Origin: Herpomyces periplanetae
Taxonomy: Eukaryota > Ascomycota > Laboulbeniomycetes > Herpomycetales > Herpomycetaceae
Direction: 5' to 3'
Assembly: GCA_009733715.1 (NCBI GenBank)
Contig: WMKJ01000039.1
Span: 1-64,000, forward strand
Length of the DNA: 64,000 nucleotides
Below, in pieces: positions 1-64,000 of this stretch (its first letter is position 1; the number at the start of each line of letters is the position of its first letter). The notes under the pieces were generated by a model. The model was not told where the DNA came from and did not search any database. It worked only from the letters and a program-made list of their open reading frames with translations. The position numbers and the translations under genes are program-made.

Positions 1-993
1 GATTTGTTTCACGCAGTCGGCAAAGTAGTGTATAATAAACGACGGGATGTTAATCCCGATTTCCTTCAACCTAAATGCTTGCTCAATCCGTTTGCCCAAT
101 ACCAGCGCAAACGATTACCCGAGAACGATGCAAATGAACTTTACGAAAAAGTAGCGACTGATGTTGACGTATTTGTTGCGGCTTTACACGAAAATTACAT
201 TTTATCGTGTAATGGTGATGACTCTGAAAGTACGCTAGAAGCTATTAGTGGGTGTGCGGATACATTATCGCTAGCTGATCTTTATATGAACCGTTACGGG
301 CACTCAGGATCGGTGATGATGGGTGGGGTCTCATCATTTCGTAATGGTGGAAGTTATCAATCAACTTACGAACAATTACTCAATGAGATAGGCTTTCAAG
401 TTGCAGTACGCGGGTTACAGCTTCACATACCTCATAATGTGAAACGATTCAATTTACCGTTGGATAATCGAACCAAGTGCTTAACTGGCCAACCCGAAGC
501 TTGGGTCAAATCAACTGTATGGTCATCAAATGCCCATAAAATGTACTTCCCGATGAGTTTGCGATTGTGGTCTAAACAGGAAGAAATTGAGGGACTAGTG
601 GACAATTTGTTTGCTCAATTACGGCAAAATTTTACAAACAGTTTAAATTCACTGGCACGTGATCATCCTATGGGATGGACAGTGGCCAAACAGGATTGTA
701 TTTTCGAAGTTTTCTCCTACACTCTTGCTATATACTCCAACGTGCGACGACAGCAACAAAAAATTGTTACACCCGTTGAAATTACCCAGCTTAAGAAAAT
801 TTGCCAAACTGGCAATGGTGAATTAATAGCGAGTATTCGAGGCAAAACTTCATTCGATCATGAGGGTGATGATGATGAAACAGTAAAAACTGGGAACACA
901 GAGCAAGATTCATTGGTACACGGTGGTGGAAACATTTTAAGTATGAATACATTGGAGCAAATGAGTTTATGTGACGAGGAAATTGAAGATTAG
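1..993 (+). CDS. RAD17/Rad24-type checkpoint clamp loader, 3' part (5' end outside window)
   Basis: The frame is open from base 1 to a TAG at 991-993 and encodes the last 330 residues of a larger protein. It opens with DLFHAVGKVVYNKR, which matches the segment that follows the AAA+ ATPase core in Rad17/Rad24 proteins. That family loads the 9-1-1 clamp onto DNA at damage sites and stalled forks in the nucleus. The Walker A and B motifs would lie upstream, outside the window. The rest is alpha-helical in character, as expected for the helical collar, and ends in an acidic tail (SLCDEEIED). No intron is needed in the visible part. It is convergent with the phosphotransferase gene, with only 65 bases between the two stops. 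Family assignment is by recall of the motif; a related clamp-loader large subunit is the main alternative. Confidence 0.75.
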   Translation, partial: DLFHAVGKVVYNKRRDVNPDFLQPKCLLNPFAQYQRKRLPENDANELYEKVATDVDVFVAALHENYILSCNGDDSESTLEAISGCADTLSLADLYMNRYGHSGSVMMGGVSSFRNGGSYQSTYEQLLNEIGFQVAVRGLQLHIPHNVKRFNLPLDNRTKCLTGQPEAWVKSTVWSSNAHKMYFPMSLRLWSKQEEIEGLVDNLFAQLRQNFTNSLNSLARDHPMGWTVAKQDCIFEVFSYTLAIYSNVRRQQQKIVTPVEITQLKKICQTGNGELIASIRGKTSFDHEGDDDETVKTGNTEQDSLVHGGGNILSMNTLEQMSLCDEEIED

Positions 994-1058
994 TACCAGC
1001 TATAATTATTAAATTACAGTAGGAACGGGCTGAGCAACTATCGTGTAAAACATTAACA

Positions 1059-2449
1059 TCACAAGTGAGCTGTATACTCGTGAAGATATTTTTGAGTCCA
1101 CTTCCACGCCAACTCTCCCCACGGACCCATTAGCGAACCGTACAGCATTGCTTTGCTGTTAGAGGCTTGTCTCCTAGCGTATCGAGCGGCGATTCCCTGG
1201 AGGATCACAGAACCACGGTACAGCCCGAATGCCTCAGCCCAGGTAACTTCAGCCGGAGTTGGATGCCATTTGGCTATTTGACCGTACCAAGTGATGCAAG
1301 TTTCTTTAGTGGGCAGATTAGCAGCATCGCGCATATTGGAGTGAAACATGATAATATCTGATTCGGTAAGTCGATTGGGAAGTTGAGAAGCCTCTTCCAT
1401 GACTATGTTATTAAAAGGTTGAAGGAAGTTAACCAGATCAGATAGTGGGTGGCCAATGGTGGACATTTCCCAACTTTGATAGCAGTCCAGATTAGTTTGT
1501 TTGGCTTGAACAACCGGAAAATGAAATAAACGTGGTAACTTACTCTAGAACACCGACCAGGTACGGTTCAGTAGGGTGAAATACCAAGTTATCCATCTTA
1601 TAGTCACCATGAATCAATGATGCGCGATCCACGGGCTGGTATGCTTGAGTTGCAAAAAATTCCACTAGTTCTGTTTGGTGAGGAATGTTGCCTACTTCCA
1701 CCCTGGTGTCTACATCATTAATTTTGGCTTGAGCAGAAGACACAGCAGAAAGGGTTTTGATCTGTCGATTGTAAAATTGGGAATTTTTACCAAATGATTC
1801 TAAACCGAGTTCAACAAAGTCCAACTTGTGAATTTGACCCAAGACGTTAATGGCATCTTTCCACCTTAATGGACCAATAGGTCGATATATATTAGTTGAC
1901 GGGAAAAGGACGTGGAAATAATGTGCCTTATGGCCTTCAACTTACATTAATAGACGGTGTTCAGGTGATACACCGGGCAATGAAGGATCGTCAAAGATTC
2001 GACCATCCAAGTATTCCATGATGTAGAATGAGGTGCCTAGGACGCTGTCATCTTCGCATAAACAGTATACCTGAGGAACGGGAACGCGGGTTGTTTGCCT
2101 TATAGATTTTAAAACGCGGAATTCCCGATCAACTTTATGGGCAGTTTGCGATAACAGATTTCCCGGTGGCTTCTTTCGAAGGACGAATTTTTTGCGCGTT
2201 GAGTCGGTTAACTCGTATGTTGGATTAGATTGACCAAATTGGAACTGGAAGTGTGTTTAAGCCACCAGTGCCCATTAGTTGTGGTGTTTAGCTGTATTTT
2301 CTTGCTGTATACGCGCTCACCTGTTTAACCTTCAAGGGTGGTCGGATTAACCGGGGCACATGAACCAGAATGTAGCGTTCCAGTGACGGGATATCTATAT
2401 GTTGCCGCAGTTGCGGTTGATCTGCATTATTATTATCAAGTTTATCCAT
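1059..2449 (-). CDS. ACAD10/11-type aminoglycoside phosphotransferase-fold kinase, four exons
   Basis: The model is complement(join(1059..1473, 1544..1864, 1946..2244, 2321..2449)), which sums to 388 codons. Three introns of 70, 81 and 76 bases have GTAAGT or GTGAGC donors, AG acceptors and CTAAT-like branch sites, and each junction restores family motifs. [10 protein letters not shown] (residues 44-53) follows intron 1, and [15 protein letters not shown] spans intron 2. Catalytic HGDYKMDN lies at about 228-235, and VLDWE with its metal-binding Asp (about 250) spans intron 3. PGVSPEHR and [12 protein letters not shown] are typical of the kinase domain found at the N terminus of animal ACAD10/ACAD11, which acts on 4-hydroxyacyl substrates. 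Here it stands alone, without an acyl-CoA dehydrogenase domain, as is common in fungi. The start at 2449 is the first ATG after an in-frame TAG. Substrate in this organism is inference. Confidence 0.9.
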
Positions 2450-2830
2450 GCCAGTTTTAGCGATGGAATACACGGAGAATTTTTCCAAAAGTGACTATAC
2501 TGTTGCGTAGTGTTTAGCAGGAGAAAGCAAGCTTTAAATTTTGGACGCTAGAACATTGCGCCCGCAGCAGCTAATTAGTTCATGCACAAGCTGACTCTTA
2601 GTTTACCCTAAGTGAACAAGCCTATAGGCATGTAAGAGTAATGTTAGACAGGTGGGTAGTATTAACTCTGGCATTGCCTCCGTATAAAGTTTCGAATATA
2701 CTCTACACCTCTGGTTAATGTACATTTGCCATTTTGTAGCGTGATGGTGATAACGATGTACCAACTTTCATTGCCCTGCGAACCATCACGATCCCGGCCC
2801 CGGGCCGCAGGCTATACACTCCAAGCATCA

Positions 2831-2838
2831 TGACGTCA
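2831..2838. promoter_or_regulatory. Perfect TGACGTCA palindrome (CRE/ATF-type site)
   Basis: The sequence reads cTcATGACGTCATaag-like around a full TGACGTCA core. In fungi this octamer is bound by ATF/CREB bZIP factors (Atf1/AtfA type, stress response). It lies about 380 bases upstream of the phosphotransferase start and 545 upstream of the CBS gene start. An exact octamer can occur by chance; binding is inference. Confidence 0.45.
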
Positions 2839-3226
2839 TAAGCCGCGCGGGATTCTCGGGCCGGTCACGCGCACCGACACGTGACTAGGTGGGGAATTTG
2901 ACGATCCGGGTTGGAGGAGCGTCGCGAAGGGGTTTGGACGAACATCACGATTCCGCGTGCTCGTCCATGTGCTTATTTGAGTTTGCACGGGCGCATGTCC
3001 GTATAAATTTACCCGGTTAATTATCGTGGAATGATTATACTTACTGCGTTGTCATAAACAGTTGCGCTCGCAGCTTGTGGCTCGCCAATATTACTCTCTA
3101 TAATACCCAACACAAAGTTTCATATGCTAGCTTGTTAAAAACTGGTTGGTTAGGTATACTGGTTTTTGAACGGTACCGTTGTTATTTTGGTTATACTTAT
3201 TAACCGTACTGCGATAATTATTAACG

Positions 3227-3267
3227 GGTGTGTATGTATGTGTGTGCGCGCACGTACGCGCGCGTGA
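3227..3267. repeat. GT/CG alternating purine-pyrimidine run
   Basis: About 40 bases of nearly perfect alternating purine and pyrimidine (GTGTGTATGTATGTGTGTGC, then CG-rich CACGTACGCGCGCG) lie in the promoter of the CBS gene. Such runs can adopt left-handed DNA; here it is simply a low-complexity tract. Confidence 0.6.
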
Positions 3268-3382
3268 GTCTACATCAGTGTACATGTGTGATATTGGCAA
3301 GGGAAATATTGGCTAATGTATATCCTAACGTTTACGCAAGGTTAACGATCAAGATTGAAGTGTGCACGTGAATTTAGTTATT

Positions 3383-3931
3383 ATGTCGACACTGGCAAGT
3401 CAACCTGAGGGGTCGCAATATCGTGGTGTACGTTCTTTTAACGTATCGCGACTTCACTATCATTAGTTAACCATGGAGGATGTGACAACCTAGGCTACTG
3501 TTGAAGATATTGATCCTCCACCCGCACTATCATGTAAACCGGATGATCTAGTATCTCAAGTATTGATGTGCGCGTTCGAACGTGATTATACACATTTAAC
3601 GGTTATATCTCCGGATAATCGAGCCTTACTCGGCTACGTGAGCATACCACGTTTACGCGAACGTTTGGACAATGGAAGCGTAGCGCCAGACGATGCTATT
3701 TCTAAAATAATGATTCGCTTCCAACGTCGTGAACACGCTTTTCGCCTAATTACCATGACGACACCTTTGGAGGAGTTGGAAGATTTCTTTACGGGTAATC
3801 CGGCACTAAATCACTCACCTCAGGAATTTGCCGTTATAACGGATGAAGCCCGAAAATTTGTCTTGGGCGTAGCTACACGCGCTGACTTGGACGTATACCG
3901 TCAACGAAGACCCGTATCGATGAAACCGTAA
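3383..3931 (+). CDS. Fungal single-CBS-domain protein, two exons
   Basis: Exons 3383-3427 and 3494-3931 encode 160 residues. Exon 1 is only 15 codons (MSTLASQPEGSQYRG). A GTACGT donor at 3428 and a CCTAG acceptor at 3493 join it in phase 0 to ATVEDIDPPPALSCKPDDLV. Without this splice the second exon has no upstream start before an in-frame TAG. The protein has the repeat halves of a CBS module: DYTHLTVISPDNRALLGYVSI (about 45-65) and QEFAVITDEARKFVLGVATR (about 125-145). The motif VITMTTPLEELEDFF lies between them. CBS modules bind adenosyl ligands and regulate partner proteins; the partner of this small fungal family is not known to me. It is divergent from the phosphotransferase and convergent with the TLC gene. 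Confidence 0.82.
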
Positions 3932-4499
3932 AATACAAAGGATAGCAAGGGACACTGTTAAATATTCCTTCCGTGAAATATCGAGTCATGGAATTTGCAT
4001 TTTTCCCCAACACTAGGAATAATGAAAGATTGATATACTACAACACTATCTATCATCGCTATAACTATCACTGTAAAAAACGTTTATCGCAGCGTGAACA
4101 TTCAACATTGACATAAGCACAAACGTACTTCTCAGGCGTGTGTATATGCATGCCCCTGGTGATTACACTTGCCTGTGTCCACATAGAACAAACTCAAACG
4201 ACAATTGAAGAATTGCGAGGGTAATAATTTAACCGTTAAACGAAAGCGTTGCGCATAGTTTGGTCGAGCATGCAAAACAGGTGATCAGCTCGTATATGTG
4301 AAAGTGAGTGAGCGAGTGACGCTACACAGATCTGAGGAAAGGGGGAAAAAAGTGAAGCTGTGCTATCAAAGTTGTATAACGATAACATGTGTAACGTGCT
4401 CACGCATGGGTTTAGCAAAGAACAGACTAGCGGACGAGTTAACCTAAGTGTATTAATGAATCTTATCCAAAAGTGGAAGCGCACATGGGCCAGAATGTA
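3932..4499. other. Intergenic, convergent 3' ends
   Basis: This gap lies between the stop codons of the CBS gene and the TLC gene. No convincing coding region, RNA gene or repeat is visible; it presumably holds both 3' untranslated regions and polyadenylation signals. Confidence 0.5.
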
Positions 4500-5567
4500 T
4501 TACTGACTTTTAACAACCTTAACGGATGCAGGGGAATTGAAACGTTTGGTAATAGCCGTAAGCATTTTGGTAAACCAGAAAAAGTTTAGCACACACAGAG
4601 TGGAAGTTCCGGCAATGTAAAATGAAGCAAGGCGTGTGGATAAAACGTTACACTCTACGTGAATGTTACGAGATATCATATCGAACGTGCGATGCTGTGT
4701 AAATTGGGGATTATCACGACAGAATTGAGGAAGGGGAAAACGCCAGATATTCCATATATCAAGGTAAAAGTTAACGGTTTGATAGATTCCCCAGACCAGA
4801 CGACAAGCGGCAAACGTGCTCAATAGAATAATCCCGTTGACGAGTTGAAATGTGCTACCCGTATAGCGAAGCTTATCAAGGAACCAATGAATGTTTAGAA
4901 AAGGTGTGGATAGCTCGTACAAGATAAAGTTCATGCCGTAGTAATTGGCAAAGGGGCGAAACCCCATGATGGAAATGGTCATGGCACAGATGCCGTGAAT
5001 TAGAGAACTCCATCCTAGGATATCAAAGCAAACTATACTTATAATCAGATCCCAGATAAAGTACCCAGCCGCCATACATTGTACGAGAGCAGAAGTTTCA
5101 TGGTAGGCCCAAATGCGTGAAAGGCTAGCTTTGAAGGTAAAGGAAGTAGAGAGGAGATTGGAGAAGAGTAAATTAGACTGGGGTAATGCAGTGGAGTTGA
5201 TAAATTTATCGATAGAGGAAGTTTCAGCGTGTTGGCGATGGTCAAGAGTACTGGGAACGGGGTAACTTCGAGTCAATCCATACCATGGAGACTCAGTATA
5301 AGACCGGGCACGGATAGCGAAAAATGTAGCGCAGCAGACCAGAGTGGATTGTATAAGTGACACGGTTTTAACGTGCCAATTTCGACGCGATTTGTTGGGT
5401 AGAGTTGCCCAAGTTTGTGGTGCAAGTCGAGCCGCCAGAAAAGGCGATACGAAAAGGTATACCCAAGTATAAAGCGAAGCAAACAGTAGAACGCGTGGCC
5501 AATTGTGGGATAGAGTACCCCACGTTAGTGTTTGTTTTAACCAAGATATTGGAGTTTTGTTGACCAT
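4500..5567 (-). CDS. TLC-domain multi-pass membrane protein (TMEM56/TLCD4-like)
   Basis: A single exon of 355 residues starts at the ATG at 5567. Hydrophobic segments lie at about 25-45, 67-85, 160-182, 187-205, 230-252 and 312-335. TLC (TRAM-LAG1-CLN8) features are visible: an RRNWHVKTVSLIQS segment before the second helix, a histidine in SLIHGICAMT, and FILYELSTPFLNIHWFLDK leading into the late helices. TLC proteins of the TMEM56 group are endoplasmic reticulum or Golgi membrane proteins linked to lipid sensing or transport. It lacks the Hox or Lag1 catalytic context of ceramide synthases, so a synthase role is unlikely. The loop at about 95-150 is longer and more polar than usual. Function is inferred from fold family only. 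Confidence 0.82.
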   Translation of the reverse strand: MVNKTPISWLKQTLTWGTLSHNWPRVLLFASLYTWVYLFVSPFLAARLAPQTWATLPNKSRRNWHVKTVSLIQSTLVCCATFFAIRARSYTESPWYGLTRSYPVPSTLDHRQHAETSSIDKFINSTALPQSNLLFSNLLSTSFTFKASLSRIWAYHETSALVQCMAAGYFIWDLIISIVCFDILGWSSLIHGICAMTISIMGFRPFANYYGMNFILYELSTPFLNIHWFLDKLRYTGSTFQLVNGIILLSTFAACRLVWGIYQTVNFYLDIWNIWRFPLPQFCRDNPQFTQHRTFDMISRNIHVECNVLSTRLASFYIAGTSTLCVLNFFWFTKMLTAITKRFNSPASVKVVKSQ

Positions 5568-6987
5568 CGTGGTTCGACTTGTTAATCAACTGGCAAAGCT
5601 ACGGTGGAACCGCAGCTTGAACGCAGGCTTGACTTGATGAGGTAGATGTGAGTTCGTGAGAGAGTGTAGAGCGATGTGTGGCAACAAGTCTGAGGATACG
5701 TGAACATGAGAGTGGATTAACCTTGATGTACGAGTAGAAGCACCGACTAACAAAATAAGAGAGCCCGCCGGTCAAAAGGCAATTACATGCACTCTCGCCG
5801 ACAAAGATGGATCCCCTCTTTCGAGGAAACTTTGTGCCCGCCCACGATCCCCGGAACTTCCCGAATCCGTTGACAAAGTTTGCGGGTGCGTGTGCCCTGC
5901 CCCTCACAGTCGTTGGTTTGTATGCGCGCGCTCACCGACCATTCTTACGCGGAGAAGCTCGGAAAGTGCTCTTGCGTCTGCCCCATTTTGTCTACGCTGC
6001 CGTCAAATAATCATCACAAGACGCGCGGCTAGATCGGCTTACAAGCGTTTGTCCAACTAGTTATCCCGGGTTTAGCTTACCTAGAACGTCGGGCTCATCG
6101 CGTCCACGTACAAATCGTGTTACATGAACCTTTGCCATCGCCGCATTCACTAACCCTTTAACGTGTTTCAGTCGGGTGTAAATTTTCTCAAGCGTGCATG
6201 CATTCATGTGGTCGCGATGGCTCTCGCATGCTTCGGGTCTTACATTATGCGCGTATATTCACGCAGGTTGATGGATTGATGAAATCTATACGTTAACTTG
6301 TGTTAACGTTGTGAACTTGATCATGCTACTCGAAGTATCGCATGGACCTACCATTACAAATATCACGGATGGTGAACGTTGTATAACCTGAAAATATCGA
6401 CTACAAGTACTACACACATTGCAGGGAGTCTCGGTGGTTATTGTACAACACAGAGTAGCTCAGGCGTACATGCATCACACATCATGGCTACGCTTGTACG
6501 CTGTGTATGGGTAACGTACTGTACGCACGTCAGAATATCAGGATTACTTGCTCGGCCCCGTAAAGAAATTATCACCGATTAGTTGGTGATGATACTTCAC
6601 ACCGGCAGCCTCCAACCCCCAATAATCGACAGGTCAGAGCTCACACTAGGCCAATGTAAAGCAGTTCAGCTCAGCTCAGCCCAGCGGCGATAAACCTTAC
6701 AGCACCCGTTCCTTCACGAACTATTATTTTTGTCGTTATCGTCGTCATTCTCGTCGCCGCAACTATTCTACACCCGCTTTTCTCAAAATCCCGTCAACCT
6801 TTTCTCTGCCCAGGAATGATCTCCATCGCTCTACTGCCCGTAAAACTTCATCTCACTGGATCTCTCTACGTCGTGCAACTTCTCCCAATTAATACCTTTC
6901 TATCAAACTTTCATCTAAATATATTACCTTTACATACTACCTATTCATCTTGTCTACATACTCCTTTTCGCTTCCCTGAGGATTTTT
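5568..6987. promoter_or_regulatory. Divergent promoter region between the TLC and GT34 genes
   Basis: This is a 1.4 kb gap between divergent genes. The part nearest the TLC gene (about 5800-6250) is GC-richer. The last 200 bases before 6988 are strongly pyrimidine-rich on the + strand (for example 6770-6980), the usual look of a fungal core promoter and 5' leader. A short direct repeat TCAGCTCAGCTCAGC lies near 6665-6680. A 67-codon open frame at 5807-6010 exists, but nothing supports it as a gene. Confidence 0.5.
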
Positions 6988-8303
6988 ATGGCTAAATTGT
7001 CCCGTCAAATGCCGGAAAAATTGGCCTACAGTACACTCCACGATCCCGAAGCTATGAATTTGGGCTCATCACACCCCCGATCACTTCACATTCCTTCACC
7101 AGGTACCCTTATTCGCTTCATATTACGCCGCACCAAGTATGCTGTCGCTTGCTTTACTTTATTCGCGTTAATTGGCCTTTGGAATTTCATTCCCTGTGAG
7201 TCTTTTAACGTGCGCATTTTACACTTAGCTCTTTAACGTAATAAAGTTGTTAACGACTCGATAAATTAGCCATAAGCGATGTATTTAACGGTGTATTCAA
7301 CTTGGTGAGATGGAACCGTCAAAACGACTCGAGAAATTTCGTCATATTACAAGCCGCAAACTTGGGCGGAGGTGTAATGGAATGGAAAGGTGCACGAGAA
7401 TGGGCTATTGAAAGAGACAGTGTTAAGAATAAACGGGCTTACGCTGAACGCTGGGGTTACCATCTTGAAGTTTTGGATATGCGTGCCCGACGTCGATATT
7501 CACACGAATGGCGTGAAGGATGGGAAAAAGTCGACGCCCTTCGACGTGCCATGCGCAAGTATCCTAATGCCCAATGGTAAGTTTATACGTGAACCCTCTC
7601 ATTTTGAAGTTAACCTGTCAAATGTAGGTTTTGGTGGCTAGATTTACACACTGTCATCATGGAACCATCAATTTCATTGCAAGACCATATTTTCGAGCAC
7701 TTGGACACGATAACGTATCGTGACATTAATAAATTCAATCCTCAAAACATATCCCATCCATTCAATGAAACCTACTTAGAACCCGACGCCAAAAGGAGGG
7801 AAGGTGATGGTAAAGTAGGTAGTATAAATTTAATAGTCGCCCAGGACTGCAACGGAATGAGTCTGGGATCGTTTTTTTTGCGTCGCAGTGAATGGACCAA
7901 CTGGCTACTTGATATCTGGTGGGATCCAGTTGCCTATGAGCAAAAGCATATGAAGTGGGATCATAACGAGCAGAGTGCTTTGGAACGTTTATACCGATAT
8001 CATCCGTGGATACGCTCTCGAACAGCATTTGTGAACTTGCGACATATAAACAGTTACCCAAGTGGAGCATGTTCCAAGACTTCCACCTCCAAGCCAAACC
8101 CCATGTTTCACTATAATGAAAATGATCGAGATTTTCTAGTAAACATGGCAGGCTGTCAGTGGGGAAGAGATTGTTTGCGGGAAATGCGAACGTTTATCCA
8201 GTTAAGTGAACGGTTAAACAAGCCAACATGGAAACCCGCGACAGGTTCACGGACATCGCTCGACAAGGCGAGATCGTCACGGCAGTCTCGCGGAAGTGTG
8301 TAG
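6988..8303 (+). CDS. GT34 Golgi alpha-1,6-mannosyltransferase, Mnn11/Mnn10 family, three exons
   Basis: Join(6988..7195, 7270..7576, 7628..8303) gives 396 residues. Introns of 74 bases (GTGAGT) and 51 bases (GTAAGT) are inferred; the second splits Trp172 and restores NAQWFWWLDLHTVIMEPS. The protein has a type II membrane layout: about 50 cytosolic residues, one membrane helix at 51-68, then the lumenal catalytic domain. Family motifs include MEWKGAREWAIERDSVKNKRAYAERWGY, WEKVDALRRAM, the metal site region LDLH (about 176-179), SINLIVAQDCNGMSLGSFFLRRS, WWDPVAYEQKHM and NDRDFLVNMAGCQWGRDC. In yeast these enzymes extend mannan backbones in the M-Pol II complex of the cis-Golgi. The acceptor at 7269 is chosen by phase and is the least certain junction. 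Confidence 0.9.
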
Positions 8304-10086
8304 TCTTACACTGGAGAAATCTGCAACCAATAACGGGGAAGCGTGAGCAATGCCGGATAGATCTAGTTGGCCCATGAGCGGCGCAGCAAGAGAAAGGTGA
8401 ATGAAGCAAAACATAATTTGTCGTCAAGGTGACAAAACAGTGGATAAGTCGATGAATACAGGGACAGGCAAGTTTGTCAAACCAATCTGCGAGAAAAGTT
8501 TTATGCCGATAAAGTAAAGCTGCTCTATGACCATGCAATGCGTAAACCGTTAGCTGGTGAGTAGATTTCAAAGTAATGTTTAGCAGGAAGACTGGCAGTT
8601 TAACCTGCACAAAATTTGACTAGAGGCTTTGAAGTAAGCATTTAGCGTATTGTAAGTGGAGTAATACGAATCAGGTGGAGAAAGAGGATTTGCAAAAGGT
8701 GTAACATCCAGTACAAAGTATAGATGAGAATGTTAATCCTTGTACAACGAACGTTTCAATGTGCAAGCAAAAGCTGACCATATGGAAAGAAATCTATCCA
8801 TGCTTAGCACGCAGTATGACGAATTATACGTATAAGTGTGAGTTAGATGGAATAAACATTTTCACCCGGCACAAAAGAAGATCATGGTGAAAGAATCAAG
8901 TGGTCAACATGTCCAAAGGAATGAGTAAAGTGAAAGAATGCGCGATGAAAAACTCACCTCAGGAATGGCTAACAAAGCTGATTGGAATGGTCATTCTTCC
9001 GCCAAAACTGTACCAGTCGTGTGCAGATAAAAATGATTATGAGAACCACACGCAAACTGATTGAATGTTGCTAATTAATCTGGATGTTTTGCGTGAGTTG
9101 AATTACCTTGTACAAAGCAAACATATTAGTATATGGAGACAACTAGTTTGGTAGTATTGACGTGAGTGATACACCGAAAGGATCATCCGAATTCGATATC
9201 CACATTCTCCATTTAGTAAAGTAATTTGAATAGTGTAACATAGTCGCCTGCTCAATATTTTAAAATGCCAGAAAGAAAAAGCATCCTGTAAAATATTTTC
9301 TAGCCGTTCAAGCTAAATAGATAGTTGTATACTAGCCCAACTGCGATTGATACCCTTCGATACCGGGTTCAGAGAAAAGGAGGAACAAAGAATGCGTATC
9401 TCATGTAAGGGAAACTATCGGACTAGATTAAAATGTCCAAAGTAAGTTCTTGTTAATATTCAGTGTGAAATAAATTGTGTGCGTTGATGTTAGAGTTAAG
9501 GGAAGTATTATAATTAAGATATGTAGCTGTTTATACGTACCGGTTCAGTAATCCATTTCACACGGCTAGTCAAACTTCCATTAGAACAGCTTAATGACGG
9601 TGAAAAGGTACAGTGATGATGTCGGTCACTATATCCAAGCTTTAAAATCATCGATAAAGATAAATTTATTCCACGTGCGGGCAAAAATTTTTCAGATTAA
9701 CGAATATTTGTCGGTATCATCGATATACGGAACGGTGCTCCCGGGGATTGTACTTGAGGTGGCGGATCAAATAATTGCCATCAAAATATCATCAATCCTG
9801 AACCAGTCAATTTTCTTATTCCAGTTGCCTCGTTCGGGTACGGGAATTAATACACAAAAGAGTATATAGAGCACAAGAATGAACCGTTTCAAGACGGAAT
9901 TCCCCTCTTTTACTCATTAAACAGTTACTCAGTCTCCTCGGTTAGATTCTTTCGTACCCAAATTTGTCAACTTTTGCACTTCATGCCATCAGTCGTATTG
10001 CGTCCATTCTACTTATCATAGTCGTCCAGAGCTCGCGTTTGAATACTCTCCTGTATAAATTTATTTTCCAAAATATATTAACCCAA
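8304..10086. other. Intergenic region, no gene recognised
   Basis: About 1.8 kb without a supported gene. A 91-codon open frame at 9594-9869 has no recognisable motif and no good context. The last 180 bases include pyrimidine-rich tracts (about 9900-9950), fitting a promoter for the following gene. A possible 3' splice site (CTTCCAG, ending at 10116) suggests that an upstream non-coding or short coding exon may exist around 9985-10050. Confidence 0.4.
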
Positions 10087-11085
10087 ATGTTTGTCGATCA
10101 ACTCTTCATCTTCCAGTTATGTGGCCATAGTGTTACCGTTCGAAGATTCTACACAAACGGACAAAAACAAGATTCCTTATCCCAACAGCAGCATGACGAC
10201 ACGCCGCCCATCATGTCAACTTATTCAAATTTAACGTGCAATGAATCCACCCAGAGTTTGGATACTGATTCTTGGAGGCTCGACGATACTATTGTCGCTG
10301 GTAATAATGATAATTCTTCATCTCCCTGTCTTGACCATTGCCTTCGGAATCAAAATCATCGTCGCCTTGAATTAATGTCGAGATCATCTCTTGCAACAAA
10401 TCACACGCTCACTTTCCCTTGTAGACTTTCTCCTACTATGGTATCGTTGGCCGAATCACCAACTCTTACAAATGACTCAGAGAGTTGTCGCAGCGAGCAA
10501 AGCGGTCAATACGATCAATCATTACCGAAAAACCCTAAACGTTCATCTCGACCTTTCCTTCATGCGAGTCATCTCCCTGATTTTCGTTCAGACTCTGATT
10601 TTATAGCCAAATGGCGCAAGGATGTGATCCAGCCAACTTCATCTCCTATAACAAAATCTTTAAACCATTTATCGTATCGTTGGCCGCAGGACTGCGCTCC
10701 AATATTGACACCTGGACAATTAGCTTCAACTAGCCGATTAGATTGCATTATCGCAACTTCAGAATCCACTTTAGTTAAGTCAAGTCAACCTAACGTTTCC
10801 GAAATGTATAGCACTCAAAGTCTACCCGCTCCGTCTTCCGGTTCCAATTCCGAAGTTTCTCAGCTGCCACACCCACTTCAAACTCGTATATTACACCAAT
10901 CATGTGCAACATGTGAACGACAGCGTATTTTACGCCTCAAACACTTGGAAACTTTACGAAGCAAATCCATTAATCGACTGCCCACATTTTCACCATCCAT
11001 ATGGAATGTCACTTATACAGCGCAATGCCCCGGTCGATTCAGCGTATCCCCCGCCAAATCATCTGCCGTCGATGTGTCTACATAG
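10087..11085 (+). CDS. Hypothetical Ser/Thr-rich protein, boundaries uncertain
   Basis: I do not recognise this protein. The frame is open from about 9964 and the first ATG in it is at 10087, giving 332 residues. A later ATG at 10213 (MSTYSNLTCNEST) is equally possible, because a good 3' splice site sits at 10116. The sequence is rich in Ser, Thr, Asn and Pro and looks largely disordered. A basic, more ordered C-terminal segment has a CxxC pair (SCATCERQRILRLKHLE, about residues 277-293). Another frame stays open past the stop to 11192, so a small 3' intron joining the two cannot be excluded. Codon use and the clean open frame support coding; a nuclear or signalling regulatory role would be a guess. 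Confidence 0.5.
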   Translation: MFVDQLFIFQLCGHSVTVRRFYTNGQKQDSLSQQQHDDTPPIMSTYSNLTCNESTQSLDTDSWRLDDTIVAGNNDNSSSPCLDHCLRNQNHRRLELMSRSSLATNHTLTFPCRLSPTMVSLAESPTLTNDSESCRSEQSGQYDQSLPKNPKRSSRPFLHASHLPDFRSDSDFIAKWRKDVIQPTSSPITKSLNHLSYRWPQDCAPILTPGQLASTSRLDCIIATSESTLVKSSQPNVSEMYSTQSLPAPSSGSNSEVSQLPHPLQTRILHQSCATCERQRILRLKHLETLRSKSINRLPTFSPSIWNVTYTAQCPGRFSVSPAKSSAVDVST

Positions 11086-12576
11086 GCCATTGTGTACTTC
11101 AATGGCCCGTTTTGGCGAGCTGTGTTTCCAATGATCCCGAAATATCACATCAAGGTTATTTTGGGTTAATCTTCCAAAAAGCCCTGGCATGATTCAGCTG
11201 TTTCACCAACAATAATTGAATGAACTGGTATCGTTGGCCATGATTTACCAGTTCCAATATAGCGCTGCTATGATCGTCCGGTCATTGTTGCATGTTATCC
11301 TAACCTTGTATTCTGCAAGAGTAAGAGTATGATTTAGTCGTACAATCCCATACACGTATGCACACACTGGAAATAGCACACATGGCTTTAGTACTATATG
11401 TGCTAACTTAATCTTCACCAGTACCATTTTCGTGATGGCCAGATAATCAGAAAATATGGCGATATCGTTGCAAGGGTACATTTCTTAATATATGCATCCG
11501 ACAGATGTTTGCATTAGTATTGGTTCATTAGACTTTTGAGCATGACATACCGTTTTATATAGACCATTATGGTATATAGTTTAAACTTATATATATATGC
11601 ATATGTAATACTACAAATTCCTTTAACATCATTTTATAAATACCCTCGTATGTTACTCCTTCTGTTTCAGCGTTCTGATTCCTATATAAAGAATGTAAAT
11701 TTAGTTTATATTACAATCAATTAATTATACAAATAGTCCAATCACGTATTCGTACCATTAGTCTGCAGCAACTGAAAGCTATTGATTTGCAAGTAGCATT
11801 CTGATAAATTTTATTGAGTGGTTAGAAATGCTTGAAAAAACTTGTTCGTTAGGAGTAACTTCAAGCGCACCAATGGTAAATCCTGGCATATAGTTTGCTT
11901 GTAATTAACGAAATTATACGCTTTTGATGAATCGACACTGGTTTACTGGAGAAAATTCCATAATCCAATGATAACATTTATGTATAAACGCATTCGAAAT
12001 ATACCGTCTACCCACCGTGTAAACGGGTCATACCTGAAAACTTCTGGAAGAACATAAAATAAAATATGACAGGAAACATAACCAGATAAATTATACAAAG
12101 AGTCAGTACCTATCTACAATCCATAAACAATTTAATGATTCAAATAATTGTCGTAAATAAAGTTAATCGAAAGAACAATTTTCTCGCCGAAACGCAATTT
12201 TCGCTTAAAAGTTAAGACCGGTGGATAAATATTTATCCGTTCGGTAAAAAGTAAATCCGGTTGATTCGGCGGGGGAAAAGCGCGGGAGGATAGGATGAAC
12301 AGATCGTAGGCGGGTGGAATCGCGCATAAAACAGCAAAATTTAATTATTGAAAGAGAGAAACTTGTATGTTAAACTAGGCTACTCAAGAGGTCGGAAGGG
12401 ATTGAACATAGTAAGCTTGGAATTAGCTTGTGTACAAGTTGGCAAGTGTATAGATTAACAACGTTTACCAGAATATTGCATAGCCTCCAGTATACTTTAT
12501 TATTTTACTCGATAAGCATCCGAAAGTTGGCATTTTGCAAGGGTTCAACAAATCGTTTAATACAGGACTTGAAACT
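11086..12576. other. Intergenic region, AT-leaning, no gene recognised
   Basis: About 1.5 kb with short open frames only. Runs such as TATATATATATGCATATG near 11590 and generally low complexity mark it as non-coding. It should contain the promoter of the complex I subunit gene; a GC-richer island (about 12215-12320, with GGCGGGGGAAAAGCGCGGGAGG) sits 250-360 bases upstream of that start. Confidence 0.5.
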
Positions 12577-13051
12577 ATGCCGACACCTGAATCAGAGGCG
12601 TTTTTGCGCAAAAAGCCCAAAGTACCGCCGACATTTGATGGAGTAGACTACGAAGATCCAAAAGCGTTGACCGCAGCCAGGGACGCAATTCTTCGTGAGC
12701 AGTGGGTCAAGGCCATGATGGCGCGGCTAGTACGCAATGAATTAATTACATGCTACCAGCGGGAGGGGATTAATCACTTGGAAAATTGTAGTGCGCTACG
12801 CGGTGAGTAAATGCAGCTAAATGAGTAATGGGAATTAAACATCGGGGCTAATTATGAATATCTACCGAACAATCAAATGCGCACGGTCGCCCACCTACAC
12901 ATGGATATTGGGAAAACTTTGAATGTATAATTTATTTTAAATCTACGAGAGTGTAGAGAAATACATGGAACTACTTCCAGATACGAAGATAAAGGGATAT
13001 TTATTCGAACAACAGCATTACATTCCTAAGCCGAAAGAGGGGAAATCGTGA
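12577..13051 (+). CDS. Mitochondrial complex I 12 kDa subunit (NDUFB10/PDSW-related), two exons
   Basis: Join(12577..12802, 12957..13051) encodes 106 residues. Exon 1 begins MPTPESEAFLRKKPKVPPTF and continues DGVDYEDPKALTAARDAILR, which closely resembles the fungal 12.3 kDa NADH:ubiquinone oxidoreductase subunit. The GTGAG donor at 12803 and GTGTAG acceptor at 12956 restore the conserved C terminus EKYMELL and TKIKGYLFEQQHYIPK. The cysteines in LITCYQREGINHLENC (about 66-81) fit the twin-Cys pattern of intermembrane-space accessory subunits that are folded by the Mia40 route. The start at the internal ATG is preferred over one 42 bases upstream because family members begin there. Its presence implies a proton-pumping complex I. 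The 154-base intron is the longest inferred here. Confidence 0.9.
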
Positions 13052-14694
13052 TATAGCAAGTGCAGCAGTTTAGCATTATATCTAGCTCATTTTCACCTAT
13101 TGAAATAGCTCATGTTTCAAAGTCACTTCGGTTTTACATCATTGAATAAATGATTGGCGCGTTTAACTGATCTGTCGTAGACCTTTGGGGACATATATTG
13201 CCACATAGCAAATAGTTTAACGCGGACAAACGTTTAGCGCGTACGCGCTTGATCAACAGTAGAATCGTAACGAGCATGCTTAACACGGATGACCATTCTA
13301 ACCTGCTTATCGTGGGTGTAGCGGCGACATGAAAACTCGGGATATAGCAATGGGTTAATGTGTAAGTGGAGATATGCATCGGGAATGAATTATTCGGAAA
13401 AATCCCCTGTTGCAATTTAATGAAATGTCCGATTCGCCTGTAATTTGGTTGAACCATGTATTCCAGATAACCGATCCCACATACGAACATGGAGTTGCAT
13501 GGCTGAACTTTTATACATATTCCCGTATAAAAATACATGTGTTCGATGGCTCGCGCAAACACAGTCAAGTAGGGCATCTCTTTATCCTACAGGAGGTGTG
13601 TAAGGTGACATCCTGACATAACAGCGAACCTTGATGATCTAGCTAACCGAGAATGATGATTTTATACGCCAATGCTGTTAAATCGTGTTGGATAATTCGA
13701 CGCAGTACGACAACATATCGCATTCTATTCGATACGAAGAATCTTGCAAGTTAGCTTTTCTACGCGCATACGAGTCGGTGAACTGTATAAACGAGTAATG
13801 CTACGCTGTTCAGTGGAGCTAACCCTCTACGGTTTGATTAAACCTGTTTTCTCGACCAACAATTTATCCCCCAGGCTATTCTTTGAGCAAGCACATACAA
13901 CACTTGTAGGGGCAGGGTGAAAGTTAAAATGATCAATGTCGAACCACAGTATCCAGAAATCTTGCGCTGCCGCAATACACCGGTACTGATTACATAAAAG
14001 AAGCTTGTTACCTGGCTCAGTCAGACGCAGCGCGAACTCAGACAGAAAGACAAATTGGTTTGGGATAAGACGGTCTGCAATCATTTCTGTAAAGATTCAT
14101 CGACCTGCTAACTGGTCAGTGAAGAGAGTTTGAGAAGGTTGTTTAATAACTTTTTGATCGGACGAATGAAACAGCATATATATGTATAAGAATACTTCTA
14201 CGCATATATATTTACTACATGTTCACCTCAGGGAATTAATCGTACTCTTTAATACGGTACACGTTACGTGCAAATTTAACATTTTATATTTGTTAAGCGG
14301 TTAAAACCGTTCAATCGACTGGGCTTGTCATTTTACATAGGGCGTATTGATCATAAAATATAGAAGGCGAACAACTTTAACTAAACAGTTATTACCATCG
14401 ATTGAATAAATTTGTGTATACGCGCGTTCACCGGCTTTCACTATAATATATTGATTTCAGTACAGTTAACACTATCAGGAGCTAAAGGTACGACATTTGG
14501 GAGGGGATAGTTTACTCTAATATTCAGCGACAAAGGGTACGCTAAGTGTTAAATTGACCTTTGAAAGACCATATGAACTTACAAATTTTAGGTAAAAGTT
14601 CCTTTGCTCAATTATCCTTCCCGATAGGCTAACAAGATATTGTCCTATGATGTTTTAATAGGCTCCGCGTAACAAACCATAGGGGATTATATAG
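13052..14694. other. Intergenic region, no gene recognised
   Basis: About 1.6 kb with overlapping short open frames on both strands around 13134-13616 and 13827-14084. None shows a domain, signal peptide or consistent codon bias. The final 500 bases are AT-richer (TATATATATG near 14175) and should hold the PalC promoter. Confidence 0.45.
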
Positions 14695-16995
14695 ATGCCG
14701 TTTCCGTTTACCCTTCCTTCCACACAACGGGTTACTTTCGAGGCGTTTTTCTACTCGCCTTCACACACTCGATTGCCAGAAGAGTTAACGCGAAGGCGAG
14801 CTGCGCTATGTGAAAGTTTGGACAGGTATTCCCGGCAAACGGATGATGCCAAAATTTTGAATAGCTTACGGGACGTCCAGCGAACTACTCAAGAGTACAC
14901 TGCATACTTATATGCATTGGATGTCGCCGTTAATGGGGGTTGTGATAAACGAGTAGGCGGGGAAAGAATAGTGGTGGAAGTGAAGAAAGAATTAGTAGTA
15001 TATTGGAAGTCGACGCTAAATAATAGTAGCAGTACCTTGGAACAATCGGATGAACTTGGCTTTGTTCAATTGCGTGGAATTGAAGGTGAACTGGCGTTTG
15101 TCCTTACGCTATTAGGTCTTACGAATTCCCTACTAGCCAGATGTCAGCTCAATCTATGGTGGGATGATTTACATGCAAGACGGGATGAAGGGCAGCAAAC
15201 TGCCGTTACGGCATCGATAATGCGATTATACTTTGAAGCAAATGCGATACATGCAACCCTAGCAAATCGCATTAGTCGGACCCATGAACGATGGAGTTTA
15301 CTGAACGGAAAATTGAGTGGAGGTAGTGGCTATATCAAGGATAAAAAGTCATCTGCGTCATTTTCATCAACGGGTACGGCATCGGGTACAAGTGGTTATG
15401 ATGATCGATCAGTTTATACAAGCGATAGCGGTGCATGCAGCTCAATGGTTGTGGATGTACTACCCAATATGCAATGTGCACTTGCATCGTTGGCATTGGC
15501 GGAAGCTAGTTTAGTGTGCATGCTAAAAGATGATTTGATCACGGATATATTAAGTAGTGAAGCAGCAGATGATAAAATTGACGGTGGCGGCGGCGGCGGC
15601 GGCACGAAAACGGAAATACTTGGAGGCGCAAGTTTGTCGGGTGAAAGAGCGCACTTTTATACACGTCTTAGCCTTGCAGCGGGTGAAAGTGCAACTAAAG
15701 CACGAGAAAGTTTAATAGAAGCGTATAGTAGAGCTGGCGGAGACTCAGATGCTAAACCGGATGAAAGACTGATTGGATATGTCGAAGAACTGAGTAAAGC
15801 TGCCCACGGTAAAGCTTGTAGGTTCATGGGAATTGACGCTTACACTAAAGAGAGATTCGGGGAAGCTATTGGTTGGATAGAAGCAGGAATACAAGAAGTG
15901 CGTGGTGGATTAGATACATGTCGTAACGGGCTTTGGCGTGGGAGAGGACGAGGCCGGAGGGCTTATCTTTTCAAGGATGATTTCTTGGGTGATAATAATG
16001 GTGGTGGTAGAAATGGGATTGGATTACGGGCAAAAGGTTCAGTGAGCGGGGGTAAACACCGCATGTCGATTTCGTCGCTTCGGAAATCCGACGGTAGATG
16101 CGGTGCGACTAAACTACCCGGTCGGCTTAACTTGAATGATCGAAGTGGTAGTTTACCTGGTCCTGAGAAAGGGGCTTTAAGTTCATTGAATGAGGATACT
16201 AAAAGTGTACTGGGGTGGAAAGCGATAGGGGGTGGTGGTGGAAGTGGCGGGGTTATAGGTAAATCTAGATTGTTTGGACGATTATCTCTTTTTATCAAAA
16301 GGGGATTTGTGGGGGAACGGCGAGAAGTTGGCCATAAAGCGACGATTGGAAAAGTAGGCGCATCATGGAGTGTAGAATCGGGGAGTTTGCACGAATTATG
16401 TTTACTGGAAGAGTTGAAGAATAAATGGATGGAAGAAAACGACGAGGTAAGTCACTACAAAAATTTTCTTCGAAACAGATGAGGCGTCAAATGCAACGAC
16501 TAATGGGTTAATATACAGTTATATAAACAGGATATTCCATCTTATAGTACGTTAATGAATATCCTGCCAACAGGACGAGAGTATTACAAGCCTCAGGCAT
16601 TTGTGCAGCCGTGTTTAAGTGAGACGGGAGTAGCCGCTTTACGTGAACGGGCAAGGGTTGGGGAGAACTACGAAATTGATAATGACGATGGTGAACACGT
16701 GGGTTTAAGCGTTAGTTCAAAATTAGATGTCGATGTAGACATGAACAGAGTAACGAATTTGAACATAAGGGGTACTGGAAATGGCGGTCAAGTCATTGCG
16801 AAATCAGACAACCTTGATGGCAAGGGACTTACTACTATTGATAGAACATTGAACAGTGGAGTACGTGACGAAGTAAGTGGAATAGCTAGAGATACGAGAT
16901 GGTTAATTTTTACATGTGCATCGACAGTATCGTCCATGTCTACGTGCAGTTTGACGGCGACGGCAACTGGAGCGACTCACGAGTCGTGTGGATGA
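14695..16995 (+). CDS. palC: PalC-type BRO1-domain protein of the pH-response pathway, two or three exons
   Basis: Exon 1 (14695-16446, 584 codons) begins MPFPFTLPSTQRVTFEAFFY, the signature PalC start. A GTAAGT donor at 16447 and AAACAG acceptor at 16530 join it to DIPSYSTLMNILPTGREYYK PQAFVQP, matching the conserved PalC C-terminal motif. BRO1-domain features include RRAALCESLDRYSRQTDDAK, IEGELAFVLTLLGLTNSLLA, and YVEELSKAAHGKACRFMGID. PalC works with PalA and PalB at ESCRT-III-bearing membranes to activate PacC at alkaline pH. At 738 residues it is longer than usual (about 450-500 in the homologues I recall) because of low-complexity insertions: a poly-Gly run near 297-304, and Gly/Ser/Arg-rich stretches at about 405-545. 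A second donor GTAAGT at 16873 with acceptor CGACAG at 16927 would give an alternative end at 16954. Confidence 0.85.
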
Positions 16996-18667
16996 GCATG
17001 TAACTTGATTTAGGGTGGTCCTAAGGGATTGAAGTTTTACTTCACTACACAGTACCAAGCAAGGGGGATTGGTTTCGGCATATGTTTGAGTGAAATTCAA
17101 TGGAGTGAGGGAGGAGGATGCGGTTAGGCCAAGTGACGGGCGCAAGTGGAGTGAGCGTGCGCAAGCGTTAAGTGGATCGATGTAAGCCTGGCTGGTTGAA
17201 AATTTGCGTTGGGTAAGAATCCACCGGATAAGTGGATGGACTAGCTCGGGAACGTGCAGTGAAAAGGTAGACTAAGTGAAATACGGGTATGGATGTGGGT
17301 GTGTTCATGGGTATGATTGTAAGTATGGAAACGTCAGAATGCGTTTTTAGATGTATAGGTTAACTCAGGAGCTAGACGAGACGGGCACTGTGAGACGATA
17401 TGGAACGAGTGTCATGAGGGTATCTTATATCCAGAGGGGAAGGTATATACAAATTAAAAGATGATGAATTTGCGATTAAAAGGCGGACTTGAAGTTGTTT
17501 TATGGGATTGAACTTAAAAACAGGTGGGCGGGCGGTGCTTCAGTGGGAATATTTAATTTTAATAGAGTGAATGAGCATCGCACTTTCAGTACGGAAATAC
17601 AGTTAGATCAGGTAATGGAAGGAATTTAATGGCGCGTATTTAACCGTCTAGCTTAAATTCTCGTGTGATGATATGGTGGAGATGAGAGGCGGCGGCGGGG
17701 GCAGCGATAAAGGATTTCCTTCATCACATTTTGATGCAAGTTGTCAAAGCTAGATTGAGCTCTGTGAGTTGACTAGCTTGTGCATGTAATAACTTCAGAT
17801 TAACCTGTTCTGGTGCGGTGCATGCACAGTTACTTACAAACATACACGCACACGTTTACATACACCCTCTCAGTTACATTTGCGCCTGCACGCACGCACG
17901 CATTTACACTTCTTCATGCATACGCATGCGCACATATCCACACGAGTTAAAGCTATTTCATTACGCTGGAACGTTGAAGTTTTACGATTATTAGTGCGTT
18001 AAACTAATGCAACGTACGAATCAAATTGAGTGAAAACGAAATTGGGACAAGGTTAGTATAATACAAGGTTAAGTTGCAGATGTATATTGATGCTATACAT
18101 GAAGGATTCGTTGGTTAACGTTGGAGGGATAGGAAGAGAAATATTGGCTTGTTTTACGCGTACATGAAATTAGCTGAAGTGGTTGATACGTACGGTTACT
18201 GCAACAAGATAATTCGCTTAACCTTTAGTGTGCATGCTTATATGTGAGGAAGCTTATATTTGGTCAAATATTTGCGAAAGGCTAATCGAGAAAGAGTAGT
18301 TGAAGGAGAGCGAAGGTGTAAGTGATTGGCACGGTTGGGTACGTAGCGAGAGTAATACATTAAGAATTTGATCAGAATGGATTAATGGTACATATAGATA
18401 AATATATCGGAGAATAACCGTCGCATAGATTTGAGGCGAAACGAAACAAAGTTTAGGGGAGGAGGGGATTGTAGAAGACGGGACGAAAGTACGCTTATCT
18501 TGACGTATATGAAAAAAAGAAGAAAAAAACTCCCGTTGGGAAAGAGATTATCTTGACAGAAATTGTCCGGTGTAGTGAATCAGGTTTTTTTTTCATGGTG
18601 GGGGACTGGAAAGACACAATTACACCCACAATTAAGGCTGTACAGGTGGTGCAAATTTTCTACGGAC
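16996..18667. other. Intergenic region with CA-rich tract and purine-rich leader
   Basis: No gene is recognised. The stretch 17830-17945 is rich in CACGCA/CATACA-type units (including GCACGCACGCACGCA). From about 18420 the + strand turns strongly purine-rich (AAAAAAAGAAGAAAAAAACT at about 18511) and stays so into the next gene. An exon or 5' intron of the next gene may lie here, because its frame remains open upstream of the first ATG to about 18563. Confidence 0.45.
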
Positions 18668-21082
18668 ATGAAAACGAGACGGAAAGGCGAAGAAGTGAAA
18701 GGAGAATGGGATGGGGACGGGGAAACGGAGGGGGAAGGGGAGCTGGGAACAAAAACGAGATATATGGTGGAGGGAGGAATGGAATGGGAGAGTGGACGAG
18801 GACGAGATGATAAGTGGTTAGACAGACGAACAAGAAGAGTTGGAGGGAATGTAGGAAAGGTTAAAGTTGACAAGGTAACGGATGATTGGGAGGCGGGAAA
18901 AAGTGACGATAATATGCAAGAAAGTATGGGATGGGAAATAAATGGTATGGAAAGGATAAACAAGAGCAACGGTGCAGAGGGAAATCGAATTGGAAAAATT
19001 GTTCGAAATAAAGTTAAAGGAACAAATGGTAACAATAGTACACGAAGAAGAAAATCAAGATCTACAGAAGGTATTAACTTTGGATCAAGAGTACCAGGAC
19101 GGCGAAATATTGTGGGAAGTGGGAGTGGAAAAACGATTAGTTGGAGAAGTTCTGGAGATTGGAGTCAAAGTACTACTACAGGTGGAGAAGGCGGCGGGGG
19201 TAGAGGATCGGGAAGATATACACGGACAAGTTTTGGATCGATAGGTGGAAATCGGGCTAGTGAGGGATCGGGGCAATATTGTCAACGGGACTCATCGTGG
19301 AATTGTATTGGAAGAACTGAGGATAGTTCACCATTTTTATACGAAGAAGGCTCTCTTGAGCGGAACGAGAGAAAATTGGGCGAAACTTTGCCAGAAATCG
19401 GCGAAACGGGAATCGGGATTGGAAACGGGACAGATAAACGGGCGGGAACGTGGAATCGAAACTTCGGAACCGACACGGGAACCAGTGGAATCGGGATCGG
19501 CAGCGAGGAAAAATTCAGGTACATGCCGAAAAATTATTGGATGGACTCAAACAGCCGAAAAGTCAAATTCTCAGATGGGCAGGAACCGGTTTCAGTTCCC
19601 GCGAATCATGCTTCGTCTCATCTTCTACCAGGGATCCCTGTCGCAAACCACTCCCACGTTGAGAAATCGTGCTATGTTGAGGAAGTGCCGGTCAAGCATT
19701 ACCCAATTGGGAAAAGGAGATGTAAAAGGTGGTGCTGGTTTGTAGTGATGGTGATGATCATTATAATTCTGGGGATAATTGGAATTATTTTGGGAGTTAT
19801 CTTGGTCAAGCTTCGTAAAAGAGGAGGGGAATCCCCAAATGCAACTGTAACAAATCCGGGAAAAAGGAGTTCGTCTAATCAAATTCAATGGGCCTCAGTT
19901 CCAGGTTACCCTTCAATACCTTTGGGAATGATGATTGTCAAAGGCCGCAAGTTGGAAAAGTCGGTTGATGGTTGCGTTGATCCACGTACATTATGGAGCT
20001 GTTGGGCTAGTAAGGAGGAACAAAATGATCTTGAACCCTACCGTGGTGATGAACTTGTCTTTTTCTTGGAAATTAATCAACTTAAAACCTCCCCTAGTGG
20101 TACGGGAAATTCAGATCGTGAAATTATTTCCCCGGATGTTCTCCCACCTGTTAATTCTACATTTAATACTAACCTTAAAATAACCTCTTCTCCACAACCT
20201 CCTGACCTAGACGATCAAATATTTTTGGCTAAAACAACCGATAAAATGTCAAGTTATCCCCTCCAAGGTGAACAAACCCCCTTCATTATATCACTTTATT
20301 CATTACCCGAAATTCAGTCTCAATGGGTACGTGAGTCTCGCCAAAACTATCCTGGTTCCCCTTCGAAAATTTCCAAGCGTGAATTTTGGGACACTTTTCC
20401 CCCTTCTCCCGATCAAATTTCATCATTAAATGGAACTGTCAGACCCGGTAATCTCTTGCCCCGAACTATGCTTCAACAACCCCTTCGACTGTATAACAGA
20501 GGCAGTTCTGACGAGTATTACGGATTTTATAATTATTTCGATCGGGGGATCCTGCTCAAAAGTTTAGATACCGTCAACACAACAAATGATTCCTATAATC
20601 TACATGATGATCATGGTGGAAGTATACTTGACGCTGCTAGATGGTCTTGTCTCTGGAGACAAACTCGCCTCAGATTACAACTTTGGACTGCTACAATCAA
20701 TGAAACTGCCAAGTCTATCCCGAATTTTATTTCAAACTCAAATCATCCTAATTCTTCAATAAATGGTATCTCTCGTTTTTCCAAATCATTTCCTGATCTT
20801 CCCATACCAGCTAGCATAACAATTGATCGTCACGGTGGCACCCTCAATGGTAAAATGATCACTTGTTATCAAGTATCAACTGCCGGTATTCTCGTTCGAC
20901 AATCTGGAAAACTTCACGTTGAACAACGCGATTATTCCCTTCCAAGTGATCGCCAGTCTGCCCAAATCATTAATCCTTCGCGTGGTCCGTTTGAGAAAAC
21001 CCCTGTTAAGTTTCACGAAAACGGCCCCGGTGGAATCGACGGTGGTAATACTGGCTGTATATGTCGTTGGACCACGAGTTGA
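18668..21082 (+). CDS. One-pass membrane protein with conserved fungal Cys-containing ectodomain
   Basis: The frame runs from the first ATG at 18668 to TGA at 21082 (804 residues). Residues 1 to about 350 are Gly, Arg, Glu and Ser rich, low in complexity and probably cytosolic. KRRCKRWCW then leads into one very hydrophobic helix (about 356-381). The C-terminal ~425 residues form a Ser/Pro linker, then a domain with landmarks GCVDPRTLWSCW, QTPFIISLYSLPE, PLRLYNRGSSDEYYGFYNYFDR, WSCLWRQTRLRLQLWT, ITIDRHGG, and the ending GGIDGGNTGCICRW. I recall this pattern from a family of fungal membrane proteins often labelled glycoprotease-family or hypothetical; a protease role is not supported by anything visible. 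Several N-x-S/T sites lie outside the membrane helix. The true N terminus is uncertain; the frame is open upstream. Confidence 0.75.
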   Translation: MKTRRKGEEVKGEWDGDGETEGEGELGTKTRYMVEGGMEWESGRGRDDKWLDRRTRRVGGNVGKVKVDKVTDDWEAGKSDDNMQESMGWEINGMERINKSNGAEGNRIGKIVRNKVKGTNGNNSTRRRKSRSTEGINFGSRVPGRRNIVGSGSGKTISWRSSGDWSQSTTTGGEGGGGRGSGRYTRTSFGSIGGNRASEGSGQYCQRDSSWNCIGRTEDSSPFLYEEGSLERNERKLGETLPEIGETGIGIGNGTDKRAGTWNRNFGTDTGTSGIGIGSEEKFRYMPKNYWMDSNSRKVKFSDGQEPVSVPANHASSHLLPGIPVANHSHVEKSCYVEEVPVKHYPIGKRRCKRWCWFVVMVMIIIILGIIGIILGVILVKLRKRGGESPNATVTNPGKRSSSNQIQWASVPGYPSIPLGMMIVKGRKLEKSVDGCVDPRTLWSCWASKEEQNDLEPYRGDELVFFLEINQLKTSPSGTGNSDREIISPDVLPPVNSTFNTNLKITSSPQPPDLDDQIFLAKTTDKMSSYPLQGEQTPFIISLYSLPEIQSQWVRESRQNYPGSPSKISKREFWDTFPPSPDQISSLNGTVRPGNLLPRTMLQQPLRLYNRGSSDEYYGFYNYFDRGILLKSLDTVNTTNDSYNLHDDHGGSILDAARWSCLWRQTRLRLQLWTATINETAKSIPNFISNSNHPNSSINGISRFSKSFPDLPIPASITIDRHGGTLNGKMITCYQVSTAGILVRQSGKLHVEQRDYSLPSDRQSAQIINPSRGPFEKTPVKFHENGPGGIDGGNTGCICRWTTS

Positions 21083-22354
21083 CAGTTTCTTTAATATCTA
21101 AATATATTATACCTCAAATCTTCAATCATTCTGCTACCATACTCGTCATCCATTTACTAACCATACTTCTCCCACTTATTCCCCCTTCTGACCTCCAAAT
21201 TCTCTTCTGTATCTTTTAATCCTGTCTTGTTACTTTCATACTACTATACACGTTACATTGATTCTTCTTCCCTATTCATCTTTCATGAAATGTTAATCCT
21301 TTAGTCTAATGAGCCCTGTTCTCTTCTACCCCTTTACCATCTTAATTCCCTTGTTGGATGTTTTTCCCTTCCAGTAATTTGCATCCTGTACACCATTTAA
21401 TTGCGCGATTTGTGTATCATGTATACTAACAATTTTGCGCTGCCTAATTATCATGATTCTAGCTTTTAAGTCTCCACGGTAGTAATAATTGCGTAAATCC
21501 TCCCTCCCTCCTTTACTTATTCCTTAGTACCTTTCTCCGTCAAGTGAACTCATTTCTTACGTAGCCTAGTTCATACAATCATAATATTCAATCATCTAGC
21601 TAACCCTGACTTCATTTTCTTCTCTTACAATCTACTCGAATTAATTATTACTCTTCGTTAATAATTCAAGCTACTATTACGTCCTCATGCTATACTTTGC
21701 TTCTTCTCCTTTCTTCTTGTGTATCAAATATCCCTGTCCCTGTTAACTTTGATTAATCGCTTCACAATTTGATTTCCACATCTCCTAACCCGTCTTTACT
21801 CACAATCATCACCCTTCCTCTCCCTCCCTGTTCATCCATTATCGCTGCGCTAATACCGTTGTCATATCCACTCTTTGACTCCTGTTTATCATCTACCTCT
21901 CAATCTTTTAAACCCTTCTTCTTCTCTCTTCAGATGCTCGTTTTTCCTCGCCGTTCCCATCTCTTCGCCTCTCTCCAATGTCACTTTATTCAGTCTTTCT
22001 CCATTTACGCTTACCCACTCTTCAAGTACCGTCGTTTGTCAGTACTCTCTGACCCTTCGGTTCATTTTATTCTCTCCTCTTCCCTTCATCATACACTGTA
22101 TGGTGATCCTCCACCAATTCCCCGTTAACATTCCTACGCTACCATAGCCCTTTGTTTCTCTCATCTTTTATTTGCCCTGTAACAATTCGTTACGAGAAAT
22201 TTAGCCAACTTCGCCCCATTGTCGCCAAATTTATTTACAACATACTTACAATATTACTCGTCATAACTTTTACATTGGTCTTCTCGTTACATTAACCTTT
22301 GGCCCCTTCCCCTTCCCGCTTATTCTTTTGTCGGCTTGTTCATTTGCCATCAAT
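21083..22354. other. Pyrimidine-rich intergenic region
   Basis: About 1.3 kb, strikingly rich in C and T on the + strand (CTTCTTCTC, TCCCTCC repeats). Open frames here (such as 21769-22128) read as runs of Ser, Leu, Pro and Phe and are products of base composition, not of protein selection. It probably includes the promoter and leader of the following wall-protein gene. Confidence 0.5.
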
Positions 22355-25300
22355 ATGCTCTTCGCTTTTTCCACCTTTACCCTACCTTTTCTCGTGCTCC
22401 CCTTTTCAACCATTGCTTCTGTGGCCTCAATTTCATCTGCTGCTGCTGTTGCTGCTGCTGCTGTCACTTCTTCCCCTATCTCTCCCTTTCGTCTAGATTC
22501 CTTCGTACTTACACCTACCAATCACCCGACCCTCGCCTCTCCCCCCCTATCTCTTCGTTCATCTTCCCCCAATTCCTTTTCGCTTTCGTATGCTTACTCT
22601 GCTTCACGCTCGTTTTCTCATGCATCCCATCCTCCCTTTCCAAAAGCTGCTTCTCTCTCAAAACCCGCCCTTTTCCCTACAACTTCATCACTTCCAGTTT
22701 TTTCCCTTAGTCTTCCTTCTTCTCTCTCTCGACTTAATCCAGTCTCCTCCCGTGCTTCCCCTCCCGTCAGTTTAACCCCATCTGCTACTCCAACCTTGAA
22801 ATCTTTTTCCCTTTTACTTTCTCCATCTCCCCGAGCCACTTCTCCTCCTCCCTCCGTTTCTCCCCCCTTGTTTTCCTTTTCAACGTCAATTTTTCCCTTG
22901 TTCACGGTTTCGTCTTCCTTACCAGTTTTCACTCTCGAACCCGACCCTACACCTCCCCTGACTCCTACAAATCGACTGGCTTCATTGCCTACTACTTCCT
23001 CGGCTTCTGTTGCTACATCGGCTATTTCTCTAAAATCTAGCCTGTCCCCGTCGTCTTCCCATTGGCATTCAACTCGGGTTTTACCTTCCCCTAATGCTTC
23101 TCCCTTGACCAAGGGTTTATCTTCAATCCAACCTCTACCTCCAACTAAAGGTCTATCTTCAATCCAACCTTTACCTCCAACTAAAGGTCTATCTTCAATC
23201 CAACCTTTACCTCCAACTAAAGGTCTATCTTCAATCCAACCTTTACCTTCAACCCAAGGTCCCCCTTCAATTCAGCCTTTACCTTCAACTCAAGGTCCCC
23301 CTTCAATTCAGCCTTTACCTTCAACTCAAGGTCCTCCTTCGATCCAGTCTTTACCTTCAACTAAAGGTCCTCCTTCGATCCAGCCTTTACCTTCAACTCA
23401 AGGTCCTCCTTCGATCCAGTCTTTACCTTCAACTCAAGGTCCTCCTTCGATCCAGTCTTTACCTTCAACTCAAGGTCCTTCAGTTCAGCCTTTACCTTCT
23501 ACTCAAGGTCCTCCTTCAATCCAGTCTTTACCTTCCACCCAAGGTCCTTCTTCAATTCAGCCTTTACCTTCTACTCAAGTTCTTTCCTCAACTCGTGTGC
23601 TGTCCTCGGTTTTGCTACCCTCGTCTGCAGTTGTATTGTCCTCACAATTATCTTCAATTTTTGCTTCGTCAACTTTGGTTTTGCCTTCATCTCGAGCTCT
23701 GCCGCTGTCTGCAACTCCTACACCGGCTTTATCCCCCTTGCCTACTACTTCTTTCGTAGTATCTTCTTCTGCTGTACCCCTTACCAAAACCTCGTCCTTT
23801 CTGCTACCATCTTCTCTACCATCCTTATCATTTTCGGTATCACCATTTTCAACCCTGTCAATAGCGTCTGCAGTGCCCGTCTCTCAATCTCCTTCCGTAT
23901 CTGCGTCGCCGGCATCAATTATTTTATCATCTTCGTCACCCTCACCACCTCCACCCGTGCCTTCGTCGGTTCGTGCTGTTCTGACATCCGCTTTAACTTC
24001 AGTAGCCTCAATCATTCTGTCAACTCCTCCCAACGGTCCCGTAATTTCTCCTCCTGGTCCAACTAAAATTTCTGCTTCCGAAGCCGTTATTGTCACCTCA
24101 GGTTCCTATCAAATTTCTTCATCGCCTCCCATGGCTTCACCTAATCTACCTCCATCGAGCACTCCAATTGTGCCTGTAGTTTTGGAAACAAATCCATCTA
24201 TTCGCTCTTTGACTACTTTCATTGCTACAACGGCTTTGTCCTTCTCTGCCCCGGTTTACTCTTCTCCACGAAATATTCCCGCTTCGTTTGCCGCACCTAT
24301 TATTCCATCCGTGTCTCCGGTTGTTTCAAGTCAAATTAATGCTCCACCTACCATGACATTTTTCCAACCTCGACCTTTGTCTTCTCAATTTGTCCCACCA
24401 ATTCAATTCCCATCCTCTGATTCTCCCGTCGTCACGTCCGTACACTCTTTGTCTGATTCCCCATCTTCATCTTCCTCTCCTATTATTACCATTGTAACAT
24501 TTCCTTCACTCTCAAGTTCCTCCAGTATGATGTCTCTTCCGTCTAGCCCTCCACTTTCTAGTTCCCGTTCTTACGATTTACTTTCTTCGTACCTTGCCAC
24601 GGCCAGTGTGACAACTTACTCCCCTCCTTTGGCTTCTTCCTTTTCAATGGCTCCTTCGGCTCCTCTACTCCTTGCACCTTCAGTAACACCCTCACCATTC
24701 GTACCACCCATACTCCAATCCTCTGATCCTGTTGCTGTTCAAGTTGACGTACCTCCCTCGGCGTCTTCGCCCAATTCTAGTCCGATGGTTATTTCACCTT
24801 CATTTATTACGCTAACGGCTACTTCATTTCCCGTACAAACATCATACTCGACTAGCACGTTTACACGTTACAGTACTCAACATACTTCGGTTGTACTTCG
24901 TTTACCCATGTCCACATCAGCTAGTGGGAATGCTTCTAAAACTACTAGTGGCGGTCTACCTAGTTCATCAAATTTCTTGGGTAAAGAGCTCTCTGGTGCC
25001 TCACTCTCCTTAAATTCAGGCACACATGCTATCAAAGCCGCTGTATCTGCTGTTAGTACTAGCGCCGCATCTGCTGATTCGTCAAATCTTCCATCCTCTT
25101 TGCTCACTAGCAATTCTTCATCCATAATGGTGAATTCGAGTATGCCCGTTCCCAATCTTTCTCTTAACAACAAGACCACTTCGTATAATAATTCTGGCGA
25201 TTATCCCACTCAATCTACTTCACGAAACCTTTCTTATACGGGTTACGACTCGTCTACATCGGACACACGTCCCCCAACTTCCCTTGCAAGTGGATATCAA

Positions 25301-25378
25301 CTAGCTTCATCAGCTTACTTGTATTCTATACTCGCCGTTACTTTTGCCCTGCTCTCCTCATTTGCGCTTCCCTTGTAA
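22355..25378 (+). CDS. Ser/Pro/Thr-rich, probably GPI-anchored cell-wall protein with 12-residue repeats
   Basis: This is a single open frame of 1007 residues from the ATG at 22355. The N terminus (MLFAFSTFTLPFLVLPFSTI, then an Ala-rich stretch) is a signal peptide. Ser, Pro, Thr, Val and Leu dominate the rest; there is almost no Cys, Trp or charged sequence, as in heavily O-mannosylated stalk proteins. Residues about 252-406 hold thirteen tandem 12-residue units (TQGPPSIQSLPS type). The C terminus ends with a small-residue region and a hydrophobic tail (YLYSILAVTFALLSSFALPL), a standard GPI-anchoring signal. The likely role is cell-wall mannoprotein or adhesin-like stalk; no ligand-binding domain is visible. 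The + strand is extremely pyrimidine-rich throughout, in line with the flanks, so part of the amino-acid bias follows base composition. The frame is open for nine codons upstream but lacks an ATG there. Confidence 0.75.
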   Translation: MLFAFSTFTLPFLVLPFSTIASVASISSAAAVAAAAVTSSPISPFRLDSFVLTPTNHPTLASPPLSLRSSSPNSFSLSYAYSASRSFSHASHPPFPKAASLSKPALFPTTSSLPVFSLSLPSSLSRLNPVSSRASPPVSLTPSATPTLKSFSLLLSPSPRATSPPPSVSPPLFSFSTSIFPLFTVSSSLPVFTLEPDPTPPLTPTNRLASLPTTSSASVATSAISLKSSLSPSSSHWHSTRVLPSPNASPLTKGLSSIQPLPPTKGLSSIQPLPPTKGLSSIQPLPPTKGLSSIQPLPSTQGPPSIQPLPSTQGPPSIQPLPSTQGPPSIQSLPSTKGPPSIQPLPSTQGPPSIQSLPSTQGPPSIQSLPSTQGPSVQPLPSTQGPPSIQSLPSTQGPSSIQPLPSTQVLSSTRVLSSVLLPSSAVVLSSQLSSIFASSTLVLPSSRALPLSATPTPALSPLPTTSFVVSSSAVPLTKTSSFLLPSSLPSLSFSVSPFSTLSIASAVPVSQSPSVSASPASIILSSSSPSPPPPVPSSVRAVLTSALTSVASIILSTPPNGPVISPPGPTKISASEAVIVTSGSYQISSSPPMASPNLPPSSTPIVPVVLETNPSIRSLTTFIATTALSFSAPVYSSPRNIPASFAAPIIPSVSPVVSSQINAPPTMTFFQPRPLSSQFVPPIQFPSSDSPVVTSVHSLSDSPSSSSSPIITIVTFPSLSSSSSMMSLPSSPPLSSSRSYDLLSSYLATASVTTYSPPLASSFSMAPSAPLLLAPSVTPSPFVPPILQSSDPVAVQVDVPPSASSPNSSPMVISPSFITLTATSFPVQTSYSTSTFTRYSTQHTSVVLRLPMSTSASGNASKTTSGGLPSSSNFLGKELSGASLSLNSGTHAIKAAVSAVSTSAASADSSNLPSSLLTSNSSSIMVNSSMPVPNLSLNNKTTSYNNSGDYPTQSTSRNLSYTGYDSSTSDTRPPTSLASGYQLASSAYLYSILAVTFALLSSFALPL
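22436..22470 (+). repeat. GCT/CTG trinucleotide run coding poly-Ala
   Basis: Near-perfect GCT repeats (GCTGCTGCTGTTGCTGCTGCTGCTGT) encode Ala/Val residues just after the signal peptide of the wall protein. Such runs are prone to length change. Confidence 0.7.
23108..23572 (+). repeat. Tandem 36-bp minisatellite coding 12-residue units
   Basis: Thirteen in-frame units of 36 bases (one of 33) encode TKGLSSIQPLPP or TQGPPSIQSLPS. They fall into two groups: four upstream units with TKGLSSIQPLPP/S, almost identical at the DNA level, then nine TQGPP/TKGPP units with patchy mixing of QP and QS variants. A degenerate unit (TQVLSSTRVLSS) follows. The order suggests at least two rounds of local amplification. 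All changes keep the frame, so the array is under coding constraint. Confidence 0.95.
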
Positions 25379-26000
25379 GCTAATCCGCTGCAATGATTCT
25401 ACGCTAGTTTTGTTATGTTTCTATTACGTTACATTTGGTTTAATCCTACCACTTTATACGTTGTACCGTGCATGTGCGCGCTTATTCTGATTTTACTAAT
25501 TTTTGATTCAATTCTTCGTACTTTATGTTCGTGTCTACGCTTATACTTGATCGTTTTTGTGCGTATCCCGCACGTTTTTTCCTTCATTCATGTCAACTGT
25601 AGCTAGTTATTTCTTTATAATGAAATCTTTGTTAATCTTAACGTTGAATAGTAAGTGGTTAAGTGAATACCATATACACTTTTTGTTTCTGAATGTTTAC
25701 CGTAGCATTACCTTTCCCCTTGCCCATTTATTTGATACGTATTTCCTAGGTGTCAAGTATTTGCATGATTTTGCATCTCGGTCATTCATAACAGCTATCT
25801 TTATCAAAAGGTCTTTTTTTCCTTTTGGTCTCACTAGGATATTAAAATTTTACAAAGTTCATCCCCAATCTGATAAATTCTTGCCGCTTCCCGCATTAGT
25901 TGGTTGGTCTGACTACCCCTAATTCTGTTGATTTCATGGTTAACATGAACTACTATTTTGCTAGCGTTGATTCATTCTTCTGTTATGCTCTTGAACGTAA
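25379..26000. other. 3' flank of the wall-protein gene, pyrimidine-rich to AT-rich transition
   Basis: The + strand stays T/C-rich and drifts to AT-rich sequence. A 121-codon frame at 25557-25922 reads as hydrophobic residues without an organised signal and is not accepted as a gene. This is the edge of the gene-bearing compartment. Confidence 0.5.
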
Positions 26001-29000
26001 TGATGGACATGGTTTATATTGTTAGCTTGTTCCATCGATACATTCCCATTTCTTCCCACACGGTTAAATATGCCTGTCAAATCCATTATTTTATTAAATC
26101 TAACTTGCACATTTAACCATTTCGTTAAAGTCGTTTTTTATTTGTAACCTTTCCATTCTTTAATATTTTCCTTAAATTTCATAACTATTTTGCGCTTTTC
26201 AACCTGTCCAGTTTAGTTGTAAACTCGAGTAACTGTGTCACAAACGATTAAACGATTGTCTACTCTCGTATTCGAGGTGAACTTAGTTACCTTAACTCTT
26301 ATTATTCATGTGTACTGCCTCATTTTTACTATGTTCGGCCGTTTTATTTAGCCTAACGTGATAATTTAACTAGGCTCAATCTGCATTCAAGAGTTTCAAA
26401 CCTCATCATGACAATTATCAAAATTATCCCTAAGAGTTTATGAACCTTCACAACTGTATTAAAACCAAATGCGTTGAATTATCACTGTATAACTTCAAAC
26501 ACTATACAATTTGCTCATGCGACACTTTGCTTACCTTTGGTTATTTGGTCTACACTGTAAAATTTCTTTCATCTTCCTTTGGCTAAGATTTCAGAAACTC
26601 CACCACTTGTATTCGATTATCCTAGGAATGTCGGAATCTTTTTGCATTCGGAGTTAATTTGAATATATACCATAGTTAAAGTGACGCTTAAAGGCCTACG
26701 TAGTGGTCGGTAATTTATGATTCAATGTATACATGATTTAAAACACCACTGCCTTGGAAGTTGTATAAAAATCTACCCATTTTCGTTCGTGATGGTGGCA
26801 AACATTTCCCAAGAATTCATCAATATATTATGTTAAATCAATGAACCTTTCAAATATATCCATCTGTTTCATCCAAACTAATCGTCTACCACAAGTTTAA
26901 ATCATTTAATTTCATTGATAATGCATACTTGCCAAAATATTTTGGCACTACTTACAGCATGATGCATTACGATAGAAGTAAAATTTTCCTTTCATTAAAA
27001 ACAAATTCTGGTATAATTTATAGCTGTCCATCATTTACACACTAGTGAAGATTAATTAAAGCGGTTTCCGCAAATGTTTAAATACAATGTTTAAGTAGCA
27101 GGCCACCCCTGCGTGAACTAGTACATACTGTAGCTAATGTAAATTTTTCAATTCAAGTATCATGCGAAATGAGAAAATTTGCAATATTAGGGATGAGTGT
27201 CCCAAAATTTGGGTTACTTGAACTTCTAATTAAATTATAATCTGTTTTGATATTTATTATGAAATACAGATTAAGCAATGACATCAAAATTTAAAAAAGG
27301 TATCTTTATATTTCGGAAATATACAACACTATCTTGTTGGTCTCGATAAAGATGAGTTTGGCTAACATGAAATTAATGGGTATGTCATTTAGTGAATCTA
27401 AGTAGGATTGCATGAGAATTGACTTTATAATAACATTTTAAAATATTACTTACAAACCAATGCCGGAAAATCACTATACATACAAGGTATGATGTTGAAT
27501 CCAAGATGAAGATGAATTGGATTCTTCGTTGTTTTACTCATTCTTAATTCATCAAAGCCCAATTATGGATTTTACCGCCTGCAAATGAAATTAAGCAATA
27601 AAATAATGAAATTTTATAATCCCTCTTCCAACGTTAAAATGAAGACCTAACCAAATTGTTATTGAATATATAGCTATAGAATTCATGATGGACGTGGGTG
27701 CAAAATTAATTCATGTATAAAGTATGGAAAAGGTAATCCTTATACTTGTTTAATCTACAGATATGGACTCAATTCACTCATGTCAGGCCATTCCCGGATT
27801 ATTTTATAAATATCATGTCTAGAATATTTGCTTTTACAATTTTACTCCTTTAGAGACGATACTTAGTAACGGGAAAGCAATTTATAAAATTCACAAATCA
27901 ACGACTTTATAAAATCAATGTTGTAAAACCGATAACTCGAATTCAAGTGAGAGTAAATATAGTTATGCGTTAAATGTATGAAAGATCAAGAAATAATACA
28001 TGTAAAAGGATCATCCTGTAAGCATTAGCTTAAAATTGATCACGAGGCACAATAAACTGGCGATAAAAATTCAGAAGATTTAAATTAGTTATTCCAGAGT
28101 TATTTAGTTAATTAGACTTCATCTGGTCCAGTCCCCAAGTCTGTGAAACTCTAACAGACTAATCAACGCATTCACGAATTATTTTAGATTAATTTAAATA
28201 TATCTTCAACTTGACAGTGCATCCGCATCGCGACGCTGAACTGATGACTTCTCGTATGAAAAACAGCAGGGAGCATGTCGGGTCACATTTTATCATTCCT
28301 GTTAACATTTGGTAGATCAGATAGGTTTAATTGTTAATCCTGCGAAGGTATTACTAGAAACTAATATGAACGGGTGTGATAGGTATTCTAGATTGTTTAT
28401 ACAATAATGATTTTGTGTGATATACATCTAGACAAACCTATAGAACTAAATTGCCTTGTAAATCATCGATTCATGATTTCAAGTATTTGACTTTAAAAAT
28501 TTAAAAAATATCAAGGCAATTGAACAATTCGATATTTCAAACTATATATCAAGACAAAACAATAGTTTCAATTGACAGATAGCAATGATATATTAGCAGC
28601 TATGTCATGAAAATTTTCTAGCAAACAACTCAAGATACAGATGTGGAATATGGCGTACTTGAAGTATTATGTTTACTGAAAACTAGAACATCAAGGAAAG
28701 GGAAATTTAATCTTTGAAATATTCACTTAACCGTGTGGAAGGCACAATACAAAAGATCGTAGGATTTGAAAAATTTTTGTTAATATTTCCTAATACTTCA
28801 AACCTATAATAATCAATTTTTTTCAGTATACATAGTATCAATTCAGGTCAATACTTATTATTTGAAAGCTACGGTTAGCATTAATTATGTGAACAAATAT
28901 GAAGATGCAGTAAGGAAAAAGTAAACTTGAAAATAAGATTATTGATGTACTGTGAATGTGAGTTGAAGAAAGAAAATCATAAATAGAATGTCATTCTATA

Positions 29001-32000
29001 TGAAGTTTTGGGTGTAATAAACAGAGCCATAAGTTACACCTACATCACAAGGTGATGCTAATGTTGATGAGCAAGATTGTCATGGTGGATTGCTTGATTG
29101 TAAGTCAAGGTGCATATACGAAAATTACGATAATTGAACGAAGTCGTGATAGCAATGTCAACTGCTAGGGCGAAGGTTTCGCATTCCAAAGGTAAACGAT
29201 TCTTCAAGCACAGTTTGGTGGAATAATCGTTTTACTTTTGACGACATTATTCCTCAAGGAATCTTGAAAATACATTCAGCAGTCAAGAATAGTGAAATCG
29301 CAGGCCCCAAGTAAGGCTAAGTCGTGACGATACTATTGGTAATTACGTAGATTGAATTGGCAAACCTGGTCATTGTGAAGATAACTTTGAACAGTGTTTT
29401 GCGCATGTCTGTGAAAATCATGTTGATAGACATTTTAAAACTATCCTGAAAAAGTAAACTATTTAGCTAAATATTTCTGACTGAATAGATATTGGTCTAT
29501 TTCCTGCAATTTTTATGCATCAAGGCTTTCAGCAAAGCCGGGTATAGTTATATTCACATGTAGCATTTTTCCAATTTTCATCAATTTATAGCCTAGAATA
29601 CAAAATTCGGGTTAATCTTATCTGACATCATTAGTAGATTTGTTCTTGTATTAATTCTAGATGTTGGCTGTATGGAGATGTTTTGCCTTGACTTAGTGAA
29701 AATAGATATCACCGAGTGGCTATAAAAACGCAGAAAATTCTGCATATTACCTCCAATGTTGGCAGTGATGAAAAATTCCCAATGAATTGTCAGTTCTAAA
29801 GGCTACTTTTATCATCTAAATGAACTAGGTTTTAAAAAAAATGATGATTATTATCAGCTTTAACGCTAAAACTACATATCCTGATATATGCTAGAACGGA
29901 ATAAAATATCCACAAATCTTAACTGATGTGAAAATGTCAATAATACCATTGGAGAGCTTGTAACCGTATAATACGGAAAACTGGAATAAGTCTTTTCAAT
30001 GTTAACAGTACACTGAATCCCAAGATAATATTATCATCTATTGGAAGGATACTTGGGCTAAATCACTTTTCGGATTCATATGCACGGCTTATTGTGTTAG
30101 ATTGTCTTTGTACAGATTTTAGTGTGATTGAATGGAGAATATTCCTTGATTTATGCGAAATAGCCGCCAAAAATTGGCATCTCGTTAAGGGTCTATCACA
30201 CGAAATTCAGTTGGGGGCTCAAAATTACTCCCCTTCGGAGCAAAATTTTTTATGGTCTCACGTAGTATCATCCCATGTTATAAGAAAAAAAATTGGTCAT
30301 TTGTTAACTACGTTTTATCCCAAATGGGGGAACTTTTAATGCATCACCAGTGCTTAGAATTACAATGTTTTATCAAGATTTATCACCTTTCAATGTTGAA
30401 CTGACTTCATTAATACATCATGGAATAATTCAAGAGATGTGTATAACTGTACCTATTCATCCTAGTTAAAATCTTTGGAAATTTTATAGTAGGATTATAA
30501 AATATGGAATAAACATAGTCTACCTAATTTAGCTTTAAAAAAGTCATATTACTTAAAGTTCAGAAAGTAATTGATCAGAGGATTCGTTGCACTCTGATAA
30601 AAGCATTTCACCAAATCTATTCATTTGCGTTTGCAGGATGAATATCGACAAATCCGGCGACCAAGGGCTACTATCTTGGGAAAAAATCGACCCACTTCCG
30701 GTTGGCCAGATGTATGGCATTACATACATGTTTTTGCAAAACTTAATAAATTGGTGTAATTGAGTTAACATAGTGGACATTTAAATAACTATTTGTGATA
30801 TCTATTGACATAATGTTGTTCATCTACCAATAATTGCAGCAAAATTTGTCTGGGCAAACCTCGACAAAAGTGTCAGTATATACACACGATGTTTAAGGAA
30901 TTCAAAAATCATGATATTCGCAAGCTAAAAAGCAAGATTTTCAGTTTATAGAATTTTTAAATTATTATAACATATTTCATGATGTAGATTATTCGCATTC
31001 GAAAAGTGTTATTTCCTGTAGAATATCCAGACTCAGTGGTACTGACATGAATTCGCAACATATATTTGCAGGTTTTATGGCAGTAGTGGAAAATTTTATT
31101 TGATCTGGCTCACAAAAGGGCATATTCTACGTGTTCGGTTAATAGCACTTTCAAGATTCTCGTTAAGCTGACAGGAAAAATCAACTATTATTACTAGTGT
31201 TAAAGTCAGTTGCCACCGTCAGATTAACGGACATTTTATATCTACCCATCCATCAGGTCATGACTACAGCAATTACAAAACCATAAAGTTATAGTTAACA
31301 TACACAACTTTTATGAACGGGGTAAGACTGAATTGGCTTTGATTAAACAATACTTTCATGATATTGAATCATGTTCTTGAGAAGTCTATAGGTAATTTGA
31401 TATAAAATATGTCTCTCGTCTAAAATTTTTGTTAAGCCATTTGGAACATTAAACTTACGCCTGACGATGAATTAGATTTATATATTGATGATATAGCTAT
31501 TCAAGTGAGAGCCTACCATGTAAACGATTCGATGTTATAAAATCAATGTGATTCTTTGACAATTGTGTAGATATAATAACTTTAATCGAAACACAATTTT
31601 TTGAATTTATTTTACTAGATTGCGGAAATTAAGATGATTAGCGATGATTGTCACAAAACAGACATATGGGTTTTGAAATGTATGAAGCAAATTCGAATTC
31701 ACGAGAACTACCAAATTAATTGCTTGTCGAAAGACGTATCCCAAGAAATAAGGTATATACCCTATTTTGTGCTCACTCTGCCTATGGAACCGTTTTTGAA
31801 TTGTACAATATACATTTTAGCATACAAAGGTAGATGAAACTAACTATATCGAAATTCCCCTAATTGTATTATATATAATCAATTTTTTGCAAGGAAAAAT
31901 AACATTCCAAGTTATCGAAACTATTATACTTTAAAACAAATATATTAATTAATAAATATGTCCGGGAGTCTTATTTATATTTTTATATATTGGGTATGCT

Positions 32001-32905
32001 TGAGTAATTGCATGCAAAAGAGCATTAATTTCGGTATCGTGAATAGTTGAAGATGAATGCGTTGATTGATAAGATTTCGTAAATCACCAAGTCAAAATGA
32101 AAAACATTCAATTATAAAGAAATTCTTGTTGTTTGGCATACAATATGATGGATGCGGCTGAAACCTTTTATTGAATATTAGATTAGTACAATTAAAATTG
32201 GAGATGCGAATCCAATTTCAAGTCTAAACAAACGATGCCAAATGGTCACCCAGTGCATCGCAAGCCAATTCTTCAGAAGCTAAAATATTGAGTTAAGTTA
32301 CATTTGTTTTATGAATTGGCCTAATTTACTTAGATTTGCGTATCGTATGATATTTGTACATTGTGAGAGAAATTGAATTTTAGTCAAAAATAATAAACCA
32401 AGAATACGTTGAGCTGTATAGTACCAAGGAAGAAAACACAATTCATTCTAAGAAGAATATTGAAGAGAATACTCTATGATATTAAAAAAGGGTTACAGAT
32501 GGGGCTATACTTGGCCTTCACATATTGGAGAAAGATATTGATCTTTGAAATAATGAATAAAAATGAAAAGAACTGATTTTTGAGGAGCAAAAGAATTAGG
32601 TTAAGAATCAAATAATAATAAGCGATTTTAGCGTTAGTCAACGGGAATCTATTGCCGGAAATGTTCAAAAATCGTAGTCAAACTAAAGTACATTTAGATA
32701 CCAGAAACTATATTTATAGCATTTAAAAGAACAGAAAGAAGCAATTTTCAGAATAATCGCTTCAGTCGAGTATTTCAAGACATTTTACGCCAAAGACAAA
32801 GAGAAACGAACAAGGTAAAGTTAGCGAAACAAAAATTTCGAATGAAAACAGCGCAAGAAAAGGCTGTACCAGAACTCCCATTGGAAGTTAAGACGAAGTT
32901 ATGGC

Positions 32906-33010
32906 CCAAATAGGAAATTAAAAGAAAGACTAGACGGAAAGGTGTCCAAATTAGGAAACTCTGGGGAAGACTAGGCGGAAAACCCTTCCGAAATGGGAAA
33001 TTGGCCCGAT
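32906..33010 (+). repeat. Short imperfect tandem duplication in AT-rich DNA
   Basis: Two or three imperfect copies of a roughly 40-45 base unit with the core GAAGACTAGGCGGAAA, a C-rich step, and then AAATTAGGAAA or AAATGGGAAATT. It is the most GC-rich spot of the region and lies next to a CATCACGTGGG segment. Origin unknown. Confidence 0.4.
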
Positions 33011-33125
33011 GCCGCAGAACTACGACATCACGTGGGTTCTCAATGGTCCGAGGCGGGAAAAATCGACGACGAAAATGTTGTTTGAAAGAATTTTCGAAGT
33101 CGGACGTTTGGAGAGATGTGCAATA
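32985..33125 (+). repeat. Possible degenerate dispersed repeat, copy 1
   Basis: By eye this patch resembles 53325-53460 in the same orientation. Both show a GGAAATT..GC..GA opening, then GGGAAAxATCGAxGAxGAA, then TGAAAxAATTxTCGAA, and a following GTTTG. The match is imperfect and was judged without alignment software. Confidence 0.3.
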
Positions 33126-36100
33126 TAGAATACGAGTTGACTGAGTTATTCAGACCGTGGATTTTCACTGCTACTTCAATAAGCTTGAACCACCGGAACT
33201 GGTAAAAAACTTATAGGTCATCCAAATAGTCTTGTAACTGAAACAAGGTAAATTTGTTATTGTATAAAATTACCCAAGCTTTTCAGGGTGTAAATAGGCA
33301 GTTCTACCCAAAGCCTTTTTTTTGATGATAGTATAAAATGTTAGTATAATTACCCGTTAAACCTGCTATTTATCTGACGGGCTTAAAAATGGTTTCGGAT
33401 CACTGATGGCAATACGTTAATATGGAACAATTATACTAGCTCTGTTAAAATCATCTTTTAGTTTAACTTCCCATTTTTACTTTCCTCAACATACAGTCTG
33501 ATTTTTTTCAATTTGCACTAATGATTTGCTGTTGTCTCATTTTGTATATAGGTAGATGAATTATTTTCCAGACTCAAGTCATTGAAACTACATTTATGAA
33601 ATCAGAGTTATTGGTAAATATTACCCTAAAAGTAAGTTATTAAGGGCAATAATCTTTGGTGCAATCATAATCTCTACTGCAAAACTCAAATCAGTCAGGA
33701 TGGAGCTCATATACCCAAACTTAATGCTTATCATAAATGCATTTGAATAAACAATCATTAGGTGAATAACAAATGTATGAAAACTTCGTATGGATTTAAG
33801 TGTATGTGAAAAAATTACAGCTAAACATGTAATGAAATGAATGCTTCAATATAAGTCATAGATACTGCTATGAGTAGCTAAATGGGAAAAACCTCATGAA
33901 ACTCTGATTTCAAAAAAGTTGATTAATCTGATAAAAGAAAGTTATCATAACATTGTGGGTTGATAAGCTTGAACCACTACACAATTTGTATAGAAATTCA
34001 GTTCCAAGACCAAGAATACCATCACGACTGAAATATTGTAGTTCAGCTACTGGTTTGATCATGCCGATTCGTTGCTTCATGGAACCTGATCACACTTCAC
34101 ACTGAATATTATTAAATGGCTCATAATTAACCTTTATGTGCAGTCCCTCAAGAAATTTTAATCGAAATATAAGTGCCGTATTGATCTTGTCAGCTAAATT
34201 CTTTTATGTTGGGATTAGGAGCTTAAGCTGTAATTGATACAATAGATTATCCAGTAGGCAAAGGGTCTAATTAGCTTGCAGACCTAATGCTATTTAGAAT
34301 TTTGACTGAAATATTTCTCCAGATTGATACAAAATTTAATTTTCATCCTCAACAAGCTGCTAGTTCCGATGAGAAATTCATAAATGTTAAAAAGTATTCT
34401 GAAGAATTTTCGCAACTCAATTATTTTAAAGTAACACATATCCATTTTGAAGTGTATTTAATTTCTTTCGATACTTGATTATAATATTGATATTCGCACT
34501 AAACGATTTTCGACATCAAGGTTACGTTGTTCAAAAACATTTTACAAGACTTCTCCAAAAGGTAACTAAATTTTTGCGTCAAGACTTTTCTTAGCAAGTG
34601 CAAATACTTTACCTTGAATGTGTTAATTCAACCATTGCCAACACATATTCACTTGAAATCTATCGATACCCGACACCGTAATGAAAATTGGGTTATTTTG
34701 TCAAATCATTACATGTAAAACTGAGTTCTGAGTAAACGCTGTTCGGATTAGTCGCCTTTAATAAGTTTGACCAACTACAAGGAATTTTCCAATTTTACAA
34801 ATTCAAAAGTTCATTTTACACTCTCTTTGAATGTTTTCAAACGTCTCTTCAGTATTCGTTTATCTATGTGGTATGATACTTTTTTAAGACACTTACAGCA
34901 AGGAAACAATTCAACAATTTTTTACTATAGTGCATTAACAAATATCTCATTAGTTTCTATATCAGTTATTTTAAACACATTGCTTTATAGGTATTTATCG
35001 CAAAACTAATATTTAGACGGAGTGAACCCTTCGTTGTTCTTATATTTAAACAAATCGTTGTCCTCTATGGTGACATAATTCATTTAGTGAATTTCACTTA
35101 CTTTGAGTTCGTGTTTATTATATCATTATTGTATGCATTTTATAGCAATTTCACTAGATTAACGGCATTACAGATATGACAGTGTAACATCATAATCATA
35201 CTGAAACTCTCTATGGATAAGTATTGTGACTTTGATGAAAATGTTGTCAACCACTATTGAGAGGGTATTTCGTATAGCAAAACTTAACATCTTTTAAAAT
35301 ACATAATTCCTTACTTTGACTAACGCTATTTATGCACTTTTTCTAGAGATTGTAAACACAAGTAAACGGGGTGTCATATTCAGACACAAATTTGGTACCG
35401 TTAGCAAAATTATTTCTGTCTTGTTATCTGTGACTTAAAGACAACTGTATAAACACCAAAATTTTCCATGCGAAAATGAAGTTAAAATTTTGACTCATAT
35501 TCTATTGCTGTCAAATACTTTAACCTATTTTTTGCTTTGCATTTCATTGAAGTTGTTTGAAATGATAAATTCACAATTAATCTATGCAAGGTATATTTAC
35601 TCAATGATTGTTTTTATTACGAGTAAGGTGAACAAGTACCCTGGAAAAATAAACTGGACAAAATGGGATTTCTTTTAACTGATCACTTTTAATTTGTATG
35701 TACCTGAGAGCAGCAACTTCTGGATTTACAGTTTTTACCCTATTAATTTTAAACAGAATACCTAATAACTTACAGTTTCATCACAGCATGTTAAATTGGA
35801 AGTAGTACTGATCGTTAAAGTGCAGAAAATACTGGCCCAAACAATATTTTTTTAAGCAAACATATTTGAAAATAACACCCATACATGGCAAGATACTCGT
35901 GGAATATATTTAGTTATTATAAGTGGAAAAATTTGCAAAACCAAAGTTATTTTTAGTTGTGAAACTGGTTCTCAAAAGTACCATACAGTTTGTGCACTTC
36001 GCATTTATATATTTTCAGATAAGCACATGTTTGGTTTACGGCTTCAAATGCTACTCAAATATATCCATCCCTTTTTCTAAAGTTTAATGGTGAAAGTAAA

Positions 36101-39100
36101 TTAGAGATGCAAATATTTTTTGAAGGTATTAGGGGCTACTTGAAATGAATAAAATCGCTTGTGATGTTTCTTAAATAAGAAAGATTCAATTGTATTAGTA
36201 TTTACAGATTCACTTATTGCTCCATGAGTCTGAAAATTTGTTGTGAACTAAATAGATGAAGAAATTGTGTAAAACTCAATTGTCAGTTTTGAAGGTTTAA
36301 TGTACTACAGGGTCACTGAACTTGTAAATTTTGAAATATGTTATGTTCGATTCATAAATACTTGGTTAAATAAGAAACTGACAGATGTACGATTATATCG
36401 TATTTACCCATGAAATAAACCAGTAACAATCTAGAAAAAAAAAGTTAAAACGTCTGTGATGGAAGGTAATGTTGTCTTGTTTGCGTTATTTCATATTAAT
36501 TGGTTGTAGGACATGAGGGCAACGAATTGAATAACAGTATAAGTGAATACGATGGAGTATAATTTTTCACTTAGGAATCCAGGAATTTTTGCGATAGTCA
36601 CTCACAATTTTGATGAGAATCGTTGACGGAACCGTATTTTTTATAGTGTATAACCCAATTGACTGCAATAGCACGAAATATGAATTGTTTTATGTATTTG
36701 CACGGTATTTCAAAATGTTGTTGCAAATTATAACAAACATTCAAGAGGAAGTAGGGTTAACCATTGACTACGAATCAAATTGAGTGATGGTTAATATCTA
36801 ATTCACTTTTTGGTAAGTTAATTTTGAAAATACTTGAGCTTTCGGGAAAACCATAGTAGAATAAAGTGATGTTATAAGAGTAAAGTTTTGTGCAAAGACG
36901 CTATAGCATTTTAATAGAGATTCGTCATTTGCTATTTGATGAGTATAGGTTTGACAGTAACATCGGAAAATCTATAACGTATTATGAGCGATGAAACTGA
37001 TGTGATTGAAACGAAAAAAAATTATGAACAATATAATGATGATTCTAAAAGGCTTAAAATTTGGAAATATAATTCCATTCTTTTAGCGTTAAGCGCCTAA
37101 CGTTTTCTCACAGGGTTTTTTTATTTGTTTGGAGAAATAGCTGAAAACTGACGCTGTGAAGTTACGAGATATGAAAGGTACAATTAAGACATCCGAAAAA
37201 TGGTGTAATTAAGTTCGCACATCAGGAAAAAACCCAGGTTCAACAGCAGAGAAGGGTGAAAATGATATAAAAGAAACTTTGTATAAGCTTACTGGCCCAC
37301 ACAAGTGAAGTCAGTTGTTGCAGGTTTACAGGACTGAGTTGTAATTTTCCGAACCATATACATCAAAATACAAGAATGTGAATAAAAGGTAAGCTAGACT
37401 GTAATAAGGAAAACAATAATGCAAAAATCAATTAGCTTGGGCTATTACACAAGATGAATTGATAGTTTTAGCAAGAGTGCGAAATGCGAAATTTATTCAA
37501 AAATTAATTTGGAATAGCAAGTTACTGCTCTTTCAGCTCAGATTGACGTTAGAATATGCTTGAGATTGACCAATTGATCGGGATGTAATTCAACGTTTGT
37601 GATAGTAGTGTTGGAATTTGTATCGTAAAAAATGCAGATTGATTGGATATGCTGTTAAGCTTAGTGAATCTATCATTCATTGTTTCCGTATTTTTCAAAA
37701 GTCAAATAATTCAGTAATTTTAGATCTACTGACGACACAATATAGAACTCTAAACCCGTTTTTTATCAAAATCATTAACATGGGATAGGATAGTTGCTAT
37801 TTCCACTAATTTGATAGTGAAATTGTTGACTACCGCCGTTTTCGTTCACTAACATACTTTTTCCCATCTAGGATTCTTTTGTCTTCCTTATATATTTGTA
37901 CCTTTTACCATGATCTTCCCTCGAATCACGATAATATTCAACCGCGGACTTCTTATTACACAAGTCGTGATTCAGTTCCCTGGATATTCTTCATTTTTAC
38001 GTAGTATTATTTAGCGATAAATTTCTACGATTGATCTTTAAAAGTTTTTCCGAGTTTATTTAGGTCTTTTATAGCAAGTTTATTTGAATTACCAAACTAT
38101 TATTTTCCTTTTAAATTTGAAAATTTATAAACACTGTAGGAGTTTCACTTATGTTCATTTGAGTACTTTCAATCTTCCCTCGAATTTTAACTCAGCTTTT
38201 TTGCTCACATTTTGACAATCATTGAGGCTCCGCTTAACGTAGCTACAGATATATCATTCCAACATAACAGAAATCAAAGTTTGTCATTTTTATAACTAAG
38301 ATGCTGTTTGAATTGAAATCATAATGAATGCTTTATTGTTAAAGCTGCGAAATAATGGTACAGCAAAGACATCAACTAAATCCAGACATCATGATATGAT
38401 AATGTGTATCACTCGTCGAGACTTTTGTGAAATTTGGATTCCAGCGCAATTCGTCGTTATCGGAAGCAATATTGAAGGGTTCTGAGACTCACTTTATGTA
38501 TTTAGTACAGCGTAGTACTACCAAGGTATTGTAAATATCATGAACCTTATTTTCCCCTATAATATCGACGGTAACACTTTTAATACATCAAATCAGTAGT
38601 TTCATACGGTAATTTGTTTGCTCATTTTTCATGACTCTAGTAATCACGTTTTGGCCATTACATTGGTGAATTCGTATTTTGCCAGACTTTCTGCTATGAT
38701 GAGGATTTGGATAAATTCCTTATACTTGCCTCAAGATAAACAGGGTTTCTTACCAGAATCTTTAGTTTTCCCTCAAGCTGCACAAAATTTAGTGCTACTT
38801 TCAAATTATTAAAATTGAAGAAATCTTACGTTTCATTACAGCCAAACTACACTGTACAAAGACTTTTTTAAGATAACAAAATATCTATTAGTTATTGTAC
38901 TAACCTTGCTTGATAAACTATAAAACTTAAACTGGTTTTCTCTTCTTGATCTAAATGCTTATGATAATGTTGAATATAGCTGACTAGCTCTAAACATATT
39001 TGTTCATTGTATATCTTTTACCACTCATTGTTCATATAATTTTTACCCGCAGCTCACATTAATTACTTTTTATTTTAAATTTTATGTTGTTCATTAAACA

Positions 39101-41654
39101 AGTAATGATGACTGCATATTTCAATCATCTTCAGAATCTTGGAACAATCAAAGTGTAAGGGCCCGTGATTCGTCAAAAAATTGAGTAAATTTTTCACGCA
39201 TAAAAATCTTGGAATAATACTGCTCAAAATTACATGGCAAAGGAATAATAACATAGATTATGAAAAGACTTGAAGATGTGAAAGGCTGTTTAGTTGAACG
39301 TATTGGGATATCAGAAAATTAGTTAAAATCAGTTACTGTTTACGCAGTCTAAAATAGGAATACGATTTATTTCCTAATTAAATTCCAATTTTTATCATCT
39401 TCATAAGGTTGCTTGATTAGCTTGTTGATACATCGTGATGTATTTTGGCGCCCGGGTTTACTTTGAGACGAGATATTTTAGAGTTGTGGTTTTCGTGGTT
39501 ACTTGAACTATTAGTCCTGAAGTAATTATTTCGTAATTGGCAATGCAGGATTGTCTTTAGCTCGCTGTATTTACCGCAGATGATGGAACTTTGGTTAATA
39601 TTGTACACGTATATTGATGGACTTGAAAGCTGATCAATTTCTCTCAATTATGTGCAGGTGAACAAGAATTCTTATTTGGAATGCAGAGAAACTGTGCAAT
39701 CATTTGAAAAGTTTGGTAGATTTAATAGAGTGGCAAATAAGTTACTGAAAATTTATTTCTCTTTATGAGCTGAATAAAAGAATATGTACCAAGTTTGAAT
39801 TAAGACACTACATGAAATAATTAAAATAAATCTGTTAAAAAGTATTATGTTATATAGGTTGTTGTATAAGTGTTCAAACTGCACATTTTGTGGTGGAAAT
39901 CCAGCAGTCAAATTGATGGAATGGGATACAGTTTATAATGTAATAGTTTAAAATAGGCTAGAGTCGTATGTGTTTGAGAAAAAAAATCGTTAGAAATGCG
40001 TTTGGATAGATTATCCAGATTGATTTACATGACAGTAGACTTCATCTTAATGTCAAAAAGTTTAAGAATTATGAGACGTGATTTTAAAGTCGTTCAACGT
40101 AACTGAATCAAGAACCAAGTAGATTTATTAACGAACTGTAGAATTTCCCATTGTATGACATGTGTCAGGCTAGAGAACATATACTTGCCAATGTTAATTT
40201 GTCGAACATTTCAGTTCATGTGTTGTGAATTTTGTGTACATAGATTAAATTTTTTATAATCTTGGATTCTCATGATATTAGCATTCAATAAGTATTTCCC
40301 AAAACACGTTTTAATGATAATTTACTTGACCGAATTAGATGCATCTGATTTAGTCCATAATTGAGAAAGTCACTGTATACTTGAAGTCATGAAAGTTTCT
40401 AATCATAAAAAAATACTAAAATATATATTTAGTATGCCATGAAGATAAAAAATAAACCAAGTGTGATTTTAAAAGAATCAAAATCTTAAACAAGTGCAAA
40501 TTGAACAGCAACATTTACACACTAGTTATAACCAAAACTTAAAATAGGTATGCTATCGTTTGTGTTTCATGGTGTCCGTTTAGTTGGTTCTTGTGGTATG
40601 AGAGACTAAACTTTTATATAATGTGATTTCAAAACTTTTGAAGGATGGAGATGTCTAGAATAGTTGAAAAAATTGTGATTAATTGATTCTTTTGGGTAGA
40701 GTTTTACGGAGATAAAATTATGACAGCTTACTTTTTACCGTTGAACATTTTTAAACAATTCGGAGATTTAGATGTACGCTGTCTGAACTTATATGGAAAC
40801 CAAATGTCATCGTAAATTTTGCGTACATTTCAAATGTTACGAAGACAGTAGTAGAATTCGCATACGACATAATGAATTGCGAGTCAGCTATAAGGCATGC
40901 TTGGGTACAAATTTCTAAACTATTTTGAAGTACAGCGTAATTTATGACAGCTGCAGCAAATGAAATAAGTTAATACACACAGCATACGTGAAATATATTT
41001 ACTAACAAAGTAACTGTTTATATAAAAATGTGTAATGAATAGGAAATAATGTCGATGGAGTTTAACTTTTGTAACAACCTTCATTCAAGGTGGAGTAAGC
41101 ATGTTACCAAAAAAAAACGATATAAAGAAACGGTTGGACCGAGGGAGTGTATTAAATTTCTGGCTTGAAATCTTCCTACAAAAAGAATGATTTTCAAACT
41201 TAATAAATGGGAGAAACCATTTTAGTCTTCGAAAACCAAATTAAGCCTTATATTTTGAAAAAAATCCTCAAGAATTTTTTAAGTGAGATAAGCTCACTGT
41301 TCAAAATGATAGGCCAAAGTCTAAAAAGAAAATACTATCTAGTTTAAATTCAGTCTTTGACGCCCTCGGCATCAATCCAAATTAATTTTAATTCATCTTA
41401 AAGCCTAAATCTTTGAGTTATCGTTTAAAATGCCGAATAGTCGAGTGCAAACTTCAATGATTAGTTTGTAATATTCAAAATAAAAACTATTCCTATCATT
41501 CTATTTTCTTTCTAGATTCAGACTGTTCAAACTGAGCAGAAAGTAAATAATGGTTACTCTTTAAATTATTTTTATGGTATTTAGTTAAGAATTTGAGATC
41601 TCATTAAAAAACCTAATACGAGTCTTGACTTTTCATGTTCTTAGCTTTATGAGA

Positions 41655-42113
41655 TTAAACATCCACTCCTAGTTCCCTTGAATCTGTCGTGTTGTGAAAA
41701 TTAATGTGCGCAAAATCTTTCCCGATTAAACTAAACCATGCATCTTGAAACACTATATGGATGCCAACATGTTTTATCTCATCGTGTACTAAAATTGTGG
41801 ACCAATTGATCACATGGCGATACTGAATTGAATTGTCCGTAACCATATACGCTTGATATCGTTAATTATGCTACACTGTCGAATCTGATGCATTAGACTT
41901 CAATTTTACTTGGGTATTGACCTGACACAAGCGTTTACGTGTAGATTTACAGTACATAACAAATTTAAGCCATATATTCCATTCGACCCACGATTTCATG
42001 TACGTATTATGATTATGATTTCGGAAGTTTTCCAACTGTTGGCCTACCGTTAACCAGTTATCTGTACTCAATCCAAATGAAATCGTTATGTGTATTAGTT
42101 GCAGATAAAACAA
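41655..42113 (-). other. Coding-like patch, unsupported
   Basis: Two adjacent open frames on the - strand (42113-41871 and 41846-41655) use less AT-biased codons than the surroundings and encode plausible mixed sequence (for example TDNWLTVGQQLENFRN and VINWSTILVHDEIKHVGIHI). No intron of acceptable length joins them, the first lacks an ATG start, and no family is recognised. It could be a remnant of a gene or chance. Confidence 0.2.
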
Positions 42114-45100
42114 TCGAATATTGTGAATTTTGCGCTAAAATGACGTATCAACATAAAGAAAACTGTGTTTGGGGATATTGGTACTTGAGACGGACATTAA
42201 AAAATACATAATTATCAATAAGAAACCCAACTATTAGAAGCTTAATCACAAATCATCCATGAGGGATAGAATATCTAGCCTGGTTAATTTATGCGATTGT
42301 ATTATGCAAAGTTACATTTTAGTTTTTACAGAATATCAACCAAAATCGAGTATGCTTATATAGTAAAAGTTCAAATAATGCTTGAGTTGTAGTTTGAGTC
42401 GATTGAAATATCAACTGGAAGTCAATTTGCGCTCTCCAAGTAACTTATAATTTGGCGTTACAAAGGTTGCAATTGGCACATCTATTGTGAATTCATGTCG
42501 GGTATTGGAAAATTTATAAAATATTCCTGTTGTTTTCTAATCCGTATATTTTATCTTTATGATATACTGCCTTGAGCACACCAAACAGCTCAAGGAAATT
42601 GTAAATTTATATCTTCAATTTACATCTTTTGAACCACCTGCATATTTCATTGCCAATAGATACATCCTGAAAAGGTGATAGTTTTAGGCCTCATGCTTTG
42701 CCTATTACGAGATAACCTGTACATGCTCCCTTGAAAAATTCCATGTGTAACTCGTTCGCCGCAAATTTATCTTTTCTTTGCCATCTATTTTAAAATGCTC
42801 CTCAGTTTTGGTTCATCCTAACATGTAAATGGCAACTGTTTTCATATCATCCAAAAGGGACCTTTGTGTGCAACCATTATTTTCCAAACTTCATCGTATG
42901 CTACTTTTCTATCGTACCATAAAGTATGTCTATTCGAGGACATATCAAAATATAACTGATCAATACCTGGTAAATATTTGCCATAAAAAGGCAGTCTTAG
43001 AAGATGGATTTTACACAAATTCAATAGTAGAAGTTCATCAATAATAATGCATTTTAAAAATCAAGGTTCTCGATCTTCATTCTACTTAACTAGTAATTTT
43101 CTGGCAAAGATTCATTTATCGCGAATGTTGGTTATATTTTCTTTCGAATATTGTGCCAACTTAAGTCCACAATAATAACTTTATATAGTATTAGATTTTA
43201 CATGTCCAAATATTATTGTATATTTCATGCACCTTAAGCATCTCCATTTACGTACAAGATGCTTGTGAGTTTGTACCAAATTATACCAATGTCAAGACAT
43301 GAATTCTCCTACACAATAACAAATATTGGTTGCTTCAATTCTGTGTGTTTGGGGGTTTGGGCTGAACTTGACCATTTACTAACTGTACTGGCGACCGATG
43401 ATTGAAAATTCCATTATCTTTCATTTTAAACACCATATTTCAAGGATCAACATGGGTAGAAGATATTCGATTTTGATTTTTGCAACATTTTCAAAAATGA
43501 ATATACATACTTCACTACATGAATAAATATTTTCTATTTAAATTCCTACAATCTGGTTCTTATGAGGATTACCTGATTGGCTTGCCGTAAATCATCAAAA
43601 TAGGAGGAATATTTGTTAGGATAACAATGTTAATTTTGCTGATGGGATATACATTAGAGTTTTCAAATCTGCTTATCTGTCAGACCTTCATCTAGTTAAT
43701 GAAGTTTTTTTTCTCAATACTGAACGATAAATAGTACTTAATTCATCCATCTCATGACACACACAACGATAGCTGGATTTAAGATCGTTCCGGTGTTGAA
43801 GTTTCTACACAATCTCTATTTCTTTACGTTAAATTGATCAATTTTTATACACCTGAAAGATTATTATCAATTACCCCGAACCTGCAAAACGTCTCCGAAA
43901 ATTCCCGGACAATCAATGTCGTTAATTTAGACTCCTAGTGGAAGGTCGTCTTCTGCAGGTAGAGTAAAATATACAAAGTAAACTGAAAACTATTCGTTCT
44001 CGAAGGTATGTACTAAGATGAATTAAGTGAACTGGAAAAACTAAGAATGGTGTGGTAACCGTAAAATTCCACTATATGAGAAATATTTATCCACAAAAGT
44101 CCATATGTGAAAGGAACTTAAGAAACTTGACCCGAATCCATAATTGAGTGAAAGTCTAGTGATATAAAAAAGTTGAGAAATAGATGTTCTGAAGGAGTGA
44201 AATTAAGATTTTACAATAAGAGTCATCACAGTCACCAAATACTAACATTTATAGTAAAAATCAAGTATGAGCTAAAGCATTTTTCCAAAATAAACTGAAA
44301 GCATTGTTAAGGGTATAGCCACTAGTTAAGATGGAAAGCAAAAGAACATCTAAATTTATCTAAAATTTAACCTTGTTTACACACTGAACGCTAAGGTAAC
44401 ACCATCTATAAGATGTTAAAGTGAGTGATATCTATTATTTTCAACTAGTATTAGCAAGAAATAATAGTTTTAAAATCATACATTTCTTCCTGAAAACCGC
44501 CTTCTACAGCGTTTTGCGCCGTAGAAGAAGCTTAGATTACAAAAAATGTGATTTCAAAAAAGTTTATTGCTTAACCTAGCAGATTTTGGTCAGCCAGTAT
44601 TAATGTTCTTTGAAAAAATAAGTTTTTTCCGTTTTAATAGATATAAAACCACGGAATCAATTGCCATAAAAATGCCGAATGGTTTATAGGTCGGAGTTTT
44701 GTAGATACCGATGGTATCTGGTTTAATTTGAACGAATTAATTTGCTGATATAAATGGAATAAATATTTTTATGATCTTAATTTACAAGGGTCATATAATA
44801 GTCCATTTGGATGTCTTTTTGATTTTAGAAGTTCTCACGTCAAGTTGTGGAACATAAAATATACTTTGGGTCATTGTGCCACAAAAATAACATTCATATT
44901 CACGAACATTGATACAATGTTTTATTACCACAATTCGACTCATTTAAATACACATCAAGATGACCGTTGCGACTCGAAAACTTTGATGTGCGCAGTCCAG
45001 TGTTTTCTTATATATATAAAGATTTTTTTAGGTGTTAAGCTATTTGGAAGCATGTAGACTGGCATGAAGTACTTCGTTTACTTTGAAGCCTAAAAATTTC

Positions 45101-48100
45101 ACTATGTAGCTAGATAAATAGTAGGTAGTAATCAAAACTTAACGAGGAATCAAAGCGTTAACTTGTAGATGCATCACAATAGAACAATTCAAAGAGAGCG
45201 CAATACAATAATAATAACCGTTTCTAGACAATAAGATTTATGGAGGGAAAAATTTCGCGCATTATTAACCAGTTTAAGTACTGAGTTTTATAAACTCGAC
45301 AGTTACAAAATCAAGCAAAAAGCATTCAGTTACGAGAAAAAATTTTGGTAATTCTATACCTTAAAACATCAAGAATTACAAAGGCATATTGTGACATTTC
45401 AAAAGATAACTCTCTGCGTTGATTTAGAAAAACTATTTCCTCCACCCAAAGTTGAACATGATGAGATTTTCTGGCAGATATTGTAATACCACAAATTTAA
45501 GCCTCACATAAACAACTGGGAATATAAAAAGTTATTTATTAACATATACTCAAAAGAATTAACGTCTGGTTCATTGAAACATACAAAATAAACCAATTTG
45601 CATTCGTAAGTATGCATCCCGGGATAAAACGATAATTTTCTCGAGTAAGAAATTTTGTGAGATGAGAAAAAATATTGTTTAATCGACGTTGTGCAAGAAC
45701 TCAATGTGTAATTAGTATTTATAAATATTCAGGCACAACTTGCTTTGCCGCTATTAACTTCAGTTATCGTTCAGTCAACCAGACAATTCACATGGCACGA
45801 AAGCTGTTTTTTGGTTGAATATTAGTAACTGAACTATTTTCATACTATTGGTGAAGCGCTACGATGGGGTTGGTTCAAAGTATTCGATTGAGATAACGTC
45901 AATTCGAAATAAGGTTTCCCGCTGATTTTATCACTTCAGCCCTGTAATATGAATTTTTCAAGTTACATGTCAATCTCAGTGATTTGTTAGTAAAGTAGCA
46001 GGTTACACTTGACGTACATCGCCCTAGGAATTGAAATTTCCATATACGATCTTGGAAAAGATACAATTATATTTTCTAAGAATTGAATCACATGTATGAT
46101 TGTTATGTGAATGTGTTCACCTGTACCGCTTTATGTTTAAAATGTGTGTTCGCAGACTTGAACGTTTGGAGAATATTACTACATTTTTCGCAGTAACTTC
46201 CCACATACTTTTTCCAGTGCACCTTTTAAGCTTTTTAATATTGTTAAGCTCATATTTTTCTAGTAGAATACAAAATAACAATTGAAGTCTTTAAGATTTG
46301 ATTAAACTTTAAGCGACTAACTTAATTTTTGCGAATTCAGTTGTACTGGCTTTGTTGCCACCTACTGGTCGAGTAATGTGGTTGACTTGAGAGTTATTTT
46401 TGTGACCCAACAACGCCAAATTGCAGGATAGAGATAAATTGTAGACTCTTGATAAAAAGTTAAACTTTAAAACTCCCATTATTATACGAAAGGAACTATG
46501 AGAAGGTTTCTAGATATTTCACAGGCGTTTATCAAATACATTTATCCCAAATTAACATTTACCAACGAAACTGCGGAATATTCTTGGTTAATCAAATGCA
46601 CCTGAGAATGTGGTAACCACAAAATGCTAATGACCAAATTTATTGCGCCCAATACCCAGAATGTTGACCATAATATGTGTCTGAATGGGCGGAAAACTTC
46701 AGATTCATTTTATCTTGATATAGGTTGACAATATACTTGACAGCCTCCAAAATCATCTTCCGCTGCTCATTTAAAAAATTATGTTATGGTGATTGTTGTA
46801 TCTGACTAGACAATAGTATCACTACATACTTGTATATTGCTTAAATTGGAAAATATCATCCATATCAAGAATTCGATACTTTCGATGTATGTTCTGTCGA
46901 TGAACGATAAAAATGACAGACAATGTGTTTATCAAGATGAGTGGGGCATAGGTAAAACAGCGCAAAAGCACTTTAATGTTAAATTTAGGTAGACTTTAAA
47001 CCTTAATCACAGCCATATAATATTCTTCAAATCTTAAAATAGTTCTTTTAAAATTTGTTTTAAAAATATAGTCGACCGTAACCTAAACCAACTTAGATTC
47101 TATAAATAATGCTTACTTTCAGTGTCCACTTTCTCTAGAATCTCATGCGTACAATTTCAAATTCTCATTAACATCATTAGTATTTTACACTGCAACACTC
47201 ATTTCACAAAACATCAACTTCATTTGTGGTATTTTATTCACCTGATATCTTCAAGTTGTATTGCATAATAAACTATCAGACAGCAGTGGCTGTAAGAACC
47301 TGAGAATTTAAGAGATGAAAGCCGCTCTTCCTTCAATTATCAATGCACGTATGTCCTACGATGTATCAATTTTGTGTTGATAGAATTAGGTGTTTCAGTG
47401 AAATCTTCTCTACTGGTGATAAAGAATAAAATTATGTGAACTGTTACATGTTGGAAAAATGGACTAGTAAAACTTAGCAACTGACCAAGTTTATCTAAAG
47501 ATAGTTAGGGCAGGGCAGGGCGAGTTCAATGTGACAGTAGAAGTATTCGGACTAGTGGAAACTTACGTTTTACCGGACAATTGTATATCGTATACGACGA
47601 AATCCGTTCGCGCGTGTAGCACATTACAGTTCGAATAGAATGATAGTTAATTACGTAGTTATAGATTGATTGTTGAGTTGTAATCTATTGCTAAAATGTA
47701 GTATTGAACTCATTTGCAAATATTTAAATTGGAACGATATTTCGTAATAATCTCTTTTACCATTAATGTCAAAATCTATCGCATGCACACATCACCTTGT
47801 CCAAATCATGTATGTAGAAATTTCAATTGGTAAAAGTCATCGATGCCAGTCTCTTTTGCGACATTGATTCTAGAAACGTCATCGACCCACTATCAAAGAA
47901 AAAATGTCAAGATATTATTTGCGCAATTTACCTCAACACGTAGAATTATAGTTAACAATTACCTTATGAGGTAACATGAAAAATTTCCATAGCCATAACT
48001 AACGGTCAATCGAATAATCAAGGCGATTGTATCCACCAATAACACTTCGTACATCAACCGCGTACCTACTTATAAAATCCCAATTGTGACTTAATATCTT

Positions 48101-49022
48101 CTAATATGTTATCATAGGTTATACCGCATTGATTACCCAGTCCTCAGTTGGCAGTTCTACCTCAAATCTAAAATACCAAATCTACGGCAAAGATTAAAAA
48201 AATACACCCGTCTTTATGGCTATTTGGTTCGATAAGTTAAACACCCAGATACTAACTTTTCCACAACTTTTTCAAGTTGGCATAAAATACCATATTTGGG
48301 GTAGCATTATCCAGAACTACGTATCATCATGGTTACTCCGTTCAGTGTATCAAAATTTTGAAAATTTTACGCTATTTGTACTTCTTTTAGTTTGTCAATG
48401 TAACCTTATGATCATATTCCAATACCTTCAAAAGTTCACATGAGAAATTGTTTCCTTTAATATTCTCACAAATTCACTCATCCAGTATATACGAATGATT
48501 TCTAAACTTTGAATTTAATTTACTCTCAAATTCCTACTCATATTTTTGTGCCTGTCTAATCAATTTGTGGATAATGCATTCTGACTGTTACTTCAATTTA
48601 CTTGTGCGGTAATCATGGATAGGTAAGTTTAACTAGCTTCCAAGTTCGCATATGATGTCTTATCTATCTTCATACATTCCACAATTTGTAATGCTCTTAT
48701 TCCAGTTCTAACAGTGCCCAACGTAATTGTATTTTTACTTAGCCGTCAAATATTCTCCGAAACTTCTATTATAATTATTTTCAGCATAATGCCAACTGTT
48801 TATACCCAAGCAATAAAAAATCATGCCGTTAAATATATACAGGGGCTGTTATCAATTGTACATCGGTTGAAGAATTCAACAATTTCCACAAGTCATACAG
48901 CATAATTACTCAACTTGCCATCATTATGCATACAATTCGTACTTTGCGTCATTCGAGATGTTAGTTTATTCTTCGAAAAGTACCAAAGTGGGAAAAATGA
49001 ATCGTTAAATATAATTTTCACC

Positions 49023-49030
49023 TATAAATA
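49023..49030 (+). promoter_or_regulatory. TATA box of the secreted repeat-tail gene
   Basis: TATAAATA lies 114 bases upstream of the ATG at 49137 and is followed by a pyrimidine-rich leader (TCATCCTCTTCACCCTC). The paralogue at 62934 has a TATAAAG at a similar distance (104 bases), which supports a shared promoter layout. Confidence 0.5.
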
Positions 49031-49136
49031 TGAGGTTTCCACTACGTTCTCATTTGTACATTTCATCCTCTTCACCCTCAATTTCCCTTTTGAATTCTTA
49101 TATATTTTTAATAATATCAAATATAATTGATTCAAC

Positions 49137-51204
49137 ATGCGCTCCTCCACAAAATATTATACGAGCACTGCGCTTGCTATTGCGTTGTATGCAGGCCGGT
49201 ATGGTGTCAACGCTCACAATACCTTTTATCTAGCAGCCCGGACAGATGCTCCAAATTTTAACAACGTGACCTTGGTTTATTCCTTGTCTCCTGATACCTT
49301 CTGCATATTTCCTTCTAACCGTGTAAGTAATAATAACGCTTGTTGATTTGTTCCAATTGGTTTTAGGCTCCATCTTACTTACAATTCTTTTCATAATTTA
49401 GAAACCTCCGTTAAATATCCAACCAAAGAGATTTGCATATGACTCCAAGCATGAGAATGTGGTGACTCTTGGTACTCGTCAAGTAAATTTTACTTTACCC
49501 GACGTTGAGAATTACAACTTTTCTGATGAAGTGGCGGACGATGGTGTTCATTACCTCTTGAATAATAACAAGTCATTCCTTGCTTGTAGCTCCCTAAATA
49601 TGTTGGGCTTTTATCAACTTATGGATGATAACCCAAAGAACTTCCAGTATGGCCATTGTGTTCACACTAAACTTGCTATGCTCGATTATAGATCCAAAAA
49701 CGGTTCGACCACAGCTCACACTCTTAACCCAACTGATATTGAGATTCCACTTAAAGACTATACAGTAATAGTCCCCCAGACCATTGCTAATTCAAAACTT
49801 ACATTATCCGAAATAAAACCAACTGTCGATAATGACCAGACTAATTCATCTTCCCCTAAGTCACCTCACCTCACCAGTCCTAAAACTGGAGTTAAAATGG
49901 CTGTTCCAGAAATTAGTGTTTCACAAAATAATACAAAAAAATCAACTGATAAAAAGGCACATCAAACGTATACAGTGGATGGAGAGGTCCCTATTGATGA
50001 CGATTTACCTGAAATTGACTCCGAAGATAGTCCGGAGGAAAAGACGGAAGAGGAAAATTATCCCAGGTCATTGGACTCAGTTGAGAAAATTGAAGACAGT
50101 CAACCATCCGTTTTCAAAACAGAGGCAAAACCCACGAAGTTTGACCAAGAATTTTTGACAAGCCATCCAGAAATAAATGAATCCATAATCGAATTCTTCG
50201 AACGTCTGCCAGGAGCTATTGAAGCCGGGATTAAAGCAGGGACATTAGAGGTAGTTCCTCCTGGACAAAACTTTAAGGTAACCCTTCCAGTTAAAGAATA
50301 TTTGGAAAGCCTACCTGATATAATAGAATCTGGTATTAAGGATAAAGTAATTAAGGCCGCCAACTCGGAAAATACTGCTACGAGTGACAATTCTGAGAGT
50401 GCTAAGCAAGATCGGTCATCTCAAGATTCAATACAAAATAATACACAATCAAGTGATGCACGGACCTCCAGTCCAGTCGCACCTGTTGTTGATGAAAATG
50501 GAGTAAAGCATTTTTCGATTAATAAACCTTCAAAAGGGCGGAATACAGAAGTGGTAGCTCCAGTACCTGACAAAACAGCTGCTAAATTAGAACCAATCAC
50601 CAAAAAAATTGAGGATGCTGAATCTTCAAAACAGGAAAAAACATACTTAACAAGCCCAGAACCCAATTATGAAGGTTCTGCGGAACTTGATATTAGCAAA
50701 GGCATCCAGGAAGGTAAACCTTCAAGAACGAGAACAATTAAAGCAAAGACTCCAGGGCCTAATTATTCAACTGTAGATAAATCATTGATTGGCCAGGGAA
50801 TTGAGGAAGGGAAACCCGAGCCAGATCATGAACGGGCTCGTCGTCGAGCAAAGAGACAGACAGCCTCGTTAAAATTAGGTACTTCTGGAAGAATAGCCGA
50901 AAGGAAACTAGAGTTGAGCGATTCTGAGAATGATTCAAAGAAAAAAGGATCAGAAGAATCACTTGGCACCACCTATCCCAAGGGCTCCGGGGATTCAGTT
51001 TCTTCTCGTGGACGTCAAAGAATAAGTCCTCAGGTGTTGACTTCCATAGGCCAATTTAGAAAAGGCAATGGGGAAGTGAAGTCGGGGCGAAGCGACTCTC
51101 AAACTCATACTAAGATAAAGAGCCCTAGATATTCCATTACTTCCTATTCAAAAACGGATGCCAGGGAAGCGAACCAGCATCCATATTTATCCAAAACCTC
51201 TTAA
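49137..51204 (+). CDS. Secreted protein: novel Cys-pair N-terminal module plus disordered repeat tail
   Basis: Join(49137..49322, 49402..51204) gives 662 residues. The 79-base intron has a GTAAGT donor, a TTTAG acceptor and phase 0. Residues 1-26 form a signal peptide (LAIALYAG core, cut after VNA). Residues 27 to about 190 form a module that aligns ungapped for about 160 residues with the product of 62934-63581: NxFxLAA, NFS at 101-103, ACSS with C124, C148 and LAMLD at 153-157. NVT, NFT, NFS, NKS and NGS are possible N-glycan sites. The tail is acidic, Ser/Lys-rich and disordered. It holds two LPxxIExGIK repeats (about 330-343 and 366-379) shared with 56329-57063, two decayed ones (GIQEGKP about 495, GIEEGKP about 528), and a Kex2-like RRRAKR (about 541-546). 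I do not recognise the family. An effector or surface role is inference. Confidence 0.75.
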
Positions 51205-54200
51205 GTCCATTGCCGATGCCATCAAAATCTCTGCAATCTATGTAGTCCAGTCATCAGGAAAACAAGTTAGTGGAGATGGTGAATCAAGACAAAATATCAG
51301 AATTATCTGATAGACGTGAATGTTAATTCTGAAGTATTTTTTATGAACATTATTGAAAAACATATCGATGTAACTGTTTCATTTGTATCTTTCACACATT
51401 GGGCAATTGACGTTTTTTAAGATTTTGATGACGATTAGTTATTTTTAGCAAAGAAAACATATTAACCGGTATTTATTCAAAATTTTCCGTCTTGAGATAT
51501 AATCTTATAATGAATGGTATATTCAACATGTAGTTGATTGTTTAAAAACCAATACTGCTACTAGATATTGTAAAAATATTCCAAGTTTGATCATAATTTA
51601 ACTTGTAAATAATGATGAGGATATTTACCTCACATTAAATTTAAAATTTTACACTTGAAACCTGCTAACAATGTATTACCATTTAGCAGAGGTGCAGACT
51701 ACATGGAATTCACGAAAATTTTCCTTGTAAAATCGTTCAGGTATTTTGTCATGAAGATACCTGAAGAGAATTAGCATAATTTAGAAAACATTACTCTGAG
51801 CAAATTGGTCAATGTAGTTACAGCTAACAAGAACAGTAACAAGTCTTGACAAAAAATATAAAAATAATAATTTAGTATGCTTAAAAATATGTTTGTGAGT
51901 ACAATTGTGTAAATTCATGGTATAGTAAAAATCACATATTTTCAAATTTTGAATTCACGGGAAATTTATTATATCAAGCCAGAATATTTAAGAATGATAC
52001 CATAGCTTTTTCAAATTAGAATCATCCCGCAGCATGAAATTCGAATAGTTTTGCATACAAGTATCTTTAAATATTTCTACAAAGATTTGATTTGTTTATC
52101 GCTTTATGAAAGTAAAATTTAATGTCAAGAGTAATGTGATAATCAAATAATATTATTGGGCTGAAGTATCCTAGGGGCTGTATATCATATAAGCCTAAGC
52201 GGAGAAAACAATCTGAGGTGATTTAAATATGCACCAATTTTTTCGAATCTTAAAATCTATTGAGCTCGAAAAATATTTCACAAAACTAAATTTAGTTATT
52301 TCATTATAGTAGAAGCATTCGAGGCACATTTATTGGAACGCATTTTGAAAACGATTAGCGCTTCCAACCTTGAATGCTATCAAGGTTGTTAGTGAAGCAA
52401 TTTAGAACATAAAAATAGCGTTTTCCCAGTAGTAGAATACATTCTAATCTCAATATTTAAGCTACCAGACTCTAATTATAATTTTGTCTGTTATGTTGAC
52501 GAGAACCTATCTGTTGCATTAACACATGAAATGGATTTCTTGGATTCTGAAAACGTTAAAATCATATTAAATAAACTGAAATGATCATTGTGGATATACC
52601 AATGAATTGAGGTGCTATATATGGGAATTTTTACAGTTATCTTTGTACGACATGTAAGAATCGAAAAAATATAAAACACCACAATACAAACTCAAAATAT
52701 TGTCCATAGAAATAAACACAAATGTTGGTATAGCATATTAATATTTATGACCTGGATTCAAGAATTCGACTTAATCCTGCCGGTTCGTTGAAGTAAACAG
52801 GGCCAAAAACTATTCTAGAGCCACGTATAATTTTATTGAAATAATATTGACGATAATTCCCTAAAATTATTAAAATTCGAATTAAAAATTATCAAAAGCG
52901 CAATTAGGGTTGAAGTAACTAGTATGCACAAAATAATTGGATGCAAAACTGGGTATAAAATAGCGTACTCTTAGAAAATTAAAGCATATGTTCTGTTGTT
53001 GCTCACTCATTTGCCAAACATTATCATGAAAATTGTGGAAAAGTTTATATATAACATGTATAAGACCAAATATAAGAAAAAGATGACTTTGAAAACGATA
53101 CTTGTCAATATTAAGTTTGGAGAGCATATCCGGCTTGAATTGAAGATTAGGTGAAGTCAGGATAAAGTATTGAATGATTTATATACAAGAATAATTTTAA
53201 GAAAGCATCAGATACTAATTAGATGAAGGAGCGCAAAATAATTTGAAGAAATGTCTCGGACAAATCATGCAACGAATTCCAACGAAACAGAATTTTCTGT
53301 CAAAAAATTTTGAAAATATTTCCTAAATAGGAAATTCGCGCTGAGACGGGACAAATGAATTGTGCTGTTGGCTCATCTAGTTGAGCGACACTAGGGAAAT
53401 CGATGAGGAATTCGTCTGAAAAAATTCGAATTAACAAGTTTGATTGGAAGTTGGTTGAAAAGCAAATATCAGTGTGGGCAATTGGGAATCAAGCATAGGC
53501 AAATCGGCCAGTGTAATAAGATATAACTACGGAACAAACCTCGTTATTGGATTTGAAGAATATCTAGAGTAATGAATGTTCATATATTTTATTGCTAATG
53601 AACTCTCGAACCCAATTCTTAACTCTACAACTCGAATTGGCCTTTTTGGGACATATAAACGTGTTGAACATGTCATATTTTGAAGTGCGCTCTCTGGGAG
53701 TTAATTTATTTTTGAGGTAACTGTGACCTATTCTCACTGCTTTTCATTTGAAAAGCAGAGCAAAAGAAGTAAAAGCACGTGCTCACTTCAACTCTAATAC
53801 CTCGCATGAAAACTAAACTAACTTCGAAAAATGAGGTTAAGAATCAATACTCATTAATCCCGGGTCTACATTTTGTTTATTGCATTTGTTTTAATTCGGG
53901 TTAATTGTAATTGCAAACGCTTGTAGTTTGAACAGATAAATTCCGTTCTCCTTGGTTTCTGAAATAAGTTTTCACATTCCTCGACCAAGAAACATGATAT
54001 TGTGTTTATCTCATTTTCAAAATCTCTATATTTCGATAAGTAATTAATGGTTAATTTTTACTGCAATAATTGTACTATATTTTCTTTATTTTAAATTATT
54101 GCTCTATACTTTAGTAACCGTATTAATTCGACTGAAACTCTTGGAAATCATTTTCTACGTGTTTATGCGTCTGGATAATGGTTGATTTTGTAACGATCAT

Positions 54201-56328
54201 TCGAATGGCAAATCTATGTATAGAAGGCTAGATTCCCTTAAACTCTCTCTCATTTCCAACATTTCTATCAAACTAGATTTTATTTTAATAAACTGAACTT
54301 CTCTTGTTGAAGGAAAGGATATAAGAGTATATTCTACATGAAAAATAATTACACAATTCTAACTGTTTGAAATACATAAAATGAGATCATTAATGTAATG
54401 ATGGCAGGACTGCGATAAATTTAAGGTCAAATGTCAATAAAAAGGTATTATAAACATTGTAAACCAGATTAGATTAAGCTAATTTTACTATTTTAACATG
54501 TCTTAACTTTTATACATCTTAAATGATATTTATCAAGTTAAATATTATATCAAAAAGAGAGTAAACTGCAAGTCATATGGTTAGATGACATGATTATATA
54601 TATACGAGATCGCAAAGGATGTTCATTATCACAATCCTATGGATTTTGAAAATTTACGTTTACCTTTGAATAACCTATGTAATAATATATCTCTTCTGGA
54701 ATGATTATGTAGCCTGAGCTTGTTAAATCTACAGACTTCGAGATTTTTTTCCATCCAAAATTTAATGATGTTATAATATGATTGGCCCTATCGCCAGATA
54801 TGGCTCGCACCATAACTATTTTCTCCGATTGAATATCAGCACATTGCTCTTTCGATCTTAATATTCAGGAAATTTATACTTGGTAATAATATCAGTTATC
54901 TGGTGCTTGATAACTCATATGAGTATTTTAGTGAAAAGCTAATTGTATAGTTTGGAGCTCATTAAAACTAATATGTTGAAACAGTAAAAAAGACGTTCGT
55001 CCAAGTTGAACAATTATATTAGATTCTAACCAATGTAGAGACTTGAAAATAAATGAAAAGTTAAGTGAATTTTCGATAATTCAAGCTGAATTCTCAGTTA
55101 TCAAAATATTTTCTTGTGTAATCTCAAGATCCTAACTCTACAGAAACATTATAGAACACATCCCTGACATTTGTTCCACAGGCAAGTAGTTATTCAGGGC
55201 TTCCAAGTAATCAACTGGTACCCTGATGTGTTGAAAAAATTTATTTTGGTTTGGTAGAAGTCCTTTAACACGTCGATATCTTCTGTAAACTCATTGGTCA
55301 TGTTGTTCATTGAAACGAAAAGAATGTTATTAAGATAATTATCTTGTGTTTCGATTCAGTATATCCAATTTGGTCATTCTAAGTCGTTGTAAATCTCTTA
55401 CTTGAAATCTTTTAACTTAACCAAATACGCCTAATGTATCTCCAAGTTAAACGAAGATATATCATATTTCCTATTATTTTAATGTACAAGTAAACCTTGT
55501 TTGTAATAATGTAATCCCTCACTAGGTTTGTATCTCATTTACTTATTATGGAAAATTTTGATATTCTTGATATTCCTCCAAACATACTTTTAAAATTGGA
55601 CACGCTTTGCCAAATGTGTGATCAATAACTCATGTTATAATTATCATCAGACTTTCACTACCAATGTACCGCTTAATTCATGTGTTTATGGAACATATAT
55701 TACCATCATTAAACAACTATTCGGGAAAATCTGTATATGTTTTTAAACAAGTTTTTGGAGACGACGTCTGTTTTGATTCTCTTTTTTAGCCAAAATTTTT
55801 TTTTACAAATTTAATTTTCAAATTACATACCAAAATTTACCTCTTTTAAACTGTTAATGTTGATTTTACCCAAATACTTATTTCAATGGAAATTATATTC
55901 ATGTGTCAAAGATGTATTGTTGAATAGAAAAATTGACCTTAACCAATGTCTACCGTCTGGAGAATCATCATACAGATATATGTATTCATAAATGTCAGAA
56001 TTATACCAATTTCATATCAACCCATACATAACATATGAAAATATGAACAGAAACATGTTTCGGTATTGAAGTTTAATTGATAAGTGAGCGAATTGAGAAT
56101 TTATGAAGAATAAGATCAGCAAAAACCTTAGACAGAATTTTGATGCAAATGATGTCACGGCCGATGACAAATCTGGTAAAATTCTGATTGAAATCTTAAT
56201 TACTCTTTGAAAACCACTGTTGTATTTAATGTGCATACAACCGAATTTCTAAACCTACCAAAAATATCATAATTCACAAACAGTACAACCAGCATATAAT
56301 ATTGGAAAACGAAAAGAAATACAACGAG
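51205..56328. other. AT-rich intergenic region
   Basis: About 5.1 kb of AT-rich DNA with no recognised gene. A patch at 53260-53470 is GC-richer and may be a decayed repeat. A 35-codon frame at 56103-56210 (MKNKISKNLRQNFDANDVTA and on) is less AT-rich than its flanks and lies just upstream of the repeat-protein gene. It could be a first exon of that gene, but I found no donor-acceptor pair that keeps the frame. Confidence 0.45.
53325..53460 (+). repeat. Possible degenerate dispersed repeat, copy 2
   Basis: Counterpart of the patch at 32985-33125: AGGGAAATCGATGAGGAATT followed by TCTGAAAAAATTCGAATT and AAGTTTGA. It is about 20 kb from the first copy, in the same orientation. Judged by eye only. 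Confidence 0.3.
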
Positions 56329-57063
56329 ATGGATTCAGTACAAAAGTCAAATGACAGTCTCCCACCGGCTATCGAAGCTGGTATAAAAGACGGCAAGTTA
56401 GATAAAGCCACTTGGGAAAATCATGCGGAACTTGCAAAATCAATGCAAAAATTTGTTGAAAGCTTACCGGAGGCTATTGAAGCAGGCATCAAAGCTGGCA
56501 AGCTAAAAGTGGCTACCTGGGGAAGCAAACTCGAAGATACGGACTCGATGAAGAAGTTTATTGATAGCCTACCAGAAGTCATCGAGGCTGGAATCAAAGG
56601 GGGAATTTTGAAAGTGACCGGTATGGGAGGAAAATCGGGAGAGATGAGTTGCACCAAGGATCCTGAGGCCACTGCGAAAGATGCGATAAATGCAGGCATC
56701 AAAACAGGAGAGCTACCAAAAGATATTTTACAAACCAACCCGAACCTACTAGAGTCGATGAAAACTTTTATTTCAGGACTTCCTAATGCTGTAGAAGCTG
56801 CTTTAAAAGCCGGAACGTTCAAAGTTTCGCCTGGTGAAAGTGATAAAGAACCGTGCAATTCAAATAATCATCTTGATGATACTGTCAGTAAAGTGATCAA
56901 TGCGGGCATTGCATCTGGAAAGTTGCCTGAAGACACCTGGAAAAATAACACTAACCTAGTTGAAACGCTTAAGAAATTTATTGAAGGTCTTCCCAAAGCT
57001 GTTGAAGCTGGTTTAAAGGCTGGAACGTTTAAACCAGTAACTAATGAGGGTAAATCAAATTAA
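56329..57063 (+). CDS. Helical tandem-repeat protein sharing its repeat with the gene at 49137
   Basis: The first ATG at 56329 gives 244 residues ending at a TAA; the frame is open upstream to a TAA at about 56225. The protein is almost entirely repeats: about seven cores of the form LPxAIEAGIKAGKL, each followed by a variable linker and a helix such as SMKKFIDS. Units alternate between an LPxAIEAGIKAG type and an AINAGIxxGxLPxD type. The last four cores form two ~70-residue supra-units (NAGIKTGELP to KAGTFKVS, and NAGIASGKLP to KAGTFKPV). Two cysteines only. No signal peptide is visible, unlike the gene at 49137. A CACAAACAG acceptor-like site at about 56286 suggests that a signal-peptide exon may exist upstream. 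Codon use is much less AT-rich than the flanks, so selection on the protein is likely. No known family recognised. Confidence 0.7.
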   Translation: MDSVQKSNDSLPPAIEAGIKDGKLDKATWENHAELAKSMQKFVESLPEAIEAGIKAGKLKVATWGSKLEDTDSMKKFIDSLPEVIEAGIKGGILKVTGMGGKSGEMSCTKDPEATAKDAINAGIKTGELPKDILQTNPNLLESMKTFISGLPNAVEAALKAGTFKVSPGESDKEPCNSNNHLDDTVSKVINAGIASGKLPEDTWKNNTNLVETLKKFIEGLPKAVEAGLKAGTFKPVTNEGKSN

Positions 57064-60000
57064 AGAGTTGGTCCAACCGAAGCTTGAGAATAGTTGTCAA
57101 CCTTTAAGTAATGCAGAACATGCATCAGCTAGTATTAAACTTCATAATTCTAGCTATCGCCTAACATATAGAGGGCTCGGTTTAATGACTACAATACATT
57201 TACATGAATACAGTGCAACTAAATCTGTCGTATAATAATGTTTAGTACTTTTGTATTTAGTTAAATATCGAAGACTTTGATAAATCAAAGAGTATAAATT
57301 TATAGTATATTAAATCGTGATCTACCGGATAAGTTGAATATATTTCGCATTTCACCAACACGAATATTGCGGTAGATTTAAGAAACTTGAAAGGGTATTG
57401 AGATTCAAGTGGTCAAGTATTTACACACTGTATAAAGCTAGGCTATGATCTGCTTTCTGGTAGAGCGCCAGGAAATATCGGACTGAAATTAATACATCCT
57501 AGAGAATACTGTACTAACACTGTAATAAAAATCGCTTGTCAAATTTTGTAAATTATTATACACAAGATAACTGGTTAAGCTAAAAATTACACTCTTGTAC
57601 AAGTATACTTAATATCAAGAGACTAAAGAAACTGAGGGAGTTGACAAAGACAATCCAAACGATAATTATGCCATTAAAACATAATCTGGTTAATTAGTTG
57701 AGGAAAAACGAAATACAAATTCTATAGCTATGCCAGTTTCATACAAATGCATTCGAATAATAACTTTGCACGTTAAATTGGATGTTGGTAGAAGATAAAA
57801 AGAATGAAACAAAGATATTTGTTTGCCTTTTCAGTCTCTATGTGTTCTCTAAACAGGCTAGACAAATAAGAAAATTGAATGACCTTAAAATAAAAATAGT
57901 AGTGCCAAATTGTAAGTTTGGGTATGTTCCGAGTAATGTGTACACAGGAGTAGATAACTGATTATGATGCTTGAGTCTCATTGCATTCCAAAAATCGAAT
58001 ATTCCACTGTAATATATAGAGAATGTTGAATAAGTTTACCAAAATTATTCATTTACTCCGTCAAGTATGGCTACACGTTTTATTATTGCAATTTCGAGTT
58101 GTTCTAACTACTTTTTTTTAAATAATAGTATACCCTTCATAACTTTCGTAGCGAATATTAACCATTAGAGTATATACCTTATCCAACCATTAAACATAGG
58201 AAAAAGTTGCGCTAACAGCTAGGTAACTTTTTCGGGCTTCTAAGTCAATGTAATTCAAGAAATTTATCGAGACAATAGCTGTTAAGAGCAATCAGACGAA
58301 TTTACGTTTAGACCGAAAGAAGTATCCTTTTCGAACGAACTTTAAGTTCAATGTGTTGAAATGTAGAATATGTAAATCATGAAAATTTTACAATACCAGA
58401 AATTCTTTAACAGAAAAATATTTAGTTTATAATGTTTCATACCTAAATGTAATGAAATCCGGTATAAAACTCATAGGAATAATAATCAAACAAGTAAACG
58501 ATTGAGTGATATATTCAAATATAGGTATACTGTAATTTGTACTATCAGACATCGTGAAGTTAATTTAAGGTCCATGCTGCACTTAACATTAGTTGTGGAA
58601 ATTTGACCGTCACTATAAGAGTATAAGAGGCATACAATCAAAAAACAACTGAAAAATAAAGCTAAAATATCTCTAAACATTAATTAGAGCTCCAGCGAGA
58701 AATTCTGTTGCAGTGTATTATGTTGCTTTGTATAAATGTTTACAATTACCAATTTTTCACACAAGAAATAGCAAGAATTGAAATTACATGGTTAACAAAT
58801 ATTTCTATTGAGAAGTTTTAAAAATATTCCAAATTTGCGCGGGTTGGAAGCACTCATATCCTAAATTCCATAAAAAATAGTCATTTTTAAGCTCTAATTT
58901 AGGAGTTAATATACAACAGTAGTCTGTTGATTCAAGGTAAAACTATCAAAAGCTCAATAAGTATACAATGATATATATAAGATTAAATATCGTGTTTCTA
59001 TGAGCAAGAAATGAATTTTGGGTGACCAAATAATGTAGACAGTGAGTTAAGGGGACGGGGCATGGTTTCAATCATATAGGATATTAGAGTTTGTGATTGC
59101 AGCGGAAAAGTTAACTGACATTTTGTGCCCAAATGCTAAATTTTTGCAGAAGAAATAGGATGATACCGCAAAACTATTGATACAATGAGGTTACCTGATG
59201 AGTTGTACCCAATTACAAATATGGCAGATTAAACCTATGAATTAGTGGATTCAGAGTGAAGCTCTGTGAAGATTTCAGCGAACAGCTATACGTGAAGAAT
59301 GTTAGCATGGACGGAAAGGTTAGTGAGGCGCGAATGTCAAAACTTATGGTATATTGGAATAACCTAGTTCCATGATAAGTTACGCAAAACTAAAGTATAA
59401 TGATAAACTTAATATGAAAGAACTATCAACCCGGAATCAGTTTTCAAACACTATTTAATTATGAAGTAAAATTAACAAATGACGAAAGACGAGAAACATT
59501 TCCCTAACAAGAATTCTGATAATAACGATGCGAACATTTAATAGGCACGAAGAAACTCCAAAAAGGATTTAGTAGGCATTCTGTAATAAACCCATAAGAA
59601 TGAAATACTACATTTGAAATTGATGTAGATAATTAATTTAGTATTGAATGATATACTTTTACAACTACCAACTTAGTGTGCATACACAGTCTCAAAAGTT
59701 TAAGCCAAACACGGACAAGTGAGTTTACTGACAAACTGTGAAAATGATTGTAGTTGAAAAGTAAGATATTAAATATGTAAGTCTTAATTTGTGTCATGGA
59801 ACATGAAACCAAGCAGCCTAAAGAGAAAATAAGTTCGAAATGCAAAATCGTTTTTTTAGTATCTTAAAACCAAAGTAGGCATATTAAAAAAAGCATAAAA
59901 TCGAATTTAAATTTACTGGCAAGGAAAGTCCAGAACCGCACCCCACGATATTTTAATTGGAATTATACGAATTATACTGAATTTAATATCGGTAACGTAG

Positions 60001-62829
60001 CCAAAACTAGCTGGTTGGTCTTGAAAATTTTCAGTGTTTCATCCACCATATTCTTTGTAGGATAGTTAAACAAAATTCTTTAAGTAACTTTTCCAATTTC
60101 AAGTAATCTACTATTCATATAAAAATTCTCCCAGAATACGGTAGCCCAGTCTGCTCAAATTTAACTTGTTTCACTTGTAAATTTATTCGGGTGAGCATTT
60201 TCCTGTAATCTTCACTGTACAAACTAAATTTTGGAAATTTATCTTATCTAAATCAACTTTACATCAACATGGCGATTTTTTATGAGTAGTTCCCCCATTT
60301 AATAAAGTTAAAACGATTATTGGTACACAATTGGTGCTGAATACAAAATTTCCATATATACACAAAGAAATTCATGGGCTCAATCATTTAGAGAAGTTAT
60401 ACTGATAGAAGTACAAAAGTCATTAATGTCCAAAAACCTCAAACACGGTATATCACATTATAACTTGCAAGTAATAACTATAATTAACATTTGCATCGAC
60501 CAGAATTTTAGTATAATCAAGTCCCCTTGGGAGAGTCGACTATTTGAGCAGATGGCATTAAAGTGTACTCGAAAAAAGATATTTAACTAACCACGTTTAC
60601 AAAAATTTCGCGCTTGGTCAAGGAGTGGCATAGCCATAAGATATTCGAATAGTTAACCTTGAATTATTTTGGGTCTCAAATACACCTATGTTTTCCCATC
60701 AATTGTCATAAATTTTGGGTATGGCTTTTATAAACGTATTGTATTCCTCAATTGGAACACATTGCATGTTAAGTGCATTTCAAGATTAGTACCATTTCAG
60801 TTAACTGTAAGATCACACCACAGTTTATTATCTCTTATTTGTCTTTGTATTCCCTCTATTTTACTTAAGTCTCATTTAGAACAAGTTGCCAATACTAAAA
60901 GTACATCTAACGTCAAAGCCATGTATGTGCTAAATCCATTTTCTTTCGGACTTTAAAAAATCAGATTTCTGACATCCATTTATGTCATTATGATTCGTAG
61001 TTTGCTCATTTTTTGCCTTAAACTCAAGTATACAATGCTAACTTTCTTTTCCCTTGGTCGAAATGTAGTTAAAGTTGTTGAGTCTTTGCAGCGTATGCTA
61101 TCATGCTGCATAATATCGCTTTTAGCTAGACACGAATCTAAACTTAACCCTGTGACTTCTTACAAGTTTTTGTATATTGAGATGTTAAATCCTTTGACAT
61201 AATATGCTACTGTACAGAGAAACAATCATTATGTTAGAAATTTTTCAGCGAATAGTTTGATATCGTTGCCGAATTTATGTTAAAATCGACTAGTCTGGTC
61301 CAAATGTGATCTTAGCAGAAGGAATTTGTATGCTTAATTAACGGATATTTCCAATGAGTCCAATATATCTCTAGAATAGCTGACATTTATATTGTAACCT
61401 AACATGAGATAAGTTGAACTTTTCTGATTCATGGAAAAATCTCTCAACTATCAATCTTCAGTGCTTGAGACTATTGTGTCAACAATTAACAAATGCTATA
61501 GGGATCTTTTTCGTATGTTGGCATGAGTATACCACAAATATAGAGATGAACTCGAATCAGTCAAGTTGTTCCAATTCGCTTAACAATAAAACAGTTAAAT
61601 GAATCCAAATTAACATCACTCTAGAAAAATCCGTCCAAAACGCATTTATACTCAAAAAAAATTCATGTTTTTATTTCTACCAAGACTTAATGCTACGAAA
61701 TAGACAATTACAATCTTATGATGTATCGGGAATCCTCCAAAATTTATGAAATTGTTCAGCCATAAAGGCCGGTGATACATTCCATAATTGATTAATGGTA
61801 TAATTGAGTTAGTTTACTGATATACACAGATATTTTTTCCCGAACTGCTTAAAATTTTAATGTTCTTTCATCCCAACATATTGGCACCACTGTAACTTAA
61901 CATGTGGAAATTCGTTTCATGGCCAAAGTTGATGCAATTCACCACTAACTTTGTTCTCTTGCTCTATGCAATCGGGAGTTTAAACTCAATTCGGAATTTG
62001 ATTCAAAAATCAGAATGAAGAATACGCATATTCTAGATTCTCGGTGTTCAATTACCGTGATATTCAATCCAATATAATAAAAAGTCTGATTTTTCTAACT
62101 TGTCATCTTGATACATAAATCTCCTACGTTTTTTCTCTAAGGGACGTTAGCTATATCTTCCCTTTTTGTAAAGTAGTAATCATTCATTGTGCCAACTTCA
62201 AACCCCGAATCTGTTGTCATCTTCGTGATACTCTTTGCTCTTTTCTCTTTGCGAAACTATAACTTAAATATTCTATAGTGCATCAATTGATTTAAATTTA
62301 CTCTAATCTTATAAATTCTTTCCTTAAGTTTAGCTGCATTTATCTATATGGCCAACAGCACTCACATGAGAAATCTAGTACATATTGATTTTGTATTTAC
62401 ATTTAGTTATCTTACCTTTATTATCAATTTTCAAATGCGTCGAGGTTCCATCGCAATAGTATTTATTGTGCAAAATCCAGCTCATAGCTATCATCATTAT
62501 GATCGTGTTACCAAATAACACTCTCAAAAGTGCCTAATACTTAAACATAGAGACTGGTTGGCAGAAAAAATATAATCAATCTTTTGCTTTTATTTTTCGT
62601 CAATGCGTCTAGTTAACTCCATTCTTTTTTCATGCTTAAGTTCTAGAATCTTTATTTTTCCATGGACGAAAGCCTATGATTAACTCTTGTTAAGTTATGC
62701 TGTAGCATTACCAAAATTGAACATCCCCAAAGTATATCATGTATACTTCAGAATGTTAAAGTAAACCTGTCTCCGGCATAAAGTCGATTCTGATTGAAAG
62801 GCGATAATTTTCAGACTTACCGATTCTTG
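57064..62829. other. AT-rich intergenic region
   Basis: About 5.8 kb of AT-rich DNA. Open frames of 60-95 codons (for example 60669-60956 and 60990-61202) have no signal peptide, domain or repeat that I can recognise and their composition matches the background. Nothing else is visible. Confidence 0.5.
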
Positions 62830-62836
62830 TATAAAG
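62830..62836 (+). promoter_or_regulatory. TATA box of the short secreted paralogue
   Basis: TATAAAG (in CTTGTATAAAGGGTGG) lies 104 bases upstream of the ATG at 62934, followed by a T/C-rich leader, matching the layout upstream of 49137. Confidence 0.45.
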
Positions 62837-62933
62837 GGTGGATCTTCATTATTTTGTCTGCGTTTTAATTTTCTAAATCTATCCCCATAATTCGTAACGT
62901 ATTTTGGTTACTAAAAAGAATATCTAATATAAT

Positions 62934-63581
62934 ATGTATACCTCTTCAGTAAATGTCTTGAAATCTGTGTTAGCTATAGCGCTTTTAATTGGCCAGCGTT
63001 GTGTTTATGCCAATAATAAGTTTGTACTAGCAGCTGTAGTGGATGATGTTATGTTCGGTGAAATCGAATTTGTTCATCGGAACTATGTAACCGAATTTGG
63101 AGTTTCTCCTAGTGTTTTTGTACGTTACTTTGGAGCACTTTTCTATAAAGTTTTATTCGTAGATGCTTACATGGAATGATTGTTCTAGGTAATGGATTAT
63201 CATGTGAATCCAGCAATATTTGTGATGGGTGACGACCCAAACGTTATTGTTACTGACGAGGAGATTCCGAGGAAATTTCACCTTGAATCTGGTGGAAAAA
63301 GCAACTTTAGCGTATTTACTTCTGAAGATGGTGTAAAATACCTCAGAAATTACAATGAGCCATATATTGCCTGTGCTAGTCCTCAAAATATGAGCTTCTA
63401 TGAGTTTTGGAAATGGGAAGATGATTTGGAAAGTGCTGATAGATGCCACACTACTGAGTTGGCTATGCTTGATGTTTATGAAAATGATAAACCAGTGCCC
63501 AAAGAAATTTCAGATTCGGGTACTGAAATCAAATTTGACTCATATTCAGTTGTGTGCCCCAAGGCTCTATGCTACCTCTAG
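62934..63581 (+). CDS. Small secreted Cys protein, paralogue of the N-terminal module of 49137-51204
   Basis: Join(62934..63119, 63189..63581) gives 192 residues. Exon 1 is 186 bases, exactly as in the gene at 49137, and the 69-base intron (GTACGT donor, TTCTAG acceptor) is also phase 0 after codon 62. Residues 1-26 form a signal peptide (VLAIALLIG core, cut near YA-NN). The mature part aligns with the long paralogue: NKFVLAA, NFS at 101-103, DGVxYL, ACAS with C124, SFYEF, C148, LAMLD at 153-157, and DSYSVVCPK near the end. It stops where the paralogue's disordered tail begins, and has two further Cys (184, 189). Size, signal peptide and Cys content fit the loose definition of a small secreted effector-like protein; activity is unknown. 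It is about 11.7 kb downstream of its paralogue. Confidence 0.75.
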
Positions 63582-64000
63582 CTTGATATATAATGCCCAA
63601 TATTTAAAACTTGCAAAAACTCTTGTTTGACTCCTTCAGTTAAGTTGAGCTAAATGTTAATCTGCTATTGGTGCTCTTAGTTTTTATTGATGAATATATA
63701 GAGAGTAGAAATGTGAATATCAGTATAAAATAAGCGTCAAAGCTTTTACTGTAGCTTCAAAGAGTATTCACCACAGAAATAACTGATTTAATAACTTGGC
63801 CTCACTTTCACATAACATGAAAAAATGTGAAGTTTACTTTGATGCGAGGCCATCAAAACTTTGGGTTGTTATTCATATAAAGTTGTAGCCGAAATTCACG
63901 CATATGACTAGAAATATAATTTAGTGCAAAATATGGTTCTCAAGTTTATATACCGTTCATTTGTGATTGTAATTCTCGATTAAGCTACTTTGATGGTTCA
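63582..64000. other. 3' flank, AT-rich, no gene seen
   Basis: AT-rich sequence after the last gene. No open frame or repeat of interest up to the window edge. Confidence 0.5.

Follow-up and report, generated by a model that had tools for sequence, protein, structure and literature searches.

Two predicted genes of Herpomyces periplanetae, A and B, lie 11.7 kb apart (51204 to 62934) in the window, the whole 64,000-nt stretch of contig DNA that was analysed. A sequence-only reading had taken them for old duplicates of an unrecognised secreted-protein family with a rigid cysteine layout. Do they form such a family, and what could its products do? The gene models are as follows.

49137..49322, + strand, gene A exon 1: start of the module, preceded by a signal peptide predicted from hydropathy (residues 1 to about 26, ending V-N-A).
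49323..49401, + strand, predicted intron of gene A: 79 nt, phase 0, GT-AG.
49402..51204, + strand, gene A exon 2: the module continues to residue 190 or so and is followed by a tail of 470 residues, rich in Ser, Lys and Glu, that bears repeats.
62934..63119, + strand, gene B exon 1: predicted signal peptide followed by the first part of the module.
63120..63188, + strand, predicted intron of gene B: 69 nt, phase 0, GT-AG.
63189..63581, + strand, gene B exon 2: module remainder, no tail.
49023..49028, + strand, TATAAA 114 nt upstream of the gene A ATG: consensus match, putative promoter element.
62830..62835, + strand, TATAAA 104 nt upstream of the gene B ATG: consensus match, putative promoter element.

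The predicted translations comprised 662 aa for A and 192 aa for B. As the sequence-only reading had it, the first exon was 186 nt long in both genes and was followed by a predicted phase-0 intron after codon 62. The donors at the end of exon 1 were GTAAGT in A and GTACGT in B, and in-frame acceptors were located at 49401 and 63188, respectively. Three other in-frame AGs were found for the gene A intron, at 49428, 49449 and 49455; the acceptor at 49401 was preferred because it results in a gap-free alignment with B. Both products began with a predicted signal peptide, as had been proposed, with a Kyte-Doolittle hydrophobic core of 1.96 in A and 3.09 in B and a V-x-A cleavage motif at its end. 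Hydropathy and the cleavage motif support the prediction that A and B are secreted.

A and B were identical at 39 of 131 mature residues, and no gap was needed. The BLOSUM62 score of this alignment, 128, exceeded those of all 20,000 residue shuffles (mean -125.5, sd 24.1, maximum -9), and gene B exon 2 used as the query in a genome search matched gene A at E 7.9e-9. Identity at codon positions 1, 2 and 3 was 57/131, 67/131 and 46/131. The third position was the least identical, which is the pattern expected from selection on the protein. These results bear out paralogy and constraint at the protein level. The invariant positions included C124, C148, L153-A-M-L-D157 and N101-F-S103, the last an N-glycosylation sequon in both proteins, exactly where the initial reading had placed them. 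The module had been described as ungapped over about 160 residues; the ungapped collinearity stood, but the gap-free stretch was shorter, covering residues 1-157 (131 mature residues, 27-157). Residues 158-190 gave 1/33 identities ungapped and a few more with one gap. The rigidity claimed for the cysteine layout was likewise correct in part: C124 and C148 are common to A and B, but they are only two cysteines, and C124 is replaced by Arg in a decayed copy, D.

Contrary to what had been supposed, the family is not limited to two genes. A repeat-only relative of the gene A tail, gene C, lies between A and B, and the decayed third copy of the module, D, lies about 4 kb past B. The repeats are located as follows.

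56302..57063, + strand, gene C: open frame made up of seven repeats of 35 residues, the seventh of them incomplete, all in exact 105-nt register.
50203..50412, + strand, two 35-residue repeats in the tail of A, common to gene C, with a weaker stretch before them.
50626..50817, + strand, second repeat type in the tail of A: 32-residue repeats, about residues 471-534, with 96-nt offsets.

The repeats common to gene C and the tail of A were matched at E 1e-17. Agreement among nine 35-residue units was 0.52, 0.59 and 0.33 at codon positions 1, 2 and 3, respectively. The search upstream of gene C gave no signal-peptide exon.

Copy D was found at contig positions 67559-68102, beyond the window, with the strand and exon layout of A and B. 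Its profile match on the contig scored 17.5 bits (E 2e-4), a score reached in none of 300 Markov-simulated blocks (best simulated score 10.8). With either A or B as the sole query, and with exon 1 as well as exon 2, only A and B themselves outranked D among 211,516 and 211,162 contig positions on both strands; the margin was wide in every case but one, exon 1 queried with B alone (28 vs 27). The exon spacing was 256 nt in D, 252 in B and 262 in A, and D had TATAAA at -104, the same position as in B. Searches of the 13.8-Mb assembly found no further copy of the family. Whole-genome searches with A and B missed D and would likewise have missed copies elsewhere that had diverged to the same degree.

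The AT-rich, gene-poor setting that had been noted for these genes was confirmed.

26001..64000, no strand, AT-rich, gene-poor block, extending to about contig position 70700: GC 0.323 against 0.422 in the flanks.

The block was 44.7 kb in size, and 41 of its 44 1-kb windows were under GC 0.36, against 0 of 61 in the flanks. A, C, B and D are located on one strand within 19 kb, all inside it. The genome is about 14 Mb, with a sampled GC of 0.42. No RIP signature was found in the block as judged against the usual index thresholds: TpA/ApT was 0.76-0.98 and the second index at least 1.05 in all 2-kb windows to 70 kb. A candidate transposon at 32650-33200 was rejected, being single copy in the genome. 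Telomere-type repeats were few, in 6 places vs 1 for the reversed pattern.

Searches of Pfam, NCBIfam and a set of 5.8 billion proteins, which includes nr and UniRef, found no relative of A or B. From the large set 7996 candidates were scored for A and 124 candidates were obtained for B, with 0 at E <= 10 for either gene. In sequence searches of PDB the best row for B had E 0.1, and the A+B profile gave 0 matches. DUF4124, Baculo_E56 and CBM27 for gene A, as well as Linker_histone and TetR tails for gene C, fell below the curated Pfam cut-offs and were rejected; three NCBIfam rows for gene C, all under the curated cut-offs, were rejected too. The statement that A and B contain no known domain thus held at the cut-offs of both databases. 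The conserved phosphodiesterase neighbour had listed matches that were only 50-58% identical and spread across several Pezizomycotina classes, which means that the orphan status of A and B is weakly tested. In a midpoint-rooted tree, without outgroup, of this query and 34 of its 120 listed matches, the query, which had an end branch of 3.62, fell outside Dothideomycetes, Sordariomycetes, Leotiomycetes and Eurotiomycetes, a placement flagged as unsure. Given the distance of the organism from the sequenced proteomes found, calling the family unrecognised is a weak statement. AlphaFold gave a pLDDT of 43 for B exon 2, from an input in which A exon 2 supplied the one additional row, and of 41 for gene C alone. 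A Foldseek search of PDB with the B exon 2 model returned 409 matches at E <= 10 and 0 at E <= 0.001. The models are too poor to make a beta-rich module anything but a hint from one of them.

On balance, we lean towards a tandem cluster of lineage-specific secreted proteins that is old and has partly decayed; its products would act at a changing interface, plausibly as effectors. A and B would be the survivors, and D a decayed copy, of a family of secreted glycoproteins that arose by tandem duplication. The sequences show that parts were exchanged within the cluster, giving module and repeats in A, the module alone in B and repeats alone in C, and that D was lost. The module would be rich in beta structure, closed by a C124-C148 disulphide and carrying an N-glycan at N101, and the repeats of A may provide a flexible or helical binding tail. 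Export led by the signal peptide, with no hydrophobic C-terminus, suggests release outside the cell. The turnover by duplication and decay in the AT-rich block suggests a function at a changing interface with a host, partner or competitor, and A and B would most likely be effectors comparable to the candidate effectors of Taphrina, a role that is plausible by precedent. More tentatively, the cluster could represent a new lineage-restricted secreted family whose two building blocks, a disulphide module and a 35-residue helical repeat, both of an unknown kind, were shuffled among neighbours, so that A has both, B and D have the module and C has repeats. If so, it would work as a small source of novel extracellular proteins in an early ascomycete that has been little sampled.

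A and B might instead be cell-wall or spore-surface proteins that serve the fungus's own wall, as very diverged relatives of the PIR1-like or PhiA kind; the resemblance to PhiA is presumed here. Their C-x(n)-FY-x(n)-C order resembles the PIR1-like C-terminal domain, one PIR1-like protein is present in the genome (C110:147442-147666), and hhalign of the exon-2 alignment lined up exactly that C/FY/C motif. However, this comparison had E 0.61, and the whole-module alignment, with E 0.38, aligned a different stretch; the probability was under 1% in both, and neither A nor B was matched by PF22799 at E 10. PIR1-like kinship, significant neither by HMM nor by profile, was rejected. A cell-wall or mating role would suit the sequences equally, but we consider the wall explanation unlikely.

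It is also doubtful that the block is simply relaxed gene-poor DNA, for example pericentromeric, in which two unremarkable orphan genes for secreted proteins, A and B, happened to duplicate with no interface role. AT-rich, gene-empty sequence that lacks the family does occur at C70:86001-95000, where GC measured in 500-base steps is 0.23-0.34 and no stop-to-stop frame exceeds 98 aa, D is decayed, and the tail was lost from B or never present. Yet the frames of A, B and C remain open and are conserved at the protein level, even with identity between A and B at only 29%, which indicates that selection persisted long after duplication. An error of the gene models, with the long tail of A and gene C noncoding or the tail a separate gene, is very improbable. 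The models were made from DNA alone, and gene C has no findable start exon; against this, gene A exon 2 is a single open frame of 600 codons in DNA of GC 0.35-0.36, and the units of C keep an exact register of 35 codons and show low identity at third positions.

On the preferred reading, a partly decayed cluster of secreted proteins, the block would be one more likely example of an AT-rich isochore-like region in which secreted-protein genes duplicate and decay. It has no RIP signature, and the protein set searched contained no near relative of the fungus. Two intact genes, one repeat-only gene and one decayed copy form a graded series in one place, bearing on the birth and loss of orphan secreted genes. 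If the folds of the module and the repeat are new, both would lend themselves well to structural study.

RALPH effectors of powdery mildews are small, secreted, RNase-like proteins with a Y/F/WxC motif near the mature N-terminus. A and B are similar in being small predicted secreted proteins with few cysteines and a common intron position, but they had no RNase match in Pfam, their translations contained no Y/F/WxC motif in residues 27-62, and the listed matches of the phosphodiesterase neighbour were not nearest to Leotiomycetes. With the PIR1-like C-terminal domain, a secreted fungal domain, they share the C-x-(F/V)Y-x-C order.

In Taphrina, another early-branching fungus, candidate secreted effector protein (CSEP) superfamilies I and II form tandem-duplicated clusters of 2-55 genes each in AT-rich isochore-like regions, and the CSEPs have a signal peptide, conserved cysteines, little other similarity and a modular make-up (PMC7036362). 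Further hallmarks of these superfamilies are at least one of MEME motifs 1-7, up-regulation in the plant and suppression of cell death. The Taphrina genomes are 13-14 Mb in size with a GC of 47.3-49.8% (PMC7036362, Table 1), which differs from the sampled GC of 0.42 here. Only two intact module genes were found in our cluster, in contrast to the numbers in those of Taphrina, and searches of the protein set as a whole, which includes nr and UniRef, found no sequence relative for A or B. The two systems are alike in the tandem arrangement (A-C-B-D) within an AT-rich isochore-like region, in the predicted signal peptide and conserved cysteines of A and B, in the modular make-up of A, B and C, and in the size class of the genome.

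Genes A and B, which encode predicted secreted proteins with a common module, were each modelled with two exons.

Gene A: 49137-49322 and 49402-51204, forward strand, two exons, protein of 662 residues.
Gene B: 62934-63119 and 63189-63581, forward strand, two exons, protein of 192 residues.

As the sequence-only reading had noted, the first exon is 186 nt in each gene. The predicted intron (79 nt in A, 69 nt in B) would follow codon 62 in phase 0 with GT-AG borders in both. A(1-194) and B aligned with 29% identity; the ungapped module, proposed at about 160 residues, is shorter, with the gap-free run ending at residue 157. Identities in mature residues 27-157 numbered 39/131, and the score of this region exceeded the maximum of 20,000 shuffles. 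The low nucleotide identity of exon 1 (88/186) and of the opening 285 nt in exon 2 (124/285) indicates that the duplication is old, as had been suggested. Agreement at codon positions 1, 2 and 3 (57, 67 and 46 of 131) has the pattern that protein-level constraint gives.

The residues described as fixed were found in place. NFS101-103 is located at the same position in A and B, and N101-F-S103 forms an N-glycosylation sequon, one of eleven in A (including 43, 91, 101 and 118) and of two in B (101 and 129). Cys124 and Cys148 are the only cysteines shared by A, which has three (56, 124, 148), and B, which has five (23, within the predicted signal peptide; 124, 148, 185, 190). Both predicted signal peptides finish V-x-A ahead of residue 27.

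A profile of A and B matched a third copy, D, past the window on the strand of A and B.

D exon 1: contig 67559-67744 (L010:3559-3744), same strand as A and B, match of the A+B profile.
D exon 2: contig 67815-68102 (L010:3815-4102), same strand as A and B, match of the A+B profile.

None of 300 first-order Markov simulations of the 44.7-kb AT-rich block holding the cluster equalled the 17.5 bits of exon 2 (best, 10.8); exon 1 alone was not significant with this profile (2.8 bits, E 6.5). When both strands of the whole contig were scanned position by position, using A and B as separate queries, D ranked third, right behind A and B themselves. Its exon 1 scored 49 with A (next best 25) and 28 with B, a narrow margin over the next best of 27; its exon 2 scored 50 with A (next 9) and 39 with B (next -9). 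When the scores from A and B were averaged along the forward strand of the block, D had 38.5 versus 5.5 for exon 1 and 46 versus -27 for exon 2. Identity to A and B is 14/62 and 12/62 residues in exon 1, and 20/96 and 19/96 in exon 2. The distance between matching residues of the two exons is 256 nt in D, 252 in B and 262 in A, and TATAAA lies 104 nt ahead of the expected start in D and B and 114 nt ahead in A. D is a decayed gene, because a start codon is missing where one is expected and both exons contain stops; C148 is kept and C124 is replaced by Arg. The two-gene observation is confirmed and extended, and its interpretation holds in part: the kinship of A and B stands but the number does not, D being a third copy beyond the window.

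A repeat-only open frame, C, is situated between A and B.

Gene C: 56302-57063, forward strand, 253-codon open frame between A and B.

C comprises seven 35-residue units, the last incomplete, spaced exactly 105 nt. The unit recurs at least twice in the tail of A (E 1e-17, 35% identity), which also carries another repeat, of 32 residues. Agreement among nine units (seven from C, two from A) was 0.52, 0.59 and 0.33 by codon position, and no known family was found for the 35-residue repeats of C and the tail of A. A single-sequence structure model of C was all helix (pLDDT 41). None of the seven hydrophobic short frames upstream of C (53500-56330) has a consensus donor site; C may therefore be a fragment, or a gene with a distant first exon.

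B exon 2, gene C, A exon 2, B exon 1 and a D piece, used as queries against the 13.79-Mb assembly, revealed no place beyond A, B, C and D. The A and B queries did not return D and the D piece returned neither A nor B, so copies elsewhere as diverged as D would be missed. With 16 Cpn60/TCP1-family matches spread over 9 contigs, the assembly does not look like a small genome fragment.

No Pfam or NCBIfam family scored above cut-off, in agreement with the view that the module has no known domain, and PDB sequences gave no significant match to B or the A+B profile. In a large protein set, none of 124 candidates for B and none of 7996 scored for A reached E <= 10. A conserved neighbour gene (phosphodiesterase/pyrophosphatase) served as control: 7771/8000 scored candidates had E <= 0.001. 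Identity was only 50-58% in the 120 matches listed, of which those with a name were spread over Pezizomycotina classes; in a tree the neighbour gene had a very long branch outside four such classes. For this gene the set is without a near relative of Herpomyces periplanetae, so a family confined to near relatives would be missed. The claim of an unrecognised family agrees with the results from Pfam, NCBIfam and the protein set, but this distance from sequenced proteomes makes it a weak one.

The AT-rich setting ascribed to A and B was also found: GC is 0.323 from about 26.0 to 70.7 kb of the 105,865-base contig and 0.422 in the flanks, and GC was < 0.36 in 41/44 1-kb windows of the block and 0/61 of the flanks. 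No RIP-like indices were seen in the block. Its flanking genes are, by Pfam, RAD24-like, TLC domain and GT34, and beyond the block lies the phosphodiesterase/pyrophosphatase. Elsewhere in the assembly, 35 stretches were hand-picked blind to content, and 33 of them were present (13/15 in a first set, including one of just 360 bases, and 20/20 in a second); GC was < 0.36 in 3/33. Around these three, the A+B profile detected no family member; two are not extended blocks, and C70:86001-95000, on another contig, is AT-rich and gene-empty throughout, so such blocks are not unique to the A-C-B-D cluster. This 9-kb stretch (GC 0.23-0.34, no stop-to-stop frame > 98 aa) is possibly centromere-like.

Near the block, a 36-nt minisatellite of 12.8 copies (window 23121-23579) falls within a long Ser/Pro-rich open frame (22328-25378) with a hydrophobic C-terminus, which by eye is GPI-protein-like. 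Adjacent stretches of window 18001-24000 have strong GC skew of opposite sign (+0.38 between 18 and 20 kb, -0.54 between 22 and 24 kb), probably due to low-complexity coding sequence.

The most likely reading of A and B is a function at the interface with another organism, to which we give roughly an even chance. Its main rival is a role in the wall. The sole protein with a PIR1-like C-terminal domain found in the genome is at C110:147442-147666 (L041:1312-1833). The closest precedent is described in Taphrina, where the genes of candidate secreted effectors are grouped, 2-55 to a cluster, through tandem duplication in AT-rich isochore-like regions, and likeness within a tribe is almost limited to conserved cysteines and short motifs (PMC7036362). 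No sequence match to A or B was seen in the large protein set, and the A-C-B-D cluster is likened to the Taphrina effector superfamilies by its genomic layout. On these genomic grounds the clusters are of the same kind, and A, B and their relatives make up a small new family of a kind already known.
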